A stretch of 64,000 nucleotides of DNA from Schizochytrium sp. TIO01 (lineage: Eukaryota > Sar > Bigyra > Thraustochytrida > Thraustochytriidae). Every line of letters starts with the position of its first letter. Position 1 is the stretch's first letter. The DNA lies in the NCBI GenBank assembly GCA_004764695.1, contig SMSO01000032.1:8142668-8206667 (forward strand), given 5' to 3'. This document shows positions 1 to 64,000 of the stretch, piece by piece. The position numbers and the translations under genes were made by a program. Below the pieces are notes generated by a model, which did no database searches, was not told the origin of the DNA, and worked only from the letters and a program-made list of their open reading frames with translations.

Positions 1-320
1 AATTTTTTAATTTAGAAATAACATAACAAACATATTTTGTATGCTGAGACTGCTCTTTTTCAAGTCCTAAGAGGCTCTCTGAAGCACATTTCTTAATTCG
101 CGAGCCTATACCCGCACAAGCTTGCGGAACAATGATCGCAAGCTGTATAGAGACTTAAAGCTCTGCTCTATAAACTTAGATCTTAAACGTGAAATCTCAG
201 AAGTCTCAAGTTTAATTGGTATTTTATACTCGTTTCTTTCAACATAAAGAAAATTTAAAAGATGGTGATTATATTTCAGATTATTTTTGCTCTCAAAAGG
301 CTTATCTTTCTGAATCTATC
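1..320. other. AT-rich 3' flank of the first P450 gene
   Basis: This stretch lies downstream of the stop codon of the minus-strand P450 gene. It is AT-rich. Short open frames that overlap it continue antisense through the P450 gene and look like shadows. I see no gene, repeat or RNA here. Confidence 0.5.
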
Positions 321-1853
321 TCATATTCGAATAGGCACCAATCTCACCTGCGGAAAGGGATCAGGGACCAGAGTAGAGTCAAATCTTTTGTTTGGCAGAG
401 GCTGGCCAGGCGAATCAAGCACAAGCTCGTATTCGCTCAAAAGCTTGCACAGAATCGCGCGTACTTCTAAATTCGCAGCTCGACGACCAAGACAAGAGCG
501 GGAACCAGCGCTAAAAGGTTCTTTCGTCACAGCTGAATCGAGCTTTGCTCCCATCGGACAACCTTTGCGACTTCGAATGTTCTCACGAAAAAAACGCTCT
601 GGTTTAAACTCGTGAGCATCCGGTATGAACTCGTCATCGCGAGCTTCATAGATTGGACAAAGAGTCATCGGTGTACCCGCTGGGATACGAACACGAGACG
701 ATGGCAAAACAATATCATGCTCAAGTGTACGAACTCCCAATCCAGGGGTTGTTGGGTAAAGGCGATAGGCTTCGCGGAAGAATGCTTCCATGTATGGCAT
801 TTTGATGGAGGTCGAGTATGTTCCATTCTCAAGAAGATCGACGATCTCCTCGCGCAACTTGGCCTGTGCATCTGGGTGATAGGCGCAAGCCACTAGCATC
901 CATTGAATTAGACCTCTGGTTGTGGCAACGGCTGCGGAAAGTAGAATAGTAAAAATGCCCGTAATTTGCTTTGGAGTTAGGCCTTGCTCATCACGAAGGT
1001 CTTTGAAATAGCACAAGGGCACCTGATCTTGGCCGAAGAGATTCTCAACATGTTCTTCAGTGATTTTATAAACCCGCTCAAAACTTTCTCTAAACTTTTC
1101 ATATCCTCTCCACGGATGAGTAAACTTGGGAAGGTACTGTAATCGTATAGCCAAACCCAGGGCTGTTGCGTCAAGCTCCGCGATCTCTTTCATATTGGAT
1201 TGGCAATCGGGGTTCACAGTTTCGTAGTTTTTGCCAAGGGAAAGGGAGCTAAACATGTCGAAAGCTGTGCGCTCCGTCCAAAGAGCTATATCATCTTTGT
1301 ACTGATTCACAAATTCCACAGCGTTACGAGCAGCATCCTGTACAAGACCTTCATACTTTGCTACTGCAGAGGAGTTGATTCCGGGATTCAGCAATTTGCG
1401 TGTGATCATTGCACGCGGAGTTGAGTGAAACAAGTTGAGAGCTAGGTTGTCCAGGTGATCCCCGTCAAGCTCTATGAAAAATTTCTGGATTGGCCAGAGT
1501 TGACTAGAGCCGTGAAAGTCTTTTCCTTCGTTTTGAAAGACAAACTTTATGTCCTCTAGGTCAAACACAGTAACACCGATCTCTCCAAGGGATGTACGGA
1601 CTCGAACAACGCCTTGCTCGCGGCCGTAGTCCCTGTAAATTTTTTCATGACTACTAAATATATCCCCTGCCAACATTGGGAGCCACCACCACCCGGGCCC
1701 ATCAATGTCTTCAAGTTCTTTGATAAGCTGATCGTTGGTGTTTGAACTCGATGGCACAGTGGCTGATGTGGCCTTCGCACGGACGAACGTGTTGGTCGCT
1801 TGCCCTCTAACATTTGGCAAATGCCGAAGCAGAGAACGAGACAAGCCAAACAT
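321..1853 (-). CDS. cytochrome P450, mitochondrial-clan-like (paralogue A)
   Basis: A haem-thiolate monooxygenase-type protein of 510 residues. The haem loop reads PFSAGSRSCLG and fits FxxGxRxCxG, with the axial cysteine near residue 454. The K-helix ExxR appears as EAYR followed by LYP, and the PERF motif is intact. The N-terminus is rich in Arg, Ser and Ala with few acids, like a mitochondrial presequence, and the eGKD...W segment near residue 110 resembles mitochondrial-type P450s. The open frame extends 32 codons upstream to position 1949, but ATG at 1853 gives a length matching the paralogue at 6616-8145 (509 residues) and places the presequence first. The I-helix reads AAVATT, so the usual acidic residue of (A/G)Gx(D/E)TT is missing while the threonine remains. 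That may mean altered oxygen activation or a non-monooxygenase reaction. The substrate cannot be inferred. A mitochondrial ferredoxin partner is family knowledge, not seen here. Confidence 0.9.
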   Translation of the reverse strand: MFGLSRSLLRHLPNVRGQATNTFVRAKATSATVPSSSNTNDQLIKELEDIDGPGWWWLPMLAGDIFSSHEKIYRDYGREQGVVRVRTSLGEIGVTVFDLEDIKFVFQNEGKDFHGSSQLWPIQKFFIELDGDHLDNLALNLFHSTPRAMITRKLLNPGINSSAVAKYEGLVQDAARNAVEFVNQYKDDIALWTERTAFDMFSSLSLGKNYETVNPDCQSNMKEIAELDATALGLAIRLQYLPKFTHPWRGYEKFRESFERVYKITEEHVENLFGQDQVPLCYFKDLRDEQGLTPKQITGIFTILLSAAVATTRGLIQWMLVACAYHPDAQAKLREEIVDLLENGTYSTSIKMPYMEAFFREAYRLYPTTPGLGVRTLEHDIVLPSSRVRIPAGTPMTLCPIYEARDDEFIPDAHEFKPERFFRENIRSRKGCPMGAKLDSAVTKEPFSAGSRSCLGRRAANLEVRAILCKLLSEYELVLDSPGQPLPNKRFDSTLVPDPFPQVRLVPIRI

Positions 1854-4800
1854 TATTTGTTTGTTTGTTGGTACCAAGGTAGTTCTCGCCAAGGCTCTTT
1901 CACGCTCGCTGGAAAGGAGTAAATATCTATTAACTCGGGTACACCTCAAGCCAGAACAACCACTTAGGCTCTTTAAGGTTTTGCTGGCAACGAATCGCTG
2001 CTTTTGATGTCTGCTTGAGTTCCTTCATGTGTAATAATATAACACTAACTAGTACAACAACTTTAATCTTCGTCCTCGGAACTTACGACGCCAAATAGAA
2101 CAAATGGTAGAATCCCATTGGGTAGATTTATGAGTCCTTACATATTTGTCGAAAGGTAATGTCGAAGTCAGCCGAAAGTTGGCAACCCGTAAGCGAGCTT
2201 TACTTCGTGTGTCCCTTTTGTAGCCTCTTTTATTTAAAAAAGTGCTACCTTCTTTGTTTTATGTTTATCTATTTACCTTTTTTCACTTTAAAAAATAAAT
2301 TAAATTAAATTAAACAATTTTGTATTTGTTCATTTTGAAAGAAATGTCTAGGAAATAAACGCAAAACATTCAATGGTTTCTGCTGACAAGTAATATGCTA
2401 GTTTCTTCTCGAACTCCAAGCTCTCACGTTTTCACCCAACGAGTAAAGAATTGCACAGAGGTTACTTTAATATATTCACGTCAATTTTAGAAGCAAGTTT
2501 TAATTCAAGTTTATTTTTGCCTTGATGCTTAGGTAGATAAGTGCCTAGATAATTACCAGGATTAACTAGACCTACATTGGAAACTTGAGAGAGTATGTAA
2601 TTTTAATGAAAAATATCCATCTTACGATATTAATCATAATGGCTAATTTCTTTAATTAAAATTGTTATTTTCTTTACTTTTGTTTTAAAACATTTTAAAA
2701 TCATATTTACCGTATCTATTATGCTTATTCCTACGCATTTATCATCCAATTCTTTTACATATAGTAGAGGGCCTAGTGCAAATTGGGAGCCTATCTAAAC
2801 ATAAGGAATCGCACTATAATATCTTTGATAAAGTTCTTATATGTGTTGCAGTAACCAAGGGTGCTTCTTTCTGTCTGCTAAAGAGTTCTATTCGTCGGCC
2901 GCAAGTCCAAAAGATGTAGAACTCGTAGGGCCAAAATTGGAGGTAAACAGTGTGTATGCACTACAAGAATAAACCATGAATACTCTGACTCTTCTTTAGA
3001 CTCTGAGCTTTATGTGATATGTAGTAGCCATTTGTTTCCAAGCTTGACATTTTGATGCATTATAGACGGTAAGACCGTAGAGAGACAACAAAAGAAGGTG
3101 CAGGTCGCATGGTATGTCTGCTGTACCTAGCTAGATAGTGTACGCAAAATGCCGTCTTCAAGGTAAGATTGAATCTTATGAATCTACTAGGTGCACTAGC
3201 TCTGTATTATAAACTTAAAAGCATGATTTGGTCAATGGACATATAATCCATGCAACGAACAGAATTAAGTGCAAAACTTCCGTGCATTCGTTGGTTCTAC
3301 TGAAGATAGGGTATTCTGCATTTTAGGAATCGTAGCGTATTTGGATGTGGTATATTTAAATCTGTCTCAAATTCACAACTTCTAGATTGTTTAGTATAAT
3401 AGGAATTGTTTCCTAACTTGATTGCTAGATCTACAAAGATGGGTTCTCTATAATTACATGTGGAGTAGCCAGACATTGACTGTCAAGGTGAAAGAAAAAA
3501 GTTGTAGAACCCCTGTTAACGTAGGCATTGAAGGGATAGAGACCTGATAGTCTTGGAGCGAGTTATGCCATATCGAATTTAGTGCTTCAAGGAAAGCCTT
3601 GGCAAGCATGCTAAACACTTATGAAGGGATGTATGCTTAGCTTATGCAGCTAGGTGATCTACTGCCTTTGGAGACGAACACCAAGGTAAATCGAGTCATA
3701 TAAAATATAGACTAAGGCAGACTTGAGATAACTGTAGAGGTTAGGTCGATCAACAAGCCAGATCTTGCCTTTGCACATCCACTTGGTTATGCAGTACACT
3801 TTCATCTGTTAACTCCTCTAGGCTTCAAACCTTTGTGTCTGATAGTTTAGTTCTTCTATACAATTGTTAACACTTCAGAACTTGTGATTGGGTGCCATGA
3901 ACTCTGATATTCTCTTGTCCACATGACCTTAAGATTGGTGATCTCAGTGATCACTCTCTGAACATACAGCCACATTGCTATGCACATCGTAATTCACTTA
4001 AACTAACTCTTGAAGGACGTTGGGATGCGGTCCTGTACCCTTGCTGCTCGTACTCCTAACTGAATAGAGTAAAGGTTGTCTACCTGTATGATATTCTCCT
4101 TGTCTCCTGCTCCTATATATATTGACCATAAAGGATCGGAAGACCCTGAGTCCTGTCTAGCCTTTGAGCTACTTTACGTTGTAAGTCGAAATTGTTTGTT
4201 TCATGCACTGCAATTGCATATAAAGAAAAGAATACCTTGCAGAAAGGTTCAATGGTGAATTGATGAGGCGAAGTTTATGGTAGTACCTAGTGATTGTTCC
4301 ATCCACAAGAATCTATTTAGGTGGACAGAGATAGACTCTTCAAGGATTTTTGGTATTACGCTACTCTTAGTACCTGAGAGTGCTTAGGTAGTAGGTTGTA
4401 GGTTGAAGTACCAACCGTTAGCACTTCGCATTTTGCTTAACTCATACACTTCGTGCATCGAATTTACAATTGGCTGGAGGTAGTAGGTACTACTAATCGG
4501 ATAAGTGGGGAGTCTATTATGGCTAGATTTGACACTTGCCTTTCTGATTGAATTAGCGACGTTTCCCTTCGTCATCTTGTTGGGTATATGCTTTTAGACG
4601 CATCGCACGCCCCCTTTGAGGAGCTCATCCTGCAAGTTCCTGAGTCTTGATATCTTTTTATCAGTCTCTGGATTGTATGATGAGAATGCGCAATTCAGCA
4701 ACTTTGCAAAGGATATTCCTCAACTCGCTCTTTCTTGACCCAGTCCGTGCACACGGCAACATTTCCAAAAACATTGAAAAAATTAGCAAGCCAAACTCCA

Positions 4801-6615
4801 TACCTAGGGGCTTAAACTTGTTATAATAGAGCTCTTCACGCGGAGGTAACCGCGCCAACGCCCAGTATGTGCAGCTCTTCTACTAAGTCAGAATCAAGAA
4901 CTTCGAGCACAAGCAGATCATAACTTAAAAGCAAAGCTCTCATCGGACACCTTCGGCTCCCAGGAGTCAGCTTTTTTTCACACCCCGAAAGGCTAACTGC
5001 GACATTCGTGCTGAACGATTGTCGCTGTTTGCAACATTGTGAGTATTTGGAGCTTCGGCTGTCGCTTCCACGACCACTATAAAGCAGTATCGATCACGGC
5101 AGGCTTAGAAGGAGTTAACAAAAACATGCAAAAGCGCTGCAAAAAATATACTCAAAGTACTAAATCCCATCCTGGCTTTTGCAACCTGAAAACGCAAACG
5201 TTAAGAAACAGAACCCCACTCAGCTAGCTGGAGGGCCAGCTGGCCGGCTAACTTATAACTCAATTCCTCGGGGGTATCTAGTGGATGATTACGATTCCAG
5301 CGTGGATATAAAATTAAGCACCCAGACTAAAAACCCACCGACGATGTTTTGTGGAGGCGTATGAAAAGCCCACTGCTTATTTATTCATCATTTTAGTTAA
5401 TCATAAAGGTGCCAACTCGAACGATACTGATTGATCTTCGAATTCCGCCTGTTTCTTCATGAGCCTCATGCCTGATAGGCGATAAGTAGCGCAAGAAAGT
5501 AAATTGGTGCACTCCAGCCTCGATGTAGAAACTATAGCAACTGCCCGACTCTCCGCCACCAGCTTCACCGAAAATGCTCTGTGCCGAGATGTCCGCAGGG
5601 AAGTAGCCGCAGTTTCGAGACAGTGCCAAGGCAGCAAGAGTAGAATAATGGAAAAAACAGTTCCAGGCCGAGCTGCCTTTGCTATGAGCGGTAGTAGTCG
5701 TGTTAGGGTATTCGTTCTTGCGACCCCAGATTAAACTTTCTTTCAATTTCGAACATGACTGGTGAAGATCACAAGAGTGCATATCTACGTCCTACCTGCA
5801 TGGACACCCTGCCCTGTTGAAGTGCAATGACAAGAGCTTTCACATCAACCTTCAAGCGAATGGGTCCATTCGAAGATTGGAGGTTGGTCTCAAAGTTGAT
5901 AATGTGATGCGCAACGATACTCTACTATCCATTTAATAATTATATTTATAAAACAAAATAAAATAAAAAATAAAAGGAAAAACGGAGCACCATGCCGTGC
6001 TGTGCAAATGTAGGTGAGCTGAGCTAGGCCTAGCCGATGATATTGATGGACAGCAAAATACTGATATTTGGAATGGCAGGGCTTTGAGTAATACATAGAC
6101 TAAGGGCAAAGGTCGACGTATAAAGATACCTTCAAAACATGATACCTACATAGCTATTTGCAGGTTTGAGAACCTTACTAGGAAGATTGTACGCATCAAC
6201 AAATATAATTTTTGTAACAGCTTCTAATGCCTAGAGCAACTGGAACACCTATCATCTAGCTATGAACTTGAACCTTTATAGTTGTTTTATTAACCACCTC
6301 TGATGCAGTTCAAGGGTGCACTAAGAATGCATGACTAGGAAATCTATAGCCAAGTCCTTTTAGATTGAAAAATCTGCTTTCCTTCGACGTACTTTCACGA
6401 GCAAAAGCAGCTACCTACCTATAATCAGTACTACCTGATAACAATTAGCCAAGCAAAATTCAGTGCACTTATCAATCTTCAAATTCAATCCGCTTGCAAA
6501 CCTCAAACGCATTGCAGCTGCAAAAGTGCTCTGCACAGCTTCTTAAGCGAGGCAAGTTGCTGGTACCTCCACCGATTCAATCAAGGGTCATAGAATTTTA
6601 TCACGTCTTGAAAAG
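1854..6615. other. AT-rich spacer between the divergent P450 genes
   Basis: About 4.8 kb separate the two P450 start codons. It is mostly AT-rich with a slightly more GC-rich part around 4.7-5.9 kb. A short TTAAA run lies near 2296-2312. A recurrent AGTACCTA-type motif occurs at about 4282, 4369, 4481 and 6427 (see findings). No long frame resembles a known protein. The only ORF of note is the minus-strand frame at 5393-5782, listed separately. I see no terminal repeats that would define a transposon. Confidence 0.5.
5393..5782 (-). CDS. uncertain ORF, 129 residues, unrecognised
   Basis: An ATG-initiated frame in the more GC-rich part of the inter-P450 spacer. I do not recognise the protein. 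It has a Gly/Ser-rich middle (around GEAGGGESGSC) followed by an aromatic stretch (YSFYIEAGVHQFTFLRYL) that could form beta strands. There is no signal peptide or clear membrane segment. An overlapping plus-strand frame (5504-5734) is also open, so neither is secure. It could be a small gene, one exon, or a decayed fragment. Confidence 0.2.
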   Translation of the reverse strand: MHSCDLHQSCSKLKESLIWGRKNEYPNTTTTAHSKGSSAWNCFFHYSTLAALALSRNCGYFPADISAQSIFGEAGGGESGSCYSFYIEAGVHQFTFLRYLSPIRHEAHEETGGIRRSISIVRVGTFMIN

Positions 6616-8145
6616 ATGTCAGCGCTCCTTACAGGACGAACTAAAACTTGGAATCGTTCGGCTTTCAAGTTAATTTCTCGGCGCAAGTCAAGTGCTACTA
6701 CTGCTGCTGCAGATTTGGGCGGGGATCAAGAAGTTGAGCTTCGAGAACCGCATGAAGTGCCTGGCCCTGGGTGGTGGTGGCTTCTAAAGCTATCGAAACC
6801 TATGGACGAGACCTATCAGGAACTCTACGATACCGTTGGACGCAAAGAGGGTAGTGCGCAGATCCGAGATGCCAAGGGAAATCTAAATCTTGTTGTGTTC
6901 AATCAAGATGACGTCCGTCATGTATATCAGAATGAAGGAAAGGACGTTCGAGGTACGTCATCGATTTGGCCCTCGATAAAGTACTGGAAGGAAAGGTCGG
7001 GTGATACCGATGAAAACCATTCGCTCAACCTTTTGCTGCAAGGGCCACGTTGGAGGAATTCGCGTGATCTTCTCGGAAAAGGCATTTACACCGATGCTGT
7101 CGCAACCTACGAGCCTGCAGTCCAGGTCGCTGCACGAGAGGCTGTCGACTATGTAACAGACTACGAACATTCGCTTGATGTTTGGGCAGAACTTGCGGCT
7201 TTTGATCTATTTACATCGCTCGCTCTTGGATCAAATCCGCGAACGACAGATCCGAACTGCAAAAACCCATTGAAGGAGGTTGTCGAGCTTGATTCGACAA
7301 GTCTTGGTATTGCTGTGCTGCTCGAATTCTTGCCATGGTTCGCTCGCCCTCGCAATGGGTATGAGAAAATGAAAGCCAGCTTCGATCGCATCGCCGACCT
7401 CACTCGACCTGAAGTTGAGCGTCTTTTTAATCAAAAAGATGTTCCAGTCTGCTGGTTTCGTGATCTTAGAGATGAACAAGGACTCTCTACTGATCGTTTG
7501 ACGGATGTTATGGCTTTCATGCTCACTGCATCCATTGGCACAACTAAGGGTGTTCTTGAATGGATGCTTACATCACTTGCATATTATCCAGAATCTCAAC
7601 AGAGACTTCGAGATGAAATTAGCAAGAATTTGAAGAATGGCCCTTACACTAAATCCGTGAAAATGCCCTATCTCGAAGCACTTTTCCGTGAGCAGCATCG
7701 TCGCTATCCCATGGCCCACATTTCCGGCCTTCGTACATTGAACCATGACATTGTCCTCCCCAATTCTAGGGTCCATGTCCCAGCTGGAACCACTATGCAA
7801 CTTGCACCTCTATTTGAGGCACAAGATACTAACATCATCTCAGATGCGGATCAATTCATCCCTGAACGATACCTGCGCGAGAATAAAATTAAACGTAAGG
7901 GATGCCCGTTTTCTTCTAAGCTCGATGCTGCCGTCATTCGTGATCCGTTCAGCAACGGTGCTCGTGTCTGCCTAGGAAAACGTGCTGCTGAGCTTGAGGT
8001 TCGTACTCTTATTTGCGAGCTTGTGCGGCGCTATGAAATCGTGCTTGATCCTGCGACTCAACCTTTCCCAGGCTATCAGCACAAATCTGTCATGGTCCCA
8101 AACCCCATGCCAAAGGTCAAGCTTGTGCCTGTACAACATGCCTGA
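6616..8145 (+). CDS. cytochrome P450, mitochondrial-clan-like (paralogue B)
   Basis: A 509-residue P450 clearly paralogous to the gene at 321-1853: both share GPGWWWL near residue 50, the QNEGKD...W block, RDLRDEQGL before the I-helix, and a GCP..KLD.AV segment before the haem loop. The haem loop is PFSNGARVCLG, with the ligand cysteine near residue 452. ExxR is EQHR followed by RYP, and PERF appears as PERY. The N-terminal 40 residues carry many Arg, Lys and Ser and only one acidic stretch near residue 35, consistent with mitochondrial import. The I-helix reads ASIGTT, again lacking the acidic residue before TT. The start ATG at 6616 is the first in frame. The stop is TGA. The gene points away from its paralogue, suggesting an inverted duplication followed by divergence. 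Substrate unknown. Confidence 0.92.
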   Translation: MSALLTGRTKTWNRSAFKLISRRKSSATTAAADLGGDQEVELREPHEVPGPGWWWLLKLSKPMDETYQELYDTVGRKEGSAQIRDAKGNLNLVVFNQDDVRHVYQNEGKDVRGTSSIWPSIKYWKERSGDTDENHSLNLLLQGPRWRNSRDLLGKGIYTDAVATYEPAVQVAAREAVDYVTDYEHSLDVWAELAAFDLFTSLALGSNPRTTDPNCKNPLKEVVELDSTSLGIAVLLEFLPWFARPRNGYEKMKASFDRIADLTRPEVERLFNQKDVPVCWFRDLRDEQGLSTDRLTDVMAFMLTASIGTTKGVLEWMLTSLAYYPESQQRLRDEISKNLKNGPYTKSVKMPYLEALFREQHRRYPMAHISGLRTLNHDIVLPNSRVHVPAGTTMQLAPLFEAQDTNIISDADQFIPERYLRENKIKRKGCPFSSKLDAAVIRDPFSNGARVCLGKRAAELEVRTLICELVRRYEIVLDPATQPFPGYQHKSVMVPNPMPKVKLVPVQHA

Positions 8146-9891
8146 GAGGATCAGATCAGTAAAATTAAACGTCATAAGTCCATGTATTTCCTTTCATTGT
8201 TGCCATGGTACTCACCCATTGCTGGTTAGATGTGAAGCAAAATTAACACCATTGCCTGTAACTTAATTTGCCCAGGTCCTCGATGACCCTGGCAACCAAG
8301 CTGGGCCAGATGAACATCTAACCTAGTACTTGTCTTATATTCTGATTTTAATCGCAATCACTCAAACATAATTTATATAGTGATAGAGTTGACCACAGCC
8401 TGCTCAGCTAATACGCACAATGTTGCTACATATGCAGACGCTCGCAACATTCTTCCAGGTATCTTGAAATCAAAAGAAGATGATGTATACGGTTTTGCTT
8501 TCTTCACTTTCTCAACTAGTAATTCTAGTAGATACTACCTCGAAAGTCTAACAGTCCCCTTTAGTCTCACTTAGACTTGTGTCGCACTTGGTCAAAGAAC
8601 CAACCAATCCATGCGTGTCAAATCCAAGGCAGCCAGTCTATAACGAATTGAACTCTCCATATCTAAACTTATAGAACCCAGCTATGAACGAGCAAACACC
8701 ACCACCCTTATCAGCAACGCGGAGTTGCGAATGCCACAACGCAGTTTTGATTCATGAACCGTGTTTTTCATCCTTCGGAGCCCCACTCTCTGGCTCTAGT
8801 AGTAGCACCCACTAGCACCCCATATAGCCAAAAGGATAGGACACCCTACAGCTTAAATTGCGCAGGTAGTACCTATAAAATAATTAAAAAACAATTGTAA
8901 CATAGAATCGCAGTTGTTCTTGAATCCAGGGCTCCTGAAGACACCTAAAGTCTGGCTTGGTTTGCACTGTTTTGGTTTGAGTAGGACTGCTTTTCAATGA
9001 GCTGGGTGGCCTGCTGGCTTCAGAACAAGATGGTTCTGGCTTTGAGCCCTTCAGCGCTTGCTCAGATGATTCCATCATCTTCTGCCGAAATTCTATAGGC
9101 AGGAAACCCATAAACATCTGAATTCTTCCTGCTCCAACGCAATGCAATGCCATTCTCGCCAGAGACTAAAGTCAGCTGCCAAGCTCGCAGCCGCCTGCGT
9201 CGACGCCCGAGAGGGTGACCAGCCCTGGCTTCATGACGCTCGAAACTCCTTCTCTGGGCCGAATGACATGCATAACTCGAAGACCTTTCAGCTTTGATTG
9301 CAAAATGTAGTACCTACTTCCGAGAGCAAAAATCCAGTTCGCCACAACGAAGACTCAAACTTCTCAATCAACTAAAAAGAATCGGTTCCCTACAGTATAG
9401 GTTATAAGGTACATAAGACTGGGTTTCTCCGGCACACACGGAGAACAACGGGAAAGAATGAGGATATCGGGGAAATGTGGTGCCGGAAGAACGACGCTTT
9501 AGAGAAGGATTTCCCGGCAAGCCAGCATCCGCTTCGCGCGGAGGATCATCATTGCCTCAACTCAAAGCAACCCACTCCACTTTGGACGGTGTAGTGTTTA
9601 GTTTGCGCAGGTCGCGAAGGGCGGCTGAGAGCAAAGCAGAAGACCAGAGCAAGGTCCAGGGAAGCTACGTTGTTGGTGTGAAGCTCGGGATTGACTTGAG
9701 CAGACGCGGACTCTGGTTTGTACGCCTGGTAGCTCGAAAACCAGTTCCCCAGGCAGGCAAAGTACGAGAGAGAAGCCTAAAGCTACTCGCGGTGACAAGC
9801 TTGAGGGTGAAACTCAGTCTATTCTGGAGGCTTTGTAAAGCTCAGGGAAAGTAGAAGGCGAATCGCAAAAGATCAGAAACTTGCTACAAAA
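8146..9891. other. spacer between P450 B and CHMP2
   Basis: This holds the 3' flank of the P450 and the presumed promoter and 5' leader of the ESCRT gene. The leader from about 9420 is GC-richer. It contains an upstream ATG at 9475 whose frame closes after roughly 40 codons, and a longer frame (9477-9854) that has only a GTG start. Motif copies near 8531, 8864 and 9308 belong to the AGTACCTA series. The copy at 8864-8880 runs directly into TATAAAA, which could be a TATA-like element. One small minus-strand ORF is listed separately. Confidence 0.45.
8884..9153 (-). CDS. uncertain small ORF, 89 residues
   Basis: An ATG-initiated minus-strand frame with a fairly protein-like composition: a middle segment rich in Glu, Lys and Gln, then a Ser/Pro/Thr-rich stretch. 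I recognise no family. There are no membrane segments or Cys/His motifs. It sits between two plus-strand genes, so it would need its own promoter. Chance is a reasonable alternative. Confidence 0.18.
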   Translation of the reverse strand: MALHCVGAGRIQMFMGFLPIEFRQKMMESSEQALKGSKPEPSCSEASRPPSSLKSSPTQTKTVQTKPDFRCLQEPWIQEQLRFYVTIVF

Positions 9892-10524
9892 ATGTCAAGC
9901 TTCTTCAAGCGTACCACGGTCAAGGAGGAGGCCCGGAATACGAAACGCGAGGTGGGCAGAGGCCAGCGAGAGCTTAATCGCGAAAAGGCGCGCCTTGAGA
10001 ATGAAGAGAAACGTGTCGTGGCAGATATTAAACGCACAGCTGCCAAGGGTGGAAACCACGAGGCCGAAATCCGAGCCATGACTAAACAGCTGATCCAGAT
10101 TCGCAATGCCCGTACGCGATTGATCACAATGCACTCACAGCTCGGAACCGTCAAGACCAAGGCAACAATGATGGCTGCAAATGAATCGATGGGTGCCGCT
10201 ATGAAGTCCACTACAAAGGCTATGAAAGCTGCTAACAAGGCTGCTGACGTATCTAAGTTGCAGAAGAACATGCTTGAATTCCAACGCGGAATGGAACAAA
10301 TGAGCGTTAACGAAGAAATGATGGATGATACTCTAGCCGCTCTTGATGATGACGATGTGGAGGAGCAGGCTGATGAGATGACCCAGCAGGTTCTTGATGA
10401 AATTGGTGTCTCCCTCAATGGCCAGCTTGAATCAGCGCCATCGGGCCGTGTCGCCGCAAAACAGGCAGAGACTGAACAGCAGTCAGCACATCTTACCGCA
10501 GAAGAACGCGCTCTTTTTGACTAA
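9892..10524 (+). CDS. CHMP2: ESCRT-III subunit, CHMP2/VPS2 family (closest in style to CHMP2B)
   Basis: A 210-residue Snf7-domain protein. ESCRT-III subunits polymerise on membranes and, with the VPS4 ATPase, drive multivesicular-body budding, cytokinetic abscission and nuclear-envelope repair. The N-terminus MSSFFKRTTVKE resembles CHMP2B. Helices 1-2 (about residues 12-105) are highly basic, and the IRAMTKQLIQIRNARTRL segment matches the family core. The central MKSTTKAMKAANK and NEEMMDDTL blocks and the acidic DDDDVEEQADE stretch near residue 155 are family-typical. QQVLDEIGVSL precedes the variable tail. The C-terminal MIM1 helix that binds VPS4 is short (LTAEERALFD) compared with the (D/E)xxLxxRLxxL consensus, so VPS4 binding may be weak. 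The length is normal. ATG at 9892 is the natural start. The next gene converges on it with 619 bp between the stop codons. Confidence 0.95.
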   Translation: MSSFFKRTTVKEEARNTKREVGRGQRELNREKARLENEEKRVVADIKRTAAKGGNHEAEIRAMTKQLIQIRNARTRLITMHSQLGTVKTKATMMAANESMGAAMKSTTKAMKAANKAADVSKLQKNMLEFQRGMEQMSVNEEMMDDTLAALDDDDVEEQADEMTQQVLDEIGVSLNGQLESAPSGRVAAKQAETEQQSAHLTAEERALFD

Positions 10525-11143
10525 TTAACTTCTCTATACATTGTTCCATTCTTTGTTACAACAAAGCGGTGCCATCCCGCCTTGTATCTCAACCTTATTA
10601 TAAATAGTATCTAAAATCTTTTCAGATTGCTTCAAAATGATTTAGTATGGCGATGAACAGCGGCTAGCCCGTTTTCTTCTGCTCCTAAGTTCTGTTTTTG
10701 ATCTCTTCTCCTTTTTATATAAATTATCTCCGTACTTTTTAAAGTGAGGAAGACGATTAGCATTTTGATGAAGGCACATCAGTATTTCTCTACCTTTGAC
10801 TTATAACACATTTTCTTCGTGGAGAGTGGGTACAGTGAGACTATTTTTGGAAGTTCCTTATAAAAGTATGCCCTTCGGCCTAGAATTTGACATTCAAGAC
10901 TTATCCCTTAAATATTGGGTAACGTAGTAGAATTTTACAATAGTTAATATGCCTGATTCTAACAGTTTTGGGGAGCTATCATCTGTTTTGCAAATAGTTT
11001 GCAGAGAATGCAGGTTTTGCATGTGAGCTCAATTCAGCACATGCACTTTAAAGAGCTTATGTCGAAGCCAAGCCGTTGAATCAAGGTTTGAAGATGTTCA
11101 TAGTGCATCAATAAAAATTATTCTGGAATTCTTTATGACCTAG
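10525..11143. other. intergenic, between converging genes
   Basis: This stretch separates the CHMP2 stop from the stop of the minus-strand coiled-coil gene. It is AT-rich, as expected for two 3' flanks. I see no ORF, repeat or RNA gene in it. Confidence 0.5.
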
Positions 11144-13951
11144 TTACAGCTCAATTGTAACAGTAGCAGTAGCGTCCTCACTCAACATAGAAGCTAAGCT
11201 TGGAGAGATTCTAATAGGGGAGCTACTATTACGTTCTGCATTACTTGCGCTAGTAATGCGAGTAGCAGAATGTTGTACGACAGGTTGTTCGATTGGAGCA
11301 TGTGATTGTGCATGGACCGTGTGAACTTTTCGATTGGAGATAGGCGCAGCGACTTCAGCAGCCCAGCACAAAGTTGCTCCTGGGACTCGCCGAATCGTTT
11401 CTTGCATTGATGCGCATTGTAAAAGTGCCCAGGAGTCATGTGGAAAGCATTGATTGTACTCATCAAGTTGAATTTCAAGGCGTTTATTTAAGCTGCCAAA
11501 GCGAGCTAATAACCGTTCCTGCTCAACGTGCTCATCCGTCTCGCCACGGCTTGTCCAACTACGCACCTGAAGTTGAGTCAGAACATCGTCTCGCTCAGCG
11601 ATTGTTTTTGTTATAGGAATCCGAGCTGCAAGTGTATGTACGTGTTGCTCAAGGAGTTTTTCGAGATCTGCGGAATATGGTGCAGTCTGAAATACCTCCA
11701 ATAAGAAGTCTTCATAGCACGAGGCGTCCAATTTTAGAATGCTCCAAAGTGATAAAATCTTATCTCGATGTTGCTCTAGTACGCGCTCACCTGCGCGCAG
11801 CTTTACAGCTTCGCTCTCCATAATATCACGAAGTTTCTGTAGTTCGACAGAGTCAGTAATACGCTCACATGTTGTTTGTTGCAAAGCTCTAACATGCAAA
11901 CTCTTCAACGTTAAGATTTCCTCACGTGCCCGCTTCAGTTCTTCAGCAAGTTTCGTCATCTCGCGAGAATGATCAGATTGAAGATTCACAAGGTCTTGCT
12001 GGTGCTTTTCTTGTACCTGAAGAGCATATGCCGCTTTGCTGAGCTCTGCTTCTGCGCGTATTTTATCAACACGTGTCTCTAATTGAGCTCTGACTTCGGC
12101 AGCACTTGCAGCTTCCTGCAAAATCCCTTCCTGAATTTCTTGCATTTTTACTTCGCTAGCCTCGATGTACCGATCCATGCGTTCGTGGAAAAGACGCTCA
12201 CAAGTGTCTTTGAACTGCTCCTCTTGCTTTGCAAAACTCTGTGCAACTTTAGTTTGCTCATGAGCCCATGCTGCCTCTGCAGAGGCGCGAAGTTCCTGTG
12301 CGGCTTGTAAACGGTCCTCCATCGCACGAAGTTGCAGGTCGAACCTATGTGAAAGGTCACTTTCAAGGGAAATCCTGCGCGACTCCTCCTCACGTTTCCA
12401 AGCTGCGCGCTTCTCGCGGAGAACCTCTTCCCAGCGTGTGTTCACTTCGATCTCAGCCTGGGTTGTTGCATCTCGAGCAATCTGAAGCTCTTTTTGCTCC
12501 ATAAGTGCTTCTTTGGCCGTAAGGTCTACTTGTCGTCGCATAGTTTGCGCGAGAGCTTCTGCTTGTTGCTCTTTAAGGGAAGCTGTAAGCATCTCAAACT
12601 GTGCTTTGAGATTTTCCTCAAAAGTTTTCTTCTCTGTTTCCATACGTTCTCGTTCAAGCTTTAGCAGGCTTGCAATATCTTCACGACTCTGCTGATGCTG
12701 AGCGCGAATCGTCTCTAGTGAAGTACGAAAGGAGTTGCGTTCATGCTCCAGTACATTTGATATAGATTCTAACTGTGTGCCCAGGGCCTTCTTTTCGCTA
12801 GAAGTACGAAGCTCAAGATCCTTTTCTTGTTGCTGTAAGGCTTCCTCCAGCTTCTTGGTGCCAGCTTCAACCATCTCACGCATGTGGTTAAGGTGAGCCT
12901 CCTCAGAAGTCATGAGATTCTTTAAATGTTGCTCTAAACGATCTTGAATTGCGGTTTGTGTGTTTTTAGTCTGGGCCAATACAGCTTCTGTGGTCTCTTC
13001 TGCTTTTTGATGTGAAAATTGCACGAACGCTTCAAGTGACGCTTCACTTGTGCTATCCATTGTAGCACAAAGCTCTTCACGTAGACGATCATGCTCAGCT
13101 TGCAGCTTTTCTCGTATTTCCTTCACTGCATTAATAAGTTTAAAATGATATTCTCTCTCTAAAGTCTCAAAGCGAGCGGCTTCCTTAGCGTTGTCTTCTG
13201 ACATTTCCTTGGCAATCTTACCTCGGATATCACGCTCAAGGCCTTCATAGAAGCTTCCTTTTCTTATCTCGCATTCAGACAAAAGATCTTTTTCTACTCC
13301 TTCTTGAATCATGCGGTATACTGATCCTGCTCCTGTTGAGCATTGTCTCTCAACAAAGCCCTTGGTTGCCATAATGACACGCTCTAAGAGTTCACCTTGA
13401 CCACTATTGATTTGCGATTGCAAAAGAGCCATCATGTTCTCCTCAAGTTTTTTGTAGATTGGCCCCCGTTGGCGCTGCAGTTGCTCTTCCACATCTGCAA
13501 CGGCAGAATCCTGCACACGCCGCAGCTCTTGTTGATGATTTGCACGAGTCTCGTGAAGCTTGCGTGAAAGCGAAGCGAGCTCTTCGCTTAGAGACTCTTC
13601 CTCTTTTCGTTGTAGGGACTTAGTTTTCTGCTCTTCTCGAAATCGCAATGCACGCTCTCTCTCCAGAGTATCCCGAAGCTCCTTAACCTCGGCCTGTAGA
13701 CTGGTCACCTGACTTTCTTCTTTGCTCTTGGGGTGATAGACGCCCAGACGCTCCAGAGCATTTCTCCGCAAATGTTCACTTCCATAGGCTACGAGCTTGG
13801 CTTCTTCTTCGCTGCCATATTCAAAGCTCTTGCGCCGCTCTCGAGTACTGGGGCTTGGTGGAGGCTCCAAAACTGATGATGACGATGGTGCTGTTGACAG
13901 CGGCCGCGGACGAGGATTCGACATATCCTCCTTTTGCTCTTTCCAAAACAT
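11144..13951 (-). CDS. large coiled-coil protein, 935 residues, family not identified
   Basis: I do not recognise an orthologue. The first 50 or so residues are Ser/Pro-rich and basic (RERRKSFEYGSEEEAK), a likely phosphorylated head. From about residue 57 to 770 the protein is almost continuous Glu/Lys/Arg/Gln-rich heptad sequence with few prolines, predicting a long rod. A compact region at about 770-870 (around LWSILKLDASCYEDFLLEVF) is less charged and could be a small helical module. It faintly recalls helical segments of MAP65/PRC1-like proteins, but I would not assign it. The tail is Ser/Ala-rich. A second ATG nine codons in (MSNPRPRP) is an alternative start. It shares an 809 bp divergent upstream region with the TSNAXIP1-like gene, which may suggest co-regulation. 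Structural roles at centrosome, basal body or cytoskeleton are guesses from architecture only. Confidence 0.85.
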   Translation of the reverse strand: MFWKEQKEDMSNPRPRPLSTAPSSSSVLEPPPSPSTRERRKSFEYGSEEEAKLVAYGSEHLRRNALERLGVYHPKSKEESQVTSLQAEVKELRDTLERERALRFREEQKTKSLQRKEEESLSEELASLSRKLHETRANHQQELRRVQDSAVADVEEQLQRQRGPIYKKLEENMMALLQSQINSGQGELLERVIMATKGFVERQCSTGAGSVYRMIQEGVEKDLLSECEIRKGSFYEGLERDIRGKIAKEMSEDNAKEAARFETLEREYHFKLINAVKEIREKLQAEHDRLREELCATMDSTSEASLEAFVQFSHQKAEETTEAVLAQTKNTQTAIQDRLEQHLKNLMTSEEAHLNHMREMVEAGTKKLEEALQQQEKDLELRTSSEKKALGTQLESISNVLEHERNSFRTSLETIRAQHQQSREDIASLLKLERERMETEKKTFEENLKAQFEMLTASLKEQQAEALAQTMRRQVDLTAKEALMEQKELQIARDATTQAEIEVNTRWEEVLREKRAAWKREEESRRISLESDLSHRFDLQLRAMEDRLQAAQELRASAEAAWAHEQTKVAQSFAKQEEQFKDTCERLFHERMDRYIEASEVKMQEIQEGILQEAASAAEVRAQLETRVDKIRAEAELSKAAYALQVQEKHQQDLVNLQSDHSREMTKLAEELKRAREEILTLKSLHVRALQQTTCERITDSVELQKLRDIMESEAVKLRAGERVLEQHRDKILSLWSILKLDASCYEDFLLEVFQTAPYSADLEKLLEQHVHTLAARIPITKTIAERDDVLTQLQVRSWTSRGETDEHVEQERLLARFGSLNKRLEIQLDEYNQCFPHDSWALLQCASMQETIRRVPGATLCWAAEVAAPISNRKVHTVHAQSHAPIEQPVVQHSATRITSASNAERNSSSPIRISPSLASMLSEDATATVTIEL

Positions 13952-14760
13952 TCAACTTTGCGTCCGATTTTCTCGAGCAAATACGATCAACGTAAGTTGC
14001 ACGCGTCTCTGTATTAGTTGACAATATTTGTCAAACCTGCCACGTTCCAGTACTACTTTATCAGGTTCTTGCGCTCTGCTTGGGGTGTGAGGGTACTCAC
14101 AAGTCAGCCAAATCGCCAAGGTTGGCTCGCCACACGGGCGACCCCTCTTCACCACAAGCGGTGTTTTTTGCAGCTTTCTGTATTTTGTTTGCTCTACCTC
14201 GTCTATCCTTGCACTCAGTCAAGCTCCTAGACAGGTGCCACTTGCTTTGCGCGCAGTGCATACTATGCTTCGCCCCTGATGTCAATCATGCGCAAAAAAG
14301 ATAACAATGCGTAAAATCATTACTTGGAACATCGTTAAGTTCTCCACATCAGTTTAGAGGGTGTGTACCCAACGATTACATCATAGTCCACGGTCATCTT
14401 ACAATAGGGAAGTTTAAGTGTAAATGAAGAGACTCTCCATACGTACTGGCATTTTATCTATAGACAAACGAAGCTGCCCCTACGCTCGCATACAACAATC
14501 TTAACAGTTCGCCAAGTGTATTCGTGACCTTGATATTTTCTTAAAATGTGATAGTTCTTCACCACGGAATATTCAAGAGAAAGTAATAGTAGAGTAATTC
14601 CTAAATTGAACAACTATACGGAGTGGGAGAGAACACTGTTGACCGAGCAAGCCTAACGTTGGAGCATTGGTCACCATAGCTAGTGGTCGAAGCAGCAGGC
14701 TTCAAAAGCGAATAAGTTTGAGCTGCTCGGAAGAGGAACTCATTTTTTTAGCCAGACCTT
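13952..14760. other. shared divergent upstream region (coiled-coil gene / TSNAXIP1-like gene)
   Basis: The 809 bp between two start codons on opposite strands must hold both promoters and may act bidirectionally. The half next to the coiled-coil gene is GC-richer; the other half is AT-richer. Small ORFs on both strands overlap one another and resemble nothing known. I could not identify specific factor sites by eye. Confidence 0.4.
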
Positions 14761-17700
14761 ATGAAGTCGGAGGCCAAGGGGAGATCTTTCAAGCAAAAAA
14801 ACGGTGACGATGACGAGAAGATTGTTGCTTTGAATCAAAAGGAGTTGAAACAACTCGTAGATAAGGTATCCTTGGAGATCGACAAGACACGCGAAAAGAA
14901 GAATACGCCAACAACCAAAATTATTCAACCACTTTATAAATCGTACGCTGTAGCAGCTCAAGTAAGCGTAATAGAAGCAAAACATCATGCCATTTGGAAC
15001 GAAGAGACAGTTTTAAGACAGGAAGATCTTGAAGAGAAAATCACAGGTGAACCACCTGGCGTAGAATATGATTTGGCAGGACGCACGGGTGCAAGTCCGC
15101 TGCGGCGACCTTCGACATTGTTAGCAACGCACGAGAGTGGTAAAACGCGCACTATTGTCGATCCAGAATATGCCCTCACATGTCTCGAAGCCCTCGAAAA
15201 GATGTCACAGTCAGATCGTATGACTCCTCTAGTGAGTGATGTTCTTGCTTCAGCCTGCAAAACGCTTCGACGAGGCCTATACAGTGATAATTTAGGGGAT
15301 AGCTTCTCTAGAAACTTTTATTGTGTTGAAACTGGTGTGTTGCAACGCGAGATTCAGGCACTTCGCGAACAATGTATGCAAAAACAAGCTAAAGTTGGTT
15401 CACTACGTAATGAATACACTGACCTTGTTCATAAGTTTGCCAAGATTGAAGACGAACTTGAAGTTCTACTTGAAGATTTTCATCAAATCGAAACTTCAGG
15501 GGAAGCGGACCAACTCAATGTTAAGATGACACAGGAGCGCGTCGACGAGGAAGTGCGAAAGCAAGAGCAGTTTGCCCAAACTATAGAAGAACAAACCAAA
15601 GCAGTTTATAGAATTTCCCAGCAGCTATATGAAGCAACAAACCGTCGCAGAGATCTACGCACAGACTTGCGTCGAGCCAAGCGAAAGTTTGAAACATTTC
15701 GGGATGAAATGGAGCTGAACAAGGGTACCGTTTCTCGAGAGGAATACGAGAGCATTCTGCAAGAGGTTAGTGATGCAAAGGATCGTTTGGCTGTAAGTGA
15801 AGCTGCAATGCAAATGCGTCAGACTGCTTACCTTGAGGTTGTACATGAAATTCAGAGTCTAAACGAGGAGCTGAGACGTGAGAGAGCGGAGTATGCTGCC
15901 AAAGTCGAGAAAGAAAAGGAAATTGAGCGTTCACTTACACCTCGTCCTAACCTCAAAGAAGCAATACCAATGTGTAGTGCAATCGTCAGGAAGCCAGCAC
16001 CTCATAGACGCACGAGTTCAACTCCATCTATGGCAGAGCTTATGCAAAAGCAACAAGCAAGTGGCGAAAAAGAAGCCAGGGGTCGAAGCCCCCCCGCACG
16101 ACGCAACTCCGGGGGTAAGCTCGGCAAGCTTCAGCGGTCATCGACTAAAGCTAGTGTTGAGGCAGAAGGCGGAGCCTTTGTTATGCGTGGTGCATCTCTG
16201 CGCAAAGGTGCTCGATCCAAAGCTTCACGTGGCAGTCGCTCATCAACAGCCTCTGGTAGCAACGCTTCGGAAAGTCGCTCACAATCACTCAGCAAGGATG
16301 GAAAGTTGCCCATTTCTCGAAAGAGTGTCGGAAATCTGACAGTCTTGACAGGAAATCTGAGAGGACGAAGTGAGGACCGCATGAGTCCAACAACAGAGAG
16401 CAACATTATCTCTACAAAAGAAGCTGTGTTAGAAATTGCTAAAGAAATTGAGCGTCTAGGGCTTGACGGACCCAAGCTTATGCGAGCTCATGAAGAACTG
16501 CGTGAGCTCCAAGTATCATTACGAGATGCACGATCACGCTTAAAAATTGCAGAGTCTTATGTCACTCTCGGCATGACTATGTCAAAGAGCAAAACCATTT
16601 CTCTGGCAGGGCATGTCACTCGTCTTCGACGGCATAGCAAATCTGATCCAGTTGATAAAGAATGGTTTGAGAGGGAGTTGCACTTTATAACAAATAAGCG
16701 TGGGGAACTTTCAGTCCAAGCGTTGGGTAGAGGACCTCGGATTCCTCAGTTTCTCAAGTACGATGGACAAATTCAGATTCGCATGATTCCTCGTGGTGAG
16801 CTGTTAGATATTGTTCATGATGTGTGGAACTTTAAGCTAGTGAAGGAGAAGTCTAGCGTGGTTATGTCATCTACAGTGCCACTATCAGACGCCTTTTATC
16901 AAATATTGAAGAATCGATATGGCTTGCAAGCAGTGGTAGCTAAATGGGCATATAACATTCTATATTCCCTTGATCAACTCAAATGGGATCCTGATCTAGA
17001 GCTCTTTCGGCTTGCCCTCATCAAAGAAATCCCAGAAGGGACATATGTTGATCAACAAGTTTTGTTGACAACTCTTCGTTCCTTTTTTCAGCGTCTTAGC
17101 TCTCTCGATATTGGTGGCTCCCTCGGCGAGGTTTCAAAGAACACTCTTTTTGCCTCGCTCGTGAATCTTTTTCCTCATAAAAAGGACCACTTCATTGATG
17201 AGTTAGAGGAGTGCATTAATAACGAACAACCAATGCCTCTTGTTTTTATTGACTTGTTGCTCGAAACACAGGAAGATGGTGGACAACTTAGTCACGCTGA
17301 GTCATTTCTTGCTGTTGTAAAGCGCCAACACCTCGAGGAAACCCGAGATTTTTATGCTGCTCTTATTGAAGGTCTACACATTGCTGCCCTAAAATATGGC
17401 GGTCATCTGCAATGCAAACTTGCCGACCTTACACAACTTATTCATAAAATCGACGAGAGTATTCAGGATTCTCAGTTGGAGCAGCTGCTGCGATCCGCAT
17501 TCCCCATGAGAATCTTGACTCAGGAGGATGCTCGAATGGCACGGCGTTTGGGCAAATTTCCAGAACAAGTGCCCGCAACACCAAATGAAGCATCAAATGA
17601 AAAGACAATGTCCAACGAAAGTGTTCCACCACCTAGTAGCGCAACTACTGATGTGTCTACTTTAGGATCGCCAACTTTAGACTTGGAGTTTTTCAACGTT

Positions 17701-17790
17701 GACGATCTTGTAGAGTCATTACGTCAAGGAACTTTCAAACCGTCAAGTAATTTTGAAATTGATCCCGAGCCTGTGATTCAAAGTCACTGA
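14761..17790 (+). CDS. TSNAXIP1-like coiled-coil protein (putative ciliary/flagellar protein)
   Basis: A 1009-residue protein. In order: a basic N-terminus; a helical block at about 130-180 (VDPEYALTCLEALEK..., then a block ending YSDN); a long coiled coil at about 195-400; a Ser/Arg-rich basic linker at about 415-545; a second short coil at about 555-600; and a C-terminal helical domain at about 630-925 containing LLDIVHDVWNFK, LSDAFYQILKNRYG, VVAKWAYNILYSLD and LFRLALIKEIPEGTYVDQQ. This C-terminal pattern matches my memory of TSNAXIP1 (translin-associated factor X-interacting protein 1) relatives found in ciliated organisms. The family assignment rests on motif resemblance and is moderate. 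The Ser/Arg-rich linker is probably disordered and phosphorylated. ATG at 14761 is the first in frame; the stop is TGA. It converges on the E2 gene, with 357 bp between stop codons. Confidence 0.75.
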   Translation: MKSEAKGRSFKQKNGDDDEKIVALNQKELKQLVDKVSLEIDKTREKKNTPTTKIIQPLYKSYAVAAQVSVIEAKHHAIWNEETVLRQEDLEEKITGEPPGVEYDLAGRTGASPLRRPSTLLATHESGKTRTIVDPEYALTCLEALEKMSQSDRMTPLVSDVLASACKTLRRGLYSDNLGDSFSRNFYCVETGVLQREIQALREQCMQKQAKVGSLRNEYTDLVHKFAKIEDELEVLLEDFHQIETSGEADQLNVKMTQERVDEEVRKQEQFAQTIEEQTKAVYRISQQLYEATNRRRDLRTDLRRAKRKFETFRDEMELNKGTVSREEYESILQEVSDAKDRLAVSEAAMQMRQTAYLEVVHEIQSLNEELRRERAEYAAKVEKEKEIERSLTPRPNLKEAIPMCSAIVRKPAPHRRTSSTPSMAELMQKQQASGEKEARGRSPPARRNSGGKLGKLQRSSTKASVEAEGGAFVMRGASLRKGARSKASRGSRSSTASGSNASESRSQSLSKDGKLPISRKSVGNLTVLTGNLRGRSEDRMSPTTESNIISTKEAVLEIAKEIERLGLDGPKLMRAHEELRELQVSLRDARSRLKIAESYVTLGMTMSKSKTISLAGHVTRLRRHSKSDPVDKEWFERELHFITNKRGELSVQALGRGPRIPQFLKYDGQIQIRMIPRGELLDIVHDVWNFKLVKEKSSVVMSSTVPLSDAFYQILKNRYGLQAVVAKWAYNILYSLDQLKWDPDLELFRLALIKEIPEGTYVDQQVLLTTLRSFFQRLSSLDIGGSLGEVSKNTLFASLVNLFPHKKDHFIDELEECINNEQPMPLVFIDLLLETQEDGGQLSHAESFLAVVKRQHLEETRDFYAALIEGLHIAALKYGGHLQCKLADLTQLIHKIDESIQDSQLEQLLRSAFPMRILTQEDARMARRLGKFPEQVPATPNEASNEKTMSNESVPPPSSATTDVSTLGSPTLDLEFFNVDDLVESLRQGTFKPSSNFEIDPEPVIQSH

Positions 17791-18147
17791 GCCGCAAAAC
17801 CTGACGATTTATCCAGTAGTAGCGTGGTTGAGTGGTGAGTGTCTCCCAAAACTATAATTCTTAAAAATGACATGTACTTTTGAATATTATTTTTTAAAAT
17901 GTTTGTTTGTTCTGAAAAGCACACTGAGGAAACACCTTTGGGACCAAAGTGCAACTTGATTAAAATAAAAAAAACTGTGGCAAATAAAAAAAGAAATGAC
18001 TAATGAATTTTCTTCATGCAACATAGAAAGTAGGTTTGTATGGATACGCGAATTAAGTTTGTACGCACTGGGTGCTTGTAGATTAGCGTTTAACAGAGCA
18101 GAGTATTTAAGCAAAGCGCACAGAGAATGTCAACTAATCTAATCACT
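17791..18147. other. short 3'-3' spacer with AATAAA signals
   Basis: AT-rich region between two converging genes. AATAAA hexamers occur on the plus strand at 17964-17969 and 17983-17988 and could serve as polyadenylation signals for the TSNAXIP1-like transcript. No ORF here is credible. Confidence 0.4.
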
Positions 18148-19869
18148 CTAGTGAAGGTCGGAGATCATCGAGCTTGGCGACTCGAGGTACTGCTTCAGTT
18201 GATTCGAGAAGCGAGCCATGGTGGCTCCATCAACAACTCGGTGGTCTGCTGCCCAGCTCATGTTCATAATTTTAGCAGCGCGAACGCCAGCTTCGACATT
18301 AGCCTCGTCAATAAAACGCGGCAAAGTCTGGATCTTTCCAATAGCTCCAATCACTAAAGTAGGAGAAGGGATGACAGGAGATGCATATGTGCCTCCAATA
18401 GCACCAATGTTAGAGAGAGTAAACGTGGCTCCAGTAAGTTCAGCCTCGCCTAGTTTGTTGTTTTTGCCTAGCTCCTGTAAGCGAACGAGATCTTGAGCAA
18501 CGTCAAAGATGCTCTTGTTCTGAACATCCTTGATAACCGGAACTAGGAGCCCGCGAGGAGTGTCCATAGCGACACCAATGTTATGGGAAGCTTTTTGGGT
18601 GACCTCTGTGGCATCTGCGTTGATGTGGCCATTCAAGCTAGGGTAACGAACAAGCGCAAGGGAAGTAGCTTTGATAAGGATCGGCATGTAACTCAGCTTA
18701 AGACCACGAGATTCGGCTACAGCCTTGAGCTGAGCACGAAATACAGCCATCTGTGTCATCTCGTATTCCTCCATGAGGTTGAAGTGAGGAATGCGCAATG
18801 ATGCCTCCATAGACTTCACCATGATACGCTGTACACCACGAACTGGTACGACGACGTCCTCAGTGAGACGTTCAATGCCTGTAAAGCTCTTCGAAGCCTT
18901 GTCTTCTGAAGCAGCTGGGGCGGGCGTCTGCTGGACTTCTTGAAATTCGCCGTCCTTGGCCTTCTTGGCATCGCGAGCCTCTTGAGCAGCACGAGCACGG
19001 GCCTCCTCAGCCTGACGACGGCGCTCTTCAAGAGGAACTGAGCTAATGTACGACAACACATCTCCCTTAAGAATGCGACCCTTCGGCCCAGTACCCTCAA
19101 TGAGACTGAGATCAAGATCATGGTCACGCGCCAGTCGACGAACTGCTGGGGTTGCAAGAAGTTTATCATCTTGACGCACTGGTGAAGTGCGAGGAGTAGA
19201 TGGGTCCGGAGCAGGCGAGGATGAGGGGCGGATCACTGGGTCCACAGAGAATGACCCTTCCCGCTCAAGAATCCGAGGCGGGGATGTGATTTCGACGACG
19301 GGTTCAGGCTCTTCTTTAGATGCTTCCGCGGCGGGTGCCGCGGATGAATCCTGAGCTTTAGGGGCATCCGGGGACTTGGCCTCCTTGCCTTCGACTTCCA
19401 TCCAAACTAGAGGTTGGCCAACCTGTGCCATATCCCCGACTTTCCATTCGAGAGAGATGATCTCTCCGTCGTAGCGAGAGGACACCACGACTGTAGCCTT
19501 GTCGCTCTGGACCTCACAGATGCCTTGAAATTGCTCTACAGTGTCGCCAGGCTTGACAAGCCATTCCATAACCTCACACTCTTTAATACCCTCACCAATA
19601 TCAGCCAAAAGGAACGGAATCTTTCCGAGAGCGCTGCGAGTAGCACGAAATCCACGGATGCCACCAAGGCTGGCAGTTGTAGGCATCATGGTAGAGTTCA
19701 CAGACATCGGACATACCGTCACGCCTTGAGAATACTTAGCGTCGATAGAGCATCTAAGCTGGTCGAGACCAGATCCCAACGCACGCGCACTATGGCCACG
19801 GAGCTTTGACTGTCTCAAGTAGCTCCTCGCGGCAAGGCTTGCGTTCGATCGGCCAAGATGTTTCCACAT
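18148..19869 (-). CDS. DBT: branched-chain 2-oxoacid dehydrogenase E2 (dihydrolipoamide branched-chain transacylase)
   Basis: The core acyltransferase of the mitochondrial complex that degrades the keto acids of leucine, isoleucine and valine; it passes branched acyl groups from lipoyl-lysine to CoA. The protein has 573 residues. Residues 1-80 are basic with few acids (presequence). A lipoyl domain follows at about 84-162 with the lipoylated lysine in VQSDKATV (K124). A Pro/Ala/Ser-rich linker leads to the E1/E3-binding domain at about 237-277 (TPAVRRLARDHDLDL...GTGPKGRILKGDV). A second charged linker precedes the catalytic domain, about 335-573, whose active site HRVVDG gives H543 and D547. 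DIGEGIKECEV and the SRYDG segment match the branched-chain E2 better than pyruvate or oxoglutarate E2. There is one lipoyl domain, as usual for this member. Stop TAG. The ATG at 19869 opens the presequence. Confidence 0.96.
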   Translation of the reverse strand: MWKHLGRSNASLAARSYLRQSKLRGHSARALGSGLDQLRCSIDAKYSQGVTVCPMSVNSTMMPTTASLGGIRGFRATRSALGKIPFLLADIGEGIKECEVMEWLVKPGDTVEQFQGICEVQSDKATVVVSSRYDGEIISLEWKVGDMAQVGQPLVWMEVEGKEAKSPDAPKAQDSSAAPAAEASKEEPEPVVEITSPPRILEREGSFSVDPVIRPSSSPAPDPSTPRTSPVRQDDKLLATPAVRRLARDHDLDLSLIEGTGPKGRILKGDVLSYISSVPLEERRRQAEEARARAAQEARDAKKAKDGEFQEVQQTPAPAASEDKASKSFTGIERLTEDVVVPVRGVQRIMVKSMEASLRIPHFNLMEEYEMTQMAVFRAQLKAVAESRGLKLSYMPILIKATSLALVRYPSLNGHINADATEVTQKASHNIGVAMDTPRGLLVPVIKDVQNKSIFDVAQDLVRLQELGKNNKLGEAELTGATFTLSNIGAIGGTYASPVIPSPTLVIGAIGKIQTLPRFIDEANVEAGVRAAKIMNMSWAADHRVVDGATMARFSNQLKQYLESPSSMISDLH

Positions 19870-20480
19870 GATATCTATCTAGGGTTTCTTCTCGTTTTCT
19901 TTGTTTTATCTAACAGCCCTTTCCTTAAAACCTTGCAACTTCCTTTAAGTTTCTCTCCAAAAACTCTACTCTACCAAGAACCCTTGACGTGAATCACCTC
20001 GATCCACTCCAATCTCCGTTGTCGAGCTCTCCGGAATCCCTCGAGAGGTCGCTCTGCCTTAAACCGAAGGCCCTTCCAGGTCTCACGGTTTTGGCCGCTT
20101 CAAAGAGGGTCCAAATTTGTATTCCTATATTCCACTAAGTATGTATACAACAAAGTCAACGAGCGAATCCAAGGAATCCGATGGGACGATCGTCCGTGTC
20201 CCAGGCTCCTGGCCGTCTGCGCTCTCAGTGCAGGTATTCTCTCGGCGCCTCGCAGGCTCTCCGTGCAGAGTTCTGTGCAGCTTCGAGCTTTCTTCAAACG
20301 CCTTTCCGCTCAGGACTCGAGTTCGCAAGGTACAAACTCGCAGGTGCCAGACACAATCAACAAAGCGGATTTGCTCTCTCTTTCCTTCGCCTCGAATCGA
20401 CACAAAAATATGTGTACCGTTTCATGGTACCGGTACATCCGCAATCACAAAAACAGCGGCAGAAACAAAAACAGCGGAAA

Positions 20481-20536
20481 CAAAAATCAGAAAACAAAAA
20501 TCAGAAAACAAAAATCAGAAAACAAAAATCAAAAAA
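20481..20536. repeat. 14-bp A-rich tandem repeat
   Basis: About four copies of the unit CAAAAATCAGAAAA; the last has lost its match after AATCA. The tract lies just left of the TGAA microsatellite. Confidence 0.85.
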
Positions 20537-20564
20537 AGTGCAAAAATCAAAAACAAAATAAAAA

Positions 20565-20757
20565 ATGAATGAATGAACGAATGAATGAATGAATGAATGA
20601 ATGAATGAGGCAATTCTTTATTTCTTTGTTTCTTTATTTACTGTGTATTCATTGAATGAATGAATGAGGCAATTCTTTATTTCTTTGTTTTTTTATTTAC
20701 TGTGTATTCATTCATTCATTCATTCATTCATTCATTCATTCATTCATTCATTCATTC
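20565..20757. repeat. ATGA / TTCA tetranucleotide tracts in inverted orientation flanking a 59-bp duplication
   Basis: On the left, ATGA repeats run from 20565 to about 20609. On the right, TTCA repeats run from about 20706 to 20757. The two tracts are reverse complements, so one strand can fold on itself. Between them a unit beginning GAGGCAATTC (20607 and again 20666) is repeated at an offset of 59 bp with few differences. Confidence 0.9.
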
Positions 20758-21154
20758 TTTCATTCGTCTCTGCGTTCACAATTTTAGTCAAGTCGATACC
20801 AACCATGGCAAAGATCGCAGGCACTCCTGCTTGCTGCACTTGCTCACGAAGTTCTCGGTGCCGCTCGCGTACTGACGGTTGAGGACGTTGCAGAAGATCG
20901 CGGCTGACTGCGAGAAGATGTAGACGGCATCGATGACGACAGCGAACCGTCATTGGAATTCTGATTGCGCCGCTGCTCAGCGATCGATATCTGTGGGGCT
21001 CTTGGGAATGAATGAATGTATGTGCTGTCGGCTGGAGCACACAAAAATGGACCTCGACCCGAGCGTTAATCTGCTTCTTCATGGGCCTCGTCGGCAGTCG
21101 CTTTTGATGCTCTTTAAGAGATGCGTGTGCTCGACTCTTCACAGCTTCATGCTT

Positions 21155-21190
21155 CGATTTCGATTTCGATTTCGATTTCGATTTCGATTC
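21155..21190. repeat. CGATTT hexamer repeat
   Basis: Six head-to-tail hexamers, the last reading CGATTC. A simple microsatellite in the E2/dynein spacer. It is internal and does not match the usual telomere types. Confidence 0.9.
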
Positions 21191-21649
21191 ATTCTGGTGA
21201 TTGGATTATTCATCTAGATTCTTCGTTATCCTTGTTGTCCTTGTGATCAATAATTCATTCTTAGTTCAATCGAAAGTGAATAAATCTATTTAGTCCTTAT
21301 TGTCTCTTTCGATGGCTTTTGTTAGATGTTGTTGGTATAAAACGGTGTTGTTCGCATCATCCAAAAAAATGCAGTCGTAATAGAAACAAATCCAGCTACA
21401 AATCCGCCATGAAATCGATTTGCGGAGAGACCAACACCGCTGCAGTACGACATAATTCAAAACTGCGCCCCCCCCCTGCACATCCCACGAAAGAGCGAGC
21501 TGAGGCAGCGGCCCTTTGCGTGGCGGACGTCAACTTTCAACAGTATTTATCGATTCATGTTTGTGGCTCTGTACATGTCACAAAGACTGTACCAATGAAA
21601 CAAAAACAGTCTTCGACATGGACGCCCTTCGGCCTAGGCCGCCAAGTAA

Positions 21650-21763
21650 AGGCAACAAGCTCTCGCGGGGGAGCCTCCGCGCTTCGAGCTCGACGCTGTC
21701 TACGTCATCTTTGAAGACGACTCTGACTCTCAGCAATTCCTGCAAGAGTTCCAAGGTTTGTGA
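21650..21763 (+). pseudogene. coding-like fragment (possible decayed exon)
   Basis: Between an in-frame TAA at 21647 and TGA at 21761 the frame reads like protein in its second half: FELDAVYVIFEDD, then SDSQQFLQEFQ. It has no ATG, no upstream continuation and no family match I can name. It may be an exon of an intron-containing gene whose other parts I cannot see, a decayed gene fragment, or chance in GC-rich DNA. Confidence 0.2.
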
Positions 21764-22131
21764 GCCTGAATGACTCGCTCGCTCTGATGCAGCTCAAATA
21801 AGTTCTTCGCGCTTCGGCTTCAGGCCAGGAACTCAACGTCCCAAGTGCTGCACGCAGCTTCGTGCGCGGCCACCCATCAATCTGTCGCTGCCGCGGCCTA
21901 TTCGTTTCGACCGGGAGCTGGGACTCAGTGCTTCTGCTCGAGGTCAACGCCAAACAAACAAAGTACGAAGAGTGGTGAGAACTTACTTATTTAAGGCAGA
22001 CAGTTATTATTTATAAACAAGTTAGTCACTGATTTGCACTGCTTAGATTCTTAGGCTGATCTTATCATGTTTTAGTTTGTCAATTAAGAATTCAATTAAC
22101 TTTCATTCTGATTAAAAACAATGGGAAACAT

Positions 22132-22773
22132 TTATTTAAGCTCTTCGCGATTTATCAGGCGGTGGGTTGGTAGTCTGGGCTCATGGTCGCTCCTCTTCTT
22201 GAAAGCAATTTGCTGTGCACTCTCACGCACATGAGTGAGCGCGGAGGCCTCTAGTTCCCGGTTTTCTCGGGCCGCGTTCAATTCGCGCGCCCCAAGGCAC
22301 CACTTTGCTACATTCTTTTTCATCGCGAAAACTGTTTCTAAAACTAAGATAACTAAAATAATTAAGATAACTAAAATAATTAAAATAACTAAAATAACTA
22401 AAATAACTAAAATAATTAAAATAACTAAAATAACTAAAATAACTAAAATAACTAAAATAACTAAAATAACTAAAATAACTAAAATAACTAAAATAACTAA
22501 AATAACTAAAATAACTAAAATAACTAAAATAACTAAAATAACTAAAATAACTAAAATAACTAAAATAACTAAAATAACTAAAATAAAAATAGTTTTAAAA
22601 AGTAGTATACATATATACAAATATATAATATAGACACAAATCATCGAGGAGGGCAACAAATCTGGGGCGGCAGTAGTACAAATCACGCCGCGTGGAGCCT
22701 CATCAGCCGTTGCCGGCGGGGAGTTGAGGCGCCTATTTGCTAGGCTAAATTCAGGCCGCTTGCAGACAGCCAC
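22132..22773 (-). other. 213-residue open frame crossing the 9-bp repeat
   Basis: The frame stays open because the repeat unit is 9 bp and encodes Ile-Leu-Val tripeptides on this strand. After the repeat come about 65 codons with a coding-like mix (ELNAARENRELEASAL and following), ending at the stop at 22132. The upstream part is unconvincing. I treat it as a possible decayed coding segment joined to a satellite and not as a gene. Confidence 0.2.
22337..22586. repeat. 9-bp minisatellite CTAAAATAA, about 27 copies
   Basis: A nearly perfect array of CTAAAATAA units over about 250 bp. The first few units have variants (GATAACTAA, AATTAAGAT). The period is a multiple of three, so frames on both strands stay open: Ile-Thr-Lys on plus and Ile-Leu-Val on minus. 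Confidence 0.95.
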
Positions 22774-24273
22774 GGCCGAGACCCGAGCTGCGGCTCCCTT
22801 CTAACTATCGCACCAACAGATTGGTTATTGGTTTGGTTGAGTCCCATTCTGGGCATGACGCCGTTGAGTTGATATGGGAACACATGTATGGAGGGCACAA
22901 GAGCAGAATCACAAAATTGATGTGTGCCGTAGGTCCAAAGCAGGCCAAGGAGGCTCCAGCAGGCGTGTACAAACGATGCAGAGTTGTGCAAAAGTTGGAG
23001 AGTATGTGCAAAGGGGCGTGGTCTTGCAGCTGGGTCTGCGAAGATACTCTCGCAGTTATTTTGGCCACAAGAGAGCGCTTGGACAACTTTAAAGCTGGTA
23101 CTGCACTGAGGATCCTTATGTAGATCCTTGAAATTAACTGATGACAAAAATAAAATGCCCTCTCCCGAATGTAATTATGGGTCTTTAATAATCGGTCAGA
23201 GCTTGCAGGATGAGAACACTCGTGTCGAAAACTAAACTGCTCTGCTTTGGACATTCTATTTTCCTAAAGATTTCTAGATTGTTCATTTTTACGCTGCGAA
23301 AGAATGAGGTTGCGGTGTTTTAGAGCTTAGGATGGATCGTTCGAAGTCATGTTTAATCCTTTGCTGTCCGCGTTGTACACACCGTATCCGCAAACATATC
23401 AAAGAGGAGGGGACAATTGTTGGCCATCCCCTTGCAAAAAATATTTCTCGGACATAATATGTAAAGTTAGGTACATATTCTCAAGGTCAGATATGTGTCA
23501 ACTGATCGATGGTAATTCAAGGTTTCAACGGCTTGGGAAAACAAGAGAGCTTAGCTTTCAAGAACTCGATGGGATCCTTACCCTGCTGATAAGAATCGAG
23601 AAAGGGGCTGTTTGAGCTTTCTTAGCTCCTTTTCTTCTTTCTCTCTCTCTAGCTTTCATAAACTTTATTCCCTTTTACTGTTGTTTCACTAAACTTCAGC
23701 TCAAAGCGGACCACCCCCAGTTTATACAATTTAACCCTTCCTTCATGTCACCTATTTAGTTTATAGATCGACGGTCTCAATGGGCTCTGTTCCTGGTGCT
23801 CGTCATCCTCGCTCTTCAGCGCCTATAATTCCATTTTCCCTCAAAATATCGCGATTTCAAGCCATTCTAAACGAGATATTTACCTCCTAAACTAGGCAAC
23901 TTTCTCTGGGGTACATCGAATATATTTCAAAAAGCAAGCCATTTCCTCTTTTGACCCTCGAACCTCATCGAAATCTGCGAAATCCCATCAACTATTGCGA
24001 TTTTGTAATCCCGCTAGATTTTACACGAAGCCTCGGTCCCATTTTTGGTGGTACTCATTCCATAATTAAGTACCATATTTTTTAGATTCCAGATTATAGT
24101 ACCAATCAATGATACCAAACTGTGCAGCAACGGCGCCCTGAAGGGCGTACAAACCGACGTCAGGAGCGCCGAGCACCGCTGGAGCGTGACTCTGTCGTCC
24201 TGGCGACGTACCTTATCTATCCCTACATCCACCTCAGGTCACAACCACTGCGAGTGCCAAGCGTGTGCTCAGG

Positions 24274-26268
24274 ATGGACGAAGCCCGGCGTCGTAATGAG
24301 GAGCGCAAGCGTGCTATCGAGGCCAAGAAAAAGCGTCTCGAGGAGATCCGTCAGTCGAAGCGAGCTGCTGCCGAGGCATCTGCGGCTTCTCGGTCTGCAA
24401 CAAGCTATGCGGATGATGCTGATGATGACTCTACCGCTTACGCAGACGCTGGCACGCCCGCCCGAAAGCAGTATCTGACACCTGCCAAGTCCAAGTCACC
24501 TATGATGCAGCAACAAGACGATCCCGGACTTGACAACCTCATTGAATCGCTCCTCAGCACTCCAGCAGGTAAAAACGACAATGCAGAAACCTCTGCAGGG
24601 GATTATGGTGCCGCCGCAACTGATTTGAACTCCCCAGACCCTGCCCGAGAGCGCTTTATTGCTGGACCAAAGCCGACCTTGAAAAGGGTTACGCAGATTG
24701 GCACTGTGAATGTGCCTCTTCGTGAAGTTGATGCCTATGACAAAAGCACTCAGACTGATGTGGAGGTCCAGGCGGATGAAGACGAGTTTCCACGGCTGCA
24801 GTCAATTGGCTCGCCACCTCAGAAGCAGCGAAGGTCATTTCGCAACACCGCGTCCGGAACCACGATGACACAGACCGCTGCAACCACAGAAATCTCACCT
24901 CTTGCATCAGGAATGAGCGAGGCCGGTTTCCAAAAGACCGCAGAGGATATTCCGCCTCTTGATGACGAGGAACGAACAGTGCTAGAGGCAGAACCTGGGT
25001 ACAACAGTTTTCTTAATCAGAGTGTTCGTGTGATGGAGCGTGCCATGAAACAAAACTCCTTATTCGATGTGACCATCGACTACGGCGGCCTCGAGTCGTC
25101 AAAGAAGACCGAGGTCGAACGGATCACTCTTCTGGAGACTATCTCTGATGAGAGGTGGAGCAGAGGGCGGACTGTGACGGATATCCAGTGGTCTCCGCAC
25201 CACAAAGAGCTCTTCCTGGCATCTTACACCAAGCGCATGGTGAACTCAGAGCTGGATTGGTCGCGTGGAGCTTCCGATCCAAATGGTGTTGTGCTTATCT
25301 GGTCAACGCACATGGCTGGCGAACGACCTGAGTATGTTTTTACTTGTCCCTCCCCAGTCCATGCAGCATGTTTTCACCCTTATTCCGCCAACCTGGTCAT
25401 TGGTGGTACCTATTCTGGCCAGATCGTAATGTGGGACTTGCGAGCCAAGTCTGTGCCTGTGCAGCGAAGTTTGCTTGCTCCGGAGTCACACACTCACCCT
25501 GTGTATTCTATGACTGTCACCGGTTCAGCTAACGCCCACAACTTGGTGAGTGTGAGTACTGATGGCCGCCTCTGTGTTTGGAATCTTGCGAACATTTCGG
25601 CGCCTACTGAAAGCCGCCAGCTGAAGTTCAATAAAAAAGATGTCACAGCCACTAGTTTGGCATTTGCTGATGGTGAAACCAATGAACTCTTTGTAGGATC
25701 TGAGGATGGTCGGCTTTTTCGCGCTCAGGTACATGGAACAAAGGCAGGAGTGCAGTCTCAGGTCGAAGCACACTTTGGTCCCATCACTAAGTTGCAGTTC
25801 CATAAGGGAGCGAGTGCGACATCAGACTTGATGCTTTCAGCATCCATGGATTGGACCGTCAAGCTTTGGTCTCATCGTGCTGGAGAAATCCCTTTGGCTT
25901 GCTTTGAGGGCTCTACTGATTACGTCTTCGATGTCAAGTGGAGTCCTACACACCCCTCAGTTTTTGCTACTGTTAACGGAGCTGGAGCTCTCGATATTTG
26001 GAATATTAACCTTGACCGAGAGATCCCTCAGGCAAAATTCAAGGTACCCTTGCCTGCAGGAGCGCAGGGCTCAACTGCTGCGCTTGCTAGTCTGCAGTGG
26101 GCTCCCAATGGCCGCCGCATCCTCGCAGGTGATGCACGTGGTAACGTCCACGTCTTTGATGTTACAGCAGATCTGGCAGTGCCCCGCCGAGATGAATGGT
26201 CACGCCTTGAGACTACTGTGGCTGACCTTACTGATGAACTTGCTGCGAACGGAGGAGCAAGTAAATAA
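24274..26268 (+). CDS. DYNC1I: cytoplasmic dynein intermediate chain
   Basis: A 664-residue subunit of the dynein motor that scaffolds light chains and links the heavy chain to dynactin. The N-terminal 40 residues are a charged helix (ARRRNEERKRAIEAKKKRL) like the segment that binds p150Glued/dynactin. A disordered acidic linker follows. KSTQT at residues 157-161 matches the LC8 light-chain binding motif (KxTQT), and NVPLREV just before it also resembles metazoan intermediate chains. WD40 repeats fill about residues 270-650 (for example VVLIWSTHM, VIGGTYSGQIVMWDLR, SASMDWTVKLWSHR) and bind the heavy chain. The frame opens at GTG 24265, but ATG 24274 gives the family-typical start. AATAAA at 26370-26375 is a plausible polyadenylation signal. 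The N-terminal features favour the cytoplasmic over an axonemal chain. Confidence 0.95.
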   Translation: MDEARRRNEERKRAIEAKKKRLEEIRQSKRAAAEASAASRSATSYADDADDDSTAYADAGTPARKQYLTPAKSKSPMMQQQDDPGLDNLIESLLSTPAGKNDNAETSAGDYGAAATDLNSPDPARERFIAGPKPTLKRVTQIGTVNVPLREVDAYDKSTQTDVEVQADEDEFPRLQSIGSPPQKQRRSFRNTASGTTMTQTAATTEISPLASGMSEAGFQKTAEDIPPLDDEERTVLEAEPGYNSFLNQSVRVMERAMKQNSLFDVTIDYGGLESSKKTEVERITLLETISDERWSRGRTVTDIQWSPHHKELFLASYTKRMVNSELDWSRGASDPNGVVLIWSTHMAGERPEYVFTCPSPVHAACFHPYSANLVIGGTYSGQIVMWDLRAKSVPVQRSLLAPESHTHPVYSMTVTGSANAHNLVSVSTDGRLCVWNLANISAPTESRQLKFNKKDVTATSLAFADGETNELFVGSEDGRLFRAQVHGTKAGVQSQVEAHFGPITKLQFHKGASATSDLMLSASMDWTVKLWSHRAGEIPLACFEGSTDYVFDVKWSPTHPSVFATVNGAGALDIWNINLDREIPQAKFKVPLPAGAQGSTAALASLQWAPNGRRILAGDARGNVHVFDVTADLAVPRRDEWSRLETTVADLTDELAANGGASK

Positions 26269-26672
26269 GACCGTTCTGCAACAAACCCTATCTGTAGTCA
26301 TCCACTAAAGAAGCAACGCGATACTGTTAGGTACTATAATGGTGTCTCTGTGCCTTGTTGCCCTCTGCAAATAAAAAGTTAGGGCTGTCACTATCTTCTC
26401 TCAGGGGAGGCAAGATTGGATTTGTCCTTTGTTACCGACGACATCTTACATACACTTGGTTTCTAGTATACACATGATAACAAATAAAATAGAAAAATAA
26501 AAAATGCAATTTAAACAAATAATGTTTCTGGCTGTACACTGTCAACTAAGAATAAAAGTGAGCAGCTACTAAGGGAGTGAAAAGGTTGCACATGCTCGAT
26601 TTTGTCTACTTGAGCTGCAAATTCACCTTCCTTCATGGAACGTATAGTTCTATTACTATCATAAAAATCTAT
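26269..26672. other. 3'-3' spacer with polyadenylation-like hexamer
   Basis: About 400 bp between the converging dynein intermediate chain and CWC27 genes. AATAAA at 26370-26375 lies about 100 bp after the dynein gene stop. A copy of the AGGTACTA motif is at 26327-26339. No ORF of note. Confidence 0.45.
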
Positions 26673-28601
26673 CTATCTTTTGACTGGGCCACGATTGCGT
26701 TCTTTCTCAAGCTGATCGAAGTCAGCCCGCCCGCTTGCTGTCTTCGAATCGATAATTGTTAGTTCAGCCTCTTCAGAAGTTTCCTCGGAGACACCGCGGC
26801 GCCCGGCATTGTCAGAGCCTTTCTTTGCGACACGAAACGCATCGTCAATGTGGCTTCTAAAGCGCAACTCTGTGTGCATCCAGGCATTACTATTGGCATC
26901 TGGAAGGTCATCATCCTCCATGCGATTCTCACCAATGCCCCCTTTGTAGTTTTCTTCGGTTTTTGCTACATCCAGTATCGGTGTTCCTCCGCATTCCCTA
27001 TCTGCTACATCAGAGGAAGAGCTAGAACTAGAACTTGTTTTCCCAGATGCACCAGCCTTTGTAGTTGCTAGTTTAGCCTGGAACTCTTTAAGTTTTGCAA
27101 GAGTAGACTTTTGATGAGATTTGCTATTTCCAGCCAGGGTTTTATTGCTCATATATTTCGCTCGGCGCTGCTCAAATGCAGACATTGTACTTTCCTGAAC
27201 AATTTCACTTTTGCTGCTGGAATGTCCATGTTTAATCTTGTTTCGGAGTTCCTCGCGCAGCTTCTCCATCTCGTCCAGTTCTTTTTTGGGTGCAGCCGCA
27301 GAGGATGATGATGAAGAAGAAGGCCTATTGCTTTCACGACGATGTTTGTCTCGGTTAGAAGACTCTTCTTTAGATAACGAGGACTTATGCCTTTTATGCT
27401 TCTTGCGATCCTTGGAAGAGTCGTCATGGTCTCTCTTTGAAGATTCGCGACGGTCACTCTTCCGGTGACGGCGTTCTTCATTTTCGTCCTCACTGCCATT
27501 GGATGATCCTCTGCTACGGTGCCGATCGCTCTTACGTCTGTGGCGACGCTTATCCTGATCTTCGCTAATTTCATCATCACTGGAGTGATCTCTATCGCGG
27601 TCACGCTTGGTTGACTTAGACTTACGCATTGAGCTTTCGCTTCGATCTTTCGGTCTCTTTTCGCGTTTCTCTTTCTTTTCTTTTCTCTCTTTTCTCTCTC
27701 CTTTTCCATGCCTTCTATTCTCATCGTGTTTAACAAGGTCAGCGTCTGCATCTGCCTGAGCAACGCTTTCTAGTTCGGTACGACCCGTTGGGGATTCGGG
27801 CTTAGCAGACGTCATTGAAGGTATTTGTGCCGAGGAAGACGATGAAGACACGGCTGCACGTTTGTCATCAGATGGCTGCAACGCATGGTTTGTGAGGTTA
27901 ACAGAAAAGTCCACGGGATCCTCATCCTCTTCAACCCCAAAAGATACTAGCCTCGTGTCCTTTTTATCCAGATGCTTACGCTCTTTCTTCTTGCGTTTGG
28001 CTTCTTTCTTCGCTTCCTTACGCCGTTTTTCCTCTTCAATCTCGTGGCGAGATTTACGAGGTTTGAGATCTGTGAATGGGTTATCCAGTACCTTCGTAGA
28101 TATGATTTTCGGCTCTGGAGCCGTGGGCCTTCCGTCTTCGCTGACTTCCACGCCATCAAACTTATGCAAATTGTACACAGAGTCGCCGGTGACTTTGCCA
28201 AAGATCGTATGTTGTTTGTTTAGCCATTCGCACGCTCCTAGCGTAATAAAGAACTGGCTCCCATTAGAGTTCTTCTGGTTATCTTTAGAAGCCATAGCAA
28301 GAAGCCCTGGGCGCACAAAATTCAGACGCTGATGAATTTCATCGCGAAATGGTTTTCCATTATAAATAGATTCACCGCCGTTGCCTGTTCCTGAGGGATC
28401 ACCGGTTTGGGCCATGAATTTCTTGACAACGCGATGAAAAATGACATCATCGTAGTAGTCCTCCAGGCATAGGGTCACAAAGTTTTTACACGCCATAGGT
28501 GCTTGCTGAGTCCATAGTTCCACCTCAAAGTCGCCAAGGCTCGTCTTCACAAGCACGCGTCCTGCCGTCGGTGGCTCATCCGGGCGCACGAAATCGCCCA
28601 T
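26673..28601 (-). CDS. CWC27: spliceosome-associated cyclophilin, CWC27 homologue
   Basis: A 642-residue protein of the activated spliceosome. An N-terminal cyclophilin (PPIase) domain spans about residues 11-172, with FHRVV, FMAQTGDPSGTG and SNGSQFFIT typical of the CWC27 branch. Catalytic-type residues visible are R57, F62, Q65, W126 and H131. Position 126 is tryptophan, as in active cyclophilins, whereas human CWC27 has Glu. After the domain, PFTDLKPR and RLVSFGVEEDEDP match CWC27. The middle (about 250-470) is a long Arg/Ser/Asp/Lys-rich disordered region resembling RS-type splicing proteins. The C-terminus keeps family landmarks: TLAKLKEFQAKL, NAWMHTELRF and a final ID..TASGR..FDQLEKERN block. 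The human protein is shorter, and the extra length lies in the disordered region. ATG at 28601 is preceded by GC-rich DNA. Confidence 0.95.
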   Translation of the reverse strand: MGDFVRPDEPPTAGRVLVKTSLGDFEVELWTQQAPMACKNFVTLCLEDYYDDVIFHRVVKKFMAQTGDPSGTGNGGESIYNGKPFRDEIHQRLNFVRPGLLAMASKDNQKNSNGSQFFITLGACEWLNKQHTIFGKVTGDSVYNLHKFDGVEVSEDGRPTAPEPKIISTKVLDNPFTDLKPRKSRHEIEEEKRRKEAKKEAKRKKKERKHLDKKDTRLVSFGVEEDEDPVDFSVNLTNHALQPSDDKRAAVSSSSSSAQIPSMTSAKPESPTGRTELESVAQADADADLVKHDENRRHGKGERKERKEKKEKREKRPKDRSESSMRKSKSTKRDRDRDHSSDDEISEDQDKRRHRRKSDRHRSRGSSNGSEDENEERRHRKSDRRESSKRDHDDSSKDRKKHKRHKSSLSKEESSNRDKHRRESNRPSSSSSSSAAAPKKELDEMEKLREELRNKIKHGHSSSKSEIVQESTMSAFEQRRAKYMSNKTLAGNSKSHQKSTLAKLKEFQAKLATTKAGASGKTSSSSSSSSDVADRECGGTPILDVAKTEENYKGGIGENRMEDDDLPDANSNAWMHTELRFRSHIDDAFRVAKKGSDNAGRRGVSEETSEEAELTIIDSKTASGRADFDQLEKERNRGPVKR

Positions 28602-29201
28602 GTTTCGAGGCCTTACTCTTGATCAAATGCAGTGCCGCTAGAATCAAGTGACGCAGGTCGCTCAATGCTCCTCGCAGTCCACAAAAAGAATTGGTCACGG
28701 GCCCCCACCGCGCCAATCCGCTTTCCTTCAAGTGCTCGCAAAATCGCTCTTTGCCATATGTGCCGCCCATCATGAAAAGAGGCCTATTTAATGTCAACAA
28801 CCTCTTCAAAGTGGCCCAATGTTGCTCTCTTTTTCTTTCTTTTTTCAATTGAAAATCAGGCCTATTTCTCAAATAGGCCCGTTCAGCCTTCAATGGTTTG
28901 CAAATTCGCAGTCAGTCCGACGAAATGTTGAGCACAGATGTGAACTTGGGCAAACTGAGCGCTGCTTCGAGCGATATACCGAATACTCTTCTAAAGTATC
29001 AAAGCCAACGCTGCATCGATTGATATTCGCGTTGCTCAGAACGAGGGCTCTCCTTTCCTTGAATTATAGATTATAGAGGCGACGAGCGATTGTGAAGGAA
29101 GAAGACAAACAACGAAGCAAGATAAGCTTGCCAATAACACGCATGATCTTGGAACAGAAAGCACACACGCACACAGAGACAGAAGGTTAAGGTTGATTTT
29201 A

Positions 29202-29408
29202 ATGAGAGCCGCCGTTTCTAACTCCTTCGCAGCTGGACGAAGCCATGCTCCTCTGCGTAGCGTCGTCGCGAACGCGGAGGGAGAGATGAAGACGGCGGCC
29301 AGGATTTGCTTTCGCGATCAATCAAGACCCACTATCGTTTTCGTTCCTGGATTTGGTTTGTTTCCATCTTTGCATTCGGAACTAAATAAACAACAATCAC
29401 GTCAGTGA
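29202..29408 (+). pseudogene. orphan first-exon-like frame, alpha/beta-hydrolase-like start
   Basis: ATG at 29202 opens a 68-codon frame. It begins with a basic, acid-poor presequence-like segment and reaches SRPTIVFVPGFG, which resembles the first strand and oxyanion turn of alpha/beta hydrolases. Right after that, GTTTGT at 29356 could be a splice donor, and the frame beyond it loses protein character. I could not find a second exon with the expected strand, nucleophile elbow or Asp/His before the next gene. It is therefore either a truncated gene or the first exon of one I cannot assemble. Confidence 0.25.
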
Positions 29409-29861
29409 TTACAAAATACATAAATAAAGAGTTGTAAAACTGTTAGAAAAGGAGGAATTCGTTACAAAGGTACAACTTGAAAGGCTTTTTACAATTAATT
29501 TTCTTTGAAGTAAAGTAAAGTCAAATGTCAATTAAAATTTATTCACTGGGATCCAAAACTTGGAGTGCTAGGGGCTCCTACCGAAAAGCTTAGAGAAAAG
29601 GGGACGCTAAGGTGAAAAGGAAACAGACGCACCCAAAGCAAATCCTTATTTGTGCCGCTGCTACCGACAGTCCATCGCTTGCGAAGCTGGTCATGAGCCT
29701 CGGCATGTGTGTTTTTGCGTCGCTAGTTTGCACTCTGAGCAATCGACAGCGCTTGAATCGACCTCTGATTGATTTGCACAGGGCCTCCTTTGAGGGCGAA
29801 TCCCAAGGAAGCAAGCAAACAAATAAACAAACTAACTAACTAACCACTTGAAACGAATAAG

Positions 29862-29907
29862 TAAATAAATGAGTGAATAAATGAGTGAATAAATGAATGA
29901 ATAAGTA
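29862..29907. repeat. AAATGAGTGAAT-type short tandem repeat
   Basis: About 46 bp of imperfect repeats (AATAAATGAGTG, then AATAAATGAATG), related in sequence to the ATGA microsatellite at 20565. Confidence 0.7.
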
Positions 29908-30517
29908 ACCAATATTAACAAAAAGGAGTTTTTCTTCTTTATTGCTTTCTTTCTTCTGTTTATTTGTTCGGTCCTCCCTCAAAAACTGTTCTGCACGCTT
30001 CGCAAAAACCCAACGATCGAAGGGGAAACTAATCAAAAGGGCACGTCCAAAGGGTCTCGCGAGGTCCCAGGATGCACGCAGGGGGGATATAGACGTGTGC
30101 TCTCTGGTCTTAGCTGTACATTTTACGATGATGTGAAGGAGCAGAGGACGATAATCGATGGATTCCAACTTACGAAATTCCTTTCTTCCTTCCTTCGTTC
30201 TCTTTCCCGGCTGCGCAGTGCTCGTACCGACTGCTATACAATACTTAGAGTTAGCTCTAAGAGTCGGAATCATGTTTGTTATCTTTTCTTTAAGATTTCT
30301 TTCAGATTCAATATTGTAATTGTTAAAGAATGAATGCATTGTTTTTGATCAATTACAGACGAACTTGAAGAAGAAATCGGCATTACCTACATAATAGATA
30401 TCGACGACGTCACAACAAAGTTTTACAACCAGCAGAACCTAAACTCGCGAGAGAACTCGCACATTTGCTTTGGACTCGCGGACCGTGCGCCTGTACACCC
30501 GTGCAATTTAAGAGACC

Positions 30518-31063
30518 ATGTGGGCAGCAGCAGCAGCGGCGTCCAAGCGCCTGGTACCTGCCTCGATGATGGCCAAGCGGGAGCTCTCGGCCTCTACCAA
30601 AGGCCCCAAGACCTTCAAGGTCCTTGGCATCCAACAAATTGCACTTGGAGGCCTTGACAAAAACGAGATGAACAAGCTCTGGGTGGACACCTTCGGTCTC
30701 ACCAAGGTCAAGGATTTTCAAAGTGAGAAGGAAAATGTTGACGAAGACGTTCTCACCATGGGCAAGGGCCCGTACGCCGTCGAGGTCGACATTATGCAGC
30801 CACTAGACCCGAACAAGAGCCCGAAGGTCCATATCCCGGCGCTTAACCACGTTGGACTCTGGATCGATGACCTCGACGCAGCATACAAGGAGCTCCAGGA
30901 AATGGGAGTTCGTTTTACTCCTGGTGGCGTGCGCCCTGGTGCCAGCGGCCACAATGTTTGCTTTATTCACCCCAAGGGCAATGACAAGTCCCCTATTGGA
31001 GGCGCCGGCGTCCTCATCGAGCTTGTCCAGGCTCCTCCTGATGTTGTCAAGGCCCTCAAGTAA
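30518..31063 (+). CDS. VOC/glyoxalase-fold protein with mitochondrial presequence
   Basis: A 181-residue protein of the vicinal-oxygen-chelate superfamily (lactoylglutathione lyase, methylmalonyl-CoA epimerase and relatives). The first 35 or so residues, starting [13 protein letters not shown] and encoded partly by a CAG/GCG run, look like a mitochondrial presequence. The single VOC module, about 38-178, contains [52 protein letters not shown] and [10 protein letters not shown]. Probable metal ligands include the His of LNHVGLW and the Glu of LIELVQ, but I cannot place all ligands by eye. The sequence strongly resembles bacterial VOC-family proteins usually annotated only as lactoylglutathione lyase-like. 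The substrate is uncertain: detoxification of 2-oxoaldehydes or an epimerase step are both open. The gene converges on the ankyrin gene. Confidence 0.88.
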
Positions 31064-31467
31064 GCAGCTAGGAAATCGTAGACTAGACTTTTGATTCGGG
31101 AGATATCACCAGTCCAACGGGTTGCTCTCGAGGATAGATTAAGATTCGAGTTTTCGATAAACAGCTGAACACAACTAGTGTTGTACGCCGGAAATCTCTC
31201 TGTTGAAAGCAATGTTGTTGTTTCAAACACCGAGGTGCACGATACTGGTTCATTCAATTTTTAACTTTCATAAAATCATTTGATTAAACATTTTTGCTGC
31301 ACATTAAGTGTTTTACTCCAGAGTTTTCCTACCAATACCCACTTGCTTAGTTAGAATAAGAGCGAGAATTAGGAGTTTTTTTTTTTAACAAACCACATGG
31401 TCAATATCCTATCTGACTTATTCTCGATTTGGGTAGGGTTGTGTACGTTTTGACGAAACGATCTCGA
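31064..31467. other. 3'-3' spacer with T-tract
   Basis: About 400 bp between converging genes. AT-rich, with a run of about ten T near 31377-31386. Nothing else is seen. Confidence 0.5.
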
Positions 31468-32664
31468 CTAGCCTGTAATCGACAAGTTCTCATAAGGGGG
31501 GTTTCGAGACCGAAATTCTGTTACTGCCTTTGCTTTAGCCTCATTTTGTTTACGTCGGATCAGCATTTCTCTTGCTCTAGTTTTTGACATATCCTTGAGA
31601 TCAGAGTCACTGAGCTGTGCGAGATCTTTGGCGTTACGCAAGTCCTTGCGCACAGCTTTGGCTAATGCATTCAATTCATTTATGCCATATTGAGACTTTA
31701 GCCAAGCGTGTACCTTGCCAGTGGCATTCTTCATAGCAAGCTCTACAAACTCTTGCTCGCTCTTTTGGCGCTGAGCTTCTGCGATCAAATGCTGTTCATT
31801 GCAGAGTTGTGCAATTTGAGCGGCATACATTTGAGCTTGATCCATCTCGTAAGCAAGAGCATCCAGCTCAGCAAGGTATGCACTCTTTTCTGATTGCTCT
31901 TGAGTAATCATTGCTGAGGCTCGTTCACGCAGTTGAGCGTATGCAGGACCAGAGTGGGCATTTAAAAATTCGTGCAAATGCGCATTGTTTGGTGCACACT
32001 TGTGAGCAATGTCTATTGGTGTACGCCCTCTTGAGTTGCGAATCTCAAGGGCTAAAATTGCTTTCGGCGTTGCTTTGAACAATGCTCTCATTATCATGAC
32101 GCTCTCTGTTCGGGCAAGTAAATGAATACAAGTGTCACCATTTCGATCCTGCTCTAGGACATTCATGTGTAATAATCCAATAAGGTTTCGGATGAGCATG
32201 ACTCTCAAAGCAGCATGGTTGTCTTTCCCAACACAGGCTTCCATTAGAACTGTCGAACCCATAGCATCGCGCTCTTCCACAAGCCAGGGAGCATACTCGA
32301 TAAGTAAGCGAGCCACATGATAATGAGCATGCCAGCATGCAATGTGTAATACATTCCGGTTCTTGTGTAGCAATTTCCATCCATCTTCGCCAGCTCCTTG
32401 AATACACTCTTTCACAAAACGAGCATCACCGCGCTCACAGGCCTGCTCGAAAGAATCATGCATCTGTGGACCAACATAGGTTGTCATCTCCTCCAAATCT
32501 GAGTTCAACTCCCAGCCTAATTTAGCCTGCGCCTGGACAGAGGTCAGCACTGCACTCGATGGTCGCTTCGAACTCTGGCGTCCATCATGAGTTCGCTTGA
32601 TTGCATTTTTGCTATGCTTGAGCTTTTCCAAAGCCCTTTCCGCAGTTCGGCCCTGCAAAGTCAT
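31468..32664 (-). CDS. ankyrin-repeat and coiled-coil protein
   Basis: A 398-residue protein. A basic N-terminal tail (about 1-60) is followed by four or five ankyrin repeats at about residues 68-225: MHDSFEQACERGDARFV, RNVLHIACWHAHYHVARLL, GSTVLMEACVGKDNHAALRVM, GDTCIHLLARTESVMIMRAL and GRTPIDIAHKCAP. Next comes an Ala/Gln/Glu-rich helical segment at about 240-310, likely a coiled coil, and a basic helical C-terminus (about 315-385) rich in Lys and Arg. Ankyrin repeats mediate protein binding; no catalytic domain is present, and I cannot assign an orthologue. The gene points toward the VOC gene and has its upstream region in the 358 bp gap below the next minus-strand gene. ATG at 32664 is the first in frame. 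Confidence 0.88.
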   Translation of the reverse strand: MTLQGRTAERALEKLKHSKNAIKRTHDGRQSSKRPSSAVLTSVQAQAKLGWELNSDLEEMTTYVGPQMHDSFEQACERGDARFVKECIQGAGEDGWKLLHKNRNVLHIACWHAHYHVARLLIEYAPWLVEERDAMGSTVLMEACVGKDNHAALRVMLIRNLIGLLHMNVLEQDRNGDTCIHLLARTESVMIMRALFKATPKAILALEIRNSRGRTPIDIAHKCAPNNAHLHEFLNAHSGPAYAQLRERASAMITQEQSEKSAYLAELDALAYEMDQAQMYAAQIAQLCNEQHLIAEAQRQKSEQEFVELAMKNATGKVHAWLKSQYGINELNALAKAVRKDLRNAKDLAQLSDSDLKDMSKTRAREMLIRRKQNEAKAKAVTEFRSRNPPYENLSITG

Positions 32665-33022
32665 CGTGCACTCAATCTTGGTCGAAACTCTTCGCCCTGA
32701 GCTCTGATAGTGGCATCAGATCACTCTGTAGACTTTGCCATCCTCGGGAGCTTGGCAGACCGCAAACCACAAACAAGGTAAATCACCATCTCGATTCAAG
32801 CACACTAAGTATGCTATTCAGTGGATCTATGTTGACAACGGATTTTTTTTTGTTTTTTTTTTAAAGATAAAAGAAATACCTGTAAAACTGTGAGGAAATA
32901 CAAAGTATCATAGAAGAGTTATTGTCTTGGCTCATGAAAAGGTATGGGCGTTTTGACATCTAGTGAGAGTATGCGTGTTAGTTTGGGCCAATCACCACGC
33001 CGTTATCACTGCTTGAAGCACG
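32665..33022. other. upstream region of the ankyrin gene
   Basis: 358 bp between the ankyrin start and the stop of the next minus-strand gene. It includes an almost pure T tract at 32843-32862. I recognise no other element. Confidence 0.45.
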
Positions 33023-33565
33023 CTAGTTGGAGTAATCCTCGTTCTCAGTCTTTTCATCAATGGAGACGCCTGAAGAAGGTATATGGTTTAAGATAGGAGA
33101 TGCATTCAATGAGGCAACCTGACGCTGAAGCCATACAAATGCAGAATCGAGCGGGCAGAGAAGTTGCGAATGAGGAAAGCTTAACTGATTTGGAGAGCCT
33201 GCTCGCATCAAGCGAAGGAGGCGAAAGCGTGAGCATGGGATGAGAACCAGGGAATCTTCATAATTTAACGAGTCCAAATAACTTGCAAGAAGGTAAACAT
33301 CTGGATTGCCTCGAGTTGCCCAATCCCGCCAAAGCGTTTGCCCATCTTGAAGCAAGGGGAGTAACCAAGGGTATGCAATCATGCCGATTTGAGTAGTATT
33401 ATTTTGATCTCCCGTGGTGAAGGCGATGACATCCCCATACGCAAGATTGTGGTCTCTCAGGAAGGTTTCTGTACGATGGAGGGCGGCTAAGAACGCTGCA
33501 AAGAGAAGGTACTCATCTGGCTGTAGATCAGCCACGCTAATCTCGAGGTTCTGAGGCAATGTCAT
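33023..33565 (-). CDS. hypothetical protein, 180 residues
   Basis: I do not recognise this protein. It looks genuine: a balanced composition, hydrophobic helical segments (YLLFAAFLAALHRTETFL near residues 19-36) and a tryptophan-containing middle (YPWLLPLLQDGQTLWRDW). LLAS.LDSLNYEDSLVLIPCSRF and FVWLQRQVASL give further helices and strands, and the C-terminus is acidic and polar. There is no signal peptide and no metal-binding Cys/His pattern. It may be a small adaptor domain, or the last exon of a longer gene, since the start lies within an ordinary stretch with no obvious promoter. The upstream 550 bp hold five copies of a CTCCCGATGA motif. It lies in a run of three minus-strand genes. Confidence 0.6.
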   Translation of the reverse strand: MTLPQNLEISVADLQPDEYLLFAAFLAALHRTETFLRDHNLAYGDVIAFTTGDQNNTTQIGMIAYPWLLPLLQDGQTLWRDWATRGNPDVYLLASYLDSLNYEDSLVLIPCSRFRLLRLMRAGSPNQLSFPHSQLLCPLDSAFVWLQRQVASLNASPILNHIPSSGVSIDEKTENEDYSN

Positions 33566-34119
33566 TTGGGATTTGCTGACTGTCTACAGAGCAGAATTCT
33601 TCAAACCAGCCCTAACCTAGAGAAAGGTGCACTCTCAATTTGGTGCTATTATCTTCTTGTCAAGGTTCGCAGAATTCAGACTCCCGATGGAATATTAGGT
33701 CATTCTTGCCTCCCGATGAAAATAAGAAAGTGTGAACTCCCGATGAATACAAGGGAAGCTCTATGGGTTCTATGAAGCTAACATCTATACAAAATTTAGA
33801 GCAAATGCGTTGTATCGGAGTATGTACCTGCGTGTACTGAAAATAGCTTAACCAGCAGCTATCGAGAGATATACTGATAAGTCACTGTCAAAGTTTGCAC
33901 TTCATAGGATATGTTTTATTGATGATTCCAGTGCTTTATATTTTGAAAATAATTTTTCTTTTTTTTTTCTTTTTTTTGTTAATTAAAAAAATCTGAATAC
34001 TACCTCTTTATATATTTCTTAACATTTGGAATAATAATATCTTTCTCCCGATGAGCAGACATTTACGAAAGTGCTCCCGATGAAAATGCAATGAGGGAAG
34101 GTGATGCTTGGAGTTGGGT
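33566..34119. other. spacer carrying CTCCCGATGA repeats
   Basis: 554 bp between two minus-strand genes. The part nearest the WD40 gene stop is AT-rich, with T-rich runs at about 33956-33978. The CTCCCGATGA copies are listed as a repeat. No ORF is credible. Confidence 0.5.
33681..34083. repeat. five copies of CTCCCGATGA in two clusters
   Basis: Copies start at 33681 (last base G instead of A), 33710, 33737, 34045 and 34074. Within clusters they are 27-29 bp apart. The segments after the 10-mer are only loosely similar (often ending GAAAGTG or GGGAAG), so this may be a degenerate 28-bp minisatellite or a set of protein-binding sites upstream of the 180-residue gene. Confidence 0.8.
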
Positions 34120-37100
34120 CTATTTACGCTTTGCTAGCTCTGCACGATATCGACGGCCACGAAGTGTGTTTGAATAGCCACGCCCTGCCATTCGGGCGTC
34201 AACAGGAGCAAGTCGAGGTGTTCGACGCTGATATGGTTCAGGTTCAAGCTTTGACTCTGCTAGAGAGTTTTTGTTATTTTGTTGTCCTTGGTTACGTCTC
34301 ACGATGAAGGATGCGCCATGAGAATCTGCAGCATGAAAATGAGAAGAATTATCATCATCGGAGTCCCCATCTTCATTTTCAAGCGCCGCGCGTGCTGCAG
34401 CAAATTCGACTTCAAGCTCATTCATTTCGCTAAGAATGCCTTCGGCATATTCAAGTCTTTTCGCATTTCGAGAAGCAATGTCAACCTTCAAGTGCCAGTC
34501 CTTGCCCATCAGCTGGTCACCTTGGCGTAGTGTGCCGAGAGGATTTCCTTTAAGATCCCAAACACGCACAAGACAATCATTTGCCGCAGTGATTAAGCAG
34601 GAATGGTTATGATCGCACACTAACTGCATATGTTGAATTCCGTCCCGGTGTGCTTCCCAAGAATGAAGCTGTAAAACAACATCTGAGCCACGGAAAACTG
34701 TGCTTGATGTACAGTTTGGCCCCGTAGGACCGTCTGAATAATCAGCACCTGACACTGATGGTGCCCGTTGTTTGCGATGTTTCATTAGAGGCCCCTTTGT
34801 AGAGACATCCATGTGAATTCTCCTCCTTGCATTCTCGCATTCGTGAGGTTTAAAGCTCCCCAACTCTTCATGTACTTTGCTCACGAGAGGGGCATAGTCC
34901 CATATTTTAACATATCCTTTCTCATCAGCAGTGAATATCTGATAGAGTTCTTGTGCTAGGCAAACGGCGGAGATTGCTGTGGCCTGAGTGTCATGATGAT
35001 TCAATACACGTGCGAGCTGTCTGTTTCTCCAGACTGTGGCTGGACGAACAGCCCAGAATACGAGACCACCTGCGTCATCAGCACTAACTAGTCCGGGGAA
35101 ACCAATATCTATGAATTCAAGTGCTGTGATTGTTTTGGAAGCAAGACGTCTGCTTGGACGAATGCCATTCTTGCTTGATGATTGAGGATGTGCTCCTGAG
35201 CTTGACATGCGTGGAGCAGGCTGCTCTGGGTCTTGCAAAAGTACTGCTTCTACACGGCCAAACTCAAAGTCCCAAAGCACAATCGGTGCTTCTGCACAAG
35301 GTGAACCAGATGCAATCATTGACAGCTTGTGCGAGAATGCGAGCGCAGTGATGTCTGCTCCAAAATGTCCTCCTTCAAGCTTTCGGAGCTGGATACCTTT
35401 CTCTGGATTCATTTCGTCATGTAGAATGATGCAATCGTCCCAGCCAGCAGAGATTACAATTTTGTGTTCATTGCAGTATATCAAAGCAGATACCTCTGAT
35501 TTATGAGCTCTTTCAGGATATGCAAAAGCCTTCATTTCACAGCCGTTCATATAGTCATAAACTCTGATATGTCCTGCGTGATCTCCAATAATAAATTTGC
35601 GTTGCCGATCATCCAAACAAACTGCTGTTAATTCCGCGCCTTCCATGAGATCTCTAAATCGGTTCAGAAGAGTTCCCTTCTGTGCATCCCATAATCGTAC
35701 ATCATGCGGCGAAGCCGTCAAGATAGTAAGTGTTGTACCATTTACTAATGCTGCGAATGTGCCCAGATCATTGGTTTTTTCTGGGTTCTTAAGTTTCTCG
35801 TATTGAAATTGATACATGTGACGACCCACGGCTAGAATAGTTTTGTTGGGGGTAATACTTGCAAAATATTGTAGGGTTTCAGGAGTGCCTAAGCCAAAAG
35901 TTTGAACACAACCAAAGTTGCGTATGTCCCAAACTTTGAAGATCCCACTTGTATCAGCAGTAATGATTTGCGGGGAGTTTTCAATCATTTCTACTTTACA
36001 AAGGGGGGCATTGTGGCCATGTAGACGTAAAATTAAATGCTCCACGTATGGGTTCCAAACAAGCGCATCATAATCAAACCCTGCACTGACCATGAAGCGG
36101 TAGTCTTCGTTATAGGCTAATGATCTGACCCCCTTTTCGTGTCCTTCGAGCGTCTTTTTGTGCCTACCTGAGTGAACATCCCAAAGCCGAATCGTGCGAT
36201 CCATTGAAGCAGATGCTAGGCACTCGAGGGATGTTATTTGCAATAAGTCAAGAACCATATCTGTGTGTGATTCTTTCATGATATAGTATGATGTTGAGTT
36301 GAGTACACCACCCATACTATGTTTTTCAACTCCAGCGTCCAAGTCCCAGCAGTGCACTATACCGTTCAAACCAGCTGAATATAGGTTTTGAGAATAGGTG
36401 CTCCAATTAAGGCATGTTTGGGACGTGTCGCTCTGGAATTGAAACATTTCGCGATGACTTTGATCATCATAGATTGACACACAAAGGTTAGAATTGGCAA
36501 TAGCAAACGCAGATCGTCCCATTAAATGTGTTGCTGCAAGAATTTGGCCTCCATCAATTGTCAAGCTGCGCTCCAAGTTTAATGTTTCGGGGTTATATAA
36601 GTTTAGCACATTAGAACGAGCCTCAAAAGCTGCCGCCCGATCAATACCTGGAAAATAGTAGCAAGCAGAGATTGGTAAAGGGTGTTTAGCGTCATCAACC
36701 CACGAAGTCAGCGAATACGGCCGAATACTGCTGGGCTCATTCATTCGTTCAACAGTGCCAGCCTCTACAATGTAGGATGTAAACTCATCCCACTCCATCG
36801 TTCCATCACCATTGACATCAATTTGAGCGAAAAGTTCACAAAGATGAGAGACTAGTTGAGCATCACTGAGCGAGGAGCGCTTCAGATATTTCCGCATAAC
36901 ATATACAAACTCTGACAACTCAAGACCCTCTTCCTTTTGCTCAAACTCCTCCCGTAATGCTGGAACTTTGTCAATATCCAGCAACATCATGATGTCAATA
37001 CCTTCATCTTCAGCATCTTCTTCCTGCCCTTGGGGTACGTTTGACCCATTCTTGGACTCATCAAAATTCACAAGTTGCTGATGCTTGCTTTCACTTTCAG

Positions 37101-37206
37101 AGTAGTAAGATGAAGAGCTTTGCGTTCTTCCACGCGGCACTTTGGCGTTGGCGCCATGGAGCTCAGTAAGGCGAAAAAAGTCTTCGGCGCGGTCTTCGTC
37201 CGCCAT
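34120..37206 (-). CDS. EF-hand and WD40-repeat protein (WDR49/WDR64/WDY-like)
   Basis: A 1028-residue protein. After a disordered acidic N-terminus there is an EF-hand pair: a degenerate first hand near 85-105 and a canonical calcium loop at D130-x-N132-x-D134-x-T136 ending at E141 (DVNGDGTMEWDE). Around a dozen WD40 repeats follow, about residues 165-920, for example CLASASMDRTIRLWDVHSG, FMVSAGFDYDALVWNP and CLITAANDCLVRVWDLKG, enough for two beta propellers. The C-terminus is basic and low-complexity. EF-hand plus tandem WD40 is the architecture of the WDR49/WDR64/WDY group, often associated with cilia or sperm in animals, so a calcium-responsive scaffold in the flagellum is plausible but inferred. 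The frame opens at GTG 37209, and the next codon, ATG at 37206, is the start used here. Confidence 0.88.
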   Translation of the reverse strand: MADEDRAEDFFRLTELHGANAKVPRGRTQSSSSYYSESESKHQQLVNFDESKNGSNVPQGQEEDAEDEGIDIMMLLDIDKVPALREEFEQKEEGLELSEFVYVMRKYLKRSSLSDAQLVSHLCELFAQIDVNGDGTMEWDEFTSYIVEAGTVERMNEPSSIRPYSLTSWVDDAKHPLPISACYYFPGIDRAAAFEARSNVLNLYNPETLNLERSLTIDGGQILAATHLMGRSAFAIANSNLCVSIYDDQSHREMFQFQSDTSQTCLNWSTYSQNLYSAGLNGIVHCWDLDAGVEKHSMGGVLNSTSYYIMKESHTDMVLDLLQITSLECLASASMDRTIRLWDVHSGRHKKTLEGHEKGVRSLAYNEDYRFMVSAGFDYDALVWNPYVEHLILRLHGHNAPLCKVEMIENSPQIITADTSGIFKVWDIRNFGCVQTFGLGTPETLQYFASITPNKTILAVGRHMYQFQYEKLKNPEKTNDLGTFAALVNGTTLTILTASPHDVRLWDAQKGTLLNRFRDLMEGAELTAVCLDDRQRKFIIGDHAGHIRVYDYMNGCEMKAFAYPERAHKSEVSALIYCNEHKIVISAGWDDCIILHDEMNPEKGIQLRKLEGGHFGADITALAFSHKLSMIASGSPCAEAPIVLWDFEFGRVEAVLLQDPEQPAPRMSSSGAHPQSSSKNGIRPSRRLASKTITALEFIDIGFPGLVSADDAGGLVFWAVRPATVWRNRQLARVLNHHDTQATAISAVCLAQELYQIFTADEKGYVKIWDYAPLVSKVHEELGSFKPHECENARRRIHMDVSTKGPLMKHRKQRAPSVSGADYSDGPTGPNCTSSTVFRGSDVVLQLHSWEAHRDGIQHMQLVCDHNHSCLITAANDCLVRVWDLKGNPLGTLRQGDQLMGKDWHLKVDIASRNAKRLEYAEGILSEMNELEVEFAAARAALENEDGDSDDDNSSHFHAADSHGASFIVRRNQGQQNNKNSLAESKLEPEPYQRRTPRLAPVDARMAGRGYSNTLRGRRYRAELAKRK

Positions 37207-38899
37207 CACGTCTTGGCTTCAGGTGCTTACCAAAGCTACCTAGGCCAGACACAGACCTTCTGGCATAGGTTAAAGCGTCAACTGTACTAAGTCTCAACTC
37301 TTTGCTATCCGAGTGGCGTTATTGCAGAGATCTCTAGCCGTCTGTGTGTCTATCTCTTTGTATGTTTATATATGTGCGTGCCTGTCTTTCTATCTCTCTT
37401 TGTTTGTCTGTGTCACCTTTTGCAAGTCGTTGTCCTTTGCAAGCCCAAGTGCTTGCCTACTGGAGTTAGCAAACTAGCTGTAAGGGTACGTCAGTAGTGT
37501 AGCTAGCTAACTAAAGTAGCTAGGATTGAAGATATTCGTATTTTCAACCTAGCTTTTTATGCGCCTTATCCGATTATATGATAGTAAATTGCTCTCAACG
37601 CCCCATCTCAACTAAATTCTTAATGCTTCAACGGTCATAAATTTTCAGGGGTGTGTACCATCTAATCACTCACACGAGGTCTCGCGGGACCATGTCACAG
37701 TTTTACTTCCTTCCTTACTTTCAAATGGCCTTCCAGCTATTGGATATCTCCTAATGCTATCCCTCATGCTTTTCAACTTAGATCTTGCATTAATCGATGA
37801 AGCGCGATGCGGATCTTGGTTTGTTCTAACAGGGTATTATAATCACCGTCTCTATTAGTTCCAAGAACTGGTAAAAGGTGTCAGGAGTATGATGTATGAC
37901 AAGGAAACAAATTAAAACGTTCATTCATGGATCCTACCCCTTGCAGAGACTACAGATTCCCAGCTTCAGATTCTGAATAATGGCCCGCCTCTGTTTTCTG
38001 CATCGGCAGCAAAATCAGCAGCAGTGATGGTTTCAGATCTTACCTAGCTAGGTAGTTTAGTTATCAACGAATCTGCAGATGCTCAAACTTAATCTCGCAA
38101 TGACAATGGGTTATTTTTTAGCAACAAGTACACAATACGAAATAGTCTACTTCAAATAAAAATACTGTACAATTTACACTACGCTAACACAAACCATGAG
38201 AAAGAACGCTCACAAGAACACCCATTGTGATACTAGTACCTAGACACTAGCTAGAGTTGAGCGAAGCAGAGAACAGCACTTGGAAGTTCAAAGTTCTGTT
38301 TTGGGCATTGAGCTACACTATAGATCGAATGAATAGTCCATAGTATGGAGTTTTAATAGCCTATTTGGGAGGTACTTCGTAAGTGGGTTATACGGTAAGA
38401 GCTTTAGATGCAGCGAAAAAGAAAAAGCGGCTCGCTGGCAGCAACTTCGGTTCAATCGGTCGCTGCTCACTCGTGAACAAACTACTTTCGGCGCTACGCC
38501 TTGCGTTGGCGCGAGCTATCTGCTGGTCGGCCCTTGGGCTGGTCAGGCCTTTTTGGCTTTTGGACCTCCCTGAGAGCTGGGTGGCGGGAGCCCGTGGATA
38601 AGATCTCGACTTGTGGGCTGCAAATCACTTCATTTCATTGGGTGGCCGAGCCGAATTGGTGCCACGAAGCGAGACAAAACTGGCTGAAGGTCTGCGAATC
38701 GAATACGATACTGGAGTTCTTTGGAAACACGGGTTGTGTTTACCTCGAGGCCGAATTAAGAACAAATAATCGGGCAGGGCCGGTCCTAAAGCGGCTCGGA
38801 ACTCCTCGCAGGCGTGAGGAAGAGGACCTTTCAGGACAGATTTCTAGACTAAATAGGCAAGACGGTTGATTGTTACGTGAGGAAGTGGAATTGAGGGAA
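37207..38899. other. divergent spacer between the EF-hand/WD40 gene and the GGNBP2-like gene
   Basis: About 1.7 kb containing both promoters. A pyrimidine/TG-rich stretch lies at about 37325-37425. Several TAG-rich elements (TAGCTAGC, TAGTACCTAG at 38234-38243) occur. The last 500 bp are GC-richer and form the GGNBP2-like leader, with a frame (38501-38869) in the same phase but closed by TGA at 38867. I see no separate gene. Confidence 0.45.
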
Positions 38900-41182
38900 A
38901 TGATGCAGCAACGCGGGAAGCGAAGGACTGCCGTCTTGTGTGAAGGCGAGGTTGTGGATTTTGTACTTAACAGTAAGCAAGTGCTTGATGACCGTGAAAT
39001 TGTGCAGGGCTTGGAGCAACTGAACACAGACGGCGCAGCAAAATGCATGCAATGCAAAAAAACGTCGGTGATGAAGCTTGTAGCGAAATATAATCAGGAC
39101 ATTGGATGCTCCGGATGTGTGCGTCAGCTCAAGCAAAGGCTTGAAGGTTTCAGCTTATGTCGCGGTGGGCTAATGGGCTCTCTCTTTGAAGAGACCTCTG
39201 ATGGCATGCTAAGACTTAGACCTCAGTTTCAGCACAAAGACCATGTGGGGAAAGTTTTTTCTGCATTCAATAGCCAAGCTTACTTTAATGCGAAGAAAGG
39301 CGGGTCAAAACGGCAAAGGTGTTCGCTTCACACAGCTAGTCCACGAATGGACGAACCGTGGATTCAGGTTTGGGAGGATATGCCTACGGAGGTTCAGGAA
39401 AGAATTGCGCGGCTTGAGATTCACGAGCTTAGCAATCAGCTCACAGACCACCTAAAACAGCTCTACTTTTGTCGAGATTGTCGGGGGAATGTTCTAAAAG
39501 CTTTGGATCTCTTAGTGGGCTTTATGGATCCCTTCGAACTGGAGGACCATGATGAATATGCACCAGAGTATTACCGTCCGTTTTTATTAGGAAATGCCGG
39601 TGATACCTTTTGGAGTCTTGTAGATTGCACAACACCGAATGCACGTCGGCTCGGACATGGCGGTTCCTCTGTAGATTCTGATGGAGACGCTGATAGCACG
39701 CATAGTAAATATGACGACGACGACGAAGATGATGATCTTGGCGAACTTGATGATGTAGACTCTACAGACTTTCCTATTGATCTCGATGAATATAAAGTCA
39801 GGAGCGTGTCACCACAAGTGGAAATCACTGGTAGCGAAAAGTTGCATCCGCATGATATTCACTCCAATACCGTTGAAAGACGGAGTTCTCGTAGTTTAAA
39901 ATCTTCTCGGTCAAATCAAGGTGAAGCGGTACATCAGCCGCAGCACAAACGCAGCCTGAGTTCCAGCAGCTGTGATTGTATGGAGTGCACAGACAATGTT
40001 TCGGGAGACGACAACGATGACGATGAAGATGATGACGATGACGATGACTTTATTACTCGTCATCTAAGTGAAGATAATGACAATTTGGATGGGGGTCATG
40101 GTCACGCCCATAGTCACAACCATGCCGATCATGGGCATCAGCGTCATCACCATCATAACAATGAGCATGGCCATGGGCATCACCACACCCATAGTTTTAG
40201 TAGACGTAGTGAGGAGGAGGAAGACTACCAAGATGGGGACTCAAATTCTTATGCAATGCATGGTGCTTCACATTTGCTGATTAATCTCGACGACGTTCTA
40301 GGATTGATTCAGCGTTCTGAGGATGCTGATGCTCGGGATGAGTTGAACCGTCAAAACGGAGGGAGTAGTGATCGCCATGCTCCAACCTTAAAGGATGGAC
40401 AAATGGAGTTGCTTCATTGCATTGGCAAAGTGCTCCTTGATCGGATTCGGGATACTTGGATCGACCAGCTCATTCGTGGACGTACAGGAGAGCTTCTTGC
40501 ATGGCTGACTCTTTCGTGCATGAGGACCAACATGCAAACAGCGATTCAGAGCAAAAGCGAAGAGACTCTTTACATGTTGCTGGAGGAAGAGGAGCACCGC
40601 GAAAAGGAACGCAAGGACGGTAAGAAGAAGAAGAAGAAAAATAAGAGCAAAAAGAAAAAGAAGGGATCTTCTGGCAAATCTGCAGAAGACGGTGAGGAGG
40701 ATGAGGATGAAGATTTGCGGAAAACCTCTTTGGCGGAAGCTACGTTTCCAACTCCTGGAATCACAGATGTGGAGTCGGTCCTTTCTAATCGTCAACATGT
40801 GCCAAAAGTAGCAAAGTCCAGTGGCGCAGACATTTCTTCAGACCTTCACAGGCCTGATAATGGGCTTTCCACATCAACTGTTAAATCTCCAATGAGTGAA
40901 TGGGACCAAGCTTGTGAGGCACGTCTGCTTGCTCAATTTGGAGCAAGCGCATCAAAGTTTGATGGCGCGAATGAATATTCGCACACCTTCAGTTCCTCAT
41001 TCTGTGATCTCGTCTCTAGCTTAGAGCAGGACGATTCGGATGAAGAGGATGAAGGTTTGACTGAGGATGAAATCCGTGAAGCACAGTTGCAGCTGAAGCG
41101 AATGATGGGTACTTCCTCACGCGCTGAGCTTCGGGCTAATTTGCGTGAGCGCTTTTATAGTTTATCACAAAAATCAACTTGA
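38900..41182 (+). CDS. GGNBP2: gametogenetin-binding protein 2-like protein (GGNBP2 family)
   Basis: A 760-residue protein. Conserved family landmarks appear in the right order: a paired CxxC module (C49, C52, C70, C73); RCSLHTASPR...WIQVWEDMP; LKQLYFCRDCRGNVLKALDLLVG; after a long insertion, LLHCIGKVLLDRIRDTW; EEEHREKERK followed by a lysine-rich run near 575-590; and a C-terminal DSDEEDEGLTEDEI...RANLRERFYSL block. In animals GGNBP2 affects gametogenesis and proliferation; the molecular role is not well defined, and the Cys motifs suggest zinc binding. The insertion between conserved blocks contains acidic runs and a histidine-rich stretch at about residues 399-433 (HGHAHSHNH-like). The open frame begins at TTG 38870; ATG 38900 is the first usable start, followed at once by another ATG. 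The gene converges on the PA-domain gene, with only 229 bp between stop codons. Confidence 0.9.
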   Translation: MMQQRGKRRTAVLCEGEVVDFVLNSKQVLDDREIVQGLEQLNTDGAAKCMQCKKTSVMKLVAKYNQDIGCSGCVRQLKQRLEGFSLCRGGLMGSLFEETSDGMLRLRPQFQHKDHVGKVFSAFNSQAYFNAKKGGSKRQRCSLHTASPRMDEPWIQVWEDMPTEVQERIARLEIHELSNQLTDHLKQLYFCRDCRGNVLKALDLLVGFMDPFELEDHDEYAPEYYRPFLLGNAGDTFWSLVDCTTPNARRLGHGGSSVDSDGDADSTHSKYDDDDEDDDLGELDDVDSTDFPIDLDEYKVRSVSPQVEITGSEKLHPHDIHSNTVERRSSRSLKSSRSNQGEAVHQPQHKRSLSSSSCDCMECTDNVSGDDNDDDEDDDDDDDFITRHLSEDNDNLDGGHGHAHSHNHADHGHQRHHHHNNEHGHGHHHTHSFSRRSEEEEDYQDGDSNSYAMHGASHLLINLDDVLGLIQRSEDADARDELNRQNGGSSDRHAPTLKDGQMELLHCIGKVLLDRIRDTWIDQLIRGRTGELLAWLTLSCMRTNMQTAIQSKSEETLYMLLEEEEHREKERKDGKKKKKKNKSKKKKKGSSGKSAEDGEEDEDEDLRKTSLAEATFPTPGITDVESVLSNRQHVPKVAKSSGADISSDLHRPDNGLSTSTVKSPMSEWDQACEARLLAQFGASASKFDGANEYSHTFSSSFCDLVSSLEQDDSDEEDEGLTEDEIREAQLQLKRMMGTSSRAELRANLRERFYSLSQKST

Positions 41183-41411
41183 TGATATATACCAAAATAA
41201 TACCACGGGTTCGCCCTCCCTCTGGTGGTCTTTAAGGATTTAAAAAGATGATCTGCGAGGCCAATAATTTAGGTGACCCCTTAGACTGATTTCCTTCTGC
41301 ATACAACAAAAGGGAAATGATAGATTTCTGTTCTTATTTTATTTTAGAAAAATTGACAAGTTCAACAAAAGTTAAAGTGCCTTGGAAGCCAGGTTATTTA
41401 TTTAGCTATTT

Positions 41412-42815
41412 TTATGCTTCAGCGAGTTGCTCCTCGACTTGAGATTCTGGGAATGCGTGCGCAAATATTGTTCTTGCAATGGAATCGTCATCAAGATTCA
41501 TTTGTTGCAGCAAGTGGGATAGACTGTCGGGGTGCTCCTTGGAAAATTGGAGATTGTCAAGGGTAGTCTCAGTTTCTTCCGCTTGATCGAAGCTCTTTAG
41601 GGAAATAAGGTCTTTTGAAGGAGTAAAAGTGAAACGACCGATAACCTGGGACGCAGATTGACGAACAATTTTCATAGCATGCTGCCCAGCCTTTTCAAAT
41701 GTAATTGCAGCACCAAGGACCGATCCAGGTTGATAGGAGATTCGGAACGGATTCAACTGTTCATCTGTAACTCCTGGAAGGGACATTTCCGCATTGTTAT
41801 TAATGATAATAACGGCTGCAGCACCAGCGGCAATCGCATGGTTGAATTTTTCGACGAATGGGCAGCCTCCTCGGGCGATGAGAAACACCGAATCTGGAAC
41901 GACATCAGGCTTCATGATCGGTCCGCACGCCATCTCATTGCCCTCCTCAGGAACCTCCATTGGCAAGCCTTGCTCCTGAGCTGGCAACGAAACCCCTGTG
42001 AAACTGCCGAAAAAATCAAATGCATAGAGCTTCTGCTCCTCAGCAGGATTTTCATGATTGAAGAGAGTTACATGCCCGCTCCTTGTTACATCAATATAGC
42101 GTTTGCGGAGTGCAGTTTGTTCTTGGTCAAGGTTCTTAGCTCCATCACGACATTCTCCGCAGCTCACAAACTTTTCAGTCTCTGGATGTAAAGTGTATTG
42201 GCTCTCCAGAAGGATTTTATCGGTAGGATTATATTTAAAATGGTGTCGAAGCAGTGCTGCAGCACGTGGGCGCACTAGGACACTTGAAATGGTCCGAAAT
42301 TTCGTATTATGATCACCAATGGCTTGCTGCTTTGGTGCAGACGGATCAGTTCCATCGCTTTCTAGAGGCGCAGCTGATTGAGGAAGCCCCTCTGGCATTG
42401 CAAATAGACCATCCTCTTGCGAGTTCTCGACGATCATGACAGAAGCACCTGCTTGAGCAGCAGCCTCGGCTTTTTGTTGAAAACTGCACTCTCCACGTTT
42501 TACAAGTACGGTTTTGCCAGTGTAATCCCCGATAAGTGGACTACATGCCAGTTCGGGCTCTGCAAAGGCAAACTCAGTTGCCTCACAAGGAAACAGGGCA
42601 CTAAATTCTGAAGTGAAGAATTCAATGTATTCTTGAGAACCAGATACGAAAAGATGGCCCCAGCGACCTGGGGTAGTTGCCGTAGCGGCACACTTACCCA
42701 GCGTTTGGGATTTCAAAGAGACTTCATTTTCCTTGGCGTGTGTATGTGTGGCAGCAAGGAGTACCAAGTATACCACAATCAACGTTGCGCTCAAGGCCAA
42801 ACCTCGGCACCGCAT
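41412..42815 (-). CDS. secreted protein with two PA (protease-associated) domains
   Basis: A 467-residue protein. From ATG 42815 the N-terminus RCRGLALSATLIVVYLVLLAA is a signal peptide, with likely cleavage after THTHA near residue 27. The open frame extends to GTG 42833, but that start would spoil the signal. Two PA domains follow. The first, about 85-200, contains KTVLVKRGECSFQQKA and AGASVMIVEN. The second, about 270-385, contains SVFLIARGGCPFVEKF and AGAAAVIIINN. PA domains form lids or cargo-binding modules in peptidases and sorting receptors, but no protease domain or transmembrane helix is present. A charged helical tail closes the protein, without a KDEL-type signal. It probably acts in the secretory or endolysosomal lumen or outside the cell, and its binding partner is unknown. 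Confidence 0.88.
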   Translation of the reverse strand: MRCRGLALSATLIVVYLVLLAATHTHAKENEVSLKSQTLGKCAATATTPGRWGHLFVSGSQEYIEFFTSEFSALFPCEATEFAFAEPELACSPLIGDYTGKTVLVKRGECSFQQKAEAAAQAGASVMIVENSQEDGLFAMPEGLPQSAAPLESDGTDPSAPKQQAIGDHNTKFRTISSVLVRPRAAALLRHHFKYNPTDKILLESQYTLHPETEKFVSCGECRDGAKNLDQEQTALRKRYIDVTRSGHVTLFNHENPAEEQKLYAFDFFGSFTGVSLPAQEQGLPMEVPEEGNEMACGPIMKPDVVPDSVFLIARGGCPFVEKFNHAIAAGAAAVIIINNNAEMSLPGVTDEQLNPFRISYQPGSVLGAAITFEKAGQHAMKIVRQSASQVIGRFTFTPSKDLISLKSFDQAEETETTLDNLQFSKEHPDSLSHLLQQMNLDDDSIARTIFAHAFPESQVEEQLAEA

Positions 42816-44356
42816 TGCAAAGGCAGACAACACTTGTGACTAGTAGAAGAGAAAGCTATTTGCGGCACCCCGCGGAAGTCTTGTTATCGAGTCTTGCGAG
42901 GTATCTACTCAACCTTCACTCGATTGTTCGGGTCGGCTGTTGTACAAAAAGAGTCTGTCAGCACGCGAAGCCAGATCTGGTAGAAACTGGGATGATTCTC
43001 GCTCAACGGTTGCTTGTATAAATATTACGTAGATACTTCTACTGATGACCCCATGATATCACTACTACTGTTAGCACTAATTGAGTACTAACCTGAATTC
43101 GCGAAAATAACAACGAGATCTTCAGCCACATTTTTATGGATGATCTGCAGAGGAGTGGTATAAATAAGCTGCTTGAACGACGTTGCTCTACATTATATTC
43201 AAGTTTGCTACATGAATCTTAAAGACAACATTGGAGATATGACAAGTAAAAAGCGTAAGTATGATAAGGAGGGAAATGGAAATGGAAATGCCCAAATAGG
43301 TTTTCTGAATGAAACCAAGAACCTAGCTGATAAATGCTAAAGTTTAATATGAGCTTCAGAGCTCGCTCGACCTTATCGGTGAACGTTCATCAATGATGTA
43401 CCTATAAATTATAGATGCAGGTAAATGCATAGAACCTGTGCACGCTAACGTTCAACTTTTGCTTTTACTTGGGCGAACCGAAGAAAATGTAAAAAAAAGT
43501 TCAGGAACAAGCTTATTCTTTCTTTGGTAACATGGAAGGGCATTAGACTTAGAAAGGAGCAGCTTCAAAATATTGTTTCGATATTGCTTGCATTCTTCAA
43601 TGCGCATAGAAGTTCAGAAAAAAAAAATGATCTTTCAGAGTTGTTGCGCTCCGCGTGTTCAAAAACCTTCATTTTGCTGAGTCAACCCTGGCAATTTGCG
43701 TTTCTAGATATGCATTATACCAAATTTTAGAATGATCCTCTCGTGGCGCATTTCGATGTTTAGAACTTGCAATATCTTATTTTCTTTGTAAACTGAAACT
43801 TTCTTCATGTCTGTTTTAGAATGGTTACACATCTCTCAAATTATTACCAAGGTTCACTGAACCTCAACCAGTACCATCCACTTCCTCACTCACTGGGAAA
43901 AGAGATGCCAGCCTCTGCTCGCGACTTTTAAGCGAATCTCCAGCCCACTGGTCTCTCTATTTTGCCACGCTTTCAACGGATCTGCCTACCCTGTAAACAC
44001 TCAGGCCAAGCCGCCAAATAATGCTCCTAGCCCTTACTTAGGGGAATACTCCATGTCTTGCTCACTGTGCGCTCAGGTCATTAAAAAATGTGACTGGTAC
44101 TAACTATCTGTGAGTTCATGATGTCGAGGGCGACTCAAGCAAGCCTGAAAGCCTCGAGCGTCATTTTTCTGGCGTGCACCGTTGACCCGTACGGCCTTCG
44201 CATGGCCGCGGTGGTTGTGGGCTGCGTCGCAAAGCGGCAAAAGGAGTTATTTAGAACAGGAGAAGGGAAAGCGTTGGATTAAATACTCATCCAGTTGACG
44301 TTGGTCGTTTTGCCCCGCCCCGACAATAAGAAGAGAAGCGCTAAAAAAGGAACGCC
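42816..44356. other. divergent spacer between the PA-domain gene and the CCP1-type gene
   Basis: About 1.5 kb with both promoters. AT-rich in the centre. Three GGAAAT hexamers occur near 43269-43288, and GTACCTATAAATT at 43398-43410 combines the recurrent motif with a TATA-like run. The last 250 bp are GC-richer and contain the small ORF listed at 44118-44282. Confidence 0.45.
44118..44282 (+). CDS. small ORF or uORF upstream of the CCP1-type gene (54 residues)
   Basis: ATG-ATG at 44118 opens a 54-codon frame ending in TAA 75 bp before the main ATG at 44357. It encodes a short peptide with a hydrophobic stretch near residues 12-22 (ASSVIFLACTV) and a basic C-terminal half. It may be an upstream ORF that limits translation of the large carboxypeptidase, or a small independent membrane protein. 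I recognise no family. Confidence 0.25.
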   Translation: MMSRATQASLKASSVIFLACTVDPYGLRMAAVVVGCVAKRQKELFRTGEGKALD

Positions 44357-47300
44357 ATGAACTATAGGCAACTGAATAGCCGTGGGGCGAGCGGCTCGAG
44401 TGGATCACATGCAAATGGAAACTCTGGCAATGTCTATGGTGCAAAAGCTGCTTCGATTCTTAGCAAATTACATTCATTGGCGGCAAATCGCACCGATGGT
44501 GTTACTGAGGATGATGCTCGTAACTGTCAGGAATGCTTGGCAGGACTATGTGTTCTCGCGCGGAAACCTGCTGCAAAAGAAGTTGTTTTAAAAAGTATAT
44601 GCACATTGCTAACGAACACATTTCGAAGGTACAGAGCATATCCTTCCACATTACAATCTGCATGTGACTTGGTGTGGAGCCTTGCGTACCACGATGACGC
44701 GACGCAGGCTCTCTTTGCCGAAAGCGGTATTACAATTGCTGTCTTAGAATGCGCAGTGCACCACGAAGGCCTTGTAAGCTTGCTGAAGTCCTCATTTGGA
44801 GCCCTTTCAAGTCTATGCCGAAATCAAGCTAATCAGAACCTTGCACGTAAGCATGGTGTTGTTGATCTTGTGCTTCGGGTTTTGGACCAAAATCCAGCAG
44901 AGGATCCCATGCTTGTGCAATACACGCTCGATTGTGCTGCATCAATATGCCATGCACACAAGGATAATGGGAACTTTTTCCTTGCCTACGACGGTGCGCG
45001 CCACGTGGTTAAGGCGCTTGATAATTATATGTCGCACCAAGGTGTGGTGCGATCTGCCTGTATTGTGCTAGTCGTCTTGCGAGATCGCGCAGGAGGCCCT
45101 AAAGCCGTCGCAGGTACCGGGTGCATCCCTACCCTTGTGCGGGCAATCAAATTGCACGCATCAGTGCCAGAGCTTGAGCATATATTGTGCGCTTTACTCG
45201 GTCAGCTTATGCGCGAAGTACCCAATGTAATACCAGAAGGCCTCGAGTCAGGCGCTATAAGTGCTGTTTTGGAAGCTATGAAAGTTAATCCTGGACATTA
45301 TTTTATTGTAGAGGCCGGTTGTATGGTACTTGGAGCGTGTGGGTCTTTGATCATCAAGCGCTCAGGAAGCGACAAGAGTCGGCTTGGTCGTCGGCGGCTA
45401 CGAGCACGATTGTCAGACACAACTAATGGAGAGGATTCTGCAGCGGAAGAACTGGAGCGCGCATTAGATGGAGTAGGGTGGAGCGGTATTGCGGCTGTAC
45501 TTCAGAGTCCAGATGCCAAACCTGGGGCATATGTAAGCTGTATGCGTGTTCTTGCCCAGTTTTGCCAAATTTCAGAAGGTCGTGGTCAATCCGTTGCACG
45601 TCTTCATGATCTTTTACCTCGCGTGTTTTCTGTTTGTGGGCAATTTTCAGGAATCCATGTAGGACAGAGTTTGAGTATTCTTGAAAGTTTACTTTTGAGT
45701 TCATCTGTTGATTGCCTTGTTGCATCAGCGGTGTGCTGGACCAATAGCTTTATTGCCATTGTAGCCACCGGTGAGCGTGATGCTCGCATCGATTTAAATA
45801 CCTGCGCTGCGTTTCGGCCACACACGAAACTAGGTGGCGACACACAATCGATACTTCGATGGTATCGAAATGCTGGCTCGTTGACGGTCACAGACATGCA
45901 AAAAATCGTTCTTGGTGCTTTATCTCGGCTTAAGCACCTCGAGACAGATAGGACTCAAGGTCTTCATCAAAAGCAACAGCGGATTTTTGTTCAGGTGTAT
46001 AATATGTTTTACTTACTATCCGCATGGCTTTTAACTCGTGAGAGTAGGCAGGAGATCGTAAATCTTATTGATCGAGATGTCACTTGGAGTGAACTTCTTG
46101 GTCTTGCTCTTACATGGTTGCGGGAAGCGCGTTGCGCTAATGAGCTAAGCTGCTTTGTGAAAGTTTTAGGCGAGCCCATGCTGGACGACGCTTTGCTTGT
46201 AATTGTCTCAACCCTTCAATTTGTTGTATGTACATTGTTGAAGGAACGACAGCTTACCTTGCGTTGCATGGCTTCGAACGGTGGCGTTACACTGGTGTTA
46301 CAAATTCAGAAACTTGTCAAGGGTTTAAATCAGGTTGAACAAATTGGAGGTCATTTTGGACGTCTTCAAACTCTTGCTCTTGACACGACTGCCGTCATTC
46401 TACGCTTGATCGGTGCTGGAGCCTTACCTACAATGGACTTTTCACCATCTGAATCTGCTGTTACGAGCCTTTTATGGGATTTAAAGCTCTTGGAAGCTGC
46501 TGATGACCGCTCTTATGAGGACCATCGGGCCGCGGCATGTGGCGAAAACGTGGCCAGTGATGGTGTGGAGGCAGCCGCAGAAGAAGAGAGGCCTTCATCC
46601 GGTAGACATGACGAAGACGAAGCGTCAAGGGATGGACAAGGCCGTGCCCCAGAAGATGATTCTGATGAAACTAAAACGCATGGACGTAATGGAAAGGGCT
46701 CCAATCAAGAAGATGATGACGAAGATGGAGATGCGAATGATGATTCTGATGCTGACGATTCTGATGGGGATGATGAAGGCGTGGACGACGAGATAGTACC
46801 GCAACTCGATGGTGCTGATGACCAAGGTGCTGATGAGCTTGTGGTAAATGATGATGACGAGAAAGATCAAGAGGACACAAAGAGGCGCTCCGCAGACCGT
46901 CGTTCTTCATCACGAAAGATAGGGCATATTATTATGCCATTTGGCTCTGATCAAGATAGTGAGCGTGCTCCAGCAAAGTTTGTGGCAACGCTTCCAACTT
47001 TTATTCATGACCTCACCGATGATGATTTTGAGCCATGTATTCCAATAACACAGCGCCTGAATCCAGCAACTGCCCAGGCGCTGTCAAAGCTAGGTGAATA
47101 CCAACAACGAAGACTGGTGTATGATTGGCGCCAGTCTCTTGGAGAAGGAGAAGGTCGTGCACGATCTTCGTTACCTATGGCTGTTCCTTACTCATGTGGA
47201 ACTGAAGAATCTGTACAATTGAACGAACCTTCTATTCTCCTCGAAGGAGCCAGTTCGATACCACGCACCCCAATGGCAGGAATGCAGGATCACTATTTAC

Positions 47301-49600
47301 GCTTTGAGAGTCGTTTTGAGGGAGGTAATCTTTTGCAGGCAAGCCGAATTGGGCCACGCGAATATGATTTGGTCATTCGATCGGATCTGCACACACGTTC
47401 TCATCATCAATGGTTTTACTTTGCTGTGTCTAATACACATACCGCAGACATTACAACCAGTGTTCAATACAAGTTTAACATCGTTAATGTGACGAAACCT
47501 AGCTCAATGTTTACAGAAGGCATGCAACCTGTATTGTATTCAATGAAGGACGCTAAGGATGGAAAAGGCCAGGGATGGCGTCGTGTTGGTAAGAATATAG
47601 CTTACTTTGCTAATTCGTACGCTACGCCACCGGCATTGTCGAAGAAAAGCAATACGGCCCATTATTATACTTTGACTTTTACCATGACATTTCCAAATCC
47701 GGAGGATATCTACTTTATTGCCATGTGCTATCCCTACACATATACACAGCTTCAAGACTTTCTCGGCAATGTTTGTGAAGAGAGTGCCAAGTCTAAGAGT
47801 AATATCTGCCGCCGCAGTCTCTTGTGTAATACGCTGGGCGGTCTGCGTTGTGACGAACTAACCATTACTGATTTTTCAAGTGACCCTGGGGAAGTTGCTG
47901 CAAGACCTGCTATAGTTCTAACAGCGCGCGTTCACCCGGGTGAAGTTGTAGCAAGTCATATGATTGAAGGTACTATTCGTTTTTTGTTGGGGGATAGCGC
48001 ATTGGCCTGTACGTTGCGAAGGCTATATTACTTTAAAATTATTCCAATGCTGAATCCAGATGGAGTTTACCATGGTAATTCACGAACCTCATTATCTGGG
48101 TGCGATTTGAACCGTGCCTGGGTTGCGCCTAACCCGAATGTGTTCCCCACCATATATCATACTAAACAGATGATCCGCCGCCTCATTGCGCAGCGGAAGG
48201 TGTCTTTGTATGTTGACTTTCATGGCCATTCGCGGAAGAAAAATATTTTCTTATACGGTGTTGAGTATAAAAAGTCCGCGGCTCGTGCCAGGGACGAGGT
48301 TGTTTATGATATGTCGAATCCTGTGCGCGCATTTCCAAAGCTGATGTCAGAATCAGAGTATACCAGTGATATTTTTTCATTGTCAGATTGTTCTTATGGC
48401 GTGAGTAAGAGCCATACGCAGGCCGCACGTGTAGTTGTTGCGCGAGAGCTGGGTGTACGGGCTTCATTTACCTTGGAAGCTTCATTTTGCGGTGCTGCCC
48501 ATGGAACTTTGGACCCTCGTCTGGAGGAGCAGCATTTCAACGTGGAGCACTACCGCCGAGTGGGACTAGGGCTCTGTGACGCATTGTTGCGAATGAATCA
48601 CGCTAAGCTGTACCATGGGCTTCGTGAGCTTTGTGGAACTGCTCCAATTACTCGTACATCTGCGCCCCCGACATTACTTGAGGACCTTCTCGCACGTACA
48701 GTTGACAAGCCTCGTGTGGTGATTGCTCCAGAATTGATAAGTGCATCTGGCAACAGACCCCGTGTAGAGGTCACTTCAATCTTGCACGGTAGCAGTTCTT
48801 CTGGAGGAAGTGTAGGGCATAAACTTTCAACAACACCGTTGGCGCGAAAAGCAAACCAAGATCGGCGCTCGCCCACTCGAAAGAGCAATAATGGCTCTTC
48901 TTCTAGCTTGGGAGGAGGGTTACCCGGTAATAATATCGAGGTGGGCGACAAAACAAGCCTAGCTCCAAGTATTCCGCACTTTATGCTTGCTCGATCGAAG
49001 ACGCATACGAGACTAAAACCTGATGATGCCGGGCGCTCACCAACAATAATACCGGGCGCTCAATCTGAGACATCATCTTTTCAGTGGACAGGACCAAATG
49101 CTTTGTCGACGGAGACTAGTGATACCACGCTTGTCCGTAAATCTTCTCAAGGGCGCACGAGTAAAGGGAAAAAGAAAAAGAGCTCCTCTCATAATCAAGG
49201 TCGCATGTTGCAGAGCGTAGATGATGAGATGAGTAACAGAGGGAGCTTCACATCAGCAGGTAATAACAATCTCGGTCGACGTGCTCGCACAGCGAATGCA
49301 ACAAGTTCGCGGGCTGGCAGACGTTTAAAACAGCAGCAACAGCAGCAACAGCAACAACAGCAGCAACAGCAGCAACAGCCAAAGCTGCAATCAAAGCACC
49401 TCCGAGGCAAATCATCTGTCACGCAGAACAATGATCACCATCTTCCACAGCAGCTTCACATGCACCAAGCTACAAACCAGCCTCATCTTCTGAGCAATGC
49501 AAATAGCCAGAGATCGCTTCGTTCAACGGTACCTTCAACTGCGACCTTGGGTTTGTCTCTCTTGCCTGCTGTGCAGAATTCGCCAACTTCTCGTAATTAG
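44357..49600 (+). CDS. AGTPBP1: cytosolic carboxypeptidase, CCP1/AGTPBP1-type (tubulin deglutamylase)
   Basis: A 1747-residue M14-family zinc carboxypeptidase. CCPs remove glutamates from polyglutamylated tubulin and other proteins, affecting axonemes and motors. Residues about 20-700 are a helical ARM-like repeat region typical of CCP1. An Asp/Glu-rich disordered linker spans about 715-850. The CCP beta-sandwich domain begins near 980 (FESRFEGGNLLQASRIG...YDLVIRSD). The catalytic domain, about 1150-1420, shows zinc ligands H1193 and E1196 (HPGE) and H1289 (DFHGHS), substrate-binding N1252/R1253 (CDLNR), and general-base glutamate E1374 (TLEASF). All key residues are intact, so the enzyme should be active. 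The C-terminal 300 residues are low-complexity, rich in Ser, Arg and Gln, with a 16-residue polyglutamine run at 1659-1674. ATG at 44357 is in good context; the stop is TAG. ARM region plus M14 domain favours CCP1 over the smaller CCPs. Confidence 0.95.
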   Translation: MNYRQLNSRGASGSSGSHANGNSGNVYGAKAASILSKLHSLAANRTDGVTEDDARNCQECLAGLCVLARKPAAKEVVLKSICTLLTNTFRRYRAYPSTLQSACDLVWSLAYHDDATQALFAESGITIAVLECAVHHEGLVSLLKSSFGALSSLCRNQANQNLARKHGVVDLVLRVLDQNPAEDPMLVQYTLDCAASICHAHKDNGNFFLAYDGARHVVKALDNYMSHQGVVRSACIVLVVLRDRAGGPKAVAGTGCIPTLVRAIKLHASVPELEHILCALLGQLMREVPNVIPEGLESGAISAVLEAMKVNPGHYFIVEAGCMVLGACGSLIIKRSGSDKSRLGRRRLRARLSDTTNGEDSAAEELERALDGVGWSGIAAVLQSPDAKPGAYVSCMRVLAQFCQISEGRGQSVARLHDLLPRVFSVCGQFSGIHVGQSLSILESLLLSSSVDCLVASAVCWTNSFIAIVATGERDARIDLNTCAAFRPHTKLGGDTQSILRWYRNAGSLTVTDMQKIVLGALSRLKHLETDRTQGLHQKQQRIFVQVYNMFYLLSAWLLTRESRQEIVNLIDRDVTWSELLGLALTWLREARCANELSCFVKVLGEPMLDDALLVIVSTLQFVVCTLLKERQLTLRCMASNGGVTLVLQIQKLVKGLNQVEQIGGHFGRLQTLALDTTAVILRLIGAGALPTMDFSPSESAVTSLLWDLKLLEAADDRSYEDHRAAACGENVASDGVEAAAEEERPSSGRHDEDEASRDGQGRAPEDDSDETKTHGRNGKGSNQEDDDEDGDANDDSDADDSDGDDEGVDDEIVPQLDGADDQGADELVVNDDDEKDQEDTKRRSADRRSSSRKIGHIIMPFGSDQDSERAPAKFVATLPTFIHDLTDDDFEPCIPITQRLNPATAQALSKLGEYQQRRLVYDWRQSLGEGEGRARSSLPMAVPYSCGTEESVQLNEPSILLEGASSIPRTPMAGMQDHYLRFESRFEGGNLLQASRIGPREYDLVIRSDLHTRSHHQWFYFAVSNTHTADITTSVQYKFNIVNVTKPSSMFTEGMQPVLYSMKDAKDGKGQGWRRVGKNIAYFANSYATPPALSKKSNTAHYYTLTFTMTFPNPEDIYFIAMCYPYTYTQLQDFLGNVCEESAKSKSNICRRSLLCNTLGGLRCDELTITDFSSDPGEVAARPAIVLTARVHPGEVVASHMIEGTIRFLLGDSALACTLRRLYYFKIIPMLNPDGVYHGNSRTSLSGCDLNRAWVAPNPNVFPTIYHTKQMIRRLIAQRKVSLYVDFHGHSRKKNIFLYGVEYKKSAARARDEVVYDMSNPVRAFPKLMSESEYTSDIFSLSDCSYGVSKSHTQAARVVVARELGVRASFTLEASFCGAAHGTLDPRLEEQHFNVEHYRRVGLGLCDALLRMNHAKLYHGLRELCGTAPITRTSAPPTLLEDLLARTVDKPRVVIAPELISASGNRPRVEVTSILHGSSSSGGSVGHKLSTTPLARKANQDRRSPTRKSNNGSSSSLGGGLPGNNIEVGDKTSLAPSIPHFMLARSKTHTRLKPDDAGRSPTIIPGAQSETSSFQWTGPNALSTETSDTTLVRKSSQGRTSKGKKKKSSSHNQGRMLQSVDDEMSNRGSFTSAGNNNLGRRARTANATSSRAGRRLKQQQQQQQQQQQQQQQQPKLQSKHLRGKSSVTQNNDHHLPQQLHMHQATNQPHLLSNANSQRSLRSTVPSTATLGLSLLPAVQNSPTSRN
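49331..49378 (+). repeat. CAG/CAA polyglutamine tract inside the CCP1-type gene
   Basis: Sixteen consecutive Gln codons mixing CAG and CAA. The mixture of codons reduces slippage compared with a pure CAG run, which suggests some selection or age. It sits in the disordered C-terminal tail. Confidence 0.97.
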
Positions 49601-51195
49601 CCTATTCTCATCATTTGTGCTGATATCGAAGTCTCACCATCGTGTTCATAATTTTTACATAAAGCGCAATTGCATCTTGATGGCAGAAGCCTCCCAGGAC
49701 AAGTGCAAAGTGATCGTGACTAACACGGTGTGCGGCACGCGGCATGATAAATTCTTGAAACTTGCACTAATAAGAAAGAAACCCGGGCATTCACAGGCAC
49801 AGTGTGAAGTACCACCTAGTTAAATGTGATTAAGTCGATTAGCAGTATTGGCCTTCTCAATTTTTGGCAAGATATATGCTTTCCTAAACAGTCATATTTT
49901 AGAATGAAACAAAATATTTTCCTTTGTCGTTCTTCAAGCTGCGCTGTGCATTTGCAATCAGCAGGCAACCAACCACCAGTTGGGGTTGGAACTTACCTAT
50001 TGTGCCTACCATCCAGTAGAGCAAGTTAATCCACGCTTGCACACCCCATCATGAACCATGAAGATCTCCATCACATATTGCTCGCGCTTTTCGCGATGGC
50101 GTTCTCTAATGCTGCAAGACTTCTTACATATACTAACAGGAGCACCTCGTGCAATTTCCAGGTTCGCCATTTCCTTTACTTCCCTCCACACACGCGATGG
50201 ACTATTCCCTCGCCCAGGTCGCGTCAAGTTACTTGAGCTGAGCCATTACTTCCGATGATGACCACTTCTCTTCTACCTCCCCGCCACATTTTTTTCATTA
50301 AAAAGAACTCGACAACTCCGAGCATCTGGAAATGAATACTAACCCCATCAACATCGCAGCTCTCCGAACACCCTTGCCACGACGAGTGTAGTGTTTTATT
50401 TGCATTTCTAATTCCACAAAGGCCGCTCCAATATATTCTGAACTCAGTTGGACTTGGTTGAGCCTAGCTTTCATCCTCGCAGGCCTCGTACGCTATGGTG
50501 TGCTCTGGGTATTCATTAATTCTATCTCGAGCTGCTCTTATCCCGGCTGCACCAGCTCGAGATTGTTGTGCTTTGATTTCCCACGACGATCGCGTGAGGT
50601 GAAGTCAACATCGATCAATCTCATTTTCACACGCCTCCCAGCTCGCAGGAAACTTAATTTCTCCGCGGCCTCAGTCATCCTCAAGACCAGCAAATGGATG
50701 GAATGTAAATCGCTGTACTGCTAAATGCAAAGACCCTTAAAAGCAGCGTGCTCCTTGAATGCGTCAGTAACAAACAACAATCAACCCACCACAGAAACAG
50801 CTCCAATACTTAAATATTTTATTACAAAACATAAAATGTATAACTGATTGTAGTACTCAGCATCATCATAGCACATAACTATACCGCCTAACTAATGTTA
50901 TTTGATCTCGCACTCTGAAAAGGTGTGTTCTATAAGATGAAAGCCTCCTCCTCCCCCCCTAAAATTTCAAGAACCTCTCCTCAAACGATCGCCACACCAG
51001 CAAAAGCAGCTAATATCTCATTATCTAGTCTGCTGCGCTGCCTCTCTACGCGCCCCAAATGCTCTTCTCCCTCCATTTAGCTTGTTTCGCAAAGGGTCTC
51101 TCATCCCGACTTCAGACTTGGGTGGACCTGAGCGCACGTGTATCCATCTATCTATTTATTGAGTAGGCAACAACAATATTATGGACATTCTTTTA

Positions 51196-51230
51196 ATTGC
51201 ATTGCATTGCATTGCATTGCATTGCATTGC
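51196..51230. repeat. ATTGC pentanucleotide repeat, seven copies
   Basis: Seven perfect tandem ATTGC units, directly followed by ATGCATTCGC. A simple microsatellite. Confidence 0.95.
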
Positions 51231-51905
51231 ATGCATTCGCAATATGATTAGGTACCCCCCTCGCTTCGTAGCGATGGCGGAAAACACGTCTCTGCATCCT
51301 TCATGTGTCTATCGTGATTGCTTGCGAGGCAGCGCTTGCTTGTTTTGTTTGGATTCCTTCGGTTTCCGACGAAGAGTTCGTGATGGTTCGAAGAGCAAAA
51401 AAATTGCTCTGCTTGAAAGAAAGGACATTGCTTCCTAAGGCGCTATAGGGTACTCCTACCCACCACATATAATACGAGAGCAAAGGAATAAAAGAGAAGA
51501 GCCATCTTCGAGTCCTTTCAGGAAAGGGAATTAAGTTGAGGATTGGGTGAAGGAGCGAATATGTGCTTATAAAACGATCCGCATAACTCACCGCGGAGGC
51601 GGGAAGAGGCATCGAGGAGCTTGGAGACAGTCTGAGGGACCTGCCATCTGACGCTTTTTATCTGTGCGAAGGGGGCTTAGTTTGTAATAACTTTGTTGTT
51701 CTTTTTTATCTGTATTATCACCATATTCGTGTGAAAGGGTACGAAAGTTTTGTTCCGAGAGTTAAATAAAAGAAAGTTAGGCGCTCTAAAACCTCAAGTT
51801 AAGTTTTTGTTTCTTGGTGAAAAGGCCGCAAAGAAATGAGAACTTGAATGAATGAAACGCCTCAAAGTTTTCTTCATCGCCTGCCTAATTAGGAGGTAAA
51901 AGGAA

Positions 51906-51929
51906 AATGAAAATGAAAATGAAAATGAA
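51906..51929. repeat. GAAAAT hexamer repeat, four copies
   Basis: Four head-to-tail GAAAAT units followed by GAATGG. Small purine/AT microsatellite in the CCP/PDE spacer. Confidence 0.75.
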
Positions 51930-52563
51930 TGGCCGAAAAGGGCCTAAATTGAATCGAATGGCGCACTCCGTGGATTCCGGAGTCGTAGTGCTATAACAAC
52001 CTGCTCGAGAGTCAATCAATCAAGCCGTGGTCCCTGACCGACACAGTAGCAAGTACTTGCCGAGCTCTTCGAACCTCCTGGCGAGTCATCGAATGTGCGA
52101 GTTTGGCCTCGAACAGCGCATCGCAACTGCTGATTCTACTTTGTAACGCTCCGGCACTATAGATGGATAGGTTGATTGTTAGATGGTTTATAGATTTTAT
52201 AGATCTTAGGTCTCTTATTTCTGCCAATGTATGTATGTATATATCTATATATCTTATATATATGTATCGAAGGCAATTCAATTCGTTACACAACTAACTA
52301 ATGCACGACGGACCAGGAACTCGAACTCGCGCCTGAAGTTTATGAAAACCGAGCACCCACTCACTCACCACTTACTCACTCATTCACTGCCTCCGGCTAA
52401 TACGGTCTCGACGAAGGCGCGTTTGATCGTGCTTTGGCTACGGGTTCTCAGCCCCAATCTCCAAGGAATGGAGATGAACGAGCAATTGCTGGAAGAGCTC
52501 ACGCGAAGAACTGCGATGTTCAACTATCGACGGCGATTTCCTTTTCCAATATAATTCTTTAGG

Positions 52564-52704
52564 CCTTTCCTTTTCTCTTCTTTTCTCTTCTTTTCTCTTC
52601 TTTTCTCTTCTCTTCTCTTCTTTTCTCTTCTCTTCTCTTCTCTTCTTTTCTTTTCTTTTCTTTTCTTTTCTTTTCTTTTCTTTTCTCTTCTTTTCTTTTC
52701 TTTT
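52564..52704. repeat. 141-nt uninterrupted polypyrimidine tract
   Basis: The plus strand carries only C and T over about 141 nt, built of TTTTC and TCTTC blocks; its left part alternates TTTTCTCTTC and its right part is mainly TTTTC. Such homopurine-homopyrimidine mirror-like tracts can form triplex DNA. Confidence 0.95.
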
Positions 52705-54904
52705 GTTTGCCCCCCGAATCAACTTTAATCAAAATATGATACTGCGTACCTTTTCAAGTTGATTTTTAAAATTAAAAATAATGACATAATTGAAATAATT
52801 TAAACAATTAAGGATAAGAGCATCCATTGTGGTCTCCTAACAGATGTCGGCTGAAAGAGAAACTACTAAGGTTAAAGTTAATAGGCCCCTAATTCGGGAA
52901 TGCGGTTGCACACTTTCTTCGCTTATGGGAGACGGCCGCGCGTGCGTATACTAATCGTTACCATAGCAACACACGGGTTAATAACTTAGAATTGATAATC
53001 ACCTTAATTGTATAATTTATTAAATAGTCCTGTAATGTGAGGCTGGCTTTAATTAAGGTGGTGTATGCCACGCGCAGCCAATATTCCAGGCCTCTAGAAC
53101 TTACTTATGCGCTGATAAGGAAGGTAGAGTAAGCAACTGAGTATAGACTCTATAGTAGTACTAATCAAGACATCACTATGGCCCACATAATTGAGAAAAA
53201 GAGAAGTAAGAAAATAACTTCAAGAATAACTCATAATCGTACGGTCGCTATCGAACACCTATTTAGTGCTACGCGGAGGGGTGGGCACGGCGCTTCTTTT
53301 AATTTATGTATATATACATATATAGACTTAAAGATGAATAATCAATTAATCACAAAGAATAGTGTCATATCCTCTAAATGGAGGTGCTATTGGTAAGAGT
53401 CTAATAAGACTATAAGTTGATCATTCAGAGTGTACCACTACTACTATGTATTCTATAGATTACCTATCTGTCTGTTTATTTCTTTCTTTGTTTCTTTAAT
53501 TAGAATTCGTTTTTTAAGTATATTGTCAATTATTTTATGTCAATTAAAAAAAGAGAAAAAGTGAGTCGATGTGTATGGTATATATAGTTGATTGATTGAT
53601 TCTCCTTCTGCAGTTCTTGGTTCATAATGTTTGAGTCCAGTTCTCTCAGGAGTCCGAGGGACCTGAGGCCGCCGAGACAAGGTTGGGGGCCTGTGCCAGG
53701 ACTCTTCAGAGCCTCCTCTGGCCATAGCAAGAGGGCAGAGCAGAGCCAAGTCGGCCGGATTCCCGTTATTCACTCTGGTTTGGTTTTTAGTTTATTAATT
53801 TATATTGATTTATTTCTAAGTTTTCAATCAGCTAAAAGAAAAGGAAAACGAAAACGAAACGAAAGAAAAGAAAGTTGTTATTTGGTTATCTAATCTAAGG
53901 CAGAGGGAGACAAGTACAGACAGAAAGAAAAGGGCCTTCGTGGAAAGCAAAGAACAAACACGGCTAATGGCTCTGCGTTTCTGAAATGAAAGGCTGCGCT
54001 TCTTGGTATATGTCTCTATCTCTGATCATAGTTGTTTAGTTGAAACAATGAGACATAACTTTGTAGATATCTATGCGAATCAGGGAAATATCAGATGACA
54101 AACTGCTCCTAAGAAGAAGAAAGAAAGAGTCAAAGGGTAGAGTAAAGAATAGCAATGGGGCTATTAGGTTTTCCCCGAGCTACTGGTACTGGATATCTAT
54201 GATAAATAGTAAAACACATTTTAGGCCTTTTCAGATAAAGGAAGGCTTTAAAAGAGGCCCAAAGGAAAGAGAAAGAGATGAGATGAAGAAGAAAGGGTAG
54301 TACCAACTAGTAGTACTTACTATCGCTTAATACGTAGGTAGGCACGACGAACTCTTTGTGGTGTTTAGATGGGTCTAGATGGGTCTAAATTCGCATGCGC
54401 TTTTATGGATTGGCATTCGATTGAATACACTTACTTGAACACAATTGAGCACAATACGACACAATACAATGCAGTTCGAGTTAATTCAATTAGCTCGACG
54501 CAACTCGATAGCATAGAATTAGGCCCTGCGTGGGTATATTTGGACGTTTGTGGAGTCTGGGGCCGTGTAAAAAGGGAGGCTTACGAGCAGGTTTGAGGGT
54601 GATTGCGCTGTCTATAAGTTAGACTTATAGGCCTCTTTTAATCCTAATACTCACTGGAAGAATAGAATACTTTTGTTCTTTTTCTTTTTGAAATAAAAAC
54701 CAATCAAAGACTACCTTCCTACTGACACTTCTGTAGTGCATTTCAAATAGGATGTAAGTAAGTAGAAAATAGAAAAAATAGGTGAATAAGAATATGACAG
54801 TATATGGTGAATATTATACAACATACAAATATGAAAATAAGGAATAAAGCACAGAATCATAAGACACATCGATAAACACACCCAAAAAATTGAATGAAAG
54901 AAGA

Positions 54905-55043
54905 ATAAATTACAGAAGTTAAAGAGAAATAAATTACAGAAGTTAAAGGGAAATAAAGAAGTTAAAGAGAAATAAATTACAGAAGTTAAAGGGAAATAAA
55001 TTACAGAAGTTAAAGAGAAATAAATTACAGAAGCTAAAGAGAA
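54905..55043. repeat. 24-bp minisatellite, six units
   Basis: Units of ATAAATTACAGAAGTTAAAG plus four bases (AGAA or GGAA), starting at 54905, 54929, 54953, 54972, 54996 and 55020. The third unit is 5 bp shorter. Substitutions alternate between AGAG and AGGG in successive units, hinting at higher-order duplication. The period is a multiple of three, so a minus-strand frame stays open. Confidence 0.93.
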
Positions 55044-55309
55044 AGAAAGTAGAAATAGACTCGCAGCTCCTTGCCAGGCGGCGCGGCGGGAGCGCTGGAA
55101 ACGCAGCACTGGTCCAAGGTCGCCGGAAAACGCCAAGGCCAGAGAGGTAGCTGGCTAAACGAGGAGCTCTCCACCCAGTGGGTGTTTTACTCTCAAGCGG
55201 TGGCGCTTGCGAAGAAGCGGATTTCAAATTCATTGGTCATTTTATTCGTTCATCCTTTTGGTGATCCACCCACCCTGCAACTCATCCATCAGCTACGTTG
55301 GCCAGAAGC

Positions 55310-55480
55310 TGAAAGGAGGACACAGTATTGAGCACGCGGGGACCTCGCGACGTTGCCAAGGGCCTCTTGCGCGACTATATCGCAGGCAGTAGACTCTCGC
55401 TTGCTTCCGCACAGCTCCAAAAGGCCCTTCTTGAAAAGCGGAAGAAGGCGAAACATATTAGAGGAATTCTTAGGAGACAA
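55310..55480 (+). other. possible upstream exon of the phosphodiesterase gene
   Basis: A 57-codon open stretch with protein-like, lysine/arginine-rich content (PRDVAKGLLRDYIAGSRL; LQKALLEKRKKAKHIRGIL) ends at CAA just before GTAAGT (55481), a perfect donor. An acceptor TTCCTAG ends at 55898, followed by ATC GTG GCA in the phosphodiesterase frame. Donor and acceptor are both phase 0, so a 418-bp intron would extend the large protein upstream. No ATG is seen in this stretch, so a further exon or a non-coding first exon would be needed. Chance remains possible. Confidence 0.3.
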
Positions 55481-55970
55481 GTAAGTAAAACTCTAAGAAG
55501 GGAGTGCGTGCTCTCTTTGACGGATCGATTGATCAATTGTTATTATTGGTATTGTTGAGCTGGTGTTGAACGTCAATAATTGGGTACCTTTGAAGTATTC
55601 GTGGCGAACAAGTGCAGAGGGTTCTACGTTGTTTGCAAACGGTTAAGACTGTATAAGGTTGTACTTTGACAGACGCTAGTCAAACATTTCTTGAAGGAGC
55701 TTGGTGACTTAGGAACAGTCCTTGGAAAAATTAACTACTGGATCACTTGAAGCGCTCACGGGGTGCGCAAAAGCTATCTGTTTGTCTGTCAAATTCCTTG
55801 GTATTGTTGGTGAGGTTTGTGTGTAAGCCAATCTGTCCACGGGAGGAAGGAGATAGATTTATTTCTCTGTAATCCCTTCGGTTGAGTCAAGTTCCTAGAT
55901 CGTGGCAAAACTCAACCAAGGTCTCCGACCCCTGGAAAGGGGTGCGGAGGGCCACTATAAAAAGGGCCCA

Positions 55971-58900
55971 ATGCAGGACGGAGGAATGGGTCAATATGAA
56001 AAGCCAAATCACACTGATAAAGGCCCAAAACAGAATGATGATGCCGACAATGACCTTGCAAATATTGATTATGATGTTGAGTTAGGTGACGTAGATTACG
56101 ACGAGGATGCCATGTCACGCTCTTCGTCAGTTGTGTCAACAACCAGCTCAGCTCGCCGAAGACGCAGAAGCAGCAGTGGGAGCAGTATGCACAGCGTTGT
56201 TGAGGTGCCAATAGTTGATGAACTTTTTGAGAGCACAACTGTACTTCGGGAAAATGCTCGCCTTGCAGAAATCACTCGTGCTCAATCAGGAGGTTTTGTA
56301 GGTGCCAATGGGTTTTCAGATTCACAGCCTTTGGCAAACGACAAACAATTACAAGGTCTCGCACCACAGGGTGGAGATCATGAGGCCTTGACAAAAGTTG
56401 GGCATTCTATTGCAGAACATGACGGTAACGGTGATATAGGTGGCGATGCACAAGAGGGAGAAGTAGCTAGCGAGTCCACCGGGAATGACTCGCGACGGGG
56501 TGGTTTTTTTATGCTGCAATCTCGCCTCGCAGCTCTCTTTGTAAATCCTTATGTAGAAATGACAATGGCGGTAACGAGTCTCATGTACATGTGTTTGGTC
56601 TATGTCCAGGTTTCTCTAGCACTTCCTGGTGCCATAGATGATCTCAATATCTGGCGTGGATTTTCACTTGCAAGTATTGTTCTTCTTTGTGTATTCTCAA
56701 CCGATGTAATTTTGCGCATGTTTGTGTTTGGCCGTTCGTACTGGGCTACTCTTGCAAATTGCATCGAGTTCGCCATTGTTATGGCTGCTCTCGCACTCGA
56801 AGCCGTTGTGTATGTGCGTATCTCTAGGGCAACGGAATCTGACCGTCCTGGCGTTAATGCAGTGACTATCATCAATAGTCTTCTGAAGCTCCTTTTATTT
56901 TTGTTCCGATACCGTCGCTTTGAATACGTATTCTCCTTCAAGTATATTCAAGAGCAAGCTCGCCTATCCAGTGCCCATGATGGACTTACGGCCTCGGATC
57001 GTTTGTTAGACCTTCTCCGAAGTTTTCGTCATAAATATCCTTTGACTACCCGCGAGGCACAAGAGATTACTTGGGTGAGTTTCTTAATTGCTTCGAGAAG
57101 ACTGTACAGCAGCGCAGCTGTACCCTCAACAGAAGATCACCAAACCGAAAAGCTCTTCGAAGGTCTTGATGAAGATACCACAAATTGGTTATTAGCAACT
57201 TATTCTCGTGTACAATTACAACAAGATGATAATCGTGCAGCCCTGGGCTCACCAGAGCTCACACCCTCTGGTTCCTCAAGGCTTAGTGATCTTGGTGAGA
57301 GTGAAAGTGAATTAATGCCAACGTTTTCCCTGAATGATGGTGGAGAGCATGGAGATGATCCTGAGTATATGACATCTCTTCCCAGAGACGAACCAGACTC
57401 AGAAAGGGAAGCCCATTTGCACCAAGACTCGCTTGATGCGGCGCCGGCCCTTAGTTCTGCTCATACAGCTATCCCTCCTAGTTCACCACGGGGACCATCT
57501 GCAGTGTTGAAAGATAATAGCAGCCATGCTGGAAATCTCAACAGGGCAAGTCATACAGACACTGAGCTGGTCCTTCCTGTGTTGCCTACTGTAGACTCCG
57601 CAAAGAGTGTTTTGGGTGCTGCATCGACACGGACAGAAGGTAGCTCCGAGCATCCGGAGGAGATGAAGTCACCATTACTACTTCCAAGTGAGGCTGGAAA
57701 GAATCATTACCCACCTGCATCTGATCTTGGTCGGCATATTTCTGGTGGCTCTGTTGGTGTTCAAGCTCGCGATTTGTCACAATTTATTGAGGCTTTACAT
57801 CGGGAAACATACTCACCAGCGGGTACCCAGACACGAGTTCTTGGCGCATCTACAGCTCCAATGCGTGTGCAAGATCTGGTAGGCCGCAAGTTCCCACCAG
57901 CGAAAAGCTATACTGATCTTCGAGAGATCGGCTCGGATATGGACCCCAATGTGCCTTTGTCTCCAGTTCAATCCCGGACTATGGCAATTAATAGTAGACG
58001 GGTTGTCGCAGGGGATACTGAGGAGCTTTCAACTTTTCATGATCGACAAGTGAGTGGCGAGATGAGTGACTCTGTGACATCAAGATCAGCAAATATTGCT
58101 ACCCAGAGACCCGAAGCGAAATCATTCGAAGACGACGAAGGTTTATCACCAACTACACCTCGGAAGCGGTCTCAATTAAATGTATGCACTACCATGTCCA
58201 AGTTTGAAGAATGTGATGAGGATGACGATCATAACTCACGGGTCAATGACCATGGTGAAGGCCAAGAACGGCCGATAGAAACTCTTACTTCGCGTGGGGC
58301 ACAACGTTTGGATGAAATCAGTCCTCATGAACATGGGGTTGTTCAGGTGGACCAGGCTGACGATGATGACGATAATGATTCTGTAATCAGTACACATGAG
58401 AATATAGTTGAGAGTACTGATCGAGCCGGTGTTGCTAGCCATGCTAGAAATTCTAATGATATTGGAGAAGATGATCTTCCTTCCCCACCTGCACCACCCT
58501 TGGTGTTATCAGATCATGCAAGGGATGCGGATGATATCACAGGAGGTGGAGATGAAGACGAATGTGCCAGGGGCTTGGCCGAAAGTGACTTCACTGATGA
58601 ACTTATGCCTCATCAAATAGAATCCCCTGGATTAAGGGCAATGCCTCCAGTTCTGCAAACTCTCACTGCTCATAGTCGCAGCTCAAGCACAAGCGTTCCA
58701 GGCCAGCGGCGTTATTCGCAACGAAAACACTTTACTGATGCAGTGCATAGTAGTCGCGCAGCAGCGAACGTGACGTGGTTTGATACCCCTAATGGAACAG
58801 GAGTACACCATCAGCGTACATACACGACTGGAGATGGGCCCAATAATATTGCGCAGAACAGCTTTATGGAAAACCCTCATCGTGACACTCCTGCTCACCA

Positions 58901-60605
58901 AATGGAGCTAGTAGATGCTGACGGAGTGGATAGGCTCAAACTTCTGGCAGGAGAGCTGAACAAATTGAAGGCTCTTCGTTGGACACAGAGTGGGATTGAT
59001 CATATCAATGATACTATGGATGAATGGGACTTTGATGTCTTTGAAGCTGATGCCTTCTCAGCAGGCCGACCTCTTTCTTTGGTGTTTTTAGGAGCACTTC
59101 GCAAGAACCGCATCTTTGAGCAATTTCGTGGTTTGCGGTACAGCACAATTGTTTCAATGATCAGCCATGTAGAAAATGGCTACCGGGTGACAAACTCTTA
59201 TCATAACAGGATCCATGCCGCAGATGTTGTACAAACAACCCACTACTTTATGACCCACACACTTTTGCGAAACGCAATCACGACACAGGACATTTTTTGT
59301 GCTCTTGTTGCATCAGCAATTCATGATTTTCAACATCCAGGCATGAATAATGCATTCTTAATTGCTACTGGTGATAAATTGGCCTTGCGTTATAATGATC
59401 GAGCTGTACTCGAACACATGCATGTCGCTGCTGCCTTCGAGATGATGCGGACTAAACGATGTGATGTCTTGAAGGCAGTTGGCTCAACTGATCGTTATTT
59501 GGAAGCTCGAGAGACAGTTATCCAAATGGTTCTAGCAACTGATATGAGCCACCATTTCGACGGACTGGAACAGTTCAAAACGGAGGTGGTAGGTTACTTT
59601 GACCGACTTCGCCAGAAGCGGCGCAAGGGCCATAATAACACTGTTACTGGCTCGAGTCTAGACTCCATGCTCTCTGGGGATGCAAACATGGACTCTGAAA
59701 TTGGAACGGGGATAACCTCGCCAGATACTAATGGCGGAGGCGATGACAATGCTAGTCACTCTGGAGATGTCACAGACCATGTCGCCCCAATCGAGGTACG
59801 CCGTACATTGCTGAAAACAACTCTCCATTGTGCAGATGTATCAAACCCTGCCAAAAACCCACGCCTTTGCCAACGCTGGGCAATGCTTGTTCAAGAAGAG
59901 TTTTTCCGCCAAGGTGATCGGGAGCGCGATGCGGGACTCAAGATCAGTACATTCATGGACCGTCGTAAGCCTGCATTTCCAAAATCTCAGATCGGCTTCA
60001 TTACCATTATTGTTCGTCCCCTGTTCAATTCGTACTGTCAATTTCTTTCGACTTTAAAGCCCCAGGTGGATTGGTGTCTGTCTGCAAATCTGTCACATTG
60101 GGAGCAACGCCAAGCTGACGAAGAGCAAGGCTTGGTGGGGCCTGGTCTTGGAGGCTACGCGCATCATGGAATGATTTCGACTACAACATCACCAGGTCTA
60201 GGTCCAATTTCTCCCTCCTTTGGCCCTCTTAATAGTAGTAGTAGTATTACTGGAGGTCAGCATAGTGGTACCATACATGGAAGTTCAGGCATGCAGCAAC
60301 GTCGCAAGTCTTTTCGTTACGTTTCAAGTCGCATTAAATCTTCTCTCACACGATCGCAGAGCAGTGCAGTAAGTGGGGATGTTTTGCAGAAACAACAGCG
60401 TCGACTTGGGAAAAATGGCTTAAAGCTTGACCTCGACATGCTTGTTTCTCCCACCTCACCAGATACCCAGCACCCATCAACCGCATCAACGTTTTCTCCA
60501 ACAACACCAAACGCTCGTCCAGTGAGCTCTCCAGCTCACGCCGCCTTGAAACGTGCAGCAACCGATGCGGCACTTAACGTAGGCAATCCTCGATTTCTGT
60601 CATAA
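55971..60605 (+). CDS. class I 3',5'-cyclic-nucleotide phosphodiesterase with N-terminal S1-S4-like membrane domain
   Basis: A 1544-residue membrane enzyme hydrolysing cAMP and/or cGMP. A polar N-terminus (1-190) precedes about four hydrophobic helices at 196-322. The second and third read like ion-channel S2-S3 (STDVILRMFVFGRSYW, then NCIEFAIVM). The fourth, near 295-320, has a lysine and an RYRR cluster but not a regular S4 series. A conserved-looking helical region follows to about 430, then roughly 600 residues of acidic, Ser-rich disordered linker. The catalytic HD domain, about 1010-1380, has YHNRIHAADV (proton-donor H1078), HDFQHPG (H1118, D1119, H1122), HCADVSNP (D1289) and the invariant Q1340. 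An insertion of about 55 residues (after QKRRKGHNN) precedes the HCAD motif. The tail is Ser/Pro-rich. The frame extends to GTG 55902; ATG 55971 is the first ATG, but an upstream exon is possible. AATAAA at 60656 follows the TAA stop. Confidence 0.93.
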   Translation: MQDGGMGQYEKPNHTDKGPKQNDDADNDLANIDYDVELGDVDYDEDAMSRSSSVVSTTSSARRRRRSSSGSSMHSVVEVPIVDELFESTTVLRENARLAEITRAQSGGFVGANGFSDSQPLANDKQLQGLAPQGGDHEALTKVGHSIAEHDGNGDIGGDAQEGEVASESTGNDSRRGGFFMLQSRLAALFVNPYVEMTMAVTSLMYMCLVYVQVSLALPGAIDDLNIWRGFSLASIVLLCVFSTDVILRMFVFGRSYWATLANCIEFAIVMAALALEAVVYVRISRATESDRPGVNAVTIINSLLKLLLFLFRYRRFEYVFSFKYIQEQARLSSAHDGLTASDRLLDLLRSFRHKYPLTTREAQEITWVSFLIASRRLYSSAAVPSTEDHQTEKLFEGLDEDTTNWLLATYSRVQLQQDDNRAALGSPELTPSGSSRLSDLGESESELMPTFSLNDGGEHGDDPEYMTSLPRDEPDSEREAHLHQDSLDAAPALSSAHTAIPPSSPRGPSAVLKDNSSHAGNLNRASHTDTELVLPVLPTVDSAKSVLGAASTRTEGSSEHPEEMKSPLLLPSEAGKNHYPPASDLGRHISGGSVGVQARDLSQFIEALHRETYSPAGTQTRVLGASTAPMRVQDLVGRKFPPAKSYTDLREIGSDMDPNVPLSPVQSRTMAINSRRVVAGDTEELSTFHDRQVSGEMSDSVTSRSANIATQRPEAKSFEDDEGLSPTTPRKRSQLNVCTTMSKFEECDEDDDHNSRVNDHGEGQERPIETLTSRGAQRLDEISPHEHGVVQVDQADDDDDNDSVISTHENIVESTDRAGVASHARNSNDIGEDDLPSPPAPPLVLSDHARDADDITGGGDEDECARGLAESDFTDELMPHQIESPGLRAMPPVLQTLTAHSRSSSTSVPGQRRYSQRKHFTDAVHSSRAAANVTWFDTPNGTGVHHQRTYTTGDGPNNIAQNSFMENPHRDTPAHQMELVDADGVDRLKLLAGELNKLKALRWTQSGIDHINDTMDEWDFDVFEADAFSAGRPLSLVFLGALRKNRIFEQFRGLRYSTIVSMISHVENGYRVTNSYHNRIHAADVVQTTHYFMTHTLLRNAITTQDIFCALVASAIHDFQHPGMNNAFLIATGDKLALRYNDRAVLEHMHVAAAFEMMRTKRCDVLKAVGSTDRYLEARETVIQMVLATDMSHHFDGLEQFKTEVVGYFDRLRQKRRKGHNNTVTGSSLDSMLSGDANMDSEIGTGITSPDTNGGGDDNASHSGDVTDHVAPIEVRRTLLKTTLHCADVSNPAKNPRLCQRWAMLVQEEFFRQGDRERDAGLKISTFMDRRKPAFPKSQIGFITIIVRPLFNSYCQFLSTLKPQVDWCLSANLSHWEQRQADEEQGLVGPGLGGYAHHGMISTTTSPGLGPISPSFGPLNSSSSITGGQHSGTIHGSSGMQQRRKSFRYVSSRIKSSLTRSQSSAVSGDVLQKQQRRLGKNGLKLDLDMLVSPTSPDTQHPSTASTFSPTTPNARPVSSPAHAALKRAATDAALNVGNPRFLS

Positions 60606-63600
60606 GACTCCCCGCTTCCTTTTAATGTCAAGAATAATTTTGTAAGTTGTATAGTAATAAAAAGCGCATTTTCGACGTTCTTTTCTTTTTCGTGTTTTAT
60701 AATTTTTGTTCTCAGATGTTCTATCGCTGCATGTCAAGATAGCTTGTTCTCTAGTTTCGTTACTTAACATTTTATAAGAATTATACAATCTTACACATTA
60801 TAGTATTCAACTAAATGAGCAAGCAGTCTTTGGAGTACAGACAACATCTTGCAACTTTTCATCAATAGACTTTGTCATGATTGCTCATATTTAATGGGTA
60901 ACGTGAAGTCCAACTAACATCCATACGCTACGACAGATGATACAAAATAAAAAACTTGATCTTCATGTATTCTTTTGCATGATTGAAATGAAACGAACAG
61001 TGTATCTTAGAGGTTCGGGGAATTCTGTATGGTATACTACACTCGCAGTTATGTGTTTTAAAGAAAATTCATTAGAAAAGAAGCACGTGTTTCAATATTT
61101 ACTTTGATTGTCCTTTTGTTTTACAGGAAGCTAATGAAACGTATTCACTTTGTTATTGTGGGGGGAATAATTATTTTCAAGGAGCAGTGTTGGACGATGC
61201 CTTTTCATTTCTAAATATATTAGAAGTTCAAATTACTACATATATATACAAGTAAAAACAGAAAGAGTAAAAATAATGTTGATTTAAATTGTGCGCTCCA
61301 TTGAGGTGCCTAAAAACTACATTTTTGCAACTGCCTTGGTATAAGTCTAGCTTGAAAGAAGTTCAAAAATTTAAATGAAGTGCAAATCAACTTAACAGGA
61401 ACCTTTGTGAAATCATTGCTGAATGATAAAGTAAACCTCTCAGTTGCATGTCATTAAAAATAAACAATTCACGAAGGTTCTCTATATTTAGAATGGGTGC
61501 AGAATACTGCGCTTTAAACAATGTATTTCAGAGTTATCAGCAGACTATCCGAGAATAATAATGTGAATATTATGTAGAATATTCCGGGACTGATGTAAAG
61601 CATCCACATCGAAGTTGGTCTACATTAGCAATGTAGTAACTGTACATTTAAAAAAAGCAATATGCCTTTAAATCAAAAGCAATCGAAAGCTGTCAAGTAT
61701 GCATTCGGTAAATGCTCTCGTATGATATGAAACAATTATGACGGTGTGCTCCAGCTGTTAAATGCACTAAGGCATCACTACCATTCAAATCACTTTAATA
61801 GAGAATTGAATATTCTTCGAGAGGGAATAAGTACCGCAAATACCCCTCTTTATATTTCTTTATTTGTTAGCAAACATTTCACGAAGTTTTTAGAAATCAA
61901 TCACTTGCACAAATTGGCTGAGTCGGCATATGAAAATTCTTCTGTGACGTTTTCAAAAGAGCAAAACAAGGTGAACGCTCGTACTAAACATGTTTCTTTT
62001 GCATTTTTTACATTTTATTTTATTTACCGAAATGTGTAGTCAGTTGAGTAAAGTTCGTTTGGGAACTCTCAACCTTTCCCTGTATTAATACGAGAAACGA
62101 TAGTTTATTCTTTAAACTCTAAAACTAAAAAAAATAAATATTGGATTGACTTTTAATGGTAGACCAACAGTAAAACAAGATGTTTGAACATGCGGTCAGA
62201 GGAAGGAGCCAGATCTGCAGATCATATATTCAATCAACAACTTATGTATTAGAAGCTTGAGTGATAGGTTAACCTATGTTGTTACACAGCAAATATAAGA
62301 AAATAACAAAACAAGAGCTACCACATTTTGAGCCAAAATTGAACTGCCCTTTGGACTAGCTACATAAAAATGATCCAGCATTTTGAGATATATAGCTGTA
62401 TGAAAACTTCTTCAACTACTCTCTCAGCTAGTATTTTATGTAATCTGCAAAGCACTAGATGGAAATTGTTGTAAGGTATTTAGAGTTGGCGAGGATAGTT
62501 GACACCTTACCAAGAACTATATGAGATTGTTTGGTAGAGAATACTCACCTTAAATTCAGTCCTTGTTCTTTCTGCCCTAAACATAACCAACAAAGCAGGC
62601 TTTTAGTACTACCTACCTGAGGTTAACTTCAATGCTAATAGGTCGAATAGAAAACTATCAAAGGCCTGCAGGGTCGTACTAAAATATTAATCAGGAATAA
62701 TTTTACCAACGTTGGGAAGTTAGTAAGCCAACAATTCTGAGAAGATAAGCTAGATAAACGAAACGATAAAATCAGGCTTGAGAATATGTAGTCGCTGTCG
62801 TTTGAGGAAATACAATACCTAGGTAGTGGACGTTTCTTGTAAATCTGAATAGGGCTTCATCATTTCCGAAGCAGAGCTGCTTGTCCCTTCTTTTCTTGGC
62901 TCAGAACAGAGGGAGCTTTTTTGTAGACTATACAAGTACTAACAAATCGAAGTACTTGGTTCTGGAGATTACCTTCGAAAGAAAGCCCTGTAAGTCTTAA
63001 TCCAAATTATAATATTTTTACTAAATTCTAAAAAAGTTACTCCTTCCTAGTATGCCTCGAGCCATAGACTGTTTTATGCCTTGTGTCTTATTGGTTATTG
63101 AAAAATAAATGCTCTTTTGATTAGGTTATTCGTGTTTAGTTGATCCTTGCTTACTGGGACATACGGGTGTCATAGCAGCACTGTGCAGTTTTGTTTTGAC
63201 GAGGAAGCTGATAACACTACTAGGATGCCTTCCTGCTTGCTATGATAAACTTGTCGATGTTCTTCTTCCAGCTTGAAGGTTGAATTGTCCTTGGAATCCA
63301 CGTAACTTGGGCGTCGTAGAGAATCGCTAGACGTGATGCCAAAGCAAAAAGGACGGAAATCAAACTACAATAAAATGCTGCTGCCTGCTTTTTGGACCAC
63401 GTGTAGAAGAAGTGCTTCGTGAGTTGCATCGTCATCTAGTGCTTTCCTCTAACTGCTTAAAACATTTCGCGAATTTGATGGTACTAACTATTTAAGTGGC
63501 CTTGTAATGATTTCAGTTTGCGCAGATCCTCGGATGCGGTCCACGCACGAGCCTAGTTGCTCCGACTATGTTCCTATGCTATAATTAACCCTAGTACGTA

Positions 63601-64000
63601 CTGGAGGTGCGAGATTATTGTTCATCCAGTGTAAAAGAGGAAATGTCAAGTTGGTTACATCTGCAAGAATTACGAGGCTCAACCTCCGAGTCTGTCAGCC
63701 ACTCCGACTATATTTATCCCATCTTCTACACGTGATATGACTTGGCCATTCGGGCGATTGCCTTTAAAAACAGGGATCGATGACATTCTCTGGTATCATC
63801 ATTTGGCTTCCTTTTTTAACCATTGCATTTCTTTTTCCCTATCTATTTTATAATTCATTTTAAAAATTATTTTTTGGCAACTGTTTAGTAATTATTGCTT
63901 TATATATGAGTATTGAAAAAGTAAAAGTAGAGTTAAAGAAAAAGAAAAAGTAAGAAGAAACGATATTATTCTATTTATTTATTTTACCTTAGAAGAAAGA
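60606..64000. other. AT-rich 3' region with no clear large gene
   Basis: 3.4 kb following the phosphodiesterase. An AATAAA signal at 60656-60661 lies about 50 bp past its stop. Most of the stretch is strongly AT-rich. A frame at 61746-62039 looks like chance. The part from about 63130 to 63460 is GC-richer and contains the small minus-strand ORF listed next. Motif copies like TTAGTACTACCTACC (near 62602) recur. The end of the window is A/T-rich without structure I can interpret. Confidence 0.45.
63220..63435 (-). CDS. uncertain small ORF with one hydrophobic helix (71 residues)
   Basis: ATG at 63435 (second ATG two codons later) opens a frame with coding-like base composition in otherwise AT-rich DNA. 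A hydrophobic stretch near residues 18-38 (AAAFYCSLISVLFALASRLA) could be a membrane helix or signal anchor, flanked by basic residues on both sides; the C-terminus is basic. I recognise no family. It may be a small membrane protein or a terminal exon. Confidence 0.3.
   Translation of the reverse strand: MTMQLTKHFFYTWSKKQAAAFYCSLISVLFALASRLAILYDAQVTWIPRTIQPSSWKKNIDKFIIASRKAS

Follow-up and report, generated by a model that had tools for sequence, protein, structure and literature searches.

A putative phosphodiesterase fused to a charge-poor relative of voltage-sensor domains in Schizochytrium sp. TIO01

A gene in a 64,000-nucleotide stretch of the Schizochytrium sp. TIO01 genome (hereafter the window) almost certainly encodes a fusion of a voltage-sensor domain (VSD) and a cyclic-nucleotide phosphodiesterase (PDE). 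The S1-S4 segment of the window protein is homologous to VSDs, the PDE domain is intact, and a conserved linker travels with both. S4 retains a single lysine in the field, and we lean, by a small measure, toward a reading in which the VSD serves as a regulatory input to the PDE with weak or no voltage dependence. Substantial voltage dependence of the TIO01 protein itself is unlikely.

The predicted protein and its domains

The open frame (55902-60605, plus strand, 1,567 codons) has a GTG start, and residue numbers in this paper are counted from that GTG at 55902; numbering from the first ATG is lower by 23. The first ATG coincides with the start given in the initial annotation, whose observation of a fusion we confirm, and a database protein of the same 1,544-aa length (P0002) is 100% identical to the window protein across the module and the PDE region. 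The features of the gene are collected in Table 1.

TABLE 1 Features of the VSD-PDE gene, in window coordinates
Feature	Position	Strand	Basis and remarks
CDS from first ATG	55971..60605	+	1,544 aa, single open frame; open frame starts at GTG 55902
S1 helix (aa 216-240)	56547..56621	+	Model and alignment; Q236, Glu in four relatives
S2 helix (aa 248-276)	56643..56729	+	Model and alignment; F265, D268
S3 helix (aa 284-309)	56751..56828	+	Model and alignment; N286, E289
S4 helix and modeled cytoplasmic extension (aa 320-357)	56859..56972	+	Model and alignment
Conserved post-S4 linker (aa 360-446)	56979..57239	+	Motifs KYPLT, FLIASRRLYSS, FEGLDEDTTNWLLATYS; low-to-middling model confidence
Long variable acidic, Ser-rich stretch, linker to PDE (aa 447-1005)	57240..58916	+	Alignment
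Class I PDE catalytic region (aa 1015-1400)	58944..60101	+	Pfam stretch aa 1100-1390 = 59199-60071

Pfam places one domain above cut-off in the window protein, PDEase_I (aa 1100 to 1390, E 2.8e-75, profile positions 1 to 236 of 238). It finds no phosphatase domain, including the PTEN-like phosphatase that stands behind the VSD in voltage-sensing phosphatases, and no Guanylate_cyc domain, which stands there in VSD-cyclases. The motifs YHNRIHAADV (aa 1100), AIHDFQHPG (aa 1139), LHCADVSNP (aa 1308), and KSQIGF (aa 1361) are all intact, and we take them to supply the metal-coordinating residues and the Gln that binds the purine. The catalytic region, motifs included, aligns with PDE4D in two blocks that flank a poorly conserved insert near aa 1236 to 1295. 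Profile and alignment together give a complete class I PDE domain with its HD motifs and Gln. The best PDB relatives of the catalytic region are PDE4, then PDE8, PDE1, PDE7, and PDE3; by this sequence ranking it lies nearest to the cAMP-specific PDE4 and PDE8, and the SNP within LHCADVSNP is presumably a further pointer to cAMP preference. The enzyme is probably a cAMP-preferring class I PDE.

The four hydrophobic helices that the initial annotation had placed ahead of a complete PDE domain were recovered in the structural model, the last running from aa 320 onward, and they are predicted to form a VSD-like S1-S4 bundle rather than a set of unrelated helices. The acidic residues claimed for S2 (Asp) and S3 (Glu) and the FGRSYW loop are all present. 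F265, three residues ahead of D268, aligns together with it to the Phe and acid pair in S2 of the Ciona voltage-sensing phosphatase (Ci-VSP); with E289 these residues supply the S2 aromatic, S2 acid, and S3 acid of a gating-charge transfer center. S4 is modeled as one helix (aa 320 to 357), with low confidence past about aa 340 (block pLDDT of 62 and 51).

Ci-VSP was the top match of the module in a PDB sequence search (phmmer) and, among the families listed, the top match of the modeled module by fold (Foldseek), which bears out the suggested parallel to voltage-sensing phosphatases. All 39 matches of the VSD profile were VSD proteins, with Hv1 among them. Against a relative from the protein search, P0030, the module scored 26.6 bits in phmmer, and the best of 2,000 locally shuffled copies reached 11.5; for S1-S4 alone, the corresponding scores were 19.2 and 11.8. 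P0030 itself matches Ion_trans with 45.0 bits (cut-off 25). On sequence and fold, the membrane domain thus appears to descend from ion-channel voltage sensors.

The initial annotation had named the Ion_trans profile as a check, and this profile did not match: Pfam Ion_trans (PF00520) has no match above its curated cut-off in the window protein, and the locus is absent from the 86 genomic Ion_trans matches listed. When the module was run by itself, Pfam gave nothing useful beyond a sub-threshold match to PIG-F (E 0.19 to 0.51). This was the sole match to a non-channel membrane family, and we rejected it as the identity of the module since the profile and fold results contradict it. We give practically no credence to the idea that the module is no VSD at all, and that the PDE is preceded instead by four hydrophobic helices that arose by chance or by a different membrane family. 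It could draw on the missing Ion_trans match and on PIG-F, and it is opposed by the profile and fold matches, the homology to the Ion_trans-positive P0030, and the shuffling control. A tblastn search of the module against phages gave no match.

The post-S4 linker accounts for 8 of the 13 invariant module columns across seven sequences. The VSD-linker module is under constraint: identity to one relative, P0004, is 51% in S1-S4 and 51% in the linker, versus 28% where the variable stretch can be aligned. The variable stretch has 25% identity with P0003 and 28% with P0004, over 227 and 196 of its 559 residues, respectively. Upstream of the gene, we noted by eye a short A/T-rich unit repeated in the region of window positions 54711 to 55136, which, in a frame on the minus strand, translates into SVIYFSLT repeats.

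Relatives and the charge of S4

A protein search with the PDE region yielded 638 proteins at E <= 1e-10, and family counts refer to the best 120 of the 638. The same VSD-PDE fusion occurs in at least six other proteins (P0003, P0004, P0007, P0008, P0010, and P0030), so that the arrangement was indeed found in relatives. A module profile, built from all full-match proteins except the copy P0002 and scored on P0001 to P0122, fully matched the window protein, P0002, and these six. P0006, whose sequence starts without Met inside the module, matched in the linker only, and the channel-like P0122 gave scattered matches. Fungal (chytrid-type) PDEs gave weak linker-only matches from E 0.0015, and nothing further was found among P0001 to P0122 at E <= 1e-3. 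P0005 belongs to the same PDE clade and has a gene model without a VSD.

Searched as a protein, the module matched only itself; P0003 and P0004 were missed by this exact-word search and found via the PDE region, so the lone self-match is no measure of how rare the module is. A search with the module of P0030 retrieved itself and P0122 only. Within the TIO01 genome, the module matched only its own locus. In the ten remaining PDE loci, the VSD profile found nothing in open reading frames of at least 60 aa (best E 0.077). The same profile also missed the VSD of a cyclase described below (L026) and so would miss other VSD types, and introns could hide a second VSD-PDE. Of these ten loci, L010 and L013 were put through Pfam, which gave PDEase_I only.

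PDE trees were built from 26 of the 122 proteins, together with frames taken at 8 of the 10 remaining PDE loci. P0001, P0003 to P0008, and P0010 form a clade with support of 100/100, and of 100/99 when three long rows (P0009 and the L011 and L014 frames) are left out. P0030 has no resolved place in the PDE tree; the AU test does not reject a clade that unites nine rows, namely the seven VSD-PDEs, P0005, and P0006 (p-AU of 0.52). Treated as a label, the VSD changes once in the full tree, with 19 ungrouped rows uncounted. In the reduced tree, with all rows counted, it changes three times and 0% of bootstrap trees have one change, a count that treats P0005 and the incomplete P0006 as lacking a VSD.

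S4 charge is graded within the family. In the register of the phmmer alignment, and with R217 to R232 taken as the Ci-VSP S4 numbering, the window protein has A320, S326, K329, L332, and F335 at the positions of R217, R223, R226, R229, and R232. The initial annotation had called S4 poor in arginines, and the alignment agrees: K329 is the sole cation in the field, between the R217 and R232 equivalents, followed at the inner end by a basic RYRR cluster (R336, R338, R339). Lys and Arg in a 19-residue S4 window number five in P0030, two each in P0003, P0007, P0008, and P0010, and only one in P0004 and in the window protein. The window protein lacks the several cations at every third position that typify a voltage sensor. 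P0030 has Arg at the R217, R223, and R226 positions plus two more Lys/Arg; in P0007, P0008, and P0010, the R223 and R226 positions are occupied by Arg. In P0003, one of the two cations is found at the outer end, and two acids also fall within its S4 window. The full-length model of P0030 is of low overall quality (mean pLDDT 56.6), confident only in its VSD and PDE blocks.

None of the seven aligned members has lost the S2 or the S3 acid, and six have the S2 Phe, P0030 having Met. Where the R223 cation is missing, in three proteins, the S1 position is Gln, and the other four keep the S1 Glu; because the three form one clade, the loss of the cation and the change from Glu to Gln count as one evolutionary event. 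The module of the window protein is VSD-derived, and its S4 does not by itself imply a voltage sensor.

Other genes of the genome and the window

The genome searched comprises 64 Mb in 37 contigs. It yielded 13 PDEase_I matches, which correspond to 11 loci including the window gene. The best PDEase_I match lies at locus L009 (C30:3208000-3217900, minus strand), in one 2,647-aa frame that holds both Guanylate_cyc (C30:3217201-3217656) and PDEase_I (C30:3210229-3210924), an apparent cyclase-PDE fusion judging by its domains. We infer from the character of the genome that the host has a flagellated zoospore stage. A PfaA-type polyunsaturated fatty acid synthase match reached 1,157 bits from neighboring stretches of one 2,172-aa frame (cut-off 1,010), and none of 14 control genomes exceeded that cut-off; the match suggests a stramenopile of labyrinthulomycete (thraustochytrid-like) kind.

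We also detected two VSD-cyclases of the kind published for Phytophthora. In L036 (3205-5973, minus strand, C33), both Ion_trans (1.4e-7) and Guanylate_cyc (1.2e-9) are above cut-off, and in L026 (3667-8133, minus strand, C34), Guanylate_cyc (8e-7) is above and Ion_trans (5.5e-4) below. A third gene, L037 (2771-5047, minus strand, C24:393500-402500), joins a VSD (Ion_trans 4.3e-6) to an RGS domain (4.3e-11), both above cut-off; a literature search with VSD and RGS terms found no paper. S4 is Arg rich, by eye, in all three. The L026 VSD matched nothing in the PDB (phmmer, E <= 0.01). The cyclase search of the genome listed 20 matches at about 15 loci, ten of which were inspected for VSDs by hydropathy and family profile. 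L036 and L037 were absent from those 20 matches and came to light through a search with the L026 module, so further genes of this sort may exist.

The L026 frame has an N-terminal region of about 500 aa ahead of the VSD-cyclase, in which aa 389 to 467 resemble the end of a PDE domain (blastp against the L016 frame, E 1.3e-4). Pfam did not find PDEase_I in this region, which may be what is left of a PDE that has decayed in front of the VSD-cyclase. Elsewhere in the window, a 1,747-aa frame (44357-49600, plus strand) matches Peptidase_M14 and the cytosolic carboxypeptidase N-terminal domain in Pfam, and we take its product to be a candidate tubulin deglutamylase. Two further plus-strand frames, at 14761-17790 (1,009 aa) and 38870-41182 (770 aa), have no Pfam match at E <= 0.001.

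Known systems and proposed function

Voltage-sensing phosphatases such as Ci-VSP and TPTE2 share with the window protein a pore-less S1-S4 VSD, a linker, and a cytosolic enzyme that cleaves phosphoesters. They differ in carrying a PTEN-type lipid phosphatase where the window protein has a class I PDE, and in their S4 ladder, which the window protein has down to one Lys in the field. Rhodopsin phosphodiesterases take light as their input through a rhodopsin sensor and are not known to have a VSD. Like the window protein, they place a membrane sensor domain on a PDE in protists (PMC8774190, in part). In apicomplexan PDEs and PDE3, too, transmembrane helices at the N terminus precede a class I PDE; the helices number six, as described for most clade A apicomplexan PDEs, and the regulatory domains are called undefined in excerpts of PMC10865986, a paper in which the word "voltage" does not occur. 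The sperm sodium/proton exchanger SLC9C1 is a transporter, not an enzyme, and its VSD follows the exchanger domain (PMC10651576, in part).

The closest precedents for the cyclic-nucleotide side are adenylyl cyclases of Paramecium, Tetrahymena, and Plasmodium and the Phytophthora proteins PPTG_13136 and PPTG_13761, which combine an Ion_trans-type voltage-sensor module with a cyclic-nucleotide enzyme in protists (excerpts of PMC12223298 and PMC10651576). VSD-cyclases make cyclic nucleotide, whereas the window protein should destroy it. That a VSD can control an enzyme directly is firmly established for voltage-sensing phosphatases; the protozoan channel-cyclase responds to hyperpolarization, its recombinant protein being not yet definitely characterized (PMC10651576 and PMC12414865, both in part). 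VSD proteins reported to 2023 are given in excerpts of PMC10651576 as channels, sNHE, protozoan adenylyl cyclase, Ci-VSP, and Hv1, and the word "phosphodiesterase" is absent from that paper and from the review PMC13095418. In syntenic regions of four Euplotes subgroups, PDEase_I is always found next to Ion_trans (PMC8670190, in part), a possible hint that the two genes are linked or fused in ciliates. VSD-cyclases are thus already published, and a VSD-PDE was not met in the open-access literature searched, a body that leaves subscription journals mostly, and preprints, outside.

We postulate that the product is a PDE tethered to the membrane by a domain that is a true VSD, although one poor in charge. 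S4 would run on into the cytoplasm, its position or tilt would be relayed through the linker to the PDE, and the relayed state would alter access to the catalytic site or its activity. The lone field lysine K329, perhaps paired with D268 in S2 or E289 in S3, would give at most a weak voltage response; lipid, a partner, or dimer state could be alternative inputs. The outcome would be local breakdown of cAMP at the membrane, opposing the VSD-bearing cyclases encoded in the same genome.

The main rival to this regulatory-input reading, to which we give distinctly less weight, is that the VSD-derived bundle is an inert anchor that holds, and perhaps dimerizes, the PDE at the membrane, sensing having been lost in the lineage. 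The single S4 cation left in the field, the long and variable stretch leading to the PDE, and the plain transmembrane helices of most apicomplexan PDEs and of PDE3 (PMC10865986, in part) all suit such an anchor. An anchor need not keep the S2 Phe and acid, the S3 Glu, and the cation at the R226 position, all retained in the three members of the subclade, nor a linker about as conserved as S1-S4, and these features therefore count against it. At the opposite extreme, membrane potential would move S4 and strongly gate cAMP breakdown, much as in the voltage-sensing phosphatases. Ci-VSP is the nearest VSD by sequence and fold, and P0030 combines five S4-window Lys/Arg with the same linker and PDE; yet the window protein and P0004 have one field cation, and P0003 (one of its two at the outer end), P0007, P0008, and P0010 have two, so the gating charge would be small and we consider full voltage gating improbable.

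A leaky VSD, in which the module passes protons or cations as a gating-pore or Hv1-like current and the flux regulates the PDE, seems to us very improbable. Gating-pore currents are discussed for VSDs that lack one or more S4 cations (PMC10651576, in part) and Hv1 is among the profile matches, but the bulky hydrophobics L332 and F335 at the R229 and R232 positions would be expected to plug such a path. Voltage control of the enzyme, which the initial annotation had raised as a possibility, is not supported for the window protein, with one S4 cation in the field and no Ion_trans match; any such control is probably weak. For a P0030-type relative, we put the chances of voltage dependence at even. 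Because P0030 is fully charged, the breakdown of cAMP may in the past have been under the control of cell voltage, or may be so even now to a weak degree.

The natural series of S4 charge (5, 2, and 1) on the same linker and enzyme makes voltage coupling testable with natural proteins, and a voltage-dependent member would be a tool to lower cAMP through a change in membrane potential. A VSD on a PDE would add a degradative arm to the VSD-cyclases, which make cyclic nucleotides. We tentatively entertain, as a view short of our preferred one, a protist family of VSD-gated PDEs in which P0030 is fully charged and the window protein is tuned down and still voltage biased. If this is true, membrane potential would act in one and the same cell on both the synthesis and the destruction of a cyclic nucleotide.
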